Assembly: GCA_937867415.1 (NCBI GenBank)
Contig: CALMKO010000056.1
Span: 1 to 64,000 of the forward strand
DNA length: 64,000 nucleotides
Direction: 5' to 3'
From: an uncultured Verrucomicrobiota bacterium
GTDB taxonomy: Bacteria > Verrucomicrobiota > Verrucomicrobiia > Verrucomicrobiales > Akkermansiaceae
Part shown: in pieces, positions 1 to 64,000 of the stretch
Position numbering within the stretch: position 1 is the first letter of the stretch
Layout of the letters: the number at the start of each line of letters is the position of its first letter
The notes under the pieces: model-generated
The model's database searches: none
What the model was told of the DNA's origin: nothing
Seen by the model: the letters and a program-made list of their open reading frames with translations, nothing else
Position numbers and translations under genes: made by a program

Positions 1-3000
1 ACTCTTTGACCAACACCAACGTCAAGGACCTCATCGGCTACTACGCGCGCCGTGGATTGAATTACAACTATCCCGGCTATGGTCCCATCAAGGCCAAGAT
101 CGGGGCCATCAAGGACTGGGAGCAGCTCACCGAGCCGATCCGGCGGCCGGACGCTCCGGACTGGTGGCAGGTGCCACACCAGCGCGCGCCGATGCAGGGA
201 GCATTCACCATTCACGAGCTCACACCGGCCGGCACGGGAGCCGGACGTGTGGTGAGTGTGGATCTGCGAGGCCTGCTCGCCGAGGGCACGGGCGACAACT
301 GGCGGGCTTCGTTGATCGTCATGAACGACTCGGGCGGGGAACGGTATTCGGCCCTTTTCGGCAACAATCAAGCGGGCAGCGTCACCCTCGCGGCCAACGA
401 AAACAAGGTCTATCTCGTGGTGGCGGCAACTCCGGATGACTATGCCATCTATCGCTTCGACGAGTCGCAGTTCCCCTACCGCTCCGATCCTCATAAACGC
501 CGTTTCCACTACGAGTTCAGGGTCGCCGGAGCCACGCCCCGCGAGCGTAACAACGGTGCCACCACCGGACTGGTGCAGCATGCCAATGGCGGCGGCTGGA
601 GGGCCAGCACCGCCACCGTGGCCAGCACCGCCTTCATCGGCCCGAATGCCCGTGTGCTCAACACCGCCCAGGTGCTCGGCAATGCCCGCGTCGAGGATTT
701 CGCGGTGGTGAGCGGCAATGCCCGCATGCGGGACAATGCCATCGCCCGCGGCCACGCGCAGGTATACGACAATGCCGTGATGAGCGGAAACGCCATGGCT
801 GCGGATTTCGTGCGGCTCGCGGGATCGGGCATCTTGTCCGGCTCCGCACGTCTGCTGGAGCATGCCACGCTCAGCGGCGGCTCGGTCACCGACCAAGCCG
901 TGATGAAAGGATCTTCGGGGAGCTGGGGCGGCACGCTCAGCGGAAACTCCATCGCCGATGGCGACTACGCTTTCGCCCGCGATATTCACAACGCCTCAAT
1001 AGCCGGCCACCTGCCTTGGGTCGGCATTCCTGACAACTGGCTGGTGCCACTGCCGACCGGACTCTATGCCAGCTATGAGTTTTCGTCCGCAAGCGACGCG
1101 GTAGCACTCGATACCTACGCCGCCACCAATGGCATTCTGCGCGGCGCATCGAGTTGGTTGGCGGTCGATGGCACCCGCAGCGGCGTTCTGCAACTCAATG
1201 GCAGCGACCAGTGGGTTCAGCTCGAGCGCTCCGTCGCGGATATGCAGTCACTGAGCCTGACCACTTGGGTGAAATGGAACGGAGGTGCTGCCAATCAGAC
1301 GCTGTTCCAGTTCGGCGACGGGGGCTCGAAATCAGTTACCTTCACGCCGAGCAATGCCTCCGGCGTGGCCGAGCTCCGCGCCAGCGATGGCACCAATACC
1401 TATAACATCGCCGCCGCCAGTGCCCTGCCGGTCGGTGCCTGGTGCCAGATTGCCATCACCCTCAATGGCACCATTGCGTCTTTCACCATCAATGGCACCA
1501 CTGCTGGCTCTGGTTCACTCCCGCTCCGCCCGTATCAATTCCTGCCGCCGAACACAGCGGCCAATCCCGCCCACAATTTCATCGGCCGCAGCAGCACCGG
1601 GAATTTCTTCAACGGTTCGCTGGACGACTTCAAGGTCTTCAGCGTTGCCTCGCCCACCTTCCTGCTGGTGTCGGCGGAAGCTCCGGACTTGATCCTTCCC
1701 GAGAACGCCCCAAGCGTCACATTCCGCATCAACCGCGCTTCCCTCAATGGCTCCTCCGTGTCCGGGAACCTGAGCGTCAACTACACGATTTCCGGCACCG
1801 CCACGGCCGGAGCGGATTATATCGCGCCCTCCGGCACGGTGGTCATCCCGGATGGCCAGTCGTTCGTCGATTTGGAAATCCCTCTTATTCTTGATGATGT
1901 CACCGAACCGAACGAGACTCTCATCCTCACCCTGACAGCATCGAATAACTACGCCAATGCCGGCAGCGGCAGCGCCACCATCACGATTCCCAACGTGGGC
2001 GACATTTCCGAATCCCTGCTCGCATGGTACAAACTCGATGAAACCAGCGGCAGCACCGCCAACGACAGCAGTGGGAACAACAATCACGCGGAACTGATCA
2101 ACGGACCGGTTTGGAGTCCCGCCGCGAAGGCCCTGTCGTTCGATGATGCCAACGACGACAACGATTTCGTGCAGACACCGGTGCCGAACGGCGGCGCCCG
2201 AACGCTTTCCGCCTGGTTCCGTCCGCGCAGCAGCACGTGGATCCAGAGTATCTTCAACTACAATGCGGTCTTCGACAGCGACGTGCCCAACGCCTTCGGT
2301 GCCGGTTGGGGTGTGGTGGACAGCAAGATCCGCGTAATGCTCGACGATCAGATGTGGGACACCGGCATTTCCGTGACCCTCGATCAATGGCAGCACGGCT
2401 CACTCACCTTTGATAGCACCCGCGTCCGTTTCTATCTGAATGGCGTACTCCAAGGTTCTTTAAACTATGGCCAGGGCGACATCACCACCGCCAACTACAC
2501 CATCGGCTCCAAGGCCTTCGACGGCCAGATCCGCGACGCGAAAATTCTCAACCGCACGGTCTATTCCGCCGAGGCGATGCAGATCTATCAGGCCGGCGCG
2601 CCGCAGCGCGCGCCGCTCAACCTGACTGCCATGGCCGGCCATGGCAGCATCACGCTTGGCTGGCAGAGCGCCAACTCCGGTGAAACATCCCATCTCGTTC
2701 GCCGCTCGACCATCCCCGGCGGCCCCTACACGGACATCGCCACTGTCACCGGCACGTCGTTTGTCGATGCCTCGGTCGCCAACGGCACCACTTACTATTA
2801 TGTCGTCGCGGGGGTGAATCTCGGCAGCCCGGGACCAAACTCCAACGAGGCCAGTGCCACACCCGCCGCTGGCAGCGCACTTCCGCCGCCGTGGCAGCAT
2901 GGTAATATCGGCTCTGCGGCAGGATTGCCAACCACAGTGTTCAGCGGCGGACAGATCACCATGAGTGGTGCGGGACGTTCCATCACCGGTTCCAATGGGA

Positions 3001-6000
3001 CCATCGGCGGAAATATTTCCACGGACAATTTCCGCTTCCTCTACCTGCCCGTCATCGGCGATTGCACCATCACCGCCAGGATCACCTCTTTCAATGGCAC
3101 CCCGGACATCCGCGCCGGTGTGATGCTGCGGCAATCCACCGCCGGAGGCTCGATTCACGCTTCGGCATTACTCAATCTCAACACCAGCACATCCCGCCGC
3201 GGGCTGTTCGTGCATCGTGCGACGGCGAGCACCGCTTCCGGAGCAACCACCGTGAATTCATTTTCGCCAACCCAGCCCTGGCTGAGAGTCTCGCGCACCG
3301 GGAATCAGTTTTCCGCGTTTTATTCTACTGACGGCAGCGGTTGGACGCAAATCGGCACGACGCAGACCCTTTCCATGTCCGCCAACGGCTCCTACCTCGC
3401 CGGGTTGGCGGCATGCTCCAGCAGCACTTCCGTACTCGCCAGCGCCGTCTTCAGCAATGTCACCATCACCGGCGGCTACCCCACCGGCTTCGCGGCCACC
3501 GCGGGTGACGCGCAGGTTTCACTGTCCTGGAATGCCGTCACCGGGGCCAGCTACCGGATGAAACGCGCGACCACCGCAGGTGGCCCCTACACGCTGCTTT
3601 CCAGCCCCGCCACCAACAGCTTCATCGACACCACCGCCGCCAACGACACGACCTATTATTATGTCGTTTCCGCTCACAACGGCACGAGCGAGTCGGCCAA
3701 CTCCGCGGAAGTCTTCGCCACGCCTTCCGCGCCATTGCCATCGGTGCCGCTGGGTTTGCTGGCCAGCGATCAGGGATCAAGCATACAACTGTCATGGTCG
3801 GACTCCAGCAATGCCACCGGCTATCGGGTGAAACGCGCTCTCTCACCGATTGGTCCGTTCACCTTGATCGGTTCGCCCACCGGCACCTCGTTCACCGACA
3901 ACGCTGCCACACCGGGTATGAATTTCTTCTACGTCGTAGCTGCTGCAAATGCCTCGAACCTCGAAAGCGGCGATAGCGATATGGCATCCATCGTGCGTGC
4001 CCTGCATTTCGATCCGAACGGCCCGGCAGTCGGCTCGGTGGTGGACGGCGGCAGCTACTCCTGGCTTGCTACCCACTGGGCGGTCGCACCCGGCGGCTCC
4101 TTGGGTAGCGGAAGTTGGCAGACTGGAAAACAGGCTCTGTTCGCTGCGACAAATCCCGGCTCACCACTCGCCTACAACGTCGATCTCGCCGGCTACGATT
4201 CCGGAACGCATGGCAATTTCACCGGCATCCGCGCGCTGTCGGGAACCGTCACCTTCACGGGCAACGTCAACAATTTCTACCTGACCACTCCCGTCACGAT
4301 CACCGCGGATCCCGGCGCGGCCATCGTGTTCAATCAGACGCGAGCCGGTGCCAATGTGCAGGCCTTCAACCTCAACAGCCAGCCCGCCACATTCCACGGC
4401 GACATCACCGTCAACAGCGCGGGCCTCGGCAACAACGGCTCGGTCATCGTCGGATCGGGCCACCTGAAACTCGGCAATGCCATCGCCAACTATTCACCGG
4501 CGTCCACCGTGCTCCAAGCGGGCACGACCCTCACCAACATCGGTGACGCCGGAAAATCGTTCAACCTCGGCGCGCTGACGCTCAACGGGGCGACTCTCGC
4601 CGCGACCAACCCCGGTCACGCCAGCTTCGGCAACTACATCTTCAGCGGCAGCCTCAGCGTCGGTGGTAGCGCGGCATCGTGGATCTCCTCGGATATCCGC
4701 TGCGGCAACAATGCCAACCACACCCTCAACATCGGCGAGACCGGCGAGGACGTAGACCTGCTCATCTCCGGGCGGCTCGGTCACTACAACGGCTTCTCCT
4801 GGGGTTACGCCAACAAGACCGGCCCGGGAACCCTCAAACTCAGCGGCGTGAACGGCCTCGGCGGCATGACCGTTAGTGAGGGCACGGTGATCCTCGAAGG
4901 GGCCGCCGCCATCGCCAGCATGGATGTGACCAGCCTCACCAACAACGCTGCCGTCATCCTCAGCGTGCCCGTTGGCACCGTTTCCTACCCCCGCGCCTTG
5001 CTGGGCAACGGGCTCTACACCAAGACCGGCGCGGGCACGCTGGAACTGACCTCCACCACCGCCCACGCCGGAAACCACCTCGTCCAGGAAGGTGTGCTGC
5101 GCCTCACCCAGGCGAGCCTTGGCAATGCCTCGACCATCACCTTGAACGCCGGCACCCAGATCCACCTGGCCTTCACTGGCCGCGACACCATCGGCGCGCT
5201 GATCCTCGACGGCACGCCACTGCCTCCCGGCATCTATAGCGCCGCCACCCACCCGGCTTACCTCACCGGAACCGGCAGCCTCAGGGTGGCTTCCCCCGCC
5301 ATCCTTGCCTGGAACGACGGCGCCGGCACCGGCCTGTGGAATGCCAGCGATGCCAACTGGACCGGTCAGTCTTGGATCCCCCGAGGCGACGCCATCATCG
5401 CCCACACGGCCACGCCCCAGACCATCACCGTTGCCGGCAATCCATCCGCCTTCGAGGTCCTCATCGGCAATGGCTCGAACCAGGCCAACTACACGCTGCT
5501 CGGTGGTGCCGGCGCTTCTCTAACCGCCGACCTGTTCACGCTTCAAGGCGTCGCCTCGAACAACCCCGGACTCGGCACCGCCTCTCTCACCAACCTTTCC
5601 GCCAACATCACCGGCGACCTCGGCGTGGGCCGCTGGGACCTCGTGATCGGCGGCACCAGTGCCGTTCAAATCGGCGGCCAACTCCGCTCCACCAGCAACG
5701 GCGGTGGCCTCGGCGACTGGGGCCGCGTGACCATTCAGGACACGGCCAACGTCACCGCCACCGGCGGCGTCAACGGCGCGGGAGCGGCCTGGGGGCTCAC
5801 CCTCAACGGCGGCACCCTCACCACCCCCAGCATTCGCGCGGGGGAAAACTCCTTCGGCGCGGGCGCACGCCTCACCCTCAACGGCACGACCCTTCGAGCC
5901 ACCCAGCCGACTACCGCATTCCTCACCGTCGATTCCACCAACCGCGCCTATCTCGGCACCAATGGCGCGCGTTTCGACACCAACGGCAACGACATCACCG

Positions 6001-8447
6001 TCGGAGTGCAACTCGTCGATACCGCCGGCCAGGCCGGCACCTTGACCAAGCTCGGCAATGGCACGCTAACCCTCACCAACGCCAACACCTTCACCGGGCC
6101 GGTGGTGGTGGACGGCGGCACCTTGTTTGCGAACCTTGGCGGTGCTGCCACCAACCGCGCCTTTAGCTACGCCAGCGGCATCACCGTGAACAACGGCGGC
6201 ACTCTGCGCTCCAGCGCGAACGCCCTCTTCGGCTGGGATGGCTCACAGGCTAAGCCGATCACCATCAACGCAGGCGGTACTGCGACGGCAAACGCCGGCA
6301 GTGATTTGAATGTCGGGCTCGTCACGCTGAATGGCGGCGAACTGGCCGGCGGACCCTTCGCCGCGTGGGGCTCGTGGAGTTTCGGGCGTGGTGCCGCCCG
6401 CCAGCTCGCCGTTACGGAAAACTCGACCGTCAGCGCCGCCGATGTCGCCCTGTTCGGTGGGACCACGGTGGATGTCTCCGCGGGCAAGACGCTTTCGTTC
6501 ACCGGCACCATCGTGAACACCAACAACGGCGCGAGCGCTCTGATCAAAACCGGTGCCGGCACCATCCAGCTATCCGGAAACAACAGCTACACCGGGGCCA
6601 CCACCGTGCGCGGGGGCACCTTGCAGCTCACCGGTGCGATCGCCGCCGGCTCGGAGCTGATGGTGGGTGACCAGGCTGGAAAAACGAACTTCTTCACCTC
6701 CGGCACCATGAGCCGCAGCTGGCTGCGTTTCGGCAATGCAGCCGGCGCGACCGCCGCAGCCTACCAGACCGGCGGCAGCGTGATCACGACCATGGCGGCG
6801 GGCAATTCGCTGGGGCTCGGCCATGTCGCCGGCAGCTACGGCTTCTACCGGATTTCGGCCGGCACCCTGCAAACCCAGGAACTCGGTATCGGCACCTGGG
6901 GCGATGCCAACAGCGGCGGCGATGGGATGCTCGATATCACCGGCGGCAGCGTGAACAACATCGGCTGGCTGGTGATGAACCGTTCCCAAGGCGCCAACCC
7001 GGCCCAACGCGCCGTGTTGAACGTCTTCGGAAACGGCTCGCTCACCTACGCCGGCGGCGGACTGGTCGCCAACTGGGGCGGCAGCGCCAACGGACAGATC
7101 GCCGTGATCAATGTTTCCGGCACGGGTAGCATCACCACGACGAACAACTCGCCCATCGCCTTCAACAACAACGGAGCCAACACCGGCGTGCTCAACCTCA
7201 ACGGCGGCACGGTCACCACCTCGCAAGTCAATGGCGGCCGCGGCTTCCTCAACTTCAACGGCGGCACGCTCAAGCCCTCCGTCGCCACGCCCAATTTCCT
7301 CGCCGTCAACACCGCCCGCGTCCACGCCGGCGGCGCGGTCATCGATACCGATGGCAAGGACATCACCATCGGCCAAGCTCTCCTCGCTCCAACCGGCCAA
7401 GGCATCGTGGAAATCCCGGTCACGGACGGTGGTGCGGGCTACACCTGCCCGCCCGTCGTCACCATCGGAACCGGCTCCGGCACCGACGCCACCGCCGTGG
7501 CCAACATGGTCGATGACGGAACCGGCAACGGAACCTTCAGGATCGCCAGCCTCACCATCACCAGCCCCGGCGTTTACACGGTGGCTCCGACCTCGGTCAG
7601 CCTGATCGGCGGCGGTGCCACAACACAGGCGACCTTCGGCACACCCGTCCTCGCCACCAACACTTCGGGCTCCCTCACGAAAAACGGCCTTGGCACGCTC
7701 ACCCTCACCGCCTCCAACACCTACACCGGCGGCACCATCGTTAATGCCGGCACGCTCGCCGTCACAGGCACCGCCGTCACCCTCGCCAGCGGGAACCTCA
7801 CTGTCGCCGACGGCGCCACCTGTGCGATCGCCAATCCCACCGGTGCCGTGGCCAACACCGCCACCGTCGCCCTCAGCGGCACCGCCAAGCTCGACCTCGC
7901 ATCCGGCGTCGCTGAAACCGTGCGTTTCCTCTCCATCAACGGCATCCTGCAACCCGCCGGCACCTACCTTGCAAGTAACCTGCCAGCCAGCATCAGCGGC
8001 AGCGGCAGCCTCATCGTCACGGATGGCATCAGCCCCCTCACCCCGGCCCAAACCTGGCGCGACGCTCACTTCGGCACCACTGCCAATACCGGCAACGCCG
8101 CCGATAACGCCGACCCCGATGCCGATGGATCGAACAATCTCATGGAACGTGCGCTCGGCACGAACCCGCTCGTCTCCGATAGCTCCGGCAGGCCCACCAT
8201 TGATACAACTACCCCTGGCTTCTCATTCACGTTCACGCACTCCCGCGCCGCCACGGATCTGACGTTAGTCGTTGAAGTTGCCACGGATCTCCACTCGGCA
8301 TCATGGCGTGAAGCCCTGCTGGCGCCGGCTCCCAATGCCGATGGCACACTCTCCACCGCCGACGACACCCGGCCGGACGTGCGGATCCAGCGCTTCACCG
8401 CCAGCACCAGCGCATCCCGCATGTTCTATCGCCTCAGAGCTCGGTGA
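1..8447 (+). CDS. Giant secreted multidomain protein (5' partial): tail of a DUF6055/Svx-like region, hexapeptide beta-helix repeats, LamG-like, Calx-beta-like and Fn3-like domains, autotransporter-associated beta-strand repeats, C-terminal TSP3-like module
   Basis: Frame is open from position 3, so the listed TTG at 6 is probably not the true start. Repeats such as GNARVEDFAVVSGNARMRDNAIARGHAQVYDNA, LamG-like blocks, and GTLTLTNANTFTGPVVVDGGTL-type repeats; C-term DPDADGSNNLMERALGTNP...FYRLRAR. Confidence 0.85.
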   Translation, partial: SLTNTNVKDLIGYYARRGLNYNYPGYGPIKAKIGAIKDWEQLTEPIRRPDAPDWWQVPHQRAPMQGAFTIHELTPAGTGAGRVVSVDLRGLLAEGTGDNWRASLIVMNDSGGERYSALFGNNQAGSVTLAANENKVYLVVAATPDDYAIYRFDESQFPYRSDPHKRRFHYEFRVAGATPRERNNGATTGLVQHANGGGWRASTATVASTAFIGPNARVLNTAQVLGNARVEDFAVVSGNARMRDNAIARGHAQVYDNAVMSGNAMAADFVRLAGSGILSGSARLLEHATLSGGSVTDQAVMKGSSGSWGGTLSGNSIADGDYAFARDIHNASIAGHLPWVGIPDNWLVPLPTGLYASYEFSSASDAVALDTYAATNGILRGASSWLAVDGTRSGVLQLNGSDQWVQLERSVADMQSLSLTTWVKWNGGAANQTLFQFGDGGSKSVTFTPSNASGVAELRASDGTNTYNIAAASALPVGAWCQIAITLNGTIASFTINGTTAGSGSLPLRPYQFLPPNTAANPAHNFIGRSSTGNFFNGSLDDFKVFSVASPTFLLVSAEAPDLILPENAPSVTFRINRASLNGSSVSGNLSVNYTISGTATAGADYIAPSGTVVIPDGQSFVDLEIPLILDDVTEPNETLILTLTASNNYANAGSGSATITIPNVGDISESLLAWYKLDETSGSTANDSSGNNNHAELINGPVWSPAAKALSFDDANDDNDFVQTPVPNGGARTLSAWFRPRSSTWIQSIFNYNAVFDSDVPNAFGAGWGVVDSKIRVMLDDQMWDTGISVTLDQWQHGSLTFDSTRVRFYLNGVLQGSLNYGQGDITTANYTIGSKAFDGQIRDAKILNRTVYSAEAMQIYQAGAPQRAPLNLTAMAGHGSITLGWQSANSGETSHLVRRSTIPGGPYTDIATVTGTSFVDASVANGTTYYYVVAGVNLGSPGPNSNEASATPAAGSALPPPWQHGNIGSAAGLPTTVFSGGQITMSGAGRSITGSNGTIGGNISTDNFRFLYLPVIGDCTITARITSFNGTPDIRAGVMLRQSTAGGSIHASALLNLNTSTSRRGLFVHRATASTASGATTVNSFSPTQPWLRVSRTGNQFSAFYSTDGSGWTQIGTTQTLSMSANGSYLAGLAACSSSTSVLASAVFSNVTITGGYPTGFAATAGDAQVSLSWNAVTGASYRMKRATTAGGPYTLLSSPATNSFIDTTAANDTTYYYVVSAHNGTSESANSAEVFATPSAPLPSVPLGLLASDQGSSIQLSWSDSSNATGYRVKRALSPIGPFTLIGSPTGTSFTDNAATPGMNFFYVVAAANASNLESGDSDMASIVRALHFDPNGPAVGSVVDGGSYSWLATHWAVAPGGSLGSGSWQTGKQALFAATNPGSPLAYNVDLAGYDSGTHGNFTGIRALSGTVTFTGNVNNFYLTTPVTITADPGAAIVFNQTRAGANVQAFNLNSQPATFHGDITVNSAGLGNNGSVIVGSGHLKLGNAIANYSPASTVLQAGTTLTNIGDAGKSFNLGALTLNGATLAATNPGHASFGNYIFSGSLSVGGSAASWISSDIRCGNNANHTLNIGETGEDVDLLISGRLGHYNGFSWGYANKTGPGTLKLSGVNGLGGMTVSEGTVILEGAAAIASMDVTSLTNNAAVILSVPVGTVSYPRALLGNGLYTKTGAGTLELTSTTAHAGNHLVQEGVLRLTQASLGNASTITLNAGTQIHLAFTGRDTIGALILDGTPLPPGIYSAATHPAYLTGTGSLRVASPAILAWNDGAGTGLWNASDANWTGQSWIPRGDAIIAHTATPQTITVAGNPSAFEVLIGNGSNQANYTLLGGAGASLTADLFTLQGVASNNPGLGTASLTNLSANITGDLGVGRWDLVIGGTSAVQIGGQLRSTSNGGGLGDWGRVTIQDTANVTATGGVNGAGAAWGLTLNGGTLTTPSIRAGENSFGAGARLTLNGTTLRATQPTTAFLTVDSTNRAYLGTNGARFDTNGNDITVGVQLVDTAGQAGTLTKLGNGTLTLTNANTFTGPVVVDGGTLFANLGGAATNRAFSYASGITVNNGGTLRSSANALFGWDGSQAKPITINAGGTATANAGSDLNVGLVTLNGGELAGGPFAAWGSWSFGRGAARQLAVTENSTVSAADVALFGGTTVDVSAGKTLSFTGTIVNTNNGASALIKTGAGTIQLSGNNSYTGATTVRGGTLQLTGAIAAGSELMVGDQAGKTNFFTSGTMSRSWLRFGNAAGATAAAYQTGGSVITTMAAGNSLGLGHVAGSYGFYRISAGTLQTQELGIGTWGDANSGGDGMLDITGGSVNNIGWLVMNRSQGANPAQRAVLNVFGNGSLTYAGGGLVANWGGSANGQIAVINVSGTGSITTTNNSPIAFNNNGANTGVLNLNGGTVTTSQVNGGRGFLNFNGGTLKPSVATPNFLAVNTARVHAGGAVIDTDGKDITIGQALLAPTGQGIVEIPVTDGGAGYTCPPVVTIGTGSGTDATAVANMVDDGTGNGTFRIASLTITSPGVYTVAPTSVSLIGGGATTQATFGTPVLATNTSGSLTKNGLGTLTLTASNTYTGGTIVNAGTLAVTGTAVTLASGNLTVADGATCAIANPTGAVANTATVALSGTAKLDLASGVAETVRFLSINGILQPAGTYLASNLPASISGSGSLIVTDGISPLTPAQTWRDAHFGTTANTGNAADNADPDADGSNNLMERALGTNPLVSDSSGRPTIDTTTPGFSFTFTHSRAATDLTLVVEVATDLHSASWREALLAPAPNADGTLSTADDTRPDVRIQRFTASTSASRMFYRLRAR

Positions 8448-8465
8448 GAGTTGATCACCGCCGTG

Positions 8466-8485
8466 TGTCGCATAAACATGCGACA
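8466..8485. promoter_or_regulatory. Palindrome TGTCGCAT-AAAC-ATGCGACA (site 1 of 4)
   Basis: Perfect 8-bp inverted arms, 4-nt spacer; 62 nt upstream of the GH78 ATG. Confidence 0.75.
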
Positions 8486-8547
8486 GTAAACTTGACCGTC
8501 GTGTGGAATGATTTCCACGTCGAAGACGTATCTTCTTCATCTTTCTC

Positions 8548-11448
8548 ATGATCCGCTCCACCCGCCTCTTGTTGTTTTCCGCCTTCGCCTTGGTTTCCTG
8601 CTGCTTCGCCACCGCCAGCGTGCTTCCGGTGCAACTCCTCTGCGAGTCCACCGAGAACCCGCTTGGCATCGATCAATCAAAGCCGCGACTCGGCTGGCGG
8701 CTGGAATCCAAGGAACCAGGTGCGATCCAGACCGCCTATCAGATCGAAGTCGCCGGTGCCTGGGACAGCGGCCGCGTGGAATCGGATCGCTCCATCGCTA
8801 TCCCTTATGCCGGCAAGACTCTCGAATCCGGAAAAACCTACCATTGGCGCGTCCGCGTCTGGGATCGCAAGGGTGAGGCCTCCCCGTGGAGCGAAGCCGC
8901 GCGCTGGACGATGGGAAAACTCCAACCCAGCGATTGGTCAGCCCAATGGATCGGCCTCGCGGAAAATTCCGGTAAACCCGACCTCGATGGCGTGTCCGTC
9001 ACCAAGGCCACCTACCGCACGTTTGATGGCAAAGTGGAAAAGGATGTGACCGAGCAAATGCGCCGCGTGGTCGAGGAAAAAAAGATGCCCTTCGCGGTGG
9101 ATTTCAATGCCCTCGGCGGCGACATCGCCCCCAACATTGTCAAGGAGCTGGTGGTCGAATACGCCAAAGACGGCAAAACCCTGATTTCCCGTGCCAATGA
9201 TTTCGCCCTGCTCTCCATCCCGCCCGTTCCCGCTGCGAAGGCCGCTCCATGGATTCGGGGCGATTTCAACCTAACAGAAACCCCCAAATCCGCCACCGTC
9301 ACCGTTCACACGCACGCCTACTTCGAGCTCTACATCAATGGCACAAAAGCCCACGACGACGTGCTCACTCCCGCCGTCACCGATGCCAAGGCCCAGACCT
9401 TCACCCTCACCTATGACGTGGCCGGTCTCCTCAAGCCGGGCAAGAACTGCATCGGTCTCTGGCTATCCAAAGGCTGGGCGGAACGCATCGCCGTGCGCGC
9501 CCAACTCGATGCCGTGGTCGGCGACAAACCCATCACCTTCGGGACCAACACCGATTGGAAAACCCGCCCCAGCGGCTACAGCCACATCGGCGGTTGGAGT
9601 TGGGGAAACTTCGGCGGAGAGCGCATCGACGCCGCCGCACACCTGCCCGACTGGTCCCGGCCGGATCTCGATACCACCTCGTGGTCAAATGCAGTCGAAG
9701 CCAGCGCCCCGAAAGGCGCGCCTGTCAACCTCGTCGGACCGCACAACCGCATCGGCGAGCGGATCCCTGCCAAATCGATCACCGAACTCGCAGAAAAACG
9801 TTACGAAATCGACTTCGGCACCAACCTCACCGGCTGGCTGCACTTGAAATTTCCTCCGCTCAAGGCCGGGAAAATCGTCCGCCTGCATTTTGCAGATCGG
9901 ATCTTCCCCGAGGGCATCCACGCTTCACCCATCGGCAACATTGGGGTGAACGGCGGCAGTTGTATCTCATTCTCCCGTGTCGCAGGCGGGCACAATCTCT
10001 ATCAGATCTATAAACAAACCAGCGAGTATGTGCCCACCGGAACGCCCGGCGAGGAATTCAGCCATAAGTTCAACTACGCCGGATTCCGTTATGTCGTCAT
10101 CGAAGGACTAGACAGCCCGCCACGCGTCGAGGACGCCACCGCCTTACTGGTGGAAAGCGATCTAACGGACGCCGGTTCATTCGAGTGCTCGGACCCGCTC
10201 ATCAACCGCATCCACAAGGCGAACCGCTGGACCATGCGGGCCTTGAACCTCGGTGCCTACTATGTCGATTGCCCACACCGCGAGCGCATGGGCTACGGCG
10301 ATGGCCAGGTGGCCCTGCAAGGCATGATGATGAATTTCAACTCCTCGGATTTCTATACCAAGTGGGTCCGCGACTGGCGCTTGGCCTTGGAAGAAAAAAA
10401 CCAGCACCTCCACTACATCGCCCCTCCCTTCGAAAAAACCGGCGGAGGCCCACCATGGCCCGGCAACATCGCACGCATCCCCTGGCAGCATTTTCTGCAC
10501 TATGGAGACCCCGCCATCCTGGAAGACAACATCGCCGCCGCGCGCAGCTATTGCGAGTATCTCGACGGGCGCTCCAAAGATGACGTCCTGCGCGACTGGG
10601 GTGGCGGATTCTCATTCATCGGCGATTGGGTTCCGCCCGGCCGCGGCATGGATACCAACAACTGGCCGAACCAGCAGATGATGGAGTTTTTCTGCAACTG
10701 CTACCGCGTCCACCTCTGGCAACTCGTGGAAAACATGGCCTCCGCCCTCGGCCGCAAGGACGATGCCGAACACGCCCGCAACCGCGCCGCCGCCATCGGC
10801 AAGGCAACCCACGCAGCATTTTATGATGCGGCCAAAAAATGCTATGTCATCGACGAGCAAATCTACTACGCCTTCCCCCTCTTGCTCGGCGTCACCCCGG
10901 AATCCGAGCGCAAGGCGGTGCGAGAAAACCTCGTCCGCTGCATCGTGGAGAAAAACAAAGGCCATCTCGACACCGGAATGTTAGGCACGATGTTGCTCAT
11001 GGAATACCTTCAGAAAATCGGCCGCGACGACCTCATCCTCGGCATCTATCAGAAGAAAGATTACCCCGGCTGGGGCTACATGGTCGAGCAGGGAGCCACC
11101 ACCCTGTGGGAACAATGGAACGGCTATTGGTCGCAAATCCACTCGTGCTTCACCTCTGCCGATAACTGGCTTTACCACGGCCTCGCCGGCATCCGTCCCG
11201 ATCCCGCGAAGCCGGGATTCAAGAATGTCATCATCCAGCCCGCCATCGTCGGCGACATCACCTGGGTCAAAGCCCATCACGACGGCCCCCACGGTCGCAT
11301 CACCAGCCACTGGAAACGCGAGGGAACGAAAATCGAACTCGAGGTAAACATCCCGCCAAACAGCACCGCCACCGTGATCCTGCCCGGCCAGGCACCCAAG
11401 CAGGTGACCTCCGGCACCCACCGGATTCTAAGCCGAGTCGTTGACTAA
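8548..11448 (+). CDS. Alpha-L-rhamnosidase, GH78 family
   Basis: N-term VQLLCESTENPLGIDQSKPRLGWRLES, catalytic region YYVDCPHRERMGYGDGQ and GATTLWEQWNGYW characteristic of GH78; signal peptide. Confidence 0.92.
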   Translation: MIRSTRLLLFSAFALVSCCFATASVLPVQLLCESTENPLGIDQSKPRLGWRLESKEPGAIQTAYQIEVAGAWDSGRVESDRSIAIPYAGKTLESGKTYHWRVRVWDRKGEASPWSEAARWTMGKLQPSDWSAQWIGLAENSGKPDLDGVSVTKATYRTFDGKVEKDVTEQMRRVVEEKKMPFAVDFNALGGDIAPNIVKELVVEYAKDGKTLISRANDFALLSIPPVPAAKAAPWIRGDFNLTETPKSATVTVHTHAYFELYINGTKAHDDVLTPAVTDAKAQTFTLTYDVAGLLKPGKNCIGLWLSKGWAERIAVRAQLDAVVGDKPITFGTNTDWKTRPSGYSHIGGWSWGNFGGERIDAAAHLPDWSRPDLDTTSWSNAVEASAPKGAPVNLVGPHNRIGERIPAKSITELAEKRYEIDFGTNLTGWLHLKFPPLKAGKIVRLHFADRIFPEGIHASPIGNIGVNGGSCISFSRVAGGHNLYQIYKQTSEYVPTGTPGEEFSHKFNYAGFRYVVIEGLDSPPRVEDATALLVESDLTDAGSFECSDPLINRIHKANRWTMRALNLGAYYVDCPHRERMGYGDGQVALQGMMMNFNSSDFYTKWVRDWRLALEEKNQHLHYIAPPFEKTGGGPPWPGNIARIPWQHFLHYGDPAILEDNIAAARSYCEYLDGRSKDDVLRDWGGGFSFIGDWVPPGRGMDTNNWPNQQMMEFFCNCYRVHLWQLVENMASALGRKDDAEHARNRAAAIGKATHAAFYDAAKKCYVIDEQIYYAFPLLLGVTPESERKAVRENLVRCIVEKNKGHLDTGMLGTMLLMEYLQKIGRDDLILGIYQKKDYPGWGYMVEQGATTLWEQWNGYWSQIHSCFTSADNWLYHGLAGIRPDPAKPGFKNVIIQPAIVGDITWVKAHHDGPHGRITSHWKREGTKIELEVNIPPNSTATVILPGQAPKQVTSGTHRILSRVVD

Positions 11449-11634
11449 CCGCATCCCGGTGCCCGAGCTCGTAAAAAGTGCCCCTGCCCCGCCCCGGTAA
11501 TCCTCCTTGGCAGGCTCTTCTGACCTCGCTTCCTTGGTTCGTGGATCGCCCGATGGACACGCTCCCGGCCGCATGCCCGGCGGCAGGAGACTGCTGCCGA
11601 ACCATCGCCCCGCCCGCGATCTGCTAGATACGCC

Positions 11635-14295
11635 TCATTCCTCCATCAGCAAGGACACCGGCCCGCACAACCCTGAGTCCATGGGCAGCCATGACGAAGC
11701 GTCGAATGCGCCGTAGCGGATACTGACGAAATTGATCTCATGGAAGATCTTCCACTTCTCGCCCACCCGGTCCATCCGGGCGATGCGATTGGCGGCCAGA
11801 TTGGTCACCTCGATCACGAGTTGATTGTTGCCCCCTCCCAACATGTCCGTCACATCAAGCCGATAAGGAGGGAACCAGCAGGTCCCGGCGTTCTTGCCAT
11901 TCACACTGACGCGCGCGGTCACCTCGACACGCCCAAGATCAAGAAACACGCGCCTGGCCGGTTTCTCCCGGAGATCAAAGTTCGCTGAATAGCGGACCGA
12001 TCCCGAAAAGTCCCGCGTCCCCATCAATCCCAGGGTAGTCCAGGATCCCAGCAGGTGGGTCGTGAATGGCTCCGGCCTCGTCGGACCGCCCTCCATGAAC
12101 TCGACTCGCCACGGGCCGCCCACCGGCATGGGCGAGAGTTTTGCCGGTTCGCTCCATTTCGCCGCAGAAGGTGCTTGTTTGTCAAAGGTGCGCAAGACCA
12201 CCGACGCACCCGGCTCCAGCACAACACGCGGACCATGGCCTCGTTTGCCGACCGACGACTCCACCAACATGCCAGGCTTGTCCGACCATGGGTCGAGCCT
12301 TACCACCGCCGCATGCCGGACGCCTAGCTCGATCACCTCGTCTAACGGATGATCGGTCGGATTGACCAAAAAATACCAATACCCATCTTCGACCCTCCGC
12401 CGGATGAAGCGCAGTTCCTCGCCAGCCCAGCGTTCGCGCCTGATTTTCAGCGACGCAAGCGCCGGCCCCGGATCCGCCGGCATGACCACAAGACTGGGGA
12501 TGCCGCCCGCTTCGTCACGCAAACTGCGGAGCTTCGCCCTGCGGGCATCCAGCTCAACCAGCCCCGGCACATCCTCCGGCAGGTTTTCTTGGAAACAGAC
12601 TTTGGCACCCGCCCTTGCGAGCGAAAGGAGCTTCTCCATCGTCGCGACAGGCATGTGGCGGGTTTTGGGCACCACCAGCACCTCGAAGGCATTCAACCCA
12701 AGCTGGATTTTCCCATTCTTGAATTCAGCCTGTTGCAGCAGCGCGTCCGACGCGCTATCCAGGGTGTAACCTTCTCCCATGAGCTGCATCGCGAGGCGGT
12801 GGTAGGAAGTTGGCCACAACCAACGGTTCTGGCTGTGCAAGGAAAACAAGGGCAACCCTATAGCTCCATCATGCAGGATATCATGGTAAGGAAAATAGAG
12901 CAACACGTCGGACGAAGGTAGCCCGGACTGCAGGACCGACTGGCAGCGCCGGATATAGGCATTGAATGCCGGAAGGTCGCGCCACAGCCCGCCCTGCGGC
13001 CCCATGTGCGTCGAGGCATAAAACAACCACCCGGGCCAGGCGGCGTCGGAGGGCGAATGCGGGATGCCATGAAACAACAGATGATTCACACCGGACAGGA
13101 AAAGGAAATCCGCCGCACGCTTGAGTTCCTCCGGCTTCACGCGGAAATGCTCGTCCAGCCAGGTGAACGACTCGGCCGAAACGAGCTTGCGCCCGGTCGC
13201 GTGCGCCGCCGACACCGCAAGCCGCATCATGGGGAGTTGATTGTCCTCGATATGACGGAAGATCTCCGTTTCAGGGATGTCCGCGACCGCATAGTGATCA
13301 AGCAGGTTGCCCGGCGAGCCGTGCGCCTGATTGCGGGTCAGGCTGCCGGTTTTCCCCGCCCAGTCATGCCAGGCCGAGAGGTAGCCCGTATGCATCTCAC
13401 CCATGGTGGCGCGATAGTCGGCGCGCACGCGGGTCACCGCATCCGGCCCCCCTTTGCCGGCCAACTCGGGCAGATGATCCTCCAGCTTGTAGCCACGCAA
13501 GCGGTGGAAATCCACCAGCATCTCCGGACTGGCGGAAGCTCCATAGTACTCGAAGGAATCATGGAAGTGCGCCCGTGGAAACGGTGCGTCGAATCCGGCG
13601 AAGGCCTGGTCAAAGCGTGCCAAATAATGATCGATGGCCGGCTTGGAAAAGGGATCGACCACGAAGCCCTGTGCACCGGGTGCCGCGCGCTTGACTTGCT
13701 GGATACCGGAGCGGAGGACCAAGCCGCGCAGCTCAGCTCCCGACATCTCCGCAGGGGGCGGCGTGCCTTCGGTGACGTTTTTCGTGACATCGCTCCATGC
13801 GCCGTCCTTGCCTCTCACCATCGCCACCAGCATACGCCCTTGCGGACGTTCCGGCCATTTGCCCGCCTCCACTTTCGCCTCCCAGGGATGCAGCGCTGCC
13901 GAGGCGGTGTCCTTGCCGACCCATGGTCCGCCGAACGGCCAGCCGGTCCCGGTGGTGAGATCCATGCCGATGCCGAGCCGCTTCGCCTCTCTGGCCGTGT
14001 GCGCAAGGATGTCCATCCAGCGCGGTGAGAGGAAATCGATGTGCAGCGCCTCCTGACCTTGAACCCCGTAAATCGGACAAATTTCCACACCACCGATTCC
14101 AGCGCCCGCAAAGGCCTCCAGTTCCCGACTGATTTCCGCCTCGCTAACCGCGCTGCCCAACCACCACCAACGAGTCCATGGCTTCTGCTCCTTCGTAGCC
14201 TCCGGCCAACCAACATCCGCCATAGCCACAGGCGGCACGCATGGCATTAGGGATAAAACGAAAAGGACAATACGGGAAAATCGGAAGGGTTTCAT
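11635..14295 (-). CDS. GH106-like glycoside hydrolase (putative alpha-L-rhamnosidase)
   Basis: KPWTRWWWLGSAVSEAEISRELEAFAGAGIGGVEICPIYG near N-term after signal peptide MKPFRFSRIVLFVLSLMPCVPPVAMA; start re-assigned from 14370 to the internal Met. Confidence 0.8.
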   Translation of the reverse strand: MKPFRFSRIVLFVLSLMPCVPPVAMADVGWPEATKEQKPWTRWWWLGSAVSEAEISRELEAFAGAGIGGVEICPIYGVQGQEALHIDFLSPRWMDILAHTAREAKRLGIGMDLTTGTGWPFGGPWVGKDTASAALHPWEAKVEAGKWPERPQGRMLVAMVRGKDGAWSDVTKNVTEGTPPPAEMSGAELRGLVLRSGIQQVKRAAPGAQGFVVDPFSKPAIDHYLARFDQAFAGFDAPFPRAHFHDSFEYYGASASPEMLVDFHRLRGYKLEDHLPELAGKGGPDAVTRVRADYRATMGEMHTGYLSAWHDWAGKTGSLTRNQAHGSPGNLLDHYAVADIPETEIFRHIEDNQLPMMRLAVSAAHATGRKLVSAESFTWLDEHFRVKPEELKRAADFLFLSGVNHLLFHGIPHSPSDAAWPGWLFYASTHMGPQGGLWRDLPAFNAYIRRCQSVLQSGLPSSDVLLYFPYHDILHDGAIGLPLFSLHSQNRWLWPTSYHRLAMQLMGEGYTLDSASDALLQQAEFKNGKIQLGLNAFEVLVVPKTRHMPVATMEKLLSLARAGAKVCFQENLPEDVPGLVELDARRAKLRSLRDEAGGIPSLVVMPADPGPALASLKIRRERWAGEELRFIRRRVEDGYWYFLVNPTDHPLDEVIELGVRHAAVVRLDPWSDKPGMLVESSVGKRGHGPRVVLEPGASVVLRTFDKQAPSAAKWSEPAKLSPMPVGGPWRVEFMEGGPTRPEPFTTHLLGSWTTLGLMGTRDFSGSVRYSANFDLREKPARRVFLDLGRVEVTARVSVNGKNAGTCWFPPYRLDVTDMLGGGNNQLVIEVTNLAANRIARMDRVGEKWKIFHEINFVSIRYGAFDASSWLPMDSGLCGPVSLLMEE

Positions 14296-14433
14296 TGCTG
14301 GGGTCTTGTATCGCTGACAGACCAGCGGGAGACAATCGCGAAATGGACGCACCTCAAGGACGCCAGCCAACTCCAGGGAAATGCTCCGACATCCGGATAT
14401 CTAGAATCCGCGCAAAATCCCGCTGCCCACCAC

Positions 14434-14473
14434 CTCCAGCATCTTTGTCGTAGCCGCGACAATGATGCTGGAG
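14434..14473. repeat. Long imperfect hairpin (17-bp arms, one mismatch), REP-like
   Basis: CTCCAGCATCTTTGTCG / CGACAATGATGCTGGAG; shares a 26-nt core with the hairpin at 33633. Confidence 0.65.
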
Positions 14474-14487
14474 ACTTCCCTGATACC

Positions 14488-14513
14488 GATTCATGAATGT
14501 TTACTCATGATTC
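14488..14513. promoter_or_regulatory. Imperfect palindrome GATTCATGAAT-GTTT-ACTCATGATTC in the divergent GH106/GH43 intergenic region
   Basis: 11-bp arms with two mismatches, 4-nt spacer. Confidence 0.45.
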
Positions 14514-14624
14514 CATCATAAAGATACCATCTCGATCCGGCAGTATCAAATCAGCGTTCTTATCATCGTCGCAGCTTCAAGATTCGCTTGGCTGAACACG
14601 GAACGATGAGCTAGGTTTCCCTCG

Positions 14625-16337
14625 ATGAAAACACAGCGGATCTTGAGGTTGTTGATGGCTTGTTGCACGGTTACTCCTGTGGTTGCGTCTCTGGATGCAG
14701 AACCGGTTCCAGCAGCTCCGCGTCCGTTCTTTTCCACAGGCAATCCCATCCTGAGCGACGGATCATACTATACGGCGGATCCGGCACCACTTTCACATGA
14801 TGGAAAACTCTATCTGCATGTAGGCCGCGACGAGCCGGAGTTATATCAAGGCGGCTTCGTAATGAACGAATACGCGGTCCTCTCGACCGAGAATCCCTCA
14901 TCAGGAAACTGGACGCTGCACCCGCGTAACCTCGCGCCCGGAGAGGTCTTCTCGTGGGCCACCGGAAAGAAGGCATTTGCGGGGCATTGCCTCCGCGGCA
15001 AGGATGGCAGGTTCTATTGGTACGTGCCCGTGGAGGCAAAGGACGGTGCCTTGCGGATGGCCATCGGCGTGGCGGTTTCAGATAGTCCGCTCGGCCCTTG
15101 GAAGGACCCGATCGGAAAACCGCTGGTCACCTGGAACGATGTCTTCGGCGAGAGTGACCGCGGCCAGGAAGTCATCGATCCCCACACGTTCATCGATGAA
15201 GATGGTAAGGTCTATCTTTACTGGGGCTCATGGGGCGTGGCACGGGTCGTGGAGTTATCCGCCACGATGACTGAAAAGGCCGGAGAAATCCGCACCATGC
15301 AGGGACTTGATTCGTTTTTCGAAGCTCCATGGGTGGTCAAGCGCCATGGTGTCTATCACATGGTGTATGACTGGAAACGCGGCGGCTCGCAGTGGACACC
15401 CTCGAACTATCAGGCCTGCATCGGCCACGCCACAGCGGCCTCCCCCGCCGGGCCCTGGACCTTCCGTGAGATCATTCTCAGCGGCACTTCCGCCACCACC
15501 GTGCACCCATCGATCATCGAACAGGGCGGAAAATGGTGGGTCACCTATCACACCCGTGATGCCAAGGACGGCGGGCATTTCCGCCGCTCGGTCGCGATCG
15601 ATGAAATGAAATGGGATGGCGACCGCATCCTACCGGTGACTCCCACGCGGGCCCGTCCGCCGGAGTTCAATCTAACAAACAATCTGGCCCGCGACGCCAA
15701 GGCAAGCGTGTCGTTCGCCGAGCAACCGCCGACCACCATCGCAGCGCTCCACGACGGGCGGGTGACCTCGGTGCGTTTGCCGCCCGACCAGTGGGGCAAC
15801 TACCGTGGCAATACGAATACCGTGGAGAGCGACTGGATCCGCTATGATTGGGACATGCCCGTGCGCATCGAAGGCGCGGGCATCATGTTTCACCAGGACC
15901 CGAACTGGACCCGCCCGCCGGCACGTTGGACGATGGAATACATGGATGACAAAGGCGCTTGGCAGGCGGTTCGCGGTGCCACCTATCCCACGGAACCGGA
16001 TCGCTGGCATGACCTGAAATTCGAGCCCGTCACGACGCGCGCCCTGCGGGCCATCATCCACGGACAGAAAAACGACTCGCATTTCCATTCCGTCCTCGTT
16101 TCCGAATTTGAAGTGCATGGCGTGCAGGTGAAGGAGTTGCCTGTGATCGAAGTCCCCATGAAAAACGGAAGCCCCGAGCTTCCCCCAAGGATCGACCTTG
16201 AATTCCCCGGGGCAGGCATGCTGCCGGTGAAATTGCTGTGGCGGAAACTGCCAGCAGGCAACGGTGAATTCGTAGCAGAAGCCCGGGCCATCGGGCAGGC
16301 CGCTGCATACATCCGGGCACGTCTGCGGAATGAATGA
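14625..16337 (+). CDS. GH43-like glycoside hydrolase with C-terminal discoidin-like domain
   Basis: FFSTGNPILSDGSYYTADPAPLSHDGKLYLHVGRDEP, VIDPHTFIDEDGKVYLYWGSWG, HPSIIEQGGKWWVTYH; C-term domain follows LARDAKASVSF. Confidence 0.88.
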   Translation: MKTQRILRLLMACCTVTPVVASLDAEPVPAAPRPFFSTGNPILSDGSYYTADPAPLSHDGKLYLHVGRDEPELYQGGFVMNEYAVLSTENPSSGNWTLHPRNLAPGEVFSWATGKKAFAGHCLRGKDGRFYWYVPVEAKDGALRMAIGVAVSDSPLGPWKDPIGKPLVTWNDVFGESDRGQEVIDPHTFIDEDGKVYLYWGSWGVARVVELSATMTEKAGEIRTMQGLDSFFEAPWVVKRHGVYHMVYDWKRGGSQWTPSNYQACIGHATAASPAGPWTFREIILSGTSATTVHPSIIEQGGKWWVTYHTRDAKDGGHFRRSVAIDEMKWDGDRILPVTPTRARPPEFNLTNNLARDAKASVSFAEQPPTTIAALHDGRVTSVRLPPDQWGNYRGNTNTVESDWIRYDWDMPVRIEGAGIMFHQDPNWTRPPARWTMEYMDDKGAWQAVRGATYPTEPDRWHDLKFEPVTTRALRAIIHGQKNDSHFHSVLVSEFEVHGVQVKELPVIEVPMKNGSPELPPRIDLEFPGAGMLPVKLLWRKLPAGNGEFVAEARAIGQAAAYIRARLRNE

Positions 16338-16349
16338 CATGTGCAGACG

Positions 16350-16372
16350 ATTGCATATCAATGGAATGCAAT
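16350..16372. promoter_or_regulatory. Inverted repeat ATTGCAT-N9-ATGCAAT upstream of the sigma factor gene
   Basis: Perfect 7-bp arms; directly followed by TGTCATGTCGC. Confidence 0.35.
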
Positions 16373-16468
16373 GTCATGTCGCCAAACAAAGCATCTTGAT
16401 CCCCATCGCCCGGGAGGGCAGCGCTGAAAAAGATTGCATCCGCCACACCCCGGACCAAGAGTCCTTGA

Positions 16469-17026
16469 GTGAGCGGTTTGTTTACTCATTCCGAGTCGGA
16501 TTCGTCCCGATGGTTGCCGGAGGTTTATCAGGAACTCCGCAACCTGGCGGCCGCACGCATGGCCCGCGAGGCAGGTGGCCTGACGCTCCAGCCCACCGCC
16601 CTTGTCCATGAGGCGTGGATGAAGCTGACTCTTCGCGATGACCGGAAATGGAACAACCGTGAGCACTTTTTCCGCTCTGCCGCCCTCGCCATGCGCCGGA
16701 TCCTGGTGGAAAGCGCCCGCCGCAAACGCCGCCGCAACGAGTTGCTTGAGTCCGACCCGCCACTCGACAGCAAACGGGAATTCCTTGCCGAGACACCCGC
16801 GGATCGATTGCTCCGCATCGATGAAAACCTGAAGAAACTCGAAGCCCAGGACCCGGAAAGCGCCCGCGTGGTCATCCTCAAATTCTTCGGTGGTCTGACC
16901 AACCGCGAGGTGGCCGAATCCCTCGGCGTGACCGAACGCACCGTCGAACGGCACTGGGCCTATGCGAGGTCCACACTCCTGACCATGATCCAGAATGACG
17001 AGAATCCTTCCGAGAACCCGTCATGA
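16469..17026 (+). CDS. ECF-type RNA polymerase sigma factor (TIGR02999-like)
   Basis: ELRNLAAARMAREAGGLTLQPTALVHEAWMKL; sigma4 HTH GGLTNREVAESLGVTERTVERHWAYARSTL. Confidence 0.92.
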   Translation: MSGLFTHSESDSSRWLPEVYQELRNLAAARMAREAGGLTLQPTALVHEAWMKLTLRDDRKWNNREHFFRSAALAMRRILVESARRKRRRNELLESDPPLDSKREFLAETPADRLLRIDENLKKLEAQDPESARVVILKFFGGLTNREVAESLGVTERTVERHWAYARSTLLTMIQNDENPSENPS

Positions 17027-19236
17027 AAGACGCTTCCCGCGAGATCGAGATGCTGTTGTTCGACGCCGCCCTGCAGATCGCAGATGACCCGACACGCATT
17101 GCATTTCTCGATCAAACCTGCGCCTGCCGACCGGAGATGCGCAGCCGCCTCGATCAATTGCTCGCTGCTCATCGAAAGAGCGATGCCTATTTTTCAGGAG
17201 TCACAGAAGCCTGCTCGGCGATTTCAGAACCGTTTCCGGAAAGCCCCCCGCAGGATGATGGCCAGGATGGCATCGACCACATCGGCCCCTATCGGCTTTT
17301 GGAACGCATCGGCGAGGGCGGTTGTGGCGTCGTTTATCTTGCCGAGCAGGAGTCTCCGGTGAGGCGCCGGGTCGCCCTCAAGGTGATCCGCCTCGGCATG
17401 GATACGGAACGCGTGATCGCCCGTTTCGAGATCGAACGCCAGGCGCTCGCCATGATGGACCATCCGCACATCGCCCACGTGCTCGATGCCGGCACCACGC
17501 CGACCGGTCGGCCCTACTTCGCCATGGAGTGGGTGCGCGGGCGGAAAATCACGGATTTCTGCGATGAGAACCGGCTATCCATCCGGCAGCGGATCGAGTT
17601 GTTCATCGAGGTTTGCCAAGCCATCCAGCACGCCCATCAGAAAGGCGTGATCCACCGCGACATCAAGCCGTCCAATGTTCTCGTCTCGATGCAGGACGGC
17701 AAGCCACAACCCAAGGTCATCGATTTCGGAATCGCCAAGGCCACCGATGGCTCGGACTTGACGCCCGGTCTCACGGATGCGGGCGGTCTGCCGATGGGCA
17801 CGCTCGCTTCGATGAGTCCGGAACAGGCGGCCAGCGGCGGCATCGATGTGGATACCCGCAGCGATGTCTACAGCCTCGGCATCCTGCTTTATGAGTTGTT
17901 ATGCGGCCGCCCTGCATTCGATCCTGCGGAGCTCGCCAGCGCAGGTTACCCGGCAGCGATTGACACTCTGCTGCACCGTGAGGTCCGGCCTCCATCTTCG
18001 ATCATCGCGGATTTGCCACCCGATGGGACGCTCTCACTCGCCGCCTGTCGCGGCACCGATCCGGGCAAATGGATCTCCGCATTCAAGGGCGACCTCGACC
18101 AAGTGACCATGAAGTGCTTGGAAAAGGACCGCTCTCGCCGCTACGAGACCGTCAACGGTCTGGCCCTCGATCTGGAGCGCTTCCTCGCCAACGAGCCGGT
18201 GCTGGCCCGCCCGCAGAGCCGACTCTATCGGTTTCGCAAATTCGTGGATCGCAACCGCGCGGCCTGCGTTTCCGCCCTGCTCATCACGCTCACTGTCATT
18301 GCCGGCTTTGCCATTTCCACCGGCATGTATCTGCGGGAAAATGCCGCGCTCCGGGAACAACAACGCCTGCGCCAAGTGGCGGAAATCGCACGCGCCGCCG
18401 AGGCCCGCCTGCGCGAGCAAGCCCAAGCTCGCGCGAACGTTTCAAAAGCCTCGCTGCTTCTCAGCCAAGGCAAAACCGAAGAAGCCGATGCCGTGCTGCG
18501 CCAGACCCCGCTCGACACCATCGAGCCATCCCGGGAGGCCACCGGCGTGTTCCGCTCTTTGGGCGACTGGCATCTGATCCATCACCGCTGGAAGGCCGCC
18601 GCCGAATGTTACCTGCTTCTGCCACTCGCCAACCGTTTCATCCCGAGCGAACAAATCCCCGATACCGGAGACATGATCCGCACCGCACCGACATTGGTCA
18701 TGGCGGGCATGGATGACTCCTACGAAGCGCACCGCGCCCTGCTCATCGACCGTTTCGCTGAAACCACCAACTCCAATGCTGCCGAGCAACTCGTCAAAAT
18801 GTGTCTGCTCAGCCCCGCCTCGCCGGAACTGATGCAACGCCTTTTGCCGACGGTGGAATTCCTCAGAAAACAGTCGTCCATCGAAGGCCCCCGGATGGCC
18901 CTGTTGGTGTATACTGCTCTGGCGCTCTATGAAATGCGTGCCGCAAATCCAGCAGAAGCGATCCGCTGGGTTCACCAAGCCCTTCCGCAAACAGGGCAAA
19001 CTCACTCGATCGGCGCCGATTACCAGATTTTCCTGCGCTCCATCCTCGTGATGGCCTGCCGCCGAACTGGTGACATCGAGCGCTCGGAAGCAGAAGCCCG
19101 CAGCGTGCGCGAATTCGTGCAGATGCACGGCAAGGCCTTCGACACCCCAGGAGCACCCGATCGCACCTACTTCGTGCCGGTGATCGAGCGCGCCCTGGCC
19201 ATGACTCTCGCCCGCGAGGCGCTTGGGTTGGAGTAA
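17023..19236 (+). CDS. Membrane Ser/Thr protein kinase
   Basis: GEGGCGVVYLAEQ, VALKVIRLGMD, VIHRDIKPSNVLVS, DFGIAKA, TM helix AACVSALLITLTVIAGFAI; ATGA overlap with the sigma gene. Confidence 0.93.
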   Translation: MKDASREIEMLLFDAALQIADDPTRIAFLDQTCACRPEMRSRLDQLLAAHRKSDAYFSGVTEACSAISEPFPESPPQDDGQDGIDHIGPYRLLERIGEGGCGVVYLAEQESPVRRRVALKVIRLGMDTERVIARFEIERQALAMMDHPHIAHVLDAGTTPTGRPYFAMEWVRGRKITDFCDENRLSIRQRIELFIEVCQAIQHAHQKGVIHRDIKPSNVLVSMQDGKPQPKVIDFGIAKATDGSDLTPGLTDAGGLPMGTLASMSPEQAASGGIDVDTRSDVYSLGILLYELLCGRPAFDPAELASAGYPAAIDTLLHREVRPPSSIIADLPPDGTLSLAACRGTDPGKWISAFKGDLDQVTMKCLEKDRSRRYETVNGLALDLERFLANEPVLARPQSRLYRFRKFVDRNRAACVSALLITLTVIAGFAISTGMYLRENAALREQQRLRQVAEIARAAEARLREQAQARANVSKASLLLSQGKTEEADAVLRQTPLDTIEPSREATGVFRSLGDWHLIHHRWKAAAECYLLLPLANRFIPSEQIPDTGDMIRTAPTLVMAGMDDSYEAHRALLIDRFAETTNSNAAEQLVKMCLLSPASPELMQRLLPTVEFLRKQSSIEGPRMALLVYTALALYEMRAANPAEAIRWVHQALPQTGQTHSIGADYQIFLRSILVMACRRTGDIERSEAEARSVREFVQMHGKAFDTPGAPDRTYFVPVIERALAMTLAREALGLE

Positions 19237-19303
19237 ATGATCCTCCACAACTTTCCATTTGAGCTGAATCATCGAAATATTCGGCTCAAAAATGAATTGA
19301 TTG

Positions 19304-19332
19304 TGAGCCGATTATTCTCTTTAATCGGCTCA
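19304..19332. promoter_or_regulatory. Perfect 11-bp inverted repeat overlapping the fic start codon
   Basis: TGAGCCGATTA-TTCTCTT-TAATCGGCTCA; additional half-site ATTCGGCTCA at 19279. Confidence 0.65.
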
Positions 19333-20438
19333 TGCTTTACAATTGGCAGCAAGCGGACTGGCCCTGCTTTCGCTACGAAGTCGCCGGGCTGACCGATCTT
19401 CTGCTGGTCTTTGTGGACCAGGCAGGCCGAGTTGGAGGTCTTCTCGAAGGGCTGCCGGACGATCTTGGCAGCGAGGCGATGCTGGATTTGATGATCTCCG
19501 AAGCCATCCGCTCATCCGCCATCGAAGGCGAAACCTTGGATCGGGAGGCTGTCATGTCATCCATCCGCAACCGGCTCGGTCTTAATCCCGTGCCCCAGCC
19601 GGTCCGCAGCCGTCTGGCCGATGGCGCCGGCCAACTGATGGTTGCCGTCAGGGAACATTTTCGCGAGCCGCTCTCCGCTGAAACCCTATTCGAGTGGCAC
19701 CGCATGCTGCTCGAAGGCAGCACCTCGCTGCGTGTGGGTTGCTGGCGCTCGGGAAGCGAGCCCATGCAGGTGGTTTCAGGGCGGATCGACTGCCCTACTG
19801 TCCACTTCGAGGCTCCTCCATCGGAAAGCGTCCCCGCCGAGATGGAGCGCTTCATTACGTGGTTCAACCAAACCGCTCCCGGCGGTCCGCTTGCCATTTT
19901 CCACGCACCCGTGCGCTCTGCCATTGCTCACCTATATTTCGAAAGCATCCACCCCTTCGAGGATGGCAACGGCCGCGTTGGCCGCGCTCTCGCGGAAAAG
20001 GCCCTCTCCCAAGGCCTCGGCAGGCCGGTCTTGATGAGCCTTTCCCGCAGCATAGACGCCAACCGCAGTGCCTACTACGCCGCCTTGCAAGCGGTCCAGC
20101 GTGGCAATGAGATCACTCCGTGGATCCGCTGGTTTGTTAGCACCGTCGTGGATGCCCAGCGCGATGCCGGCGAACAAATCCAATTCCTCCTCAAGAAAAC
20201 CCGCTTTTTCCAGCAGCTCGGTCCGGTCCTGAACGACCGCCAGACAAAAGTCCTGCGCCGCATGTTCGAAGCAGGTCCTGCCGGGTTCATCGGCGGTATG
20301 AACGCACGCAAATACGTCGCCCTCACCGGTACATCCAAAGCCACCGCCACTCGTGACCTCCAGCATCTGACCGATCTCGGCGCTCTCACCTCCATCGGCG
20401 GCGGCCGCAGCACCCGTTACGAACTGCGGTTTCATTGA
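19332..20438 (+). CDS. Fic family protein (putative AMPylase) with C-terminal winged-HTH-like segment
   Basis: Fic motif HPFEDGNGRVGRAL; N-terminal inhibitory motif SSAIEGE; C-term ALTGTSKATATRDLQHLTDLGALTSIGGGRSTRYEL. Confidence 0.93.
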   Translation: MLYNWQQADWPCFRYEVAGLTDLLLVFVDQAGRVGGLLEGLPDDLGSEAMLDLMISEAIRSSAIEGETLDREAVMSSIRNRLGLNPVPQPVRSRLADGAGQLMVAVREHFREPLSAETLFEWHRMLLEGSTSLRVGCWRSGSEPMQVVSGRIDCPTVHFEAPPSESVPAEMERFITWFNQTAPGGPLAIFHAPVRSAIAHLYFESIHPFEDGNGRVGRALAEKALSQGLGRPVLMSLSRSIDANRSAYYAALQAVQRGNEITPWIRWFVSTVVDAQRDAGEQIQFLLKKTRFFQQLGPVLNDRQTKVLRRMFEAGPAGFIGGMNARKYVALTGTSKATATRDLQHLTDLGALTSIGGGRSTRYELRFH

Positions 20439-20558
20439 AGAGTGGTTGAGGTGGTCCGTGCTGCCGGTGGGTTCGCTTGGAACCTGGAGTGCGGTGGTTT
20501 TTAAGTCGCCATGGGATTTCCTTTTCCCGGTGTTCATCGGTCGGGCGGAAAAAATTTC

Positions 20559-20579
20559 AGAAAGCCTGTCGGCTTTTTT
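20559..20579 (+). terminator. Putative rho-independent terminator after fic
   Basis: AAAGCC-TGTC-GGCTTT followed by Ts. Confidence 0.55.
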
Positions 20580-20670
20580 CCCGCTGGTCACCTTCTCTGG
20601 GTGGAAGGCGTGGTCTGCCTGTGCAGAGCCGCACTTTCGAGCATTCCAGCGAACCCCCTCCAAATCGATC

Positions 20671-22998
20671 ATGAAATCCCCACGCCGAAATCTTTTCACT
20701 GCCGTCATGGTCTTGGCCCTCAGCCCCGCGCTGGGTCAGGCAGGCATTATCAGCTACAGTTGGAATCTCTACGGTACGGTTCCCACGAACTCGACTTCGT
20801 TCGCGGGCGTGGTGTCCGCCGCAAACTGGAACGATTCCTACACCATCAGCACCAGTGCAAATCCTTTGAGTGGCAGCCCTTGGTCCAACCTCATCGACGA
20901 CAGCGGTGCGGCGACGACCATGGACATCTCCTTCAACAGTACCGGCCAGTGGCAACTCAATCCGCTGAATGTCGCACCATCCCAGGACCTGGACGGAACC
21001 TACAACAAGCGCATGCTCAAAGGTTACGTGGACATGTCGGGAGGCCAGCCAGTCACGGTGACCCTCGCCGATATTCCCTACGCCAAATACGACATCTACA
21101 TTTACATGAACTCCGGCGCGGCAAACCGCGAAGGCTACGTGACCGATGGAGCGAGCAGGTTCTATTTCCGAACCTACGGCAGCGACGCAATCAGCGGCGA
21201 TAACGCGGTCTTTGCTCGCGCGACGGAGACCACCGACCTGGCCCCCAATTCGGCCGCCAACTATGCGAAGTTCTTCAACCTCAGCGGTTCCAGCCAGACC
21301 CTGACGGTTTTTGCCGCAGGCAACGGTGGCATCGCCGGCATCCAGGTGGTGGAAGTGACTTCTCCGGAAAACAACGGCATCTGGACGGGCGGCGCCGGCA
21401 ACTGGAGTGACACCGCCAACTGGTCGGGCAACACGATCGCACAGGGAGCTGACCGCACGGCTACCTTCAATGGAACCAACCCCGCAACCGCGACGATCGA
21501 CGGCGATTTCCCGATTGGTTCACTGCTCTTCTCTGGCGCGGATCACACCATCGCCGCCGGCGCGGGCACTCTGTATTTGCAGGGCGCGCAACCCTCGATC
21601 TCGGTGGGAACCGGACGGACTGCGACCATCGCATCCAGTCTGCTGGGCAGCGATGGCCTGGAAAAAACCAGCACCGGCACCCTCATCCTCTCCGGAAGCA
21701 ACGGCGTGACAGGTCCCACCAGCTTGCTCGGCGGCTCGCTGATCTATCAAAGCGGCTACGCCTCCGCATCCCACTTCATCGACATCGGTTCGACGCTCGA
21801 AATGCAAGTGGCATCCGGTGAACAGAACAGCGCCACCACCACCTTCACCGGCGGCGGCACGCTGCGTAAAACCGGTTCAGGAAGGCTCATCTGGCGGAGA
21901 GGTGTCGCCAACTTCGCTCTGGATCCCGACGCGCTCATCGATGTGCGGGAAGGAACCATGGTCGCCGGCTCCGATGCCAACGAAGTGTGGTCGGGAAATT
22001 CCTCGGATCTCAACGTCGAGGATGGAGCTACCTTCACAACCGTCGAAGCCAATGTCCGTGTCAACAAAATCACCGGATCCGGCACCATCGGCACCGGTTT
22101 GAACGGCGCGGGCTACCAAAAACTGACCATTGGCGTGGCAGGAGGAAGCAGCACATTTGACGGTGCCATCACCAACACCGAAGAGAATCCGGCATTCGTC
22201 GGCAACCTCGTGAAGGAAGGCACCGGCACGATCACCCTCGCCGGAATCAATACCTACAGCGGCAACACCACGGTCTCAGACGGAGCCTTGGAAATCGCCG
22301 CCACGGGCAGCCTCCGCTTCCGCCCGACCACCAATGGCACGACCAACGCCGTCTCCGGTTCCGGCAGCGGCACGCTGTCCTTCCTCGGCACCGTGAGCCT
22401 CAATCTCACCAATGCAAACACGACCATCGGCAACAGTTGGACCCTCTTCAACCTCGGCAGTTTCAGCGCTCCGCCGGTTCTGACGCCCACCGCCGTCACC
22501 AGCACCACTCTCGGGTCGTTCACCGAGGTCACCACGGGCGTCTGGGAACTCCCCGTCACCGGCGCGAAATGGGTCTTCACCGAAGCCGATGGCAAGCTGG
22601 CCTACCTGTCCGCAGCCAGCGATTACGACACTTGGAAATCCGCCAACAGCGTGACTGGCACAGAGGATCAAGACGATGACAATGACGGCCTCTCGAACTT
22701 CGATGAATACGCCTTCGGTCTCGATCCCACCGGCGGATCGGAAGTCAACCCGATCGTTTCCCAGCTCAACAAGGCCACCGGCCAGTTGAGCTATACCCGC
22801 CGGCTCCAGTCCAAAACCGGGCTTACCTACACGGTGCGCAGTTCCACCACTCTCGCCACCAACGAGTGGGCGGATCTCGTCAAAGACACGGACTACACCG
22901 AGTCGGTTTCCCCATCGGGCGACATTGAAACCGTCACCATCACGCTCACCCCGGCACCCACCACCGCCAAACTCTTCATCCAAGTCCGCGCCAACTGA
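20671..22998 (+). CDS. Secreted protein: N-terminal 200-aa module shared with GH97, autotransporter-associated beta-strand repeats, C-terminal EYAFGL module
   Basis: Start re-assigned to MKSPRRNLFTAVMVLALSPALGQAG (signal peptide); DDDNDGLSNFDEYAFGLDP...KLFIQVRAN at C-term. Confidence 0.8.
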   Translation: MKSPRRNLFTAVMVLALSPALGQAGIISYSWNLYGTVPTNSTSFAGVVSAANWNDSYTISTSANPLSGSPWSNLIDDSGAATTMDISFNSTGQWQLNPLNVAPSQDLDGTYNKRMLKGYVDMSGGQPVTVTLADIPYAKYDIYIYMNSGAANREGYVTDGASRFYFRTYGSDAISGDNAVFARATETTDLAPNSAANYAKFFNLSGSSQTLTVFAAGNGGIAGIQVVEVTSPENNGIWTGGAGNWSDTANWSGNTIAQGADRTATFNGTNPATATIDGDFPIGSLLFSGADHTIAAGAGTLYLQGAQPSISVGTGRTATIASSLLGSDGLEKTSTGTLILSGSNGVTGPTSLLGGSLIYQSGYASASHFIDIGSTLEMQVASGEQNSATTTFTGGGTLRKTGSGRLIWRRGVANFALDPDALIDVREGTMVAGSDANEVWSGNSSDLNVEDGATFTTVEANVRVNKITGSGTIGTGLNGAGYQKLTIGVAGGSSTFDGAITNTEENPAFVGNLVKEGTGTITLAGINTYSGNTTVSDGALEIAATGSLRFRPTTNGTTNAVSGSGSGTLSFLGTVSLNLTNANTTIGNSWTLFNLGSFSAPPVLTPTAVTSTTLGSFTEVTTGVWELPVTGAKWVFTEADGKLAYLSAASDYDTWKSANSVTGTEDQDDDNDGLSNFDEYAFGLDPTGGSEVNPIVSQLNKATGQLSYTRRLQSKTGLTYTVRSSTTLATNEWADLVKDTDYTESVSPSGDIETVTITLTPAPTTAKLFIQVRAN

Positions 22999-23036
22999 TC
23001 CATCTACCGATCCGAAAACCAAAGCAGATATCAAAT

Positions 23037-23768
23037 ATGAAACTGAAAACATCCATCCTCCTCGCCACCAGCTTGGCACTCGCAGCAGGAGCGCAAGCCG
23101 CCACCATCGCCTGGACGACAAGCGGACTTACCGGCCCCAGTGACGTGCGTCCCACGACGGTGAATGAAACCTCGCTGATCGCCCACGTGCCGGTCGCAGC
23201 ATCGGCGGTGACAGTCAATGGCGTCGCTTTCAGCACCGCGACCACGGGAGGGGGTGTCACGATGGCTGTAAACTGGCCCGCGATCGTTAGCGGGACCGAT
23301 GCTAACAGCCAGCTCGGCACCAACGTTGCCACGATTGGCGGTTCCGCGGAATACAAGGACCTCCTCGAAGGAACCCGCTGGACCTTTACAGGGTCTCCCA
23401 TAACACCGCCGACCATCACCATCAGTTTCTCTGGCCTGACCATGAACCAGAAGTATGAACTTCGCGTCTGGGCGGCAGACTACCGCAGTTTTGGCATCAA
23501 TCGCTACGTGTCCGTTAACGGTGGCACCACCAACGTGGACTACAACGCCACGGATACCGCAAACACCACCACTGGAGGCGGATTTTTTACGGGTGTTTTC
23601 ACCGCCGACGCCACGACCCAGTCATTTACACTCACCGGCTATAAGACAGGCCAACAGAACGATGCTGCGGCCCAATACAACGCCCTGCAGCTCTCCGCCA
23701 TCCCCGAGCCCGGTTCCGCGCTCCTCGGTGGCCTCGGCATCCTCGCCCTGCTGCGTCGCAGGAGATGA
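23037..23768 (+). CDS. PEP-CTERM sorting-domain protein
   Basis: Signal peptide and C-term IPEPGSALLGGLGILALLRRRR. Confidence 0.9.
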   Translation: MKLKTSILLATSLALAAGAQAATIAWTTSGLTGPSDVRPTTVNETSLIAHVPVAASAVTVNGVAFSTATTGGGVTMAVNWPAIVSGTDANSQLGTNVATIGGSAEYKDLLEGTRWTFTGSPITPPTITISFSGLTMNQKYELRVWAADYRSFGINRYVSVNGGTTNVDYNATDTANTTTGGGFFTGVFTADATTQSFTLTGYKTGQQNDAAAQYNALQLSAIPEPGSALLGGLGILALLRRRR

Positions 23769-23776
23769 TTCCGGTG

Positions 23777-23815
23777 ATCAGTTATCATTTATCAGTTATC
23801 ATTTATCAGTTATCA
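23777..23815 (+). repeat. 14-bp tandem repeat ATCAGTTATCATTT (2.8 copies)
   Basis: Read directly; inverted copy CTGATAAC nearby at about 23860. Confidence 0.85.
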
Positions 23816-23900
23816 GGAGCGAAAGATCAGTTTGAAACGAGCCTTTCTTTCTCTCTTCACTGATAACCGATAACAAGCATCCGACAACCCAAAGCAAAGC

Positions 23901-23959
23901 TTTGCCTCTGGAGGGGCAGATACCGGGGCGGTGCACGATCGAGTTTCCGCGTGCCGCCC
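23901..23959 (+). repeat. Structured dispersed element, copy A
   Basis: TTTGCCTCTGGAGGGGCAGATACCGGGGCGG...GTTTCCGCGTGCCGCCC; aligns to 43844..43905. Confidence 0.6.
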
Positions 23960-23979
23960 GCATTTCAACATTCGACATC

Positions 23980-26931
23980 ATGACATCCACCTGTTTCCGA
24001 GCGCTGCCTGCCCTCGCCGCCGCCCTATTGAATATTTCTAACACCTTGGCGGTGGACATCCCCGCCCTGACTTCACCCGATGGCCGGATCGCCGTATCGG
24101 TGGATGACAGCGGCGGCTTGTCCTATTCCGTGCAACTCGACGGCGCACCGCTATTGGTAAAGTCGAATCTCGGCCTAACTCTGTCGGGTGGCACCCAGCT
24201 TGGCATGCAGCCGGAAACCATCACCGCCGCGGTGCAATCGCATGACTCGACCTGGCAGGATCCTTTTGGAAAATCCTCCACGGTGCGCGATCAATACCGC
24301 GAACTCCGCGTCCGGCTCAGCGAGCCACGCCCGGCACCTGCCGCAGCGGTGGTGTTCGAGCTTCATGTCCGCGCCTACAACGACGGCGTGGCCCTGCGTT
24401 ACGCGTTTCCCGAGGCCGCGAGCCCGGGGCCATTCACCGTGACGGGCAACCTCACCGAATTTCTCTTCACCGGCGACCACCGCGCATGGATCGGCGGCGG
24501 CGCGGATGCGGAGTGCCTCTATCCGGAAATCCGCCTCAGCCAGATGCCCGGCGACCGTCGCATCCTGCCGCTGGTCGTCGAGGCCCCGAACGCGGTCGTC
24601 GCCGTGGCCGAGGCCGATGCGCGCGATTGGGCCGGCTCGATGCTGGTCTCGACCGGCAAACCCGGTGCCTTTGGAGCCAAGGCCTCGCTCGTCTCCCAAG
24701 TCCAGTCGCAGTCCCCGCGCCAGTCGCCATGGCACGCGTTGATCATCGGCCGCAACGCCGGTGATCTCACCGTTTCCACCATGCTGCGCAATCTGGCCAC
24801 GCCATCCCAGATTGCAGACACTTCGTGGATCAAACCCGGCATCTCCGCTTGGGACGTCTGGTGGACCGGTCGCAATCCCTACTGGCCCCAGCACAACGGT
24901 CTTTATGCCCGCGGCAACACGCAGTCGCACAAGGATTTCATCGACTTCGCCGCCGAGATGGGCTGGCCCTACATGCTCGTCGATTGGTTCTGGTATGATC
25001 AGGAAAGCAGCGATCCGCAAACCGCCATCAAGCCCTTGTCGCACATCGACATGCCCGCCCTCATGGCCCACGCCGCATCCAAAGGCGTGAAACTCATCCT
25101 CTGGGTGAATTCGAAAAACATCCCGTCGATCGGCGCGGAAACCTTGTTCACCACCTACAAACAATGGGGCGCCGCCGGGGTGAAAATCGACTTCTTCCAA
25201 AACAACGGCTCCCAAGGAACGGAGAAGTGGATGGAGGAACTCGCCGCCGCCGCCGCCAGCCACCAGCTGGTGGTGGATTTCCACGGGGTTTACACACCCA
25301 CCGGCCTTTCACGCACTTGGCCGAACGTGCTCACCCAGGAAGGCGTGCTGGCAGTCGAATACGTCAAGCTCGGGAACAGCTTCACCCCGGAACACATGAT
25401 GCGGCTGCCCTTCACCCGCGGGTTGTTAGGCCCGGCCGACGTCACCCCGGGGGCTTTCCTCAACGTCCGTCCCGACCAATTCGCCCCCAATTCGGTGCCC
25501 TCCAAGGTCATCGGCACCCGCGCCCGGCATCTGGCTTTCGCCATGTTGATCGATTCGCCCTACCTCTGCATGGCCGATGCGCCGGAAAACTATCGCGAAG
25601 AGCCCGGCCTCAACTTCTTCCGCAAACTCCCGACCACCTGGGATGAAACGCGCGTGCTGTCATCCGGCCTGATGAACCACCTCGTGCAGGCCCGCCGCAA
25701 AGGCAATGGTTGGTGGATCGCCGGCATGAATCTGGACCAGCCCTTGGAACTCACCCTCAACCTCGATTTCCTCGGCGATGGAAACCACACCCTCACCACT
25801 TACAGCGACACGCCGCAGTCCATCCAGCAACCCACCTCGCTCGCCGAACAAACCCGCGTGGTGAAACGTGGCGACACAGTCACCGTCCGCATGGAAAACA
25901 CCGGAGGCTTCGCCGCCACGATCCTGCCGGTGGTTCCTCCGGCCAAAGCCCGCGTCATCAGCTATAACTGGGATTTTTATGGATCCATTCCCAGCGACGC
26001 CGTTTCCACGGCCGGAGTGGTCCCCGCCGCGCATTGGAACAACTCCTACCCCGCCCGGAACTGGCCGTCGCTCGTTGCCGACCCGACCACCAGCGTGAAG
26101 GATCACTCCGGTGCCGCCACCACGCTCGACTTCCATTTCAGCCACAGCGCCCAATGGCATCTCGACCCGCAGGCCACTTCGCCTAGCCGCGATGCCGATG
26201 GCTCCTACAACAAACGCCTGCTCAAGGGCTATGTGGACATGTCGGGAGGCAATCCCCAAACCCTCACCCTTTCGGAAATCCCTTACGCCCAATATGACAT
26301 CTATGTATATCTCAGCTCGGGAACAGCCAACCGGGAGGGCTATGCAACGGATGGAACGAGCAGCTTCTATTTCCGCACCGGCGGCAGCGGAGTCATCAGC
26401 GGCGATAACGCCGTGCTCATCCAGGCCACCGAAGCCAGCGACCTGCCCGTCAACGCCACCGCCACCTATGCCCGGTTCACAAACCTGACCGGATCCAGCA
26501 AAAACATCACCGTCTATGCGGCAGGCAATGCGGGTATTGCCGGTTTCCAAATTGTCGAGATCCTTGACTACGACCTCTGGAAAAGCGCCAGCGGTGTGAC
26601 GGGATCCATGTCGGATGACGACGATGGCGACGGCCGACCGAACTTCGAAGAATACGCATTCGGTCTCAATCCCACCAACGGCTCCTCAGTCAACCCGATC
26701 GCCGTCGAACTCAACAAGGCGACCGGCACTTTCCGCTACACCCGCCGGCTCCAGAGCAAAACGGGACTCAGTTACAGCATTTGGACCTCCCCCAATCTGG
26801 AAACCTGGACAGAGGACACGGGCAAGCAGGAAAGCATTCCAATCCCCAACGACAATGTCGAAACCGTGCCTGTCACGTTGTCATCGCTACCCACCGCGAC
26901 TGCATTCTTTGTCCGGGTGAAAACTCCCTGA
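23980..26931 (+). CDS. GH97-like glycoside hydrolase with two appended C-terminal modules
   Basis: [55 protein letters not shown]-term modules match the 20671 protein. Start re-assigned to [17 protein letters not shown]. Confidence 0.88.
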
Positions 26932-27024
26932 TTCCGCATTCATCATCTTCATGATTTGCGGAAAGGACTGTTCCGTTTGCCCTCTCCGGCCCGCAGACTC
27001 TGGCCCGTCACCTGATCGATTGCC

Positions 27025-27044
27025 TGTCGCATGCTTATGCGACA
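27025..27044. promoter_or_regulatory. Palindrome TGTCGCAT-GCTT-ATGCGACA (site 2 of 4)
   Basis: Perfect 8-bp arms; 47 nt upstream of the GH95 ATG. Confidence 0.75.
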
Positions 27045-27091
27045 AAGTCCCGGCAATAGGAACCTGCTTTGCTACGTATCTGTCAAAGAAC

Positions 27092-29944
27092 ATGCGCTCC
27101 ACATCCATCTCCCTGATTTGCTGCCTTGTGCCGTCCATGATGGCAATGGCCGCCCCTGATGCCTCCATGACCTACTGGTTCAAGCAACCGGCCAAAAGCT
27201 TTCTGGAATCCTGCCCCATCGGCAACGGCCGCCTTGGCGCGATGGATTTCGGCGGCACCGAGGAATGCCGGATCGTGCTCAACGAGTCGTCGGTTTGGTC
27301 CGGCGGCTACTACGAGGGCAACCGCCCGGATGCCTTCCAGAACCTTGCCAAGGGCCGTGAGTTGTATTTTTCCGGTGATGTGCCGGCTGCGCAGAATTGG
27401 TTCGCCCAAAAATTCCAATACCCGGACGGCGTGCGCGGCTGGTGGAATGAAAACCAGTTCGGCTGCTATCAGATTCTATCCGATCTCTATCTCCGCTTCC
27501 CGATCAAGGGCGGCCGCACGGCGGTCACCTCACCCAGCGGCCACGCCCTGGGTGACCGGGGCGGCAGCAAGGCATCCGTGATGATGATGGGTGGCATCGG
27601 CGCCCCGGCCAATGCAGAGGAACAGGAGGATGATCACACGATCCACTGTGCCACCGATGGCAACCCGCGCACCAAATGGTGTGCACTTCGCGAAAACAAG
27701 GACGTCGTCTGGCAGGTGCAACTGCCTGCCGCCAAAGAAGTCCGTGGCTATTCGCTCACCAGCGCCGACGACGTGCCCGGCCGCGACCCGGAAAACTGGA
27801 AACTCGAAGGCTCCCATGACGGCGCATCCTGGTCGCTGGTCGATCAACAGGTGATGCCCGCTCCCTTCGAACAACGTCACATGACGAAAAAATTCACTGT
27901 GTCGAAACCTGGGAAATATTTATACTATCGCTTCACCTTCGTCACCACCCGCGACAATTCATTTCAGCTTGGCGACCTCTCGCTCGACGGCGTGGACATC
28001 ATCACCCGCCCGCCGATCCCTGCGGACTACCGCCGCGAACTCGATGTGATGACCGGGCTCGTGACCACGCGGTATAGCCAGGATGGCGTGACCTTCACCC
28101 GCAAGATGGTTGCCTCGAAAAAGGATGAAGTCATCCTGCTCCACCTCAGCGCTGACAAGCCGGGCGCATTGAACTTCACCGCCTCCCTCTCTCGCAATCG
28201 CGATCCCAAGATCCGCATGGAGAATGGCATCCAAATCCTCGAGGCCCAACTCGCCTTCGACAAACCCGGCGGTGGCGGCGTGGGCACCAAAATGGCCGCC
28301 GTGCTCAGCGCCCAGGCCAAGGGTGGCAAGGTCAGCTCCAGCCCCGAGGGTTTTCGTTTTGAAAATGTCGATTCCGTCACACTCTATGCCTCCGGCGCGA
28401 GCAATCTGTTAGGTGGTGATGCGGTGGAAAAAGCCAGCGCCCCGCTCGCCGCCGCCATGCAGCGCGGACCACAACCCATCATCGCCGATTCCACCGCCGA
28501 CCACGCATCCTATATGAATCGCGTGGACTTGAAACTCCCCGCTGGTCCGAATTCCCATCTCTCCACACCCGAGCGCGTCGCCCGCAACGAAAAACAAGCG
28601 GACCCATCACTGGCCGCGCTCTATTTCCAATTCGGCCGCCATCTGCTCGTCTCCGGATCGCGCCCGGACTCGCCATGGCCGAACAACCTGCAAGGCATCT
28701 GGGCCGAGGAATACTCCACTCCGTGGCGCGGCGATTTCCACACCAACATCAATCTCCAGATGAACTATTGGCCCGCAGAGGTGACCAACCTCGCCGATTG
28801 CCACCTGCCCATCATGGAGTTCCTCGAAGGCATGGCCCGCGAAGGCGAACGCACCGCGGATATCTATTACAACGCTCCCGGTTGGCTCGCCTTCCACATG
28901 CAGAACCCATGGTATGAAACCGCCTGCGCCAGCATCGGCGTGGCCGCTTCACCCGTCAGCGGCGCATGGCTTGTCCAACATATATGGACGCAATATCAAT
29001 TCACCGGAGATAAGGAATTCCTCCGCCGTTACTATCATCTCCTGCGGGGTGCCGCCATCGGTTGCCAGGCCATCCTGATCGAGGAACCCACTTCCAAACA
29101 ACTCGTCACCCTGCCGTCCAGCTCGCCGGAGAACGCCTACTGGCACGAAATGCCCGATGGCAAAAAAGTCCACGCCTGGCTCTGCGCCGGTTCGACTTAT
29201 GATATGCAAATCATCCGCGGCCTGTTCCTCGCCACCGAGCGCGCCGCCCAAGTGCTTGGCATTGATGCGGAACTCACCAAGGAACTCGCCGCCACCCGCG
29301 CCCGCCTCGTGCCGACCAAACTCGGTAGCGACGGACGCATCCTCGAATGGGAAAAAGAAGTCGGCGAACCGGAAATCCACCACCGCCACGTCTCCCACCT
29401 CTGGGGCCTCTATCCAGGCGATGAAATCAGCGTCAACACACCGGAGCTTTTCGCCGGTGCCCGCAAGTCTCTCGAAACCCGCGGCGATGCCTCGACCGGT
29501 TGGTCGATGGGTTGGAAAGCCTGCTTCTGGGCGCGGCTGTTAGATGGCGACCGCGCCGACCGCTTGATCTCGATGCTCATCGGCCGCGGTGCCGGCAACC
29601 TCTTCTGCCTGCACCCGCCGTTCCAGATCGACGGCAATTTCGGAGGCACCGCCGCCATCGCGGAAATGCTCGTGCAAAGCCACGAGACAATGGATGAAGG
29701 CAGAACTACGAAGTCTGAATTTAACATTCAACATTCATCATTCATCATTTCTTTACTCCCCGCCCTGCCCAAGGCTTGGAAAGACGGCAGCGTCAAAGGC
29801 CTGCGCGCCCGCGGCAATGTCTTCGTCGATCTCGAATGGAAGGACGGCCAAGTCACCAAATACCGCCTCTCCTCGCCCACTCCCCGCCCGGTGAAAGTCA
29901 AAATCAACGGCAAGCTGGAATCGGTAAACGTAGAGCAAAAGTGA
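27092..29944 (+). CDS. GH95-like alpha-L-fucosidase/galactosidase with inserted discoidin-like domain
   Basis: [75 protein letters not shown]. Confidence 0.92.
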
Positions 29945-30001
29945 GGCAGCCTTGGATCAACGAGCGTGTTTCCGCAGCTGCCGGAAACGCGGAGTTGTGC
30001 A

Positions 30002-32914
30002 ATGACTCCAACTTCGCTAACTCCTGTCATACGTTTCCATAGGTCCGTGATCCGCATTTCTCCAACATTCCTCGGTCTTGCTGCATGGCTTGCTGTCTTG
30101 TGGGGTCCGCTTCACGCCGCGACCAAGACGCTTGCGGCCACGCGAATCGCGGAGGATGCGCGTTCGCTTGAAGTTCCCATTGCCGGGCTGGGTCCGATCC
30201 AATGCCAATGGGCGGCCACCATCGAAAAGACCGGGATCGTTCAGCGTTTGGAGTCCGGCGCGGCCAGTCAGACATTCAAACCCGAGATCCATGGCACGAT
30301 GGCCGACGGCATCACGGTGACGATTCCATCACCGGAAACGGAGGCCGAATTGTTGTTTCGCATCCGACTTGATGGAAGAATGGCCCTGTGCGCTCGCGCA
30401 GGGGTGAGAAATACCGGCAAGGGATCGTTCAAGCTCATCGATACCACAGCGCTTCATGCCCGGTTTCAGATTGGAAATCCGGAGGGCTGGCTGCTTACTG
30501 GACTGCATTCAAGGACTCCGGTTTTTGAACCTCTTTCAAACATTGGAACGGGAACCCGGATCCACGAGCAGGGCTCGCTCTATCAGCCGGATGGCACGGG
30601 CTTTGTCTTTGGCCCGGCGGGTGAACCCGTCACTTATGCAGAGTTTTCATTGAGCCACACGGAACCCGGCGTCTTCGGGATGGATGCGGTCACGCCCATG
30701 GACGGCGTGCGCGTCGATCCGGGAGAAACACGCTGGGGCCAGGAGGTCGCGCTCGTGATCGGGAAACCCCAAGCCGCGCTGAAAGAGTGGGCAGGGGCCG
30801 TCGCGCGATCCCATGGCGCGCGCACCGGCAAGGGCGCGCTGGCTGGCTGGAACAATTGGAACTATCTCTCCAAAAAAGACATCAGCAGCGAACTCGTGGA
30901 TGTCACCCAGGTCGTGCGGGAATCGGGCGGCCGGCTACGGCCCGGGGTGATCCAAATGGACTACAACTGGGGCGATGCGGATCTCGCGAAAACTCTCGCA
31001 TCCACCTGGGTTCCAGAGTGTCGGAAAAACATCACTGAAATTGGCGCGCGCTTCGGCACGCACATCGGTATTACCGGCCCCGGCTGGCCGGGACTGGCAG
31101 GACTACCCCAGTTGATAGAGACCATCTCCCGCTCGGTGAGCGCGGGTTTCGGCTACCTGAAGGTTTTCTATCCGCCCGGCACGGTGAAGGGAGACGGTCG
31201 GAGCACCGCCTTCGAAATCTATCGGGAACACTGGGCCGCCATCCGCAAGGCGGCGGGTGAGGAAACCTATCTGCTTTTCTGTGACTACGAACCCAACCGC
31301 GCCGCAGTCGGCTGGGTCGATGCCAGCCGGGGGGGACCAGATGCCGACCGCGGCAGAATCCGTGCGGCGATCCCCTCCGCCCTTCGCGCCTATCCACTGC
31401 ACGACCGTTGGTATGCGGTGGACAGCGACAGCTTTTTCACCGGCACGGACATCGCCAACATCAGCCAAATCGACGGCAGTTGGCCGCTCGTGCGCACCTG
31501 GCTGAGCATGACCGGGCTTTCCTGCGGCGCGGCGATCACCTCGGACCCCTGGTATTGGGAGGATTTCAAACCCTACTGGCGCAACGTCGAGGTGCTCACG
31601 CCGCCAGCTCTCGAACGCACGGAGGTTCTCGACCTCGGCACGGACAAGGAATGGCCACGACTGTTAGGTCACGTCCGCCGCGAGTGGGGAAACTCAACCG
31701 TGGCCTTGCTCTGGAACCCGGGCGTGACCGAGCGAACGGTGACTTTGGATTTCGCCAAGGCCGGTATGGATCCGCTGAAACGATACGCCGTTTGGTCGTT
31801 CTGGGATGATCGTTACCTCGGAATTGCCCAGGGCTCGTGGACCACGCCGCGGCTCGGCCCAGCCGCCTCGCAGCATTTGGTATTCACCGCGCTGGATTCC
31901 GCTCCGAAACGACCGGCCTTGATCGGCTCGAACCTTCACATCTACTGCGGTGCCGCCGAGATCAAGCGGGTGAAGGCCAAGCGCTCGTCTTTCTCGTTAG
32001 AGCTCACCGATGCCGGCGCGCGCGATGGCGACCTTTTCCTCTACAGCCACATGCAGCCGGTCCTTTCCGCGGCGGTCGGTTGCACGGTGAGTGGCATCAC
32101 CAGCGCCGGTGAAAACGTCTGGCGGGTCAGCCTGCATGACCGCAAATCAGGTGTGCTCCAGCGCATCGACATGGACATCCCCCAGCCCACCTCTCGCCAA
32201 CCTTGGTTCTGGGCCTTGCTCTCCACCGCTGTCCTCAGCCTGCTGTTCGCCGCTTGGCGCTACGTGGTCGGTCTGCGCCTCGAACGCGCGCGGGCACTCG
32301 ACCAGGAACGCGCCCGTATCGCCCGCGACATCCACGACGACCTCGGTGCCAGCCTCACCCACATCGCCTTGTTAGGCGAACTCGCGCAAAACCACATCGG
32401 CCATCCCGAACGCACGCGCACGCATGTGGACGACATTTTCCGCGCCGCCCGCAAACTCACGCGCTCGGTGGACGAGATCGTCTGGGCGCTCAATCCGTCC
32501 AACGACACGCTCGCCCGCTTCGCCGCCTATGTGGGCGATTTCACCCAGGATTTCCTGCAACCTGCGGACATTCATTGCCGACTCAGCTTTCCCGCCGAGT
32601 GGCCGGAGCGCACGCTGCCGCCGAAAACTCGCCACGATCTTTTCCTGGTGATCAAGGAGACGCTGCACAACATCGTCTCACACTCCGGCGCGAAAAATGT
32701 CCGCCTGGAAATCACCCTCGATGGCGCCCTGCTGCGCGTCACCATCGGCGACGACGGCCACGGTTTTGATCCGCAATCCACGGTGCTCGGGCGGCCCGGC
32801 GGCGGCCACGGGCTTGCCAACATGCGCCAGCGCATGCTAGAAGTAGGCGGCACGCTGGACATCCGCAGCGCGCCGGGCGAAGGTACCACCGTAATTCTCG
32901 AAGTGAAACCATGA
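30002..32914 (+). CDS. Sensor histidine kinase (HisKA_3/NarL type) with extracellular GH27/GH36-like domain
   Basis: GWNNWNYLSKKDIS...VIQMDYNWGDAD...GYLKVFYPPG TIM-barrel-like region; TM PWFWALLSTAVLSLLFAAW; RARIARDIHDDLGASLTHIALLGELAQ and GHGLANMRQRMLEVGG. Confidence 0.85.
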   Translation: MTPTSLTPVIRFHRSVIRISPTFLGLAAWLAVLWGPLHAATKTLAATRIAEDARSLEVPIAGLGPIQCQWAATIEKTGIVQRLESGAASQTFKPEIHGTMADGITVTIPSPETEAELLFRIRLDGRMALCARAGVRNTGKGSFKLIDTTALHARFQIGNPEGWLLTGLHSRTPVFEPLSNIGTGTRIHEQGSLYQPDGTGFVFGPAGEPVTYAEFSLSHTEPGVFGMDAVTPMDGVRVDPGETRWGQEVALVIGKPQAALKEWAGAVARSHGARTGKGALAGWNNWNYLSKKDISSELVDVTQVVRESGGRLRPGVIQMDYNWGDADLAKTLASTWVPECRKNITEIGARFGTHIGITGPGWPGLAGLPQLIETISRSVSAGFGYLKVFYPPGTVKGDGRSTAFEIYREHWAAIRKAAGEETYLLFCDYEPNRAAVGWVDASRGGPDADRGRIRAAIPSALRAYPLHDRWYAVDSDSFFTGTDIANISQIDGSWPLVRTWLSMTGLSCGAAITSDPWYWEDFKPYWRNVEVLTPPALERTEVLDLGTDKEWPRLLGHVRREWGNSTVALLWNPGVTERTVTLDFAKAGMDPLKRYAVWSFWDDRYLGIAQGSWTTPRLGPAASQHLVFTALDSAPKRPALIGSNLHIYCGAAEIKRVKAKRSSFSLELTDAGARDGDLFLYSHMQPVLSAAVGCTVSGITSAGENVWRVSLHDRKSGVLQRIDMDIPQPTSRQPWFWALLSTAVLSLLFAAWRYVVGLRLERARALDQERARIARDIHDDLGASLTHIALLGELAQNHIGHPERTRTHVDDIFRAARKLTRSVDEIVWALNPSNDTLARFAAYVGDFTQDFLQPADIHCRLSFPAEWPERTLPPKTRHDLFLVIKETLHNIVSHSGAKNVRLEITLDGALLRVTIGDDGHGFDPQSTVLGRPGGGHGLANMRQRMLEVGGTLDIRSAPGEGTTVILEVKP

Positions 32915-33558
32915 CACGCAAAAACAAAGCGGAAACCCTGGCCATCGCCGTCGTGGAGGACGATCCGCGGGTGCGCAGCAGTCTCATCGAGATTCTCAGC
33001 CAGGACTCCGGCTGTCGGTGCGTCGGCGATTACGCCAGCGGTGAGGACGCAGTCGTCGGGCTGGTCAAACACTCGGCACGCATCGTGATCATGGATATCC
33101 ACCTGCCCGGCATGGACGGCGTGGAATGCGTCCGCCAACTCGCGCCCATTTGTCCGGACACGCAGTTTCTCATGCTCACCGTGGCGAAGGATTCGGACAA
33201 TCTGTTCAACGCGTTGGCCGCCGGAGCCTCCGGCTACCTGCTCAAGCCGGTGCGGGCGAAAGAGTTGCTCGATGCGGTCCGGGATGTGGATCAAGGTGGC
33301 GCTCCGATGACCAGCAGCATCGCCCGCCGGGTGGTGGCGGCGTTTTACCGCAAGCCGGCGGCTCCCAAGGGGGAATTGCTTTCCGAGCGCGAGCAGCAAG
33401 TGCTGAAACTTCTCTCCGATGGCCTGCTCTACAAACAAGCCGCCTCCGAAATGGGCGTGAGCGTCAACACGCTCTGCGAATACATCCGCCGCATCTATCG
33501 GAAACTCCAGGTCCATTCCCGCCAGGAGGCCGTCGATCACTATCGCAAGCACCGTTGA
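32911..33558 (+). CDS. NarL/LuxR-family response regulator
   Basis: Receiver IAVVEDDPRVRSSLIEIL...IVIMDIHLPGMDG; HTH LSEREQQVLKLLSDGLLYKQAASEMGVSVNTLCEYIRRIYRKL; ATGA overlap with the kinase. Confidence 0.95.
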   Translation: MTRKNKAETLAIAVVEDDPRVRSSLIEILSQDSGCRCVGDYASGEDAVVGLVKHSARIVIMDIHLPGMDGVECVRQLAPICPDTQFLMLTVAKDSDNLFNALAAGASGYLLKPVRAKELLDAVRDVDQGGAPMTSSIARRVVAAFYRKPAAPKGELLSEREQQVLKLLSDGLLYKQAASEMGVSVNTLCEYIRRIYRKLQVHSRQEAVDHYRKHR

Positions 33559-33632
33559 GGATAGGGCGGGCTGATCCATGTAACAGAAACCTGAATTCCA
33601 GCAGCAAGCCGGCACCCACTTTGCCAAGCCCC

Positions 33633-33670
33633 ACAATCTTTGTCGCGGCCCCTACAAAGATTGTAGGGGC
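33633..33670. repeat. Dispersed hairpin element with two mutually exclusive stems
   Basis: ACAATCTTTGT-N10-ACAAAGATTGT (33633-33664) overlaps GCCCCTACAA-AGA-TTGTAGGGGC (33648-33670). Confidence 0.7.
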
Positions 33671-33812
33671 GGATTTCCGCAGAGGGGTTGCGCAACTCAG
33701 GGCGCGTGTATTTCCTGACAGGGCAACCCACATTGCTCATAAAATCATGACGGGGAGGTTGCAAATCCAGCCAGCCTTCGCCCCGAGTCATTTTGCACGC
33801 AAAGCCCATTCC

Positions 33813-36800
33813 ATGAAACCCATCTCCCTGATTCCAAAGCTCACGGCCATGTTGGCCTTGGCGTTTTCCATTCTCCCGGCAAGCGCTGACAACTCGATCC
33901 TTGCCAAGGATTTCCTCCAACCACCCGCCGCCACCAAGCCGCGTTGTTATTGGTATTGGTTTGATGATCACGTCAGCAAGGAGGGCATCACCCGCGATTT
34001 GGAGGCGATGAAACGCGTCGGCATCGGCGGAGCCTACATCGGCATCATCGGTGGGGCCATCGGCAAGCGGACGGAACTCAAGCCCAGGCCGCTCACCGAT
34101 CCGTGGTGGGGAAATCTCGAACACGCCGTGCGCGAGGCCACGCGGCTCGGTGTGGACATCGGGCTTTTCAACTGCCCGGGTTGGAGCCAGTCGGGCGGTC
34201 CGTGGGTGAAGCCCCATCATGCGATGAGGTATCTGGTTCAGGAGGAGATCAGGCTCCAGGGGGCGCAACGATTCACCGGCAAAGCACCCGTTCCAAGCGG
34301 GAAGAAAGGAGAAAACTTCCAATCCGTGGCCCTGCTCGCCTTTCCCGCGCCCGAGGGTGACGACGTCGTGGTGCCGGTGACTGGAAAGAAAGGCAACAGC
34401 GTGAGTTTTGCCACGGATGCGCCCGTCACCGTTTGCAGCATCGTCGTCGACCCCAAAGAGGTGCTCAACACGCAGGCCGAGTTGCTTGCCTCGGAGGACG
34501 GCGAAGAATTCCGCCTGGTTCGAAAATTCGCCGTTGCCCGCACCACCCTCAAACACGGGCTGGGACCGATCTCCCTCGCGCCGGTCGCGGTGTCGTTTCC
34601 ACCTGTCACCGCGCGCTATTTCCGGCTCGATTTCACCGCCAAGGATCTGCCGTTCTCGGCGGAGAAATCATTGGGTGAGATCCGTCTATCCCCTGCCGCA
34701 CGGGTCGAGGACTTCGCGGGAAAAGCCCTGCTGAAGTCGCATGAGACCAGCGTACCTCCCTTCAACACCTACGTCTGGCCACCCGCATCGGATACCGACT
34801 CGAAGTCACTCGCAGTCGATCCGTCCCGCGTTGTGGATCTCACCGGAAAAATGCAATCAGATGGCACGCTCGTATGGGATATCCCGCCGGGAAACTGGAT
34901 CCTGCAACACGTCGGCATGATACCCACCGGCACCATGAACAAGCCTGCCCCGCCCGGCCTGATCGGCTTTGAGGCGGACAAAATGAATCGGGCGCATCTC
35001 AAGCCACTCTTCGACGGTTATGTCGGTGAATTGCTGCGCCGCCTCACGCCCGCCGAACGGAAGTCTTGGAAATACCTCATCGCCGACAGCTATGAAACCG
35101 GTCTGCAAAACTGGACCGACGGCCTGCGCGGGGATTTTCAGAAAACCTACGGTTACGATCCACAGCCCTACCTGCCGGCCATTTACGGACGGGTCGTCGG
35201 CTCGGCGGACCAAACGGAGCGTTTCCTCTGGGATCTCCGCCGTTTGGTCGCGGATCGCATCGCCACCGAATACGTCGGCGGCTTGCGCGATCTCACCAAC
35301 TCGCACGGCATGAAGCTCTGGTTGGAAAACTACGGCCACTTCGGTTTCCCTTCCGAGTTCCTGCTTTACGGAGCACACACTGATGAAGTGAGCGGCGAGT
35401 TTTGGCTCGGTCGCGGTCGCAATACCGTGGAAATCCGTGCCGCTTCGTCCGCCGCCCGCATCTATGGCAAATCCCCGGTCTGGGCCGAGGCCTTCACCGC
35501 CAGGAATCTTACGTTCCAAACCACCCCGCGCGATCTCAAGGTGCAGGGCGACTGGGCATTCTGCCAGGGAATCAACCAGTTCGTGCTGCACGTCTATGTC
35601 CACCAACCGAAGGAACAAAAACCCGGCTTGAATGCGTGGTTCGGCACCGAGTTCGATCGACATAACACCTGGTTCGAGGAGTCCAAATCCTGGATCGATT
35701 ACCAGCGCCGTTGTTCCGTGCTCTTGCAAGCCGGACAAGCGCTTGCCGACTTTGCCGTTTTCATCACCGAGGATGCGCCGAAAATGACCGGCCCCATGCC
35801 GCCGCCAATCCCGCCCGGGCACGATTTCGATTTCATCAATGCGGATGCGATTCTGCATCGTGTCTCCGTTAGCGACGGGCGCTTGGTGTTGCCCGGTGGT
35901 TCCAGCTATGCGGCCTTGATTCTGCCGGACTCCCCCACCATGCGCCCCGCAGTGGCCCGGAAAATCGAGGAACTGGCCAAGGCGGGTGCCAAAATCATCG
36001 GCTCGAAACCCACACGCTCGCCCAGCTTGCAAGGCTACCCGGACAGTGACGCGGAGACCCGCCGCCACGCCACTTGGGAGGCATGGCCCGATGCCGCCGC
36101 CCTCAAACTGGCCCCCGATGTGATCGCTCCGGCGGATTTTCTCTGGACCCACCGTCGCACGCCTGAGGCCGACATCTATTTCATCTCCAACCCCTCCACC
36201 AAGGTTCGCAGCGAGACACTCTTGTTCCGGGTCACCGGTCGCCCCGCCAGCCTCTGGAATCCGGTCACGGCCGAAATCCAATCCACTAGCCACAGCGAAG
36301 CCGATGGCCGTTCTTCGGTCGCCCTGCGCCTTCAGCCACAGGGATCCGTCTTTGTCGTATTCGGAAAGCTCCCCACCGAATTCGCGGCGTCCAGCTTTGC
36401 TCCCGCCAAGGAAATCCCTCTCAGTGGGCCGTGGCAGGTCGAATTCCCATCGCGGAATCTCGAATTCGCCGAACTCACGAGTTGGACCAAGCGCGAGGAA
36501 GAGGACATCCGTTATTTCTCAGGCAAGGCCATCTATACCAAAGAAATCACAATCCCCGATTTCACTCCAGGTGGTCGCGTCCAGATCGATCTCGGCCACG
36601 TCGAGTTGATGGCAACTGTCACCCTCAATGGCAAATCCTTCCCTACCTTATGGACCTATCCGTATCGGGTGGATGTGACTTCTGCAATCAAGCCCGGCAT
36701 GAACTCACTGCGCGTGGAAGTGGTCAACACCTGGCAAAACCGCTTGATCGGCGATGCCAGCCAGCCACCGGAAAAACGGGTCAGCTACATCCCGCACAAT

Positions 36801-36872
36801 CCCTTCAAGCCTGATTCGAAGCTTCAGCCTGCCGGGCTCCTCGGTCCAGTGCGCCTGCTTGCCACTGAATGA
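33813..36872 (+). CDS. GH106-like glycoside hydrolase (putative alpha-L-rhamnosidase)
   Basis: TKPRCYWYWFDDHVSKEGITRDLEAMKRVGIGGAYIGIIGG; C-term VQIDLGHVELMATVTLNGKSFPTLWTYPYRVDVT. The listed 33126 start is an unrelated-frame extension over the response regulator. Confidence 0.82.
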   Translation: MKPISLIPKLTAMLALAFSILPASADNSILAKDFLQPPAATKPRCYWYWFDDHVSKEGITRDLEAMKRVGIGGAYIGIIGGAIGKRTELKPRPLTDPWWGNLEHAVREATRLGVDIGLFNCPGWSQSGGPWVKPHHAMRYLVQEEIRLQGAQRFTGKAPVPSGKKGENFQSVALLAFPAPEGDDVVVPVTGKKGNSVSFATDAPVTVCSIVVDPKEVLNTQAELLASEDGEEFRLVRKFAVARTTLKHGLGPISLAPVAVSFPPVTARYFRLDFTAKDLPFSAEKSLGEIRLSPAARVEDFAGKALLKSHETSVPPFNTYVWPPASDTDSKSLAVDPSRVVDLTGKMQSDGTLVWDIPPGNWILQHVGMIPTGTMNKPAPPGLIGFEADKMNRAHLKPLFDGYVGELLRRLTPAERKSWKYLIADSYETGLQNWTDGLRGDFQKTYGYDPQPYLPAIYGRVVGSADQTERFLWDLRRLVADRIATEYVGGLRDLTNSHGMKLWLENYGHFGFPSEFLLYGAHTDEVSGEFWLGRGRNTVEIRAASSAARIYGKSPVWAEAFTARNLTFQTTPRDLKVQGDWAFCQGINQFVLHVYVHQPKEQKPGLNAWFGTEFDRHNTWFEESKSWIDYQRRCSVLLQAGQALADFAVFITEDAPKMTGPMPPPIPPGHDFDFINADAILHRVSVSDGRLVLPGGSSYAALILPDSPTMRPAVARKIEELAKAGAKIIGSKPTRSPSLQGYPDSDAETRRHATWEAWPDAAALKLAPDVIAPADFLWTHRRTPEADIYFISNPSTKVRSETLLFRVTGRPASLWNPVTAEIQSTSHSEADGRSSVALRLQPQGSVFVVFGKLPTEFAASSFAPAKEIPLSGPWQVEFPSRNLEFAELTSWTKREEEDIRYFSGKAIYTKEITIPDFTPGGRVQIDLGHVELMATVTLNGKSFPTLWTYPYRVDVTSAIKPGMNSLRVEVVNTWQNRLIGDASQPPEKRVSYIPHNPFKPDSKLQPAGLLGPVRLLATE

Positions 36873-36917
36873 CCTCGATTGAGATCCGCCTCTCATTCCC
36901 CTTCGTGAATCGCCTTC

Positions 36918-37202
36918 TTGACATCGGCAACCGCCAATGGTCTTCACCTTCTGATAAATACCACTGCCAAAGTTTTTGCCAGCGGCCGCAGCCAGGCAAT
37001 CCGGCTGCCGAAGGACTTCCGGGTTTCCGGCAAGGAAGTGCAGCTCACCAGCGTGCCCGGTGGCATCCTGATCAGCGAGGGTGACCCGTGGGATACATTC
37101 GAAAATGGCTGCCGGAAACTGGGCGACGAATTCTTCGATGCCGTGGAACGGCGTGATCGCAAGTCACCGCAGCTCAGGGACTTCACCGCCGGCCTGCGAT
37201 GA
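36918..37202 (+). CDS. vapB: VapB/AbrB-family antitoxin
   Basis: TTAKVFASGRSQAIRLPKDFRVSGKEVQLTSVPGGILISE; TTG start uncertain. Confidence 0.75.
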   Translation: MTSATANGLHLLINTTAKVFASGRSQAIRLPKDFRVSGKEVQLTSVPGGILISEGDPWDTFENGCRKLGDEFFDAVERRDRKSPQLRDFTAGLR

Positions 37203-37386
37203 TCCGGTGGATTACGTGCACCACTAGGGCCGCATCCGTGCCGCATTGGAAAAAGACGGGAAAACCATCGGCCCGCTCGATTTGCTCATTGCCGCACACG
37301 CCTTCGCCTTGGACGCCACCCTGTTCACGCACAACACCCGCGAATTCCGCCGCGTGACGGATCTGGAAGTGGAGGATTGGGCATGA
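37201..37386 (+). pseudogene. Decayed VapC (PIN-domain) toxin remnant
   Basis: Frame at 37201 reads DPVDYVHH*GRIRAALEKDGKTIGPLDLLIAAHAFALDATLFTHNTREFRRVTDLEVEDWA*, a PIN C-terminus; N-terminal two-thirds missing. Confidence 0.8.
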
Positions 37387-37541
37387 GCATGACAGAGGCA
37401 CGGGCCTTCTATCATGGATCTCTGGAAGAACCGAGCCACGAACAAGCTCGGCCAAGTCAAGGTGCTGCCGACGTGCTGACGGTTGGCTGTTTTTTGAAAA
37501 AAGCCTTGCAATGATTCAAAATGATCTATTAATTGTTTCAC

Positions 37542-37976
37542 ATGAATCCAAAGCGAGTCAGTTATTGGGATCACATGCCGCCGGAATCCTCCATGATGGG
37601 TGAGCCTGAAGCGGCTTACATGATCGAGAAAGTCCGGGATGGACTCCCTTTCGCCGAATTTCACGCCTTGCAGGAAATGCTGGACGTGACGGAAGAACGC
37701 CTCGGAGCATGGCTCGGCATGTCACGAGCCACGCTGCACCGCCGGAAAAAGGCCGGCACCTTGGATCGCACCGAGTCGGACCGGCTTGTCCGCTACGCCC
37801 GCCTCGTTTCACATGCCACCGCCGCACTCGGCGGGATTGCTGGCGGCCGCTCATGGCTGACGGCTCCGGCCATCGCCTTCCATGGCGAATGCCCGCTGGA
37901 TTATGCGGATACTGAAATAGGAGCCCGCGAGGTGGACGCTTTACTCGGGCGTCTCGAACACGGCGTTTTCTCCTGA
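37542..37976 (+). CDS. Xre/MbcA/ParS-type antitoxin (DUF2384-like)
   Basis: LGMSRATLHRRKKAGTLDRTESDRLVRYARLVSHATAALGG; adjacent to RES toxin. Confidence 0.88.
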   Translation: MNPKRVSYWDHMPPESSMMGEPEAAYMIEKVRDGLPFAEFHALQEMLDVTEERLGAWLGMSRATLHRRKKAGTLDRTESDRLVRYARLVSHATAALGGIAGGRSWLTAPAIAFHGECPLDYADTEIGAREVDALLGRLEHGVFS

Positions 37977-37978
37977 TC

Positions 37979-38440
37979 ATGCCGCTTTTTTACCGCATCG
38001 TTCAGGAGCAGTGGGCAGCGAACGCGTTCACTGGCGAGGGCGCACGCCTCTATGGCGGACGCTGGAACACGCCCGGCACCGCGGCGGTCTATCTGGCGGA
38101 ATCCCGCGCGCTCGCAGCGCTTGAAATCCTCGTCCACGCCCCGCGTGAGGCCCTCCTGCTCAAGTGGATCGTGTTCGAGCTGGAAGTTCCGGATGCATGG
38201 ATCGACGAGGTGCCGCCGTCGAAGCTTCCCACGGAATGGCGATTGCGGCCCTCGTCCCGACAGGCGCAGAACTTCGGCTCCCGCTGGCTGCGGGATGATC
38301 AGAATCTATCCTTACTCCTGCCAAGCGTCGTCATCCCCGAGGAGCGCTCGCTTTTGCTCAATCCTCTCAATCCCCACATGCACGATCTGAAACCGGGCAA
38401 GCCGAAACCATTCAGCTTTGATCCGCGTCTGGCAGCTTGA
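37979..38440 (+). CDS. RES-domain toxin
   Basis: YRIVQEQW...GEGARLYGGRWNTPGTAAVYLAESRALAALEILVH. Confidence 0.92.
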   Translation: MPLFYRIVQEQWAANAFTGEGARLYGGRWNTPGTAAVYLAESRALAALEILVHAPREALLLKWIVFELEVPDAWIDEVPPSKLPTEWRLRPSSRQAQNFGSRWLRDDQNLSLLLPSVVIPEERSLLLNPLNPHMHDLKPGKPKPFSFDPRLAA

Positions 38441-38867
38441 GGGATCTGCGGAAGGGGATCGCCTGATCGACGGACGTCGAGCCATTGATATCATCGACCC
38501 GGGCACAAGCGGCGCTATCCTCCGAAGCACCCACAGCCGCTCCGACCTCAACGATCACTCGCGAGCCAGACAGTTCATTCGCCACCCAGAAAAGCCATGG
38601 CGTTGCCAGTCCACCAACTCACACCGAACACAACACCTCGATGAATGGCCCGTCTTTATGTCATGTCCGGCCCTTCCTGAGAGACTTACAATCATTCGAA
38701 TTCCCCTGCCTTTTCGAATGAGGCAAGCGCCAAACGGCGCAGCGACCACCATCCCCTGCGCCCTTTCTCCGTGCCCAACCCCAAGTGCATGAGAAGCCGC
38801 TGAAAAAGCCCGAAAGCTTCCCACGTCCTCTGCCCACGCAGATCGACAACTCGGCACCAGCCCCCCG

Positions 38868-38887
38868 TGTCGCATACTTATGCGACA
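38868..38887. promoter_or_regulatory. Palindrome TGTCGCAT-ACTT-ATGCGACA (site 3 of 4)
   Basis: Perfect 8-bp arms; followed by TGACA; 106 nt upstream of the 38994 CDS. Confidence 0.75.
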
Positions 38888-38993
38888 TGACAAAATACCG
38901 CAAAAACATACCCTGCGCATAGTCGGAAACAAATTGTTCGGGTTCGACTCCCACTTTTCCCGCCGCTCAAGAGTCCACGACTAGGAAACCACC

Positions 38994-41666
38994 ATGAAGC
39001 CCGCATTTCGCAATCCCTTCTTCGCCGCCGTCCTCGCCACCGCAGCATTCAATGTCAGCTCCTCCGCCCAGACCACCCTGCTGACGGATCATTTCGACAC
39101 GGTCACCAGCTTCACCGCCAATCCCAACGCGGACCAGACCGGCCTGCTATCCCCCGCATCCTACACGGTGACGCATCCGTTTGGCGGAACTCCCATCCAA
39201 CGCCGCGGAACCGGTGTAATTGAAATGGCGTTTGATGGAACCACCGCCGCGAATGCTTCCCGCATTTTCACCGATGCCGACTACGTGAATGTCGCCAACA
39301 CACGCAATTCCCCGGTCCGCATCACCTTCGACATCAACGCATCCCAGGTGGACTGGGTGGGTATTGTGGTGGGGACCACGAGCGCGTGGCTGGACGGAAG
39401 CGGCGCGACCACCGAGTTCAGCGCGCTGTTCCGCAATGACGGCACTGGCAATAAGTGGGTGAATGGAACGAACCTCGCCGGCCTCACCACGGACGCCTCC
39501 TCGCTGATCACCCTCGAACTCCGCAACACCGCTGGCACCGGTTCACCCTTCAATGGCACCGGCTCGGTGGCCCAGCTCTGGCGCGGCACCACCAACCTAG
39601 GCACCTACACACTGGAACAACTCTCCGCCACCAACGGCCGATTCGCCCTCTGCACCTTCAATGGCAATGGCGGCGCAGGTGGCACCGTGGACAACCTCAG
39701 CATCATTGCCACCTCCACCGCCACGCTGGTTCCCCGCTGGAGCGGATCGGTCAACGGCACATGGGACGACAATACCGCCAACTTCTCCGGCCAGTCGTTC
39801 AGCGGCCTGAAAACTGCGGGTGCCACCAACGTGCTTTTCGGCGATAACGACGCCAACTCAAGCCCCGTCGTCACCTCCAACGTCACCATCGCTGCCGGTG
39901 GCGTGGAAATTGCCGACGTGATCTTCGATAACGTTTCCACCAATTACACGCTGGCCAGTGCGGATGCCACCGGCATCAAGGGCGCTTCCAACTTGGCCAA
40001 GTCCGGCAGCGGCCTGCTCACTCTGACCGGGGCGCACAGCTACACCGGTACCACCACCATCAACGGCACGCTCGCTCTTTCTGGCGGCAACAACCGCTTG
40101 CCCGTCACCACCGCCCTCACGCTCACCAGTCCAGGCGTGCTGCGCCTCGATGGCAACAACCAGACGGTCGCCAGCCTCGCCTCCAGCGGCCGCGTGGTGA
40201 ACGGCAACGTCACCCTCGCCACCTTCACGGTCAACAACAGCTCTCCTGCCACCTTCTCCGGCAATCTTGGCGGCCCCGGTACGGATGAGAACAATCTCGC
40301 TCTCGTCAAAGACGGCACCGGCACACTCTCGCTCAGCGGCCCCAGCAGCTTCACCGGCGGCACCACCATCGAGGAGGGCACGCTGTCGCTGGTTCACGAG
40401 CCGACTGGCATTGCCAACACGGCGATTGGCGCAATGAGTTCCAGTAACACCGTCACCATCAACAACGGTGGCATCCTGACCGGCACCGCTAACAACTGGC
40501 TCAGCAGCACACAGGTCGCGTCGGGCGGTGCCAACGCCATTTCCGTCGTCGTCAACCAAGGTGGATTGCTCAGGGGAGGAAACAACCGCATCACCGGCCT
40601 CGGCAACGTGACCCTCAACGGAGGCACCATCGAGGTTTCCAATGGCCTGAATGGCTTCGGCTGGTTCGCTGCCTACAACCTCGGCGGCGACATCACCGTC
40701 AGCGGTTCCACCCCCTCCTCCATCACCACTTCTGGCGGTGCAGGTGGCTCCGCCAATCTCCAAATGTCGAATGGTACCAACAGCACCTCCGGCGGCGGCA
40801 CCCGTTTCCTCACCGTGGAAAACGTCACCAGCAACTCCGCATCCGATCTCGTCATCAGCGCCCGCCTCGCCAATGGCACGCTGGTCAAGAACGGCACCGG
40901 CACCGTGGAAATCGTTGCTGGCGAAACGGGCACCGGTTCCCCGATCACTTGGGAAATCGAGGATGGCCACTTCGTTCTTGCCGAGCCCGCCATCTTCGAG
41001 TTCCGCGTCACCAACGGCACGTCTAACCGCGTCATCATCACCAACACCGGCTCCGCCGCCTTTAACGGCACTCTCAACATCAACACCAGTGCCGTCACCC
41101 TCACCACCGACAACACCTGGTCGCTCATCGACGTCACCGGACTCGGTGCCACCTTCGGACTCAACTTCGCTGTGAGTGGCGGTTTCTCCGACCCGAACAA
41201 CGACGGCGTCTGGACCAAGTCTGACGTCATTGGCAACTGGTCGTTCTCCGAAACCTCCGGCGAACTCATCCTCAATGTCGGCAGCGACTACGACACCTGG
41301 GGAGGCCCCTACGGACTCGCTGCCGGAAGTGAGGGTAGCGATCTCGACGGCGACGGTCTCGCCAACTTCGAGGAATACGCCTTCGGCCTGATTCCCAACA
41401 GCGGAGCCTCCGTTAATCCGATCACCGTTCCGCTCAACAAAACCACCGGAACCTTCAGTTATACCCGCCGCGCCACCCCGAGCACCACCGAATTGAGTTA
41501 CTCGATTTGGTATTCCACGACCCTCGAAGCGGGTAGCTGGATTGAAGACAGTGGTGCCTCGCAAGGCGCAGCAGCTCTCAATGGAGAAGTCGAGACCGTT
41601 CCGGTTACCCTCTCATCCGGACTGCTCACCAACCCCAAACTCTTCATCCAGGTCCGTGCTCAGTGA
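38994..41666 (+). CDS. Secreted autotransporter-associated beta-strand repeat protein
   Basis: Signal peptide, repeats GSGLLTLTGAHSYTGTTTING and DGTGTLSLSGPSSFTGGTTIEEGTL; C-term [19 protein letters not shown]...KLFIQVRAQ. Confidence 0.85.
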   Translation: MKPAFRNPFFAAVLATAAFNVSSSAQTTLLTDHFDTVTSFTANPNADQTGLLSPASYTVTHPFGGTPIQRRGTGVIEMAFDGTTAANASRIFTDADYVNVANTRNSPVRITFDINASQVDWVGIVVGTTSAWLDGSGATTEFSALFRNDGTGNKWVNGTNLAGLTTDASSLITLELRNTAGTGSPFNGTGSVAQLWRGTTNLGTYTLEQLSATNGRFALCTFNGNGGAGGTVDNLSIIATSTATLVPRWSGSVNGTWDDNTANFSGQSFSGLKTAGATNVLFGDNDANSSPVVTSNVTIAAGGVEIADVIFDNVSTNYTLASADATGIKGASNLAKSGSGLLTLTGAHSYTGTTTINGTLALSGGNNRLPVTTALTLTSPGVLRLDGNNQTVASLASSGRVVNGNVTLATFTVNNSSPATFSGNLGGPGTDENNLALVKDGTGTLSLSGPSSFTGGTTIEEGTLSLVHEPTGIANTAIGAMSSSNTVTINNGGILTGTANNWLSSTQVASGGANAISVVVNQGGLLRGGNNRITGLGNVTLNGGTIEVSNGLNGFGWFAAYNLGGDITVSGSTPSSITTSGGAGGSANLQMSNGTNSTSGGGTRFLTVENVTSNSASDLVISARLANGTLVKNGTGTVEIVAGETGTGSPITWEIEDGHFVLAEPAIFEFRVTNGTSNRVIITNTGSAAFNGTLNINTSAVTLTTDNTWSLIDVTGLGATFGLNFAVSGGFSDPNNDGVWTKSDVIGNWSFSETSGELILNVGSDYDTWGGPYGLAAGSEGSDLDGDGLANFEEYAFGLIPNSGASVNPITVPLNKTTGTFSYTRRATPSTTELSYSIWYSTTLEAGSWIEDSGASQGAAALNGEVETVPVTLSSGLLTNPKLFIQVRAQ

Positions 41667-41677
41667 CCCCCGCGTCG

Positions 41678-41697
41678 TGTCGCATACTCATGCGACA
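41678..41697. promoter_or_regulatory. Palindrome TGTCGCAT-ACTC-ATGCGACA (site 4 of 4)
   Basis: Perfect 8-bp arms; followed by TGACA; 62 nt upstream of the 41760 CDS. Confidence 0.75.
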
Positions 41698-41759
41698 TGA
41701 CAGATTTCCCGAAGTCCCTATTCTCCCGTTAATCCCCGCCCCAAAAGCCCTTCACTTGC

Positions 41760-43748
41760 ATGAAAGCAAAAACCAATCCCTTCCTCTCCATCTCCAGCCT
41801 GGCACTTGCCTCTCTGCTTGGCCTCAGCGCCAGTGCCATGGCTCAATACAGCTGGAACATCGGCAGCAACACCTGGGACACCAGCACTGCCAACTGGATC
41901 GGAACCGGCACCACATGGGTGAACGGCGGAGCCAGCAACGCCGTTTTCTCTAACACCAACGCCGCCACCACCATCACCCTCAGCAGCGGTCTCACCGCAG
42001 GCTCGGTCACGGTCGGCAACGGCGGCAACAATGCGAACTATACGTTCTCCAGTGGCTCGCTTTCGGCGACGAGATTCACCGTTCAGGCAAATGGTAGTAA
42101 CAACCTCGGGACGCTCACTATTCCGACCACCACGCTAAACAACACCAGCCTGTCCCTAACGGGCGATCTTGGCGTCGGTCGGGCCACGCTCGTCATTGGA
42201 GGCAACAGCACCGTCACCGCTGACCGCATCGGCGGCGCGGGCATGACCGGCATCTCCAGCGCCGACTGGGGCCAAGTCACCATTCAGGACACCGCCAATG
42301 TCACCGCCACCAACGGCATCGTCGGCGGCACCACCGCTTGGGGGCTCAATCTCAACGGCGGCACCCTCACCACCAGGGGAATCGACTACGGCCCGCATTC
42401 CTTCAGCGGCACCACGAATCTCAATTTCAACGGAACCTTGGTGAAAGCCAATCAGGACAATGCCAACTTCATCACGGTGAGCGGCGGTCTTGATTCCGGT
42501 TTCAATCCGAACATCCAAGCCGGCGGCGCCAAAATCGACACGAATAGCTACAACATCGGCATCGGAGTCGCCTTGCAGGGCACGGGGGTCCTCACGAAGT
42601 CCGGCAGCGGAACTCTGAACCTCAACCTCGCCAACAGCTACAGCGGTGGCACCAGCGTGGACGGCGGCACCTTGTCGTTGAATTTCGACTCCACTTTCCA
42701 AACTAACACCGCAATCGGAGTCAAAAATTCGAGCAACACCGTCACCATCAACAATGGTGGAACCTTGACCGGCACCGTGAACAATTGGCTGAGCGAAACA
42801 AACGTTGCATCGGGAGGTGCGAATGCGATTGCCGTTGTCGTCAACCAAGGCGGCATCCTGAAAGGAGCCAACGGAAGAATCACCGGCCTCGGCAACGTGA
42901 CCCTCAACGGTGGCACGATTGAAGTTTCGAGCGGCTTAGGTGGCGGCACCTGGAACGCATCCTTCACCCTTGGCGGCGACATCACCGTCAGCGGCTCCAC
43001 CGCCTCATCCATCACTACCTCTTCGGGCGCGAACACGAACGCCAACATTTACATGGCCAACGGCAGCAACGGCACCGGCGGCACCCGCACCTTCACCGTC
43101 AACGACGTGACCAGCAGTGCCGCTTCCGACTTGGTCGTCAGCGCCCAACTCGCCAGAGGCACCGTAATCAAGGCAGGAGCCGGCACGCTCGAACTCGCCG
43201 CCGGAGCCACGGGCACCGAAACCGCAGTCTCCTGGCAGGTGAACAACGGCAAGCTCCTCGTCAACGCCAACGTCAGCACTGGCGGCGTCACTGTGGCTTC
43301 CGGTGGCACGCTCGCCGGCTCCGGCACCGTCGGTGCCACGACTGTCAACGGCACCTTCGCTCCCGGCAACTCAATCGGCACACTCACCATCGGCGGACTT
43401 CTCGATCTCAATGGCACTTCGAACTTTGAAATCGATCCCATTCTCGGAATCGGACTCAACCGCGCCTCAGACTTGGCGAGTGCCTCGGGTGCCATTTCCT
43501 ACGGTGGCATCCTCAATGTGCTCTATGGTGGCTCGTCCTCGGACTTCACCAACGGCATGGTCTTCAACCTGTTCGACGCCACCACATTCACCGACAGCTT
43601 CAGCGCGATCAACCTGCCAACCCTCACGGGCGGTCTGTCATGGGAAAACAACTTACTCACCACGGGCACGCTCACTGTCATCCCCGAACCCGGCGCAGCC
43701 CTCCTCGGCGGCCTCGGAATGCTCGCCCTGCTGCGCCGGAGGAGGTGA
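41760..43748 (+). CDS. Autotransporter-associated beta-strand repeat protein with PEP-CTERM signal
   Basis: GSGTLNLNLANSYSGGTSVDGGTL repeats; C-term VIPEPGAALLGGLGMLALLRRRR. Confidence 0.9.
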   Translation: MKAKTNPFLSISSLALASLLGLSASAMAQYSWNIGSNTWDTSTANWIGTGTTWVNGGASNAVFSNTNAATTITLSSGLTAGSVTVGNGGNNANYTFSSGSLSATRFTVQANGSNNLGTLTIPTTTLNNTSLSLTGDLGVGRATLVIGGNSTVTADRIGGAGMTGISSADWGQVTIQDTANVTATNGIVGGTTAWGLNLNGGTLTTRGIDYGPHSFSGTTNLNFNGTLVKANQDNANFITVSGGLDSGFNPNIQAGGAKIDTNSYNIGIGVALQGTGVLTKSGSGTLNLNLANSYSGGTSVDGGTLSLNFDSTFQTNTAIGVKNSSNTVTINNGGTLTGTVNNWLSETNVASGGANAIAVVVNQGGILKGANGRITGLGNVTLNGGTIEVSSGLGGGTWNASFTLGGDITVSGSTASSITTSSGANTNANIYMANGSNGTGGTRTFTVNDVTSSAASDLVVSAQLARGTVIKAGAGTLELAAGATGTETAVSWQVNNGKLLVNANVSTGGVTVASGGTLAGSGTVGATTVNGTFAPGNSIGTLTIGGLLDLNGTSNFEIDPILGIGLNRASDLASASGAISYGGILNVLYGGSSSDFTNGMVFNLFDATTFTDSFSAINLPTLTGGLSWENNLLTTGTLTVIPEPGAALLGGLGMLALLRRRR

Positions 43749-43843
43749 TGATGAATGTTGAATGGAAGCGAGAAAGAGTGGACTTGGCAGCCCGATTTCT
43801 CTCTTACCTCATAGCCGTTCACTCATAACCTCTTCCACTACAC

Positions 43844-43905
43844 TTTGCCTCTGGAGGGAGGCAATCCCCGGGCGGAGTCTGGTTTTGGGTTTCCGGACTC
43901 CGCCT
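43844..43905 (+). repeat. Structured dispersed element, copy B
   Basis: TTTGCCTCTGGAGGGAGGCAATCCCCGGGCGGAGTCTGG...GTTTCCGGACTCCGCC; aligns to 23901..23959. Confidence 0.6.
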
Positions 43906-43983
43906 GATGATTTTAACCGAAGTGCAGTGCCAGCGGATTTCAAGTGAGCCGGGCGGTCGTCTATCCCGCAGTGGGGTGCCTGG

Positions 43984-44721
43984 TCACGGCGCGGGCTCGC
44001 GGGGCGGGACGTCGTCGAAGGCGCGGAGCTGGACTTGTTTGGTGACAGGATGATAGAACAAAAGCTGGATGACCCTTTCCTTGCCGGGATGTGGCCAGAT
44101 TCCGGAAGCAATGCGACGCCAGTCCTGGCCATCTAACACAAATGTCTTCATGCCGGATAGATTGCCGTGGCGGACGGGGGGATCGATGATCATTTCGGTG
44201 GCTCCCGGTTTGATGACCCATGGGCGTTTTTCCAATTCAATGCGGACTTGCGAGTTGCTGAGGTTGGTGACGCGGAATGATCCGGGCGGGAACGCTTTTT
44301 TTGAATCATCAATGACCAAAACGCGGAATGAGTGATTCAACCCGGTCGCTTCAGGAAGGCAGATTACGACGGCGGATCTCAGACCGCCGGGCAGCGTGAT
44401 CTCAGCGAGGCGCTGATCGGGTTGATCGAGCGATGCGCGGTCGGCCGACTTCGTGAGAATCAATTTGGGGGGTGCTGCGATGACGGGAATGAACTCATGA
44501 TTGAGGTAGGATTTGACCGGTGCCTTGATGCCCCCGGTGGTGGGGGGTGCGGCGGGATCGTGAAGAAAAGCCTGCTCGGTAGCTTGGCCCGGCTGGAAAG
44601 CAAGGAGGCGCAATTGCAATGGAATGAGTGCCGGAGTTGCCGGTTGTGCGGTAAGCAGGCAGGCGGATGCGAGCCACAACAAGATGCAGGGGAAGGAATG
44701 GAATCGAGGGAGAAAAGTCAT
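43984..44721 (-). CDS. Hypothetical secreted protein, probably co-transcribed with the 44735..48346 gene
   Basis: Signal peptide MTFLPRFHSFPCILLWLASACLLTAQ; short gap to the upstream gene on the same strand. Confidence 0.65.
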   Translation of the reverse strand: MTFLPRFHSFPCILLWLASACLLTAQPATPALIPLQLRLLAFQPGQATEQAFLHDPAAPPTTGGIKAPVKSYLNHEFIPVIAAPPKLILTKSADRASLDQPDQRLAEITLPGGLRSAVVICLPEATGLNHSFRVLVIDDSKKAFPPGSFRVTNLSNSQVRIELEKRPWVIKPGATEMIIDPPVRHGNLSGMKTFVLDGQDWRRIASGIWPHPGKERVIQLLFYHPVTKQVQLRAFDDVPPREPAP

Positions 44722-44734
44722 GGGAAGTTTCGGA

Positions 44735-47700
44735 TTACAGTTCCTGCGGGTAGAGCCAGCGGAACGAAACGACCTCGAATCTGCGGCCGAAGTTCTTGTT
44801 TGCGGCAAAGGTCAAATTGGGCACCCGCGTGGCGGGGGCATCGCCCGGATCTACGAAATCCGGCATCCGTTGCACGACTACCTCGCACCATGCCCGGGCA
44901 AGCACGGATTTGCCATCGGCGGACAAAGCCTCGCCATAAGAGCGGATTTTAAAGGTATCTCCCCGGACGGTGGCGATGGGTGCCAGCAGCATCATCAGGT
45001 CCCCCTGCGTCACCACTCCGGGTGACCCTTCACCGGTGAATCCATCCATTGCTTCCGGGGTCCGGACTCCCTGCTTGCGCAGCGCGATCATATCGGCGGA
45101 TTTGATGGTTCGGGAATCCATGTCGTGGGCTCCAGCATTGATTCCGGACTCGTCGATCGCCGTTTGCAGCAGTCCCGTGAGGCTATGAAGCTCTCCGGCT
45201 CGGGCCACCCGGCGGTTCACAAACTCCGCCAAGGTCAGTGGCGGCGCTTGGTCGAGTTTGCCGCGCTCGCGGATTTGGTTGACGATTTCGCGGGCGAGCT
45301 TGGTGATCTCATCGTCACTGAGGGCGCGGAATCCGGCCCAGCGGATCTGGCCGAGCAGATTGACATCCGGAGAAGTCTGGTTGGGCCCGGCCAGCGGCAT
45401 CCCCATGCGGACCAGTGGCGTCTGTTCTGCCTGGGTGAGGTTGGTTTTTCCCCATCCGTTGATGGTTTGGTCGCGGAGCGAAGAGAGCACCGCCCGCCAG
45501 GCATCGACCGAGGTGGAATTCACGTTGAAGGGGCCTTTCACGGCGAGGTGGCGGCCAAACTCGCGGGCGCGGTCTTTCTCGCCGAGCGAGGCGAGTGAGG
45601 AAACCAAGGAATTTGCCCGGGAGATCGGGCGGATCGCGGTGATGCGGGAGTTCAGTGCGGGTTTGCGTTGCTCGAACACATCCTGAAGCACCTCCTGCCA
45701 GGTGCGGGCCTGATTGGAGAGCCATGGCAGCGCAGGCAGGTCCGCGATGGAGGAAATGTAATAGCGGTCCCACAGGGAATCGTTGAGAAAATAGGAATGA
45801 TCCAGCGCGCGTCTCCCGGCGAGGCTGGGATTGACGACGGAGGCAGAGGGAATCAGCGGGTGGGCACGGGAGTTTCCAAAGGCATGAACGACACGCGGCA
45901 ACATGGATCCCGCGATCAGGTTGGCTGGCACCCAATCACCCAGCGAGGCCGCCGGCGCGATGGGGACACGATACATCGGGACATTGGTGACACCCTCGCT
46001 GGAGGTGCGGCTGGCACCAAAATACCCGCGCCCGAAGCCGGGGGTTCGCTCACCATCCGCCGCATCCCACTCGACCATCGGGGCGGTGGACCAGCCGGTC
46101 AGCTCGATGAGACGCAGGTCATGGGATTGATTGACCAGCCCGACCTGGCTCGTGAAGATGTCTCCGCCCTCGACGACCGGATTGTTGAATGCCCATGCCT
46201 TGCTGTCGTCCAGTTCATCCTTGGTGGTGCGGGCGGTCATCTCCAGCATGGCCATCGGTTTCTTCCCTCCTTTGTCACGGTCTTCCAGGCGCTGGAGGAG
46301 GTCGCCAGCCCTGAAGCGGCGTTCGATCACCGGCTTGCTGGCATCGGCGCGGATTTCCTGCGTGGCATTGCTGAATCGGAACCGATAGGTTCGCAGCATG
46401 TCCCGTGAGTTGTTGAAATTGGTGAAATCCTCCGCCTTTGCGGCCAGAAGGTCCACGCGGAAGGTATCGGGTTGGGAGGAGCCGGTGGTTTTTTCCGGTC
46501 TCATTTGCACCAGCAGCTCGTCATCGAAATGAATCATCGGATCGGCGACCCAGTGATTGGCTTTGTCTTCGAAAGAATAGAATGAGGTGGCGGGGCGCTG
46601 GCCGCTGTTGCCACCGCCTTCCATGCTGAGGTGGTTCATTTGAAGGCCGGCCCTGAGGTCCCAGCCGGGAACCGCTTCGACGCCCCATCGGTTGGCGCTG
46701 CGCAGATCCTGGTTTCCTGCCCCGGCCAAATCATCGGAGTTGAACCAATCGAGAAACTGCCATGGACGTCTTGGCTTCCATCCCCACTCCCATCCCCAGG
46801 TCCAATCCTTCTCCACTCTTGCGGAGAACACCTTGACCTCACCCGGTTGGAGATAAAGCTGGTTCCCTGCACTGTCGGATATGCCATCACTCAGATGGAC
46901 AGTGAAGTATCGCTGGTTGTTCCTAGCCGTATCATCCTGACCCAGACGGTTGAAGCGCCCCAATCCGTGGAATGAGTTGCTGTCATCCTGCCATTCCTTG
47001 CGCAACCAGGCGGTGACGCCATTGCTGACTTTCGCGATCCGGAATCCTACAGGCGGGTTCCAAACCCGAAAGCGCAGCTTGTCGAACCTCAGCGCAACAT
47101 CGTAGGGATTGTGCAAAGTGACCACCGCCTCATAAATCAGCATCGGATTGGCATATCTTCCGCGCTGACTGGCCGGAGCGAGGGCGAGCCGTGCTGAACT
47201 CGTCTCCGGATGGGTGACCAGTGAGAATACCATCTGGAGCTTGGCTATCGATGGCAGCAGGTTGGCGGTCGCCGGGGCGGCACTCAGGCCGGTCGCGTTC
47301 GGTCTGAGGGAGGCTGTCGTCTGGACAAAGGCTGGCCCTCCTGTGAGTTGTCTCATCGCAGGATCACGGAATTTTTGGGTGTGATTGTGGAGGAACGACC
47401 AGCGCGGCGCACCGGAATCGATCGTCTCATAAGGAGTCACCACGCCATCGAAAAGTTGCGGATCAAATGTGGCAGGTGACATCAACACGCTGAGATCCTG
47501 CTTCATCCCACCCGCTGCCGTGTCGGTGAGCAATCCGAGCGTGTGGGTGGTGAGGTCGTGGAACCGCCTGCGGATTTCCTCCCGGCCGTCTGGATTGCCC
47601 GGAATGGTGGCGGTTTCCAGGGAAATGAAGTTCTTCGGATGGCGCAGGTGATCGAGCGTTCCGGGTTTGATGATGTCGGCGCGAAATCGCGATGGGCCGG

Positions 47701-48346
47701 TCCTTGAGGCGAGTTCCTGCGCGGTGTCCATCGCCGTCGCAGGGCCTGCCAGATCCACTGCGGCCTTGGTACTTTCGTCGAAAACCGCCCACGCGATGGA
47801 GCCGGGGCCTCTGGTGGTGGCAATCGGGATTTTCGCAGCCCTTACCGAGTTGGAAATGCCCTGGTTGCTGAGCGTGCCGACCAATTCCACGGCGTCTTGG
47901 GCAGGAGCGACAGTGGGAAATGCAAAACTCGCGGCATCTTCCGGTCTGGCGGTGGAAACCAGCCAGCGCCGGAATCTAGCGCTTTTTTGGGAATAATCCG
48001 GAGACGAAGTGGCCGCCGGATCCCAGCGCCAGGACTCCCAGGCACCGGCGATGTGAGGTTGTTTGGGGGATGCGATGACCGCATCGGAAGAAGCGGAGAC
48101 GCTCATGTCCCGGCCGAGCGTTGATTGCAACTCCCCCAGCGCCAGCGTCATGGCCAACCGGGCATTGGCGCGGGCGATGGATGACGCCTGGGATTGGCCG
48201 GAGGTTCTCAGTGCGATCGATGACAAACCCAGCAATCCCACTGCGACCACGGTTAGGAGGATCATCAGCATCACGGTGACGACCAGGGTGAAACCGGGTT
48301 TCGTTCCGTGTTGGATCTGCTGGATCTGTAATGCGCGCTTCATCAT
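44735..48346 (-). CDS. Large pilin-like protein, probable Verru_Chthon cassette protein A
   Basis: Prepilin-like N-term KPGFTLVVTVMLMILLTVVAVGLLGLSSIALR, about 1200 aa, PilX/pseudopilin-like arrangement. Confidence 0.65.
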   Translation of the reverse strand: MMKRALQIQQIQHGTKPGFTLVVTVMLMILLTVVAVGLLGLSSIALRTSGQSQASSIARANARLAMTLALGELQSTLGRDMSVSASSDAVIASPKQPHIAGAWESWRWDPAATSSPDYSQKSARFRRWLVSTARPEDAASFAFPTVAPAQDAVELVGTLSNQGISNSVRAAKIPIATTRGPGSIAWAVFDESTKAAVDLAGPATAMDTAQELASRTGPSRFRADIIKPGTLDHLRHPKNFISLETATIPGNPDGREEIRRRFHDLTTHTLGLLTDTAAGGMKQDLSVLMSPATFDPQLFDGVVTPYETIDSGAPRWSFLHNHTQKFRDPAMRQLTGGPAFVQTTASLRPNATGLSAAPATANLLPSIAKLQMVFSLVTHPETSSARLALAPASQRGRYANPMLIYEAVVTLHNPYDVALRFDKLRFRVWNPPVGFRIAKVSNGVTAWLRKEWQDDSNSFHGLGRFNRLGQDDTARNNQRYFTVHLSDGISDSAGNQLYLQPGEVKVFSARVEKDWTWGWEWGWKPRRPWQFLDWFNSDDLAGAGNQDLRSANRWGVEAVPGWDLRAGLQMNHLSMEGGGNSGQRPATSFYSFEDKANHWVADPMIHFDDELLVQMRPEKTTGSSQPDTFRVDLLAAKAEDFTNFNNSRDMLRTYRFRFSNATQEIRADASKPVIERRFRAGDLLQRLEDRDKGGKKPMAMLEMTARTTKDELDDSKAWAFNNPVVEGGDIFTSQVGLVNQSHDLRLIELTGWSTAPMVEWDAADGERTPGFGRGYFGASRTSSEGVTNVPMYRVPIAPAASLGDWVPANLIAGSMLPRVVHAFGNSRAHPLIPSASVVNPSLAGRRALDHSYFLNDSLWDRYYISSIADLPALPWLSNQARTWQEVLQDVFEQRKPALNSRITAIRPISRANSLVSSLASLGEKDRAREFGRHLAVKGPFNVNSTSVDAWRAVLSSLRDQTINGWGKTNLTQAEQTPLVRMGMPLAGPNQTSPDVNLLGQIRWAGFRALSDDEITKLAREIVNQIRERGKLDQAPPLTLAEFVNRRVARAGELHSLTGLLQTAIDESGINAGAHDMDSRTIKSADMIALRKQGVRTPEAMDGFTGEGSPGVVTQGDLMMLLAPIATVRGDTFKIRSYGEALSADGKSVLARAWCEVVVQRMPDFVDPGDAPATRVPNLTFAANKNFGRRFEVVSFRWLYPQEL

Positions 48347-48610
48347 TCACACCGTAGGCTCTTGCAATTGACATGCCGAAAATCAGCTCCATTCACCACC
48401 CCTTGACCTCGCCAGGCCGGAGGTGCGGTAAATCCACAGGGCTGGAACCTGAATGGACGGAGTCAATACGAACCAACCCTTGTGACTTCATGGATGCCGG
48501 AATGATCGGCAAGGAGAAAGCCCCCGGCTACTGCGACAAAAAATAGACCGGTTGGCGAGATGTCCGGCCGCAGCGGATCCCACCAACTCGCCAACTAGCC
48601 AGGTCGGATT

Positions 48611-49846
48611 TCAGAGACTCTTCTGAGTTGACAACAGGGCGTTGGAAAACAGCAAACCCGCAATGAGCGCGATGAAGACCATCAACGCCTGGTTGCCGCT
48701 GCTGGCACCGGGGAGGATGGTTTCGCCGGACACCCAGTGGTTGAGAATCATGTAGGTCCTGCTGCCCGGAACGAGCAGAACGATGCCCTGCGTCATCAGG
48801 ATCGACCCGGGGCCGCGGGTGATCCGGGTGTAGAGATTGCTGAAAAGCCCGACCGTGAGCGCGCCGATGAACATGCCGGCATACATGCCGAAATAGGCCT
48901 CACCGGCACGGGCGGCGCCGAAGGCGATGGCGGCGGACAGCAGCCCCCAAAGCATCTTGCGCCGGGGGATATTGAAAGCGATGCCAAGCCCGAGCGAGAG
49001 CCCGGCCACCGCGGGCCAGGTTTTCCAATCCGGCAGCAATGGCAGCGATGAGTTCATGGCTGCGTCCCCGGGGATCAGGAAATGCGCGACCGCCACCCCG
49101 CTGACTGCACCAAAGAACAATTTGAGCAACAGCATCACCGCATCCACCAAACGGGAACTGCCGGAAATCAGGTGCCCGGTGGAGATTTCCGTTAGGGCGA
49201 CGGTGAGCGCGAGGCCGGGAATGTAAATGATGATGGAGGAAAGGATGACGAAGGGCACATTGATGCCGATCCCAAACGCCGCCGCGGCGCTGGCGAGCAC
49301 GCCGGAAACAAAGGGCACCAGAATCGTGACCACCGGCTTCCAGCCCGCATGGCGCGAGCCTAACTGGCTAACCAAAAACAGGACCACCGAGAGCAGCGCC
49401 GCGGCGATGCTGTCCTGCGGGTTGGCCGAGAGCAACGTGGCGAACGAGCCACCGATGAGCGCCCAAGAAAACGCGTTGGCCCGCGGCGAGTAGTTCCACG
49501 GAGCCTGGATGACCCGATCAAGTTGTTCGATCCCCTCGCTAAAGCTGAGGCTGCCATCGGCAATGCTTTCCACCAAGGTATCGATTTCCCAGAGGCGTCC
49601 GAGGTTGTTGTCCGCCGGTTCCACGCGCTCGATGTGAACGAATTGGTCGAGTTCATCATCCTCCCAGAATGCGGAGGTGAAGGTGGTGGGCGTGATCAGG
49701 AAATTGCCGTTGAGCCCGAGCATGCGCGTCACATTCGTGAGATGCCGCTCGATGCGCTGGCTGGTGGTTCCGCATTCGTGCAGGGCACGGCCGAGTTTCA
49801 CCACGAATCGGGTTTTCCTGCGGAATTCGGCGGGTTCCATGGCCAT
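48611..49846 (-). CDS. Threonine/serine exporter family protein (ThrE-like)
   Basis: KLGRALHECGTTSQRIERHLTNVTRMLGLNGNFLITPTTFTSAF followed by about ten TM helices. Confidence 0.88.
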   Translation of the reverse strand: MAMEPAEFRRKTRFVVKLGRALHECGTTSQRIERHLTNVTRMLGLNGNFLITPTTFTSAFWEDDELDQFVHIERVEPADNNLGRLWEIDTLVESIADGSLSFSEGIEQLDRVIQAPWNYSPRANAFSWALIGGSFATLLSANPQDSIAAALLSVVLFLVSQLGSRHAGWKPVVTILVPFVSGVLASAAAAFGIGINVPFVILSSIIIYIPGLALTVALTEISTGHLISGSSRLVDAVMLLLKLFFGAVSGVAVAHFLIPGDAAMNSSLPLLPDWKTWPAVAGLSLGLGIAFNIPRRKMLWGLLSAAIAFGAARAGEAYFGMYAGMFIGALTVGLFSNLYTRITRGPGSILMTQGIVLLVPGSRTYMILNHWVSGETILPGASSGNQALMVFIALIAGLLFSNALLSTQKSL

Positions 49847-49910
49847 GGCGGCGGATGATTGGCAGCCGGGCGACAGTCCGGCAAGAGATTCATGACACGA
49901 TGCCGCATGC

Positions 49911-51005
49911 TCACTTTTTCGCCGGCGGGCCGATCGTGCCGCCTTCGACCCATTGCTGCGGGAAACCGATGAATCGCCGGTCGGCCTTGCCGCGGGGGAT
50001 CGCGTCCACCCAGCGGACGATCCGCCGCACGATCAGCATGTCGTCCCCGCGCAAGCAGGAGATTTGCGGTTCCTTCCAGGTAAACCAATCGTCCTCGTTG
50101 AGACTGAACAGGGAAATGTCCTTCGGCGCGCGCAGCCTGCGGTCGGCCAGAAACGACAGTACGCCCGCCATCCACTTGCCGTAGGTGGTGATGATCGCGG
50201 TGGGCGGCGTGAATTGGAACGCCTTTTCCAAGACCCTGCGTAGGCCCTCCGGTGTCGGCTTCCATACGGGCACATGGTAACTGGTCATCTCGCATCCAAC
50301 ATCCGACAGCGCCCGGGCCAGCCCGCCGATACAAGTGCCGCTCCACTCAAGATCCGGCCGGTAGTCCGGCCATAGAAAAAGGATCCGCCGGTGCCCCATT
50401 CCTACCAGATGCCTGGCCACCCCCTCAAACATCTCGCCGGTGATCAAGCCGGTGCCGGCGATTGGCTGGTCGAGGATCTCGCCGCCGATACAGATCGCTG
50501 GCACCGGCTGCGCTGCAAACCAGTTGACCACCGCGCCATTGGGACCAATGACCACCCAGGCATCCGATGGATGGCTGCGCACAAAGCGCTCGATGCGCCC
50601 CGCATTATGCCCAAGCTCCTCTTGCGACTTTACCGCCACCCGGCACAAGTGCCCTGCCATTTCCAGTTCGTGCTGGAGCCTCATCACCACCTTTTGAAAG
50701 GCCGCGTCCTCGTCCGCCAGCCGCATCCCGGGCAGGATGGTGACCCGCAGCGAGCGTGAGCCCGCTTTGTCCGGCACGTCCGGCACACCGACCACCCGCG
50801 CACGCCCGGCTCCCTCGCCGCGAATCCAGCCTTCCTGTTCCAGCAACCGGACCGCCGCACGCATCGTCGCTGGGGAAACATCGCACTCGGTGGCCAACGC
50901 CAGCACGCCCGGCAGCTTGTCCGACCAGCGCCCGCCGCGGATTCCCTCGCGCAGATGGGCCGCGGTTTGTTCCCCGGCAGTCTGGCGGCGCAGCGTCTGG
51001 CTCAT
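49911..51005 (-). CDS. GntR-type wHTH regulator with LacI-like substrate-binding domain
   Basis: AHLREGIRGGRWSDKLPGVLALATECDVSPATMRAAVRLLEQEGWIRGEGAGR; sensor domain GMGHRRILFLWPDYRPDLEWSGTCIGGLARAL. Start re-assigned to MSQTLRRQ. Confidence 0.88.
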   Translation of the reverse strand: MSQTLRRQTAGEQTAAHLREGIRGGRWSDKLPGVLALATECDVSPATMRAAVRLLEQEGWIRGEGAGRARVVGVPDVPDKAGSRSLRVTILPGMRLADEDAAFQKVVMRLQHELEMAGHLCRVAVKSQEELGHNAGRIERFVRSHPSDAWVVIGPNGAVVNWFAAQPVPAICIGGEILDQPIAGTGLITGEMFEGVARHLVGMGHRRILFLWPDYRPDLEWSGTCIGGLARALSDVGCEMTSYHVPVWKPTPEGLRRVLEKAFQFTPPTAIITTYGKWMAGVLSFLADRRLRAPKDISLFSLNEDDWFTWKEPQISCLRGDDMLIVRRIVRWVDAIPRGKADRRFIGFPQQWVEGGTIGPPAKK

Positions 51006-51381
51006 GGCTTCAGCTGATTTATTTTCTAGCCGAGTTGTCAAAGACCAATTTTGTGTCGGCAGGGAAGCGAACCCGAGCATCCTCCCATGAAAACCATCAG
51101 TCCCGCACCAGCGTCGTTTTCCCTGACTGCCGCGGACCCACCACCATCACCACCGGCAAACTCTCCGCAGCCCGCAAAAACTCCGTCCTATCTCGCGCGC
51201 TATCATCATGATGCATGAATGCCTCCCCGAACAATCTGCTAATTTAAGAAAAAAACGTGGATTAGCGCATATTGAATGGGAGCCTAGCGGACATGACCGT
51301 AGGCAATCCGCCGCTCCGTGAAACGCTCCCCCCTCATCCCCAAGCCCTAATCTTAGGCCCGATGGCGTCCAGGAATTCAGC

Positions 51382-51485
51382 CCCAAACTGATTCATTTTT
51401 TATCTCGGTTGCCTCAGCTAAAATTCTTGAGCCTCTCCCCTCTTGGATCATGGTGCACCCTTAATAAAGGGAAATCGCAATCCCT
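51382..51485 (+). promoter_or_regulatory. Conserved 104-bp upstream block, copy 1
   Basis: Aligns without gaps to 60764..60867 with essentially one difference; contains CCCTT-AATA-AAGGG. Confidence 0.7.
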
Positions 51486-51528
51486 TTCACTGCCCCTCCA
51501 TCGATCTAACATCAATCCCGCACTCCCT

Positions 51529-54500
51529 ATGAAACCGAAAGCATCCCGCCTGCTCGCCGCTTCCCAAATCGCATTCTGCCTCACCGCCCTGCCTGCCATG
51601 GCCGTCGTCTATGACTGGGACAACGGCAGTACCGATGGACTCTGGGACACCAACACCAACTGGAATCCCGACGGCCTGCCGACCACTGGCGACAACGTGC
51701 TCGTCACCGTGGACTCAGCCGCCATTAAAACCATCAACCTCTCCGCCACGCCGACAAATCCTACCATTCTCGAAGTCGGCCTCGCCCGCAGCGGCAATGG
51801 CACCGCCACCGTCGATCACACCGGCGGCACGCTCACCGTCACCGGCTGGTTCAACCTAGGCCAGGGCTTTGTTGCGAGCGCGGGTGGTTCTGGTGGTCTC
51901 AGCGGCACCGGCATCTGGAACATGAGCGGCAATGCCGTCGTCAATGCCACCCATGCCAGCGGCGGTCAGACCACCATCGGTGCTGGCTGGACGGCTGCCG
52001 GGTATAACACCGGCATTCTCAACATCAGCGGCAATGCCACCTTCAACCAATCCGTTGCAGATGTCTATATCGGCGGAGAAAACGGCACCCGCCGGGCCAA
52101 GGGCATCGTTAACATCAGCGACAATGGCAAGCTGCTCAATGCGACACGCGACATTTATGCAGGTGTCGCCGGCAATGGCTCGGTCGGTGCCTTGAACCTC
52201 TCCGGCACTTCGCAAGTGACCTCGAGGCACTTGTACATCGGTATTGCGCCCGATTCCTATGGCGCGGTGAACGCCGCCGGTGGCTCGCTGACGCTGAGCG
52301 GAGACATGAACATCGGCTCCTGGGGCACTGGCTACCAGACAAATGGCGGCAACGGACTGATGAATGTTTCCGCTGGCACGGTCGCGGTAGGCGGCTGGCT
52401 CTGCATGAGCCGCTGGGGCACTTCGCAGACCTCGGTGCTCAACGTCTCCGGCGGCAGCCTCACCTACGCGGGCGGCGGCCTGCAGGCGAACTGGAATGCG
52501 GATGGTGCGGACACCAGTGTCATCACGGTTTCCGGCAGCGGCTCGATTTCGACCACCAACAACACCGTCATCAACCTGAGTAACAATGGCGCAGCCGCCA
52601 ACAACGGCTTCCTCAACCTCAACGGCGGCACGGTCACCCCCGGCCGGGTGATCGGCGGTCGCGGTTTCGTGAATTTAAACGGCGGCACCTTGCGCGCCAA
52701 CAGCAATCAGGCCGACTTCCTCGCCGTCAACACCGCCCAAGTGCGGGCGGGTGGTGCCATCATCGATAGCAACAGCAGGAACATCACTATCGGGCAGGCG
52801 CTGTTAGCTCCGTCAGACGACGGCGTGACCACCATCCCCGTCACAGACGGCGGTTCGGGTTATGTTTCGGCCCCGATTCTCACCATCAGTGGCGGCACCG
52901 GCTCGGGTGCCACGGCTGTGGCCAATATGATCTCGGATGGCGCAGGCGCGCTCAAGATCGACAGTGTCACCGTCACTAGCCGCGGCAATTATACGGTGGC
53001 CCCCACCACCATCACCCAGATCGGCGGAGGAGCAAGTGTCAGTGCCACATTCGGAACCATCGCCACCGCCGCCAACAGCTCCGGCGGACTCACCAAGAAT
53101 GGCGCCGGAATCCTTACGCTCAGCAATGCCAGCACCTACACCGGACCCACTCAAGTCAACGCGGGCGGCCTCATCGTCAATGGCAGCCTCGCATCAAGTA
53201 TCACACTGGCAGCTGATGCCGACCTCGGCGGTGCCGGCCTGACCAGCGGCTCGCTCACTTTCGCGCCCGGCACCCATAAGCTCTTCTTCAACCCCGCCGC
53301 TACATCCTCCTTCCTCTCAGATAGCATCACGACCACCGGAGCCACCATCACCGTGGTGCCCGATGGGGTCTTCGCCCCGGTCACCAACAAGGTGATTCTG
53401 GAAAGTTCCAGCGGCCCCATCAATGGCAGCATCGCCAACTTTGTCAGTGGCAACCCCCGCCTCAGTCTGGCATTTGACGTCACCGGCGAGCAGTTGCTTG
53501 CCAGTTATGCCCCCGCTCCCCTTGTCTGGACCGGGAGCAATGGCACGAACCCGACCTTCTGGGATACCACCACTGTCAACTGGGCCAATCCCGCCGCAGA
53601 CGTGTTTATTCCCGGAGACAATACAACCTTCGATGATACCGCAGTGGCAGCCTCACCGGTTCAAGTGGCCATCCAATCTCCCGTCTTGCCGGGAGCGGTC
53701 ACCTTTGGAAATACCGCCAAGGAATACGTCGTCAGCGGTGCCGCCATCACGGGGACCACCGGCCTCATGGTCAATGGCGGCGGCAGGGTCACTCTTGCGA
53801 ATGCCAACACCTATACGGGACTGACCACCGTCCGCTCCGGAACCTTGGCCGTCACGGGCTCCATCGTCGCGGGCTCTGACCTCCGCGTTGCGGATGCGGC
53901 TGGAAACGCAGTCCTGCAAAACTCGGGTGCCATTACCCGCACGACCGCCTGGTTCGGAAGCGTCAATGGCGCCGTGGGGGCTGGCTACCAGACGGCGGGA
54001 AGCCTAACCACCATCTTGAATGGGGGCAACTCGCTCGGTCTCGGCGTGGTCCAGGGCAGCCATGGCTATTTCAACATCAGCGGTGGCACGGTGAATACCA
54101 CCGAAATCAGCATCGGTACCTGGGGCCTCGCCTCTGGCAACAACAACGGCGGTGACGGCATGCTCGACATTACTGGCGGCACCGTGACCAACAACGGCTG
54201 GATGGTCATGAATCGCTCGGAAGGCGGCGGAGCGGTCGCCCAGCGCTCCGTCCTCAATGTTTCCGGCGGAAGTCTCACCTACGCCGGCGGTGGCTTGGTC
54301 GCCAACTGGGGCGGCAGCGCCAACGTCCAGACCGCCCAAATCAATGTATCCGGATCCGGCAGCGTCGCGACGATTGCCGGTTCTCCGATCAACCTGAGCT
54401 GGAACGGTAATATCAACAATACCGGGACCCTCAACTTGAACGGCGGCACGGTTACGCCCTCAGACATCAGGGGCGGCCGTGGTTTTGTGAATTTCAACGG

Positions 54501-55599
54501 CGGCACGCTCCGACCCTCCGCGGACAACACGAACTTCATCGCGGTCAATACCGCCCGGGTCTATGCCGGCGGTGCGAACATTGATACCAACACCCGGAAT
54601 ATCACCATCGGCCAAGCGTTGCTGGCTCCAACTGGCAATGGCGTAAACGCCACGGGTCTGGCCATCACCGGCGGCTCCGGCTATATCGCCCCTCCCTTTG
54701 TGCAAATTACCGGCGACGGCACCGGTGCCACAGCCATCGCCACGATCACTGGCGGCGCGGTCACCGGCATCACCATCACCAATCCCGGCATGGGTTACAC
54801 CTCGGTGCCCACCTTCACGCTCAGCGGTGGCGGTGGCACGGGTGCCAGCGTGGCAGCCGGTACGGCCACCACCGTGCCGAACGTCTCCGGCGGACTGACC
54901 AAGAACGGTTTGGGCACGCTGACACTCAGCGCGTCGAATACTTACACCGGAAATACCACAGTCACCGGCGGTGTGCTCGCCATCACCCAGCCCTACCTCG
55001 CGGATACCTCCTCGGTCAGCATAGCCGCCACCGCCCAGATGGCACTCAACTTCACCGGGGATGATACCGTGACCAGCGTGACCCTCGGCGGCACGACCTA
55101 TACCGCCCCCGGCAGCTACAATGCCACCACCTTCCCGACCTTCTTCACCGGCACGGGCAGCCTAGTGATTCCAAGCAGCGGAACTCCATACGATTCGTGG
55201 CTCACGGCCTATCCCTCGATCACCGGTGCCAACCGCTCGCCCGATGCCGACCCGGACTCCGACGGTGTAGCCAATGGCATCGAGTTCATGCTCGGCACCA
55301 GCCCGGCGGATGGAGCATCGCGCGCCGTTCCTAGTATCACCCGCGATGGCAGCGGCAACCTGGTGGTCAGCTTCACCCGCGTGGATGCCGCCGAGGCCTT
55401 CCCGGTCATCGTCGAATCCAGCCCCAACCTGCAGCCGCCCTGGACCGCAGTCACCGTGCCAAATGATGCCATCGCAGGCCCGCCGATCACTGTGGTGGAC
55501 AACGGCACGGCTCCCGACAGCATCACGGTGATTGTCCCCGGAGCCCCGGATCCAAGGAAGTTCGCACGGGTCAAGATCACCATCCCGTTCACGCCCTGA
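51529..55599 (+). CDS. Giant secreted autotransporter-associated beta-strand repeat protein (paralog A)
   Basis: Signal peptide MKPKASRLLAASQIAFCLTALPAMA; two copies of a roughly 300-aa repeat module; C-term DPDSDGVANGIEFMLGTSP...KFARVKITIPFTP. Confidence 0.85.
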   Translation: MKPKASRLLAASQIAFCLTALPAMAVVYDWDNGSTDGLWDTNTNWNPDGLPTTGDNVLVTVDSAAIKTINLSATPTNPTILEVGLARSGNGTATVDHTGGTLTVTGWFNLGQGFVASAGGSGGLSGTGIWNMSGNAVVNATHASGGQTTIGAGWTAAGYNTGILNISGNATFNQSVADVYIGGENGTRRAKGIVNISDNGKLLNATRDIYAGVAGNGSVGALNLSGTSQVTSRHLYIGIAPDSYGAVNAAGGSLTLSGDMNIGSWGTGYQTNGGNGLMNVSAGTVAVGGWLCMSRWGTSQTSVLNVSGGSLTYAGGGLQANWNADGADTSVITVSGSGSISTTNNTVINLSNNGAAANNGFLNLNGGTVTPGRVIGGRGFVNLNGGTLRANSNQADFLAVNTAQVRAGGAIIDSNSRNITIGQALLAPSDDGVTTIPVTDGGSGYVSAPILTISGGTGSGATAVANMISDGAGALKIDSVTVTSRGNYTVAPTTITQIGGGASVSATFGTIATAANSSGGLTKNGAGILTLSNASTYTGPTQVNAGGLIVNGSLASSITLAADADLGGAGLTSGSLTFAPGTHKLFFNPAATSSFLSDSITTTGATITVVPDGVFAPVTNKVILESSSGPINGSIANFVSGNPRLSLAFDVTGEQLLASYAPAPLVWTGSNGTNPTFWDTTTVNWANPAADVFIPGDNTTFDDTAVAASPVQVAIQSPVLPGAVTFGNTAKEYVVSGAAITGTTGLMVNGGGRVTLANANTYTGLTTVRSGTLAVTGSIVAGSDLRVADAAGNAVLQNSGAITRTTAWFGSVNGAVGAGYQTAGSLTTILNGGNSLGLGVVQGSHGYFNISGGTVNTTEISIGTWGLASGNNNGGDGMLDITGGTVTNNGWMVMNRSEGGGAVAQRSVLNVSGGSLTYAGGGLVANWGGSANVQTAQINVSGSGSVATIAGSPINLSWNGNINNTGTLNLNGGTVTPSDIRGGRGFVNFNGGTLRPSADNTNFIAVNTARVYAGGANIDTNTRNITIGQALLAPTGNGVNATGLAITGGSGYIAPPFVQITGDGTGATAIATITGGAVTGITITNPGMGYTSVPTFTLSGGGGTGASVAAGTATTVPNVSGGLTKNGLGTLTLSASNTYTGNTTVTGGVLAITQPYLADTSSVSIAATAQMALNFTGDDTVTSVTLGGTTYTAPGSYNATTFPTFFTGTGSLVIPSSGTPYDSWLTAYPSITGANRSPDADPDSDGVANGIEFMLGTSPADGASRAVPSITRDGSGNLVVSFTRVDAAEAFPVIVESSPNLQPPWTAVTVPNDAIAGPPITVVDNGTAPDSITVIVPGAPDPRKFARVKITIPFTP

Positions 55600-55949
55600 C
55601 GCTGATCAGCCAATGTATCGGAGCGCGCTGGCTGTGACGGCGCTTTCTGGGCGCACACCGCTTCACCCCGAAAGCGGCGTCGCGCCAGCATGATGGAGTG
55701 GCGCTTTGAAGGCGCCATGACAGCGCAGCAGCGTCTTCAAGCCCCCTGCCCCATACACGGCTACCCGGAGGAAACCGCTCCAATTCGCAGCTTCAGTGCT
55801 TCCCAAAAACCGCAGCCAGTTTGAGTCTCGGCATTCAGCCCAAAACTGGTTCATTTTTTATCCGGATTCATCATCACGAATGCCTTGTCGGTTGGGAAAC
55901 TTCGGCAAGGCTATCAATTCATGGATCGAACCAAAATCCTTTAATTCCC

Positions 55950-58900
55950 ATGATACCGAATCCATCAGGCCGCTCGATCTTTCTTCGCCTCCTTCCAGCA
56001 TGGCTGATTGTTGTCGCGGCCCCCGTGTCTGCGGTCGAGTTGCCGACCAAGGAGGTCTCGTTGGTGACAGGCCAGGCGGTCGGCGAACTCGCCGTTGCAG
56101 GCCGGCTCTCCTTGGATCTCCACGCCGAGTTCATGGCCTCCCGCAGCTATGGCTCGGAAAATGTCCTGAACTGGTTCAATTGCGGATACTCCGGCGGTGG
56201 AGGTGGCGCACCCGGCGTCGGCGGGACCTTCGGCGATTTCGGCATGCATTTCCCGGAAGATCAGCGCGCGGACCGCTACCCGCATTGGGAACCGGTTGGC
56301 GAGGTGCCTGCGATCCGCTTCGATGGAAATGACATCCTGATGGGCAATTTCCCCGTCGAACCCGCCATGGCCGGCGATGGCGATTGGTCGCTGGAAGTCT
56401 GGCTCAGGGTGCCCGCGGCCACCCCCGGCGCCGTTATCCTCGGCTGGCAGTCGCCGGATGGCCACGGGACCTCCGCGCCCTTGGCCTTGCCGCTGGCGCT
56501 CAAGCCATCGGGTTCGTGGCGGCACTTGGTAGTGGTGACTCGTGGCGACCGCGAGACGCTGTGGCTCGATGGCCAGCAGGTTTCGCTTGCAAAGCGGGAA
56601 AGCCGGATCGTCGCCGGCCAGCGGTTGGTGCTGGGTGGGGCCACGGCATCCAAGCCGTCATTCCGTGGATCGATCGCCGCAGCGCGGCTTCATGATGCCT
56701 CGATGGATGAACGCGAAATCGCTCGCAACCACCGCGGCGGACCAATGCTCGGCACCACTCTGCACGCATGGTGGCGGATCGACGACGGCCCATGGCGCGT
56801 CGAGGAATCCAAGCATTTCCGTCATTGCGTGGAAAAGGAGCGCATCGCCAAGTGGGATGACAAGCAGAAGCGGGAGTTTGAGGAACGCCTGCCGGGCATG
56901 TTCCAGCTTGCGGAACTGGTTCACCACACCTACACCGAGCGTCTCGCGCTGCGCGGCTCGCTGGTCAGCCGCAGGCCGGAAAAACGTGGCGACGGCATCA
57001 AATACAAAACTCCCATCCAGCCGTCCGATGGTGGCAATTACATGGGCGTGGATGACGATTTCGGCTGGGGCTGCCAGTTTGCGGGGTTCATCAATCCGCA
57101 CGAGTTGGTCCATGGATTCCAGGCCCAAACCGGAAACATGCAGGGGAATTTCTGGGAAACCCACGCCAATTTTCCCCAGACCTACAACGGGATCTATCAG
57201 ACGATGCCGATGGTGTTTGCGGAAGGGCCCTGTGTCCCGTCCAGCGGCCGGACCTACTACCATGACCGCCTGATGCTCGAGCATCTGGCGCAGACGCCGG
57301 AATACGGGCCGATGTTCATTTCCAAAATGTGGTATGACGGACCCGCCGCCAGCGGGGTCAAAAACCCCTATCCGTGGCAGGTGTTTCCCATGCTCGATCC
57401 CGATGCATCCACTCCACTGGCGTATGAATATCTGCGGATGGTCCAGCGCATGGTCACCTGGGACATCACCACCTTTGCCGAGGCCAAGCCCGGCGAGGGC
57501 AACACGCCCAACGGTAACGATGGCGTCCCGAGCGCCGTCTCGCGATACCATGAGGTGGCTGCGGCCCAGCGCCCGGACATGTTGCGTTTCGGTCGCGTGG
57601 TGCTAGAGCCTCATCCTCTCGCCAAGTCCACTTGGTGTGTCCCGAGGCATCAGGCTCCCCAGCAGCTCGGCTGGAATATCTGCCCGCTTGAGTGCAAGCC
57701 CGGCAAGGTTCTCGCTCAGCTCGAAGGATTGGCAAACCCCGCCCGCGGCGGCGCATGGCACGCGGCTTTCGTCTCGGTGGATGCCAACGGCAAGCCGACC
57801 TACGGCGATGTCTTGCCCGCCGGCCGGCGCATCTCATTCACCGTCGGTCCGGACGCTCGCGAACTCTATCTGGTGGTGGCCGCCACTCCCAGCGAGATCA
57901 TGACCATCAACATGACCGGCGATTTCCGCTCATTCGAGCAGGAACCTTTTCCCTATCATGTCAAGCTGGCCGGCACCGCACCGGTCAACCCGCTCGATGC
58001 CGAGCAGATACCACCCACCGAAGGCGCGCCCCACCCGAATGGCGGTGGCTTTGTCGCCCGCACGGCAGAGGTCGCCGCCACCGCCTATGTCGGCCCGGAC
58101 GCCCGGGTCACCGGGATCTCGAAGGTGCTCGACCAAGCGCGCATCGACGGCCGTGCCGAAGTCCGTGATTCGACCGTTTCCAGTCGCGCGGTGGTCACCG
58201 GGCGGGCGCTGGTCATGGAAAACTCGACGGTCACGGGTGATGCCATCGTGGCCGACCATGCGGTGGTTCGCCGGAAATCCATCGTCTCCGATCACGCCCG
58301 CGTCCTCGAACACGCCAACATCAACTCTGGCGGCACCTGCGGCGGCCATGTCACGGTGAAGGGCCTCGCCAACGTCTATGGCGGCAACCAAAGCGGCACC
58401 GCTATGATCGATGGCTTTTATGCCAAGGGCAATGAAATCACCGGCGGCCGCTGGCTGACCTGGAGCTGGGGCAAGGGCAAAAACCCCGGAGAAACCGACG
58501 CCGATATCGGCCCTGACATTCTCAAGCTCGACTTCGAGGAACCCCACCCGTGGATGGCGCGGGATGAAGTCGGCGTGACATGGGGAACCCTCGTGGGCAC
58601 GCCGAAGTTTGAAATCGATCCCACCATCGAACGGATCCGCGACACCTTGCACGAACCACCCGGCGTGATCCAACAGCTCCAGGATGGCACGATTGAACCG
58701 ACCGGCCATGCCGTGGGATACATTGGATACCTGCTGCCGCCCGAAACAGGCGATTACACGTTCTGGATCGCTGCGGACGACGAGGGTGAGCTGCGGCTCG
58801 GTCAGCCCGGCGGCGGCCAGCCTCTCGAAGTGCTGTGTTCGAATCCGTTTTTCGCATCCGCCCAGCCACCGCAGTTCGACAAATTCCCATCCCAAAAGTC

Positions 58901-59597
58901 CAAACCACTGCGCTTGGAAAAAGGCCGCGCCTATCCGATCCTTGCCACCAAGGCGAATGCCCACATGGCATCCGGCATCTCCGTCGCATGGACCCGCCCG
59001 GGCGGCAGTGCTCCGGAAATCATTTCCGCCCCGCACCTCTCGGTCACAGCGGACGGCAAGCAACCCGGCGTCTCCCGCCGCATCTGGGCGGATGTCTCCA
59101 GCCTTGTGGAACTGACCAAGCGCGCGGATTTTCCTAGCGGCAAGATGCGCGAATCCGGAGGTGTCCTCGTTCTCGACGGTTCGTCCCACGTCGAACTTCC
59201 TCGTGATCCCACGCTGCTGCGCGAAATGGTGATTTCAACCCGCATCCGCTGGACCGGGCGCGACGGAGAGAAACTCTTCGAGGCCTCAGGCAAAGCTGGT
59301 GAACAGATGTATTTCACCCCGTCGGAAAACGGCAAGGCCCGCTTTGTCATCTCCCATCATGGCGCGACCTGCGAAGTCACCGCTCCGCCCGTACCACAGA
59401 ACACCTGGACGGACATCACGATCACCTTGCGCGCAGGCCAGGCCAGCCTCGATGTGACCGGTCAAGCCACCTCCGCCCGCCCCTGCAAGACCACCCCGCT
59501 GGACCTCGATGCCACGTCATTTCTGCTGGGCCGCAGCCTCCGCGGAACCTTTTTCACAGGCAAGATCGAGCACTTCACACTGTCCCATCCCCGATGA
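55950..59597 (+). CDS. Svx/AvrXca (DUF6055)-like putative metalloprotease with LamG-like, hexapeptide beta-helix, PA14-like and second LamG-like domains
   Basis: HELVHGFQAQTGNMQGNFWETHANFPQTYNGIYQT (HExxH plus downstream E); GDAIVADHAVVRRKSIVSDHARVLEHANI repeats; VGYIGYLLPPETGDYTFWIAADDEGELRLG. Confidence 0.85.
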   Translation: MIPNPSGRSIFLRLLPAWLIVVAAPVSAVELPTKEVSLVTGQAVGELAVAGRLSLDLHAEFMASRSYGSENVLNWFNCGYSGGGGGAPGVGGTFGDFGMHFPEDQRADRYPHWEPVGEVPAIRFDGNDILMGNFPVEPAMAGDGDWSLEVWLRVPAATPGAVILGWQSPDGHGTSAPLALPLALKPSGSWRHLVVVTRGDRETLWLDGQQVSLAKRESRIVAGQRLVLGGATASKPSFRGSIAAARLHDASMDEREIARNHRGGPMLGTTLHAWWRIDDGPWRVEESKHFRHCVEKERIAKWDDKQKREFEERLPGMFQLAELVHHTYTERLALRGSLVSRRPEKRGDGIKYKTPIQPSDGGNYMGVDDDFGWGCQFAGFINPHELVHGFQAQTGNMQGNFWETHANFPQTYNGIYQTMPMVFAEGPCVPSSGRTYYHDRLMLEHLAQTPEYGPMFISKMWYDGPAASGVKNPYPWQVFPMLDPDASTPLAYEYLRMVQRMVTWDITTFAEAKPGEGNTPNGNDGVPSAVSRYHEVAAAQRPDMLRFGRVVLEPHPLAKSTWCVPRHQAPQQLGWNICPLECKPGKVLAQLEGLANPARGGAWHAAFVSVDANGKPTYGDVLPAGRRISFTVGPDARELYLVVAATPSEIMTINMTGDFRSFEQEPFPYHVKLAGTAPVNPLDAEQIPPTEGAPHPNGGGFVARTAEVAATAYVGPDARVTGISKVLDQARIDGRAEVRDSTVSSRAVVTGRALVMENSTVTGDAIVADHAVVRRKSIVSDHARVLEHANINSGGTCGGHVTVKGLANVYGGNQSGTAMIDGFYAKGNEITGGRWLTWSWGKGKNPGETDADIGPDILKLDFEEPHPWMARDEVGVTWGTLVGTPKFEIDPTIERIRDTLHEPPGVIQQLQDGTIEPTGHAVGYIGYLLPPETGDYTFWIAADDEGELRLGQPGGGQPLEVLCSNPFFASAQPPQFDKFPSQKSKPLRLEKGRAYPILATKANAHMASGISVAWTRPGGSAPEIISAPHLSVTADGKQPGVSRRIWADVSSLVELTKRADFPSGKMRESGGVLVLDGSSHVELPRDPTLLREMVISTRIRWTGRDGEKLFEASGKAGEQMYFTPSENGKARFVISHHGATCEVTAPPVPQNTWTDITITLRAGQASLDVTGQATSARPCKTTPLDLDATSFLLGRSLRGTFFTGKIEHFTLSHPR

Positions 59598-60144
59598 AAA
59601 GCGTGGGCCTCATTCCAACGGTCACCAGTCAATCAACTTCCTCTCAATCCATCTGATCACAACCAACCTTCCGCGCTCCGAAGCTCGATCATTCCTCCTC
59701 TTCATGGGCTTGTCACTCGCGCTCCTCGCCGCCCCCCACCCCGTGCAACAGCCACTCACCGTGAATGAAGTCCTAGCGCTGCGGGGGTATCCCGGCGAGT
59801 GATCGGAAGCCAATCGCGTCGGCTCGCTCCATGGATTCGACATCGATAAACACACGCGCCTTGTCGAGCAACGGAGATTGCGGATGGAATAATCGTCTCC
59901 CTGCCTGTCGCCGAACGGCGGCTCCGGCGTGGTCCGCTATGCCATCACCACGGATGGCGGTGGCGGCATCCAATCGATCAATGGCACGCACAACGGCGTG
60001 GGTACACAAAGGAAGAAAGGGTTTGGGTTTTGAAGATTTATTCTGGGATTCTATCACTTTGCGCCTTCGCAGCTTTGTGCAAGACCATCCTCCAATGATA
60101 ACCACAATCACGACCGAAATTGAGATCCGTGAAATCGTCGTGAG

Positions 60145-60348
60145 TCCTTCCCCGTCGTCGTCGAATCCAGCCCCAAGCTCCAGCCATCCTGGACTCAAGT
60201 CACCATGCCGAACGAAGCCATCGCAGGCCCGCCGATCACTGTCGCGGCTAACAGAACCAACCCCGACAGCATCACGGTGATTGTCCCCGGAACCCCGGAT
60301 CCGAAGAAGTTCGCACAGGTCACAACCACCATCCCATCCACGCCCTGA
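60145..60348 (+). pseudogene. C-terminal remnant of a third giant-protein paralog
   Basis: In-frame FPVVVESSPKLQPSWTQVTMPNEAIAGPPITVAANRTNPDSITVIVPGTPDPKKFAQVTTTIPSTP*, matching the end of the 51529 protein. Confidence 0.85.
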
Positions 60349-60492
60349 CGCTGGTCAAGCCATGGTATCGGAGTGCGCTGGCCGTGACGGCGCTTTGTAG
60401 GCGCACTCTGCTTCACGTCGGAAAGTGGGGCCGCGCTATCGCCGCCACAAAAGATGATGGCGCGCCGCATTGAAGCCGAAATCCGATACTTG

Positions 60493-60587
60493 AACCACTG
60501 ATTTCACAGATTAAACGGATGATGAGGATTTCATGGAGTTTTTTCACATCGAAACGAGAACATGGAATTTCCAAAAAATCAGTGGTT
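60493..60587. mobile_element. MITE-like element with 12-bp terminal inverted repeats
   Basis: AACCACTGATTT ... AAATCAGTGGTT; absent from the homologous spacer after 55599. Confidence 0.55.
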
Positions 60588-60763
60588 GATTCTCTAACTT
60601 GAAGGCGATCTCAACTTCGGAACGGGGTTGAAAGTGCCATGACAGCGCAGCGGCGGCTTCGAGCCGCCCGCACCAGACATGCCCCTCGGAGGAAGCCACT
60701 CCAATGCTGTGCTTCAGTGCTCCCCCAAAAAACCGCGTGCCCGATGGAGTCCCGGCATCCAGG

Positions 60764-60867
60764 CCCAAACTGATTCATTTTTTATCTCGGTTGCCTCAGC
60801 TAAATTTCTTGAGCCTCTCCCCTCTTGGATCATGGTGCACCCTTAATAAAGGGAAATCGCAATCCCT
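60764..60867 (+). promoter_or_regulatory. Conserved 104-bp upstream block, copy 2
   Basis: Aligns to 51382..51485. Confidence 0.7.
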
Positions 60868-60899
60868 ATTCACCCATCTAACAAAATCCAGCACTCCCC

Positions 60900-63800
60900 A
60901 TGAAACCAAAAGCATCCCGCCTGCTTGCCGCTTCTCAACTCGTGTTTTGCATCACCGCGTTGCCGGCCATGGCCGTCGTCTATGACTGGGACAACGGCGG
61001 CGGAACGGGCGCTTGGGACCTCAATACCAATTGGAGTCCCGACGGCCTACCGACCACCGGGGATAATGTGCTCGTCACCGTGGACGGAGCCGTCACCAAA
61101 ACCATCACCCTGTCGGCCACGCCGACCAACTCGACCATCCTCGAAGTCGGTCTGGCTCGGACTGGCAATGGCACGGCCACGGTCAACCACACCGGCGGCA
61201 CGCTCACCGTCACCGGCTGGTTCAACCTCGGCCAGGGCTTTGCAGGCACCGGCGACCGCAACGGCACCGGCATCTGGAACATGAGCGGCAACGCCGTCGT
61301 CAATGCTACCCATGCAAGTGGTGGCCAAACCACCATCGGCGCAGGCTGGACCCCCACCGGCTACAACACTGGCATTCTCAATATCGCTGGCAATGCCACC
61401 TTCAACCAATCCCTTGCGGGTTTGTTCATCGGCGGAGAAACCGGCGCACTCCGGGCCAAAGGCACCGTAAATGTCAGCGAAAATGGCAGACTCCTCAATA
61501 CCAACGACACGCTCGTCGGCGTCGCAGGCAATGGCTCGGTCGGCGTGTTGAACCTCTCCGGCACTTCGCAACTAACCTCGAGGCACTTGTACATCGGTGT
61601 TGCGCCCGATTCCTATGGCGCGGTGAACGTCGCGGGCGGCTCGCTGACGCTCAGCGGAGACATGAACATCGGTTCCTGGGGCACCGGTTACCAGACGAAT
61701 GGCGGCAACGGCATGATGAACATTTCCGCTGGCACGGTCACGGTAGGTGGCTGGCTCTGCATGAGCCGTTGGGGCGGATCGCAATCCTCTGTGCTCAATG
61801 TTTCCGGCACCGGCAGCCTGACTTACGCCGGCGGCGGCCTGCAGGCGAACTGGAATGCCGATGGGTCGGATACCAGTGTGATCACGGTTTCCGGCAGCGG
61901 GTCGCTCGCCACCACCAACAACTCAGTCATCAACCTGAGCAATAACGCGAGTGCCAACAACACCGGTATCCTCAACCTGAATGGCGGCACGGTCACCCCG
62001 TCCGCCGTCACTGGCGGACGCGGCTTCGTGAACTTCAATGGCGGCACGCTGCGTGCGAATTCCGACAACACCAATTTCCTCGCCGTCAACACCGCCCAAG
62101 TGCGGGCGGGTGGTGCCATCATCGACACCAACAGCAGGAACATCACCATCGGGCAGGCCTTGGTTGCGCCCACTGGCAGCGGCGTGACGACGATCGCCGT
62201 GACCACCGGCGGCTCGGGCTATGTTTCCGCACCCATTCTCAGCATCAGTGGCGGCACCGGCTCCGGAGCCACCGCGATTGCCAACATGGTGGACGACGGC
62301 ACCGGTAACGGAACATTCAGAATTGGCAGCGTCACCGTAACTGGGGCGGGCAACTATACGGTGGCCCCCACCACCATCGCCCAGACTGGTGGCGGTGCCA
62401 CCACCGCCGCCACCTTCGGAGCTTTCACCACCGCCGCGAATCTTTCCGGCGGTTTGACAAAAATTGGCTCCGGCACGCTAACACTCTCCGGAGCCAATAC
62501 CTACACTGGCCTGACCACCGTCCGGGCCGGCACGCTGAATCTCAGCAGCACCGGCTCTCTCGTCACTGGAGCGGATCTGATCACCAGCGATACGGCGGGT
62601 AAGGCGATGCTGACCACATCCGGCACCATTAGCCGCAACCGGCTTTGGTTTGGATCGGTCAATGGCGCTGTCGGTGCCGGGTATCAGACGGCGGGCACGG
62701 TGGCCACCACGGTCGTCGCAGGCGGCTCTGTTAGTCTCGGCGTAGTCCAAGGCGGATATGGCTATTACAGAATCAGCGGCGGCAGCCTAACCACCGAGGA
62801 GATTGCCATCGGGACTTGGGGAACGGCCAGCGTCAACAACAATGGCGGTAGCGGCATGCTGGAAATCACCGGCGGCACCGTGACCAACAACGGCTGGATG
62901 GTCATGAACCGCACGGAGGGCATCACGTCCGTCGCGCAACAATCCGTGCTGAATGTTTCCGCTGGCAGCCTGACCTACGCCGGTGGCGGCTTGCAGGCCA
63001 ACTGGGGTAGCAGCGGCAACACCCAGACCACCGTGATCAATGTTTCGGGAACCGGTTCAATCGCAACCACGGTCGCGGCGAACCAGGTGATCAATCTCAG
63101 CCGGAGCGGTAACGCCGCGACCACCGGTATCCTCAACCTCAACGGCGGCACGGTCACCCCGTCGCGGGTGATCGGCGGCCGCGGTTTCGTGAACTTCAAC
63201 GGCGGCACCCTGCGCGCCAACAGTGACCAAACGGACTTCCTCGCCGTCAACACCGCCCACGTGCGTGCGGGTGGTGCTATCATCGACAGTAACGGCAGGA
63301 ACATCACTATCAACCAGGCGCTGCTCGCCCCCGCAAACAACGGTGTCACCACCATCGCCGTGACCAATGGCGGTTCCGGCTACGTTTCGGCACCGATCCT
63401 AACTCTCAGCGGCGGCACGGGTTCCGGGGCCACCGCCATCGCTGACATGGTGGACGACGGCACTGGCAATGGAACGTTCCGCATTGGCAGCATCACCGTG
63501 ACCGGTGCGGGCAATTACACCGTTGCTCCCACCACAATCACGCAGACCGGCGGTGGAGCTGCTACTGCCGCTACCCTCGGAGCGATCACCACCGCCGCCA
63601 ACGTGTCCGGCGGCCTGACCAAGAACGGTTTAGGCACACTGACGCTTTCCGGCACGAACACCTACACCGGCCTGACCACGGTGACCAGCGGCGCCTTGAA
63701 CGTCACCAGCAGCGGCAGCCTCGCCAGCGGCAATGCACTCAGCGTGGGAGCGAGCGGCACGGCCGACTTCGCCAACGCCGGTCAAACCCTCGGCGCGGTC

Positions 63801-64000
63801 AGTAATGCCAATGCCGCCACCAACGCGTTGAACTTCAGCGCCAGCACGGGGACCGTGACTCTCGCCAGTCTGACCGGCGCGGGCAACACCCGCTTCGGCA
63901 GCAACGGCACCGTCACCGGCGGCATCTCCACCGGCACGGTGACATCGGTCGGCGCGCTCAACGCCAATATCTCCGGCGGCACGATCACAGCGGGCGGCTT
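60900..64000 (+). CDS. Giant secreted autotransporter-associated beta-strand repeat protein (paralog B), 3' partial
   Basis: Not in the ORF track because it runs off the window. MKPKASRLLAASQLVFCITALPAMAVVYDWDNGGGTGAWDLNTNWSPDGLPTTGDNVLVTVDGA..., open to 64000. Confidence 0.9.
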   Translation, partial: MKPKASRLLAASQLVFCITALPAMAVVYDWDNGGGTGAWDLNTNWSPDGLPTTGDNVLVTVDGAVTKTITLSATPTNSTILEVGLARTGNGTATVNHTGGTLTVTGWFNLGQGFAGTGDRNGTGIWNMSGNAVVNATHASGGQTTIGAGWTPTGYNTGILNIAGNATFNQSLAGLFIGGETGALRAKGTVNVSENGRLLNTNDTLVGVAGNGSVGVLNLSGTSQLTSRHLYIGVAPDSYGAVNVAGGSLTLSGDMNIGSWGTGYQTNGGNGMMNISAGTVTVGGWLCMSRWGGSQSSVLNVSGTGSLTYAGGGLQANWNADGSDTSVITVSGSGSLATTNNSVINLSNNASANNTGILNLNGGTVTPSAVTGGRGFVNFNGGTLRANSDNTNFLAVNTAQVRAGGAIIDTNSRNITIGQALVAPTGSGVTTIAVTTGGSGYVSAPILSISGGTGSGATAIANMVDDGTGNGTFRIGSVTVTGAGNYTVAPTTIAQTGGGATTAATFGAFTTAANLSGGLTKIGSGTLTLSGANTYTGLTTVRAGTLNLSSTGSLVTGADLITSDTAGKAMLTTSGTISRNRLWFGSVNGAVGAGYQTAGTVATTVVAGGSVSLGVVQGGYGYYRISGGSLTTEEIAIGTWGTASVNNNGGSGMLEITGGTVTNNGWMVMNRTEGITSVAQQSVLNVSAGSLTYAGGGLQANWGSSGNTQTTVINVSGTGSIATTVAANQVINLSRSGNAATTGILNLNGGTVTPSRVIGGRGFVNFNGGTLRANSDQTDFLAVNTAHVRAGGAIIDSNGRNITINQALLAPANNGVTTIAVTNGGSGYVSAPILTLSGGTGSGATAIADMVDDGTGNGTFRIGSITVTGAGNYTVAPTTITQTGGGAATAATLGAITTAANVSGGLTKNGLGTLTLSGTNTYTGLTTVTSGALNVTSSGSLASGNALSVGASGTADFANAGQTLGAVSNANAATNALNFSASTGTVTLASLTGAGNTRFGSNGTVTGGISTGTVTSVGALNANISGGTITAGG

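Follow-up and report, generated by a model that had tools for sequence, protein, structure and literature searches.

GH36-like sensor histidine kinases in Verrucomicrobiota: a probable family of pseudoenzyme glycan sensors

We analysed 64,000 nucleotides (the window) of a contig from an uncultured Akkermansiaceae bacterium. A sensor kinase reading frame is open from 29966 to 32914 (+), and an in-frame ATG at 30002 yields a protein of 970 aa consisting of a signal or anchor segment, a complete GH36-type ectodomain, a single transmembrane helix and a HisKA_3/HATPase kinase. The kinase and the response regulator downstream are surrounded by GH78, GH106 (two), GH43, GH97 and GH95 genes, as the preliminary description of this DNA had claimed for its hydrolase surroundings. 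The features are listed below with coordinates, strand and, in brackets, evidence.

8548-11448, +: GH78 alpha-L-rhamnosidase family
11635-14370, -: GH106 alpha-L-rhamnosidase family
14625-16337, +: GH43
23902-26931, +: GH97 (Pfam)
26951-29944, +: GH95 with F5/8 type C domain, directly upstream of the kinase (Pfam)
30002-32914, +: GH36-like sensor histidine kinase, 970 aa (ORF, Pfam, PDB match, family alignment)
30044-30121, +: signal peptide or N-terminal anchor, residues about 15-40 (hydropathy peak, sequence)
30122-30769, +: beta-rich N-terminal domain, homologous to that of stand-alone GH36 relatives (alignment, model strands)
30770-31636, +: degenerate GH36 catalytic domain, predicted TIM barrel, residues 257-545 (profile matches to Thermotoga maritima GalA, TmGalA; Foldseek)
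30959-30964, +: D320-Y321, equivalent to TmGalA Asp220 (kept) and Asp221 (C6-OH contact, lost) (alignments; contacts from PMC6089974)
31160-31168, +: K387-V388-F389, place of the K-x-D nucleophile motif, Lys325 kept and Asp327 replaced by Phe (PDB and family alignments)
31328-31342, +: R443 and D447, equivalent to Arg383 and the acid/base Asp387, both kept (PDB and family alignments)
31637-32206, +: C-terminal beta-sandwich (weak Melibiase_C match) and membrane-proximal beta-rich stretch (Pfam, alignment)
32204-32272, +: single transmembrane helix, kinase immediately after (hydropathy, alignment)
32306-32500, +: HisKA_3 dimerisation/phosphoacceptor domain, His778 (Pfam)
32633-32908, +: HATPase_c domain (Pfam)
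32911-33558, +: cognate NarL-type response regulator, receiver Asp62, GerE HTH (Pfam, downstream pairing in homologous loci)
33777-36872, +: GH106 alpha-L-rhamnosidase family, downstream

Several other genes of the window were recorded. An ECF sigma factor gene (Sigma70_ECF) overlaps a Ser/Thr protein kinase gene at 16469-19236, beside GH43, and this pair may be a further regulator of the cluster. A Fic-domain protein with DUF4172 is encoded at 19332-20438, between the Ser/Thr kinase and a gene of the PATR (Passenger-associated-transport-repeat) type. An Xre/MbcA-ParS type antitoxin and RES-domain toxin pair lies within the hydrolase region at 37533-38440, and the 1203-aa ORF at 44735-48346 (-) has no Pfam match.

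Hydropathy peaks of the sensor kinase at residues 15-40 and 733-758 mark the signal or anchor segment and the transmembrane helix at about residues 735-757, and no HAMP domain was found between this helix and the kinase. Pfam assigned HisKA_3 to residues 769-833 (E 3e-11) and HATPase_c to residues 878-969 (E 8e-13), and on the regulator (32911-33558) Response_reg (4e-23) and GerE (2e-14). The kinase carries the phosphoacceptor His and the HATPase_c domain with N and G boxes that identify a HisKA_3 sensor kinase, while the kinase-adjacent regulator has the Asp-bearing receiver and GerE HTH of the NarL type; phosphoacceptor His778, the N box, the G boxes and receiver Asp62 are all in place. The start of the regulator overlaps the kinase stop as ATGA. 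All of this agrees with the preliminary description, which had proposed a signal-anchor N-terminus with a transmembrane helix, a HisKA_3/HATPase kinase and a NarL-type regulator joined by an ATGA overlap.

Pfam was nearly blind to the ectodomain, with a sub-threshold Melibiase_C match (E 0.09) as the sole match. Searched against the PDB, the single ectodomain sequence matched TmGalA (1zy9) at E 1e-5, profiles built from kinase fusions alone matched it at about 2e-7, and a profile including stand-alone relatives matched it at 9e-25, with all 20 of 20 PDB matches of this last profile being alpha-galactosidase/GH27/GH36-type proteins. The match to TmGalA exceeds chance, and by this similarity to the GH36 catalytic domain (clan GH-D) the ectodomain family is GH36, as judged from sequence, nearest to TmGalA. 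The ectodomain had earlier been described as GH27/GH36-like; the profiles uphold the clan and fold family, and GH27 is to be dropped in favour of GH36.

AlphaFold was run on the full ectodomain with 7 sequences as input and on the barrel alone. Mean pLDDT values were low (57.6 and 53.9, respectively) because few sequences were available as input, and the fold assignment therefore leans on sequence profiles and Foldseek ranking. The first 25 Foldseek matches of the ectodomain model were all GH36-type glycosidases (E 1.8e-14 to 3e-9), at TM-scores of just 0.2-0.3 for a model with a pLDDT of about 58, and the barrel-only model gave weaker and more mixed glycosidase matches. The structural comparison proposed in the preliminary description ranked GH36 first, at pLDDT values of 54-58 and the low TM-scores just given; GH36 family membership follows from sequence, and the detailed fold, a (beta/alpha)8 barrel with N-terminal beta-sandwich, is predicted.

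In TmGalA, Asp327 is the nucleophile and Asp387 the acid/base residue (PMC6089974). In its product complex (PMC6089974), the C6-OH is contacted by Asp221, the C4-OH by Asp220, Trp257 and Lys325, the C3-OH by Lys325, Arg383 and Tyr191, and the C2-OH by Arg383 and Asp387. The ectodomain of the window protein contains the motifs GWNNWNYLSKKDIS (at residue 282), VIQMDYNWGDAD, GYLKVFYPPG (K387, V388, F389) and RWYAVDSDSFFTGTDI. PDB alignments and the family alignment concur on its catalytic positions. The nucleophile Asp327 is replaced by Phe389, so that the K-x-D motif of a GH36 enzyme reads K-V-F, and the acid/base residue is kept as Asp447. Lys387 and Arg443 correspond to Lys325 and Arg383, and Asp320 to Asp220, all three kept, while the C6-OH contact Asp221 is replaced by Tyr321 and Tyr191 by Asn287. 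Loss of the nucleophile at LKVFY, as proposed from the sequence earlier, is confirmed by alignment. The further comparison of both catalytic Asp residues gave a split result, with the nucleophile absent and the acid/base residue D447 present.

Profile and relative searches covered the family, order and phylum of the window as well as a second class, all within Verrucomicrobiota. They yielded 36 distinct GH36-like kinase fusions, counted as sequences and not as independent events, drawn from at least five families in two classes; L073, truncated where its contig ends, was left out of this count. The architecture, for which a search of other glycoside hydrolase-histidine kinase fusions had been suggested, is hence not a one-off. 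Its spread is patchy, with fusions in about 9 of 195 genomes of the window's family and 8 of 288 genomes of the second class, and several genomes carry at least four copies. L067, a relative in the window's genus, is from an Akkermansiaceae lake metagenome genome. A scan of genome contigs returned six close relatives only, a plasmid scan returned one distant haloarchaeal GH36, and no relative of the ectodomain was found in a scan of viral contigs. In one genome (G013) a tandem kinase-regulator-kinase-regulator arrangement (L070:4162-11496) consists of two pairs with differing pocket residues.

A maximum-likelihood tree was calculated from 35 fusions and 16 stand-alone relatives, leaving out the catalytic columns and the variable loop. 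All 35 fusions fall on one side of a branch with support of 100/100, and the fusion family has a single origin. Its sisters are two stand-alone secreted proteins (L074 and L082) with both catalytic Asp residues and an NPCBM domain; further stand-alone relatives branch outside this group. Judged by their residues, the stand-alone relatives look like active enzymes, and in G013 an intact one lies about 17 kb from two sensors. The C-terminal beta-sandwich and membrane-proximal region is common to the stand-alone enzymes, which stop at about its end, and in the alignment they end where the transmembrane helix of the fusions begins. The part from the transmembrane helix through the kinase of the window protein is 49% identical to another kinase of the same genome. 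Together, these two observations place the junction at the C-terminus of the enzyme. As part of an overall explanation that we consider likely, a secreted GH36 enzyme in its entirety, with beta domain, barrel and C-terminal beta domains, would have been joined to a transmembrane helix and kinase.

Because of a frameshift-like stretch at the nucleophile of L066, 35 of the 36 fusions are readable at the catalytic site. None of these 35 has both catalytic Asp residues; both are present in each of the 16 stand-alone relatives that entered the tree. The nucleophile Asp is kept in three fusions (L083, L084 and L176) and otherwise replaced by N, G, S, F, E, Y or Q; the acid/base Asp is kept in nine, the window protein among them. 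Parsimony requires at least three state changes for each of the two positions. Since some lineages keep one catalytic Asp without the other, separate inactivations after fusion are the simplest account: catalysis was apparently broken lineage by lineage through the loss of different residues, although reversion may also have played a part. Further, between beta3 and the nucleophile strand the fusions have 28-43 residues where stand-alone proteins have 65-87, a loss of about 35 residues from the beta3-beta4 loop.

At the 62 columns that are invariant in stand-alone relatives, the fusions show a median entropy of 0.37 bits, and the 12 most variable of them are mostly active-site residues or their neighbours. 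They comprise Asp221, Asp387, Asp327, Tyr191, Cys368, the Trp matched to Trp257 (an equivalence assigned by position in the alignment), positions next to Asp221 and to the two catalytic Asp residues, and a Trp a few residues past Asp221. Twelve different residues occur at the C6-OH position Asp221 across the fusions. Residues contacting the C3- and C4-OH are mostly kept, with Lys325 present in 34 of 35 fusions, Arg383 in 31 and Asp220 in 29. Trp187 is present in 35 of 35 and Trp190 in 29. dN/dS was 0.12-0.29 for four ectodomain pairs and 0.20 for one pair of the transmembrane-kinase part. Divergence centred on the pocket in this way fits a sugar pocket that was retained and re-tuned to different ligands, and not decay; the pocket is probably sugar-sensing and seems to have diversified within an otherwise constant protein.

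At all 31 of 31 fusion loci with enough sequence, the gene immediately downstream, on the same strand, encodes a NarL-type regulator. Neighbours at other fusion loci include GH95, GH78, GH29-like, GH2, GH116, GH43 and esterase genes. Carbohydrate genes are frequent beside fusions and not present at every locus, some neighbours being secretion, efflux or PATR genes. Part of the GH97 product of the window (23902-26931) matches many otherwise unrelated fusion neighbours, which points to an accessory module in common, probably the C-terminal third of the product. Genomes such as G000, G013, G167 and G153, among others, have at least 108-150 scored PATR repeat matches each, and some PATR ORFs run to thousands of residues; a link of PATR proteins to the fusions was dropped, given that PATR is abundant throughout the genomes. 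Going by its neighbours, a reasonable guess for the target of the window copy is a rhamnose-, arabinose-, galactose- or fucose-containing polysaccharide such as pectin.

Homology to GH36, the lack of a full catalytic pair, a single origin, pocket-focused divergence and constant kinase-regulator pairing were all observed for the fusions. They are best explained, with good though not full confidence, by a family of pseudoenzyme glycan sensors controlling nearby hydrolases, for which we infer ligand, signalling and regulon. Hydrolase-rich surroundings and the RsgI6 precedent discussed below speak for this reading as well, and the loci that lack carbohydrate genes speak against it. After fusion, catalysis would have been abolished and the old -1 subsite retained as a binding pocket, which then diversified. 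The ectodomain would bind, uncut, a sugar freed from or terminal on the polysaccharide attacked by the neighbouring GH78, GH106, GH43, GH95 and GH97 enzymes. The change on binding may reach the kinase by way of the beta domain next to the membrane and the one transmembrane helix, with phosphate passing from His778 to Asp62 of the NarL regulator, which in its phosphorylated form would alter expression of the hydrolase cluster. A broader version, to which we give even odds, is a receptor repertoire derived from one dead enzyme: a single fusion, lineage-specific inactivations and hypervariable catalytic and C6 positions on a conserved scaffold, such that each paralogue in a cell (several genomes carry four or more) would respond to its own sugar and activate its own set of hydrolases.

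The most serious rival, itself improbable, is that the GH36 fold binds a non-glycan ligand such as a protein partner or cell-envelope component, with the pocket as a relic. This would suit the variable catalytic positions and the loci where hydrolase neighbours are absent. However, Trp187 and Lys325 are almost invariant, Arg383 and Asp220 are mostly kept, and positions at the pocket rim vary much more than the scaffold median; a pure relic is not expected to combine such kept residues with pocket-specific variation. We rate somewhat lower still the chance that the ectodomain is an active glycosidase, perhaps slow or altered, making the protein a bifunctional enzyme-sensor. One catalytic residue does survive in some fusions (the nucleophile in L083, L084 and L176, the acid/base in nine including the window protein), and the GH10 domain of the RsgI6 sensor discussed below keeps very low activity, but the two Asp residues never occur together in the 35 readable fusions, seven different residues have replaced the nucleophile, and most of the beta3-beta4 loop is gone, as is the Trp matched to Trp257. 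That the fusion gene is decaying or mis-assembled and has no function, as the metagenome-assembled sources and the frameshift-like stretch of L066 might suggest, is already contradicted by conservation: 36 fusions are open across two classes, dN/dS stays at 0.12-0.29, kinase motifs are intact and regulator pairing is complete (31/31), so we give this reading hardly any weight.

Outside Bacteroidota, little is known of periplasmic sensors for complex glycans. The ancestry of the proposed glycan sensor is readable in that the same genus also holds intact sister enzymes, and the steps from enzyme to receptor are therefore testable by mutation in both directions in harmless environmental proteins. 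The pocket variants form a natural panel from which the sugar of each sensor, and hence the polysaccharide degraded by each cluster, might be read, and they may serve as sugar-specific biosensor parts.

In a literature search that covered few subscription papers, no glycoside hydrolase-derived or pseudoenzyme sensor was found described on a histidine kinase. The closest described case found for the fusion family is RsgI6 of Clostridium thermocellum, an anti-sigma-I factor with a GH10 domain that is only very weakly active yet binds carbohydrate (PMC4711584). Both are single-pass membrane proteins with a low-activity or degenerate hydrolase domain in the position of an extracellular polysaccharide sensor (PMC4711584; PMC12203970), but RsgI6 uses GH10 instead of GH36, its output is anti-sigma/proteolysis instead of a histidine kinase, and its hydrolase domain is C-terminal of the membrane helix whereas that of the window protein is N-terminal. 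TmGalA (PDB 1zy9, 5m0x) shares a homologous catalytic domain, with the equivalents of Trp187, Trp190, Asp220, Lys325, Cys368, Arg383 and Asp387 kept in the window protein, which differs in the loss of Asp327 and Asp221, a shorter beta3-beta4 stretch and the attached transmembrane helix and kinase. Reg_prop/Y_Y_Y HisKA_3 kinases of the same bacteria resemble it in their kinase core and in the order of large ectodomain, transmembrane helix and HisKA_3/HATPase, while those examined have beta-propeller/Y_Y_Y or unassigned ectodomains with no recognisable GH36. NarL/UhpA-type two-component systems likewise pair a HisKA_3 kinase with a NarL-type regulator, but their sensor domain is unrelated and the window pair scores below every NCBIfam equivalog cut-off. 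The window protein is thus homologous to GH36 without qualifying as a GH36 enzyme, and apart from its unusual receptor the kinase-regulator pair is a standard HisKA_3/NarL system.
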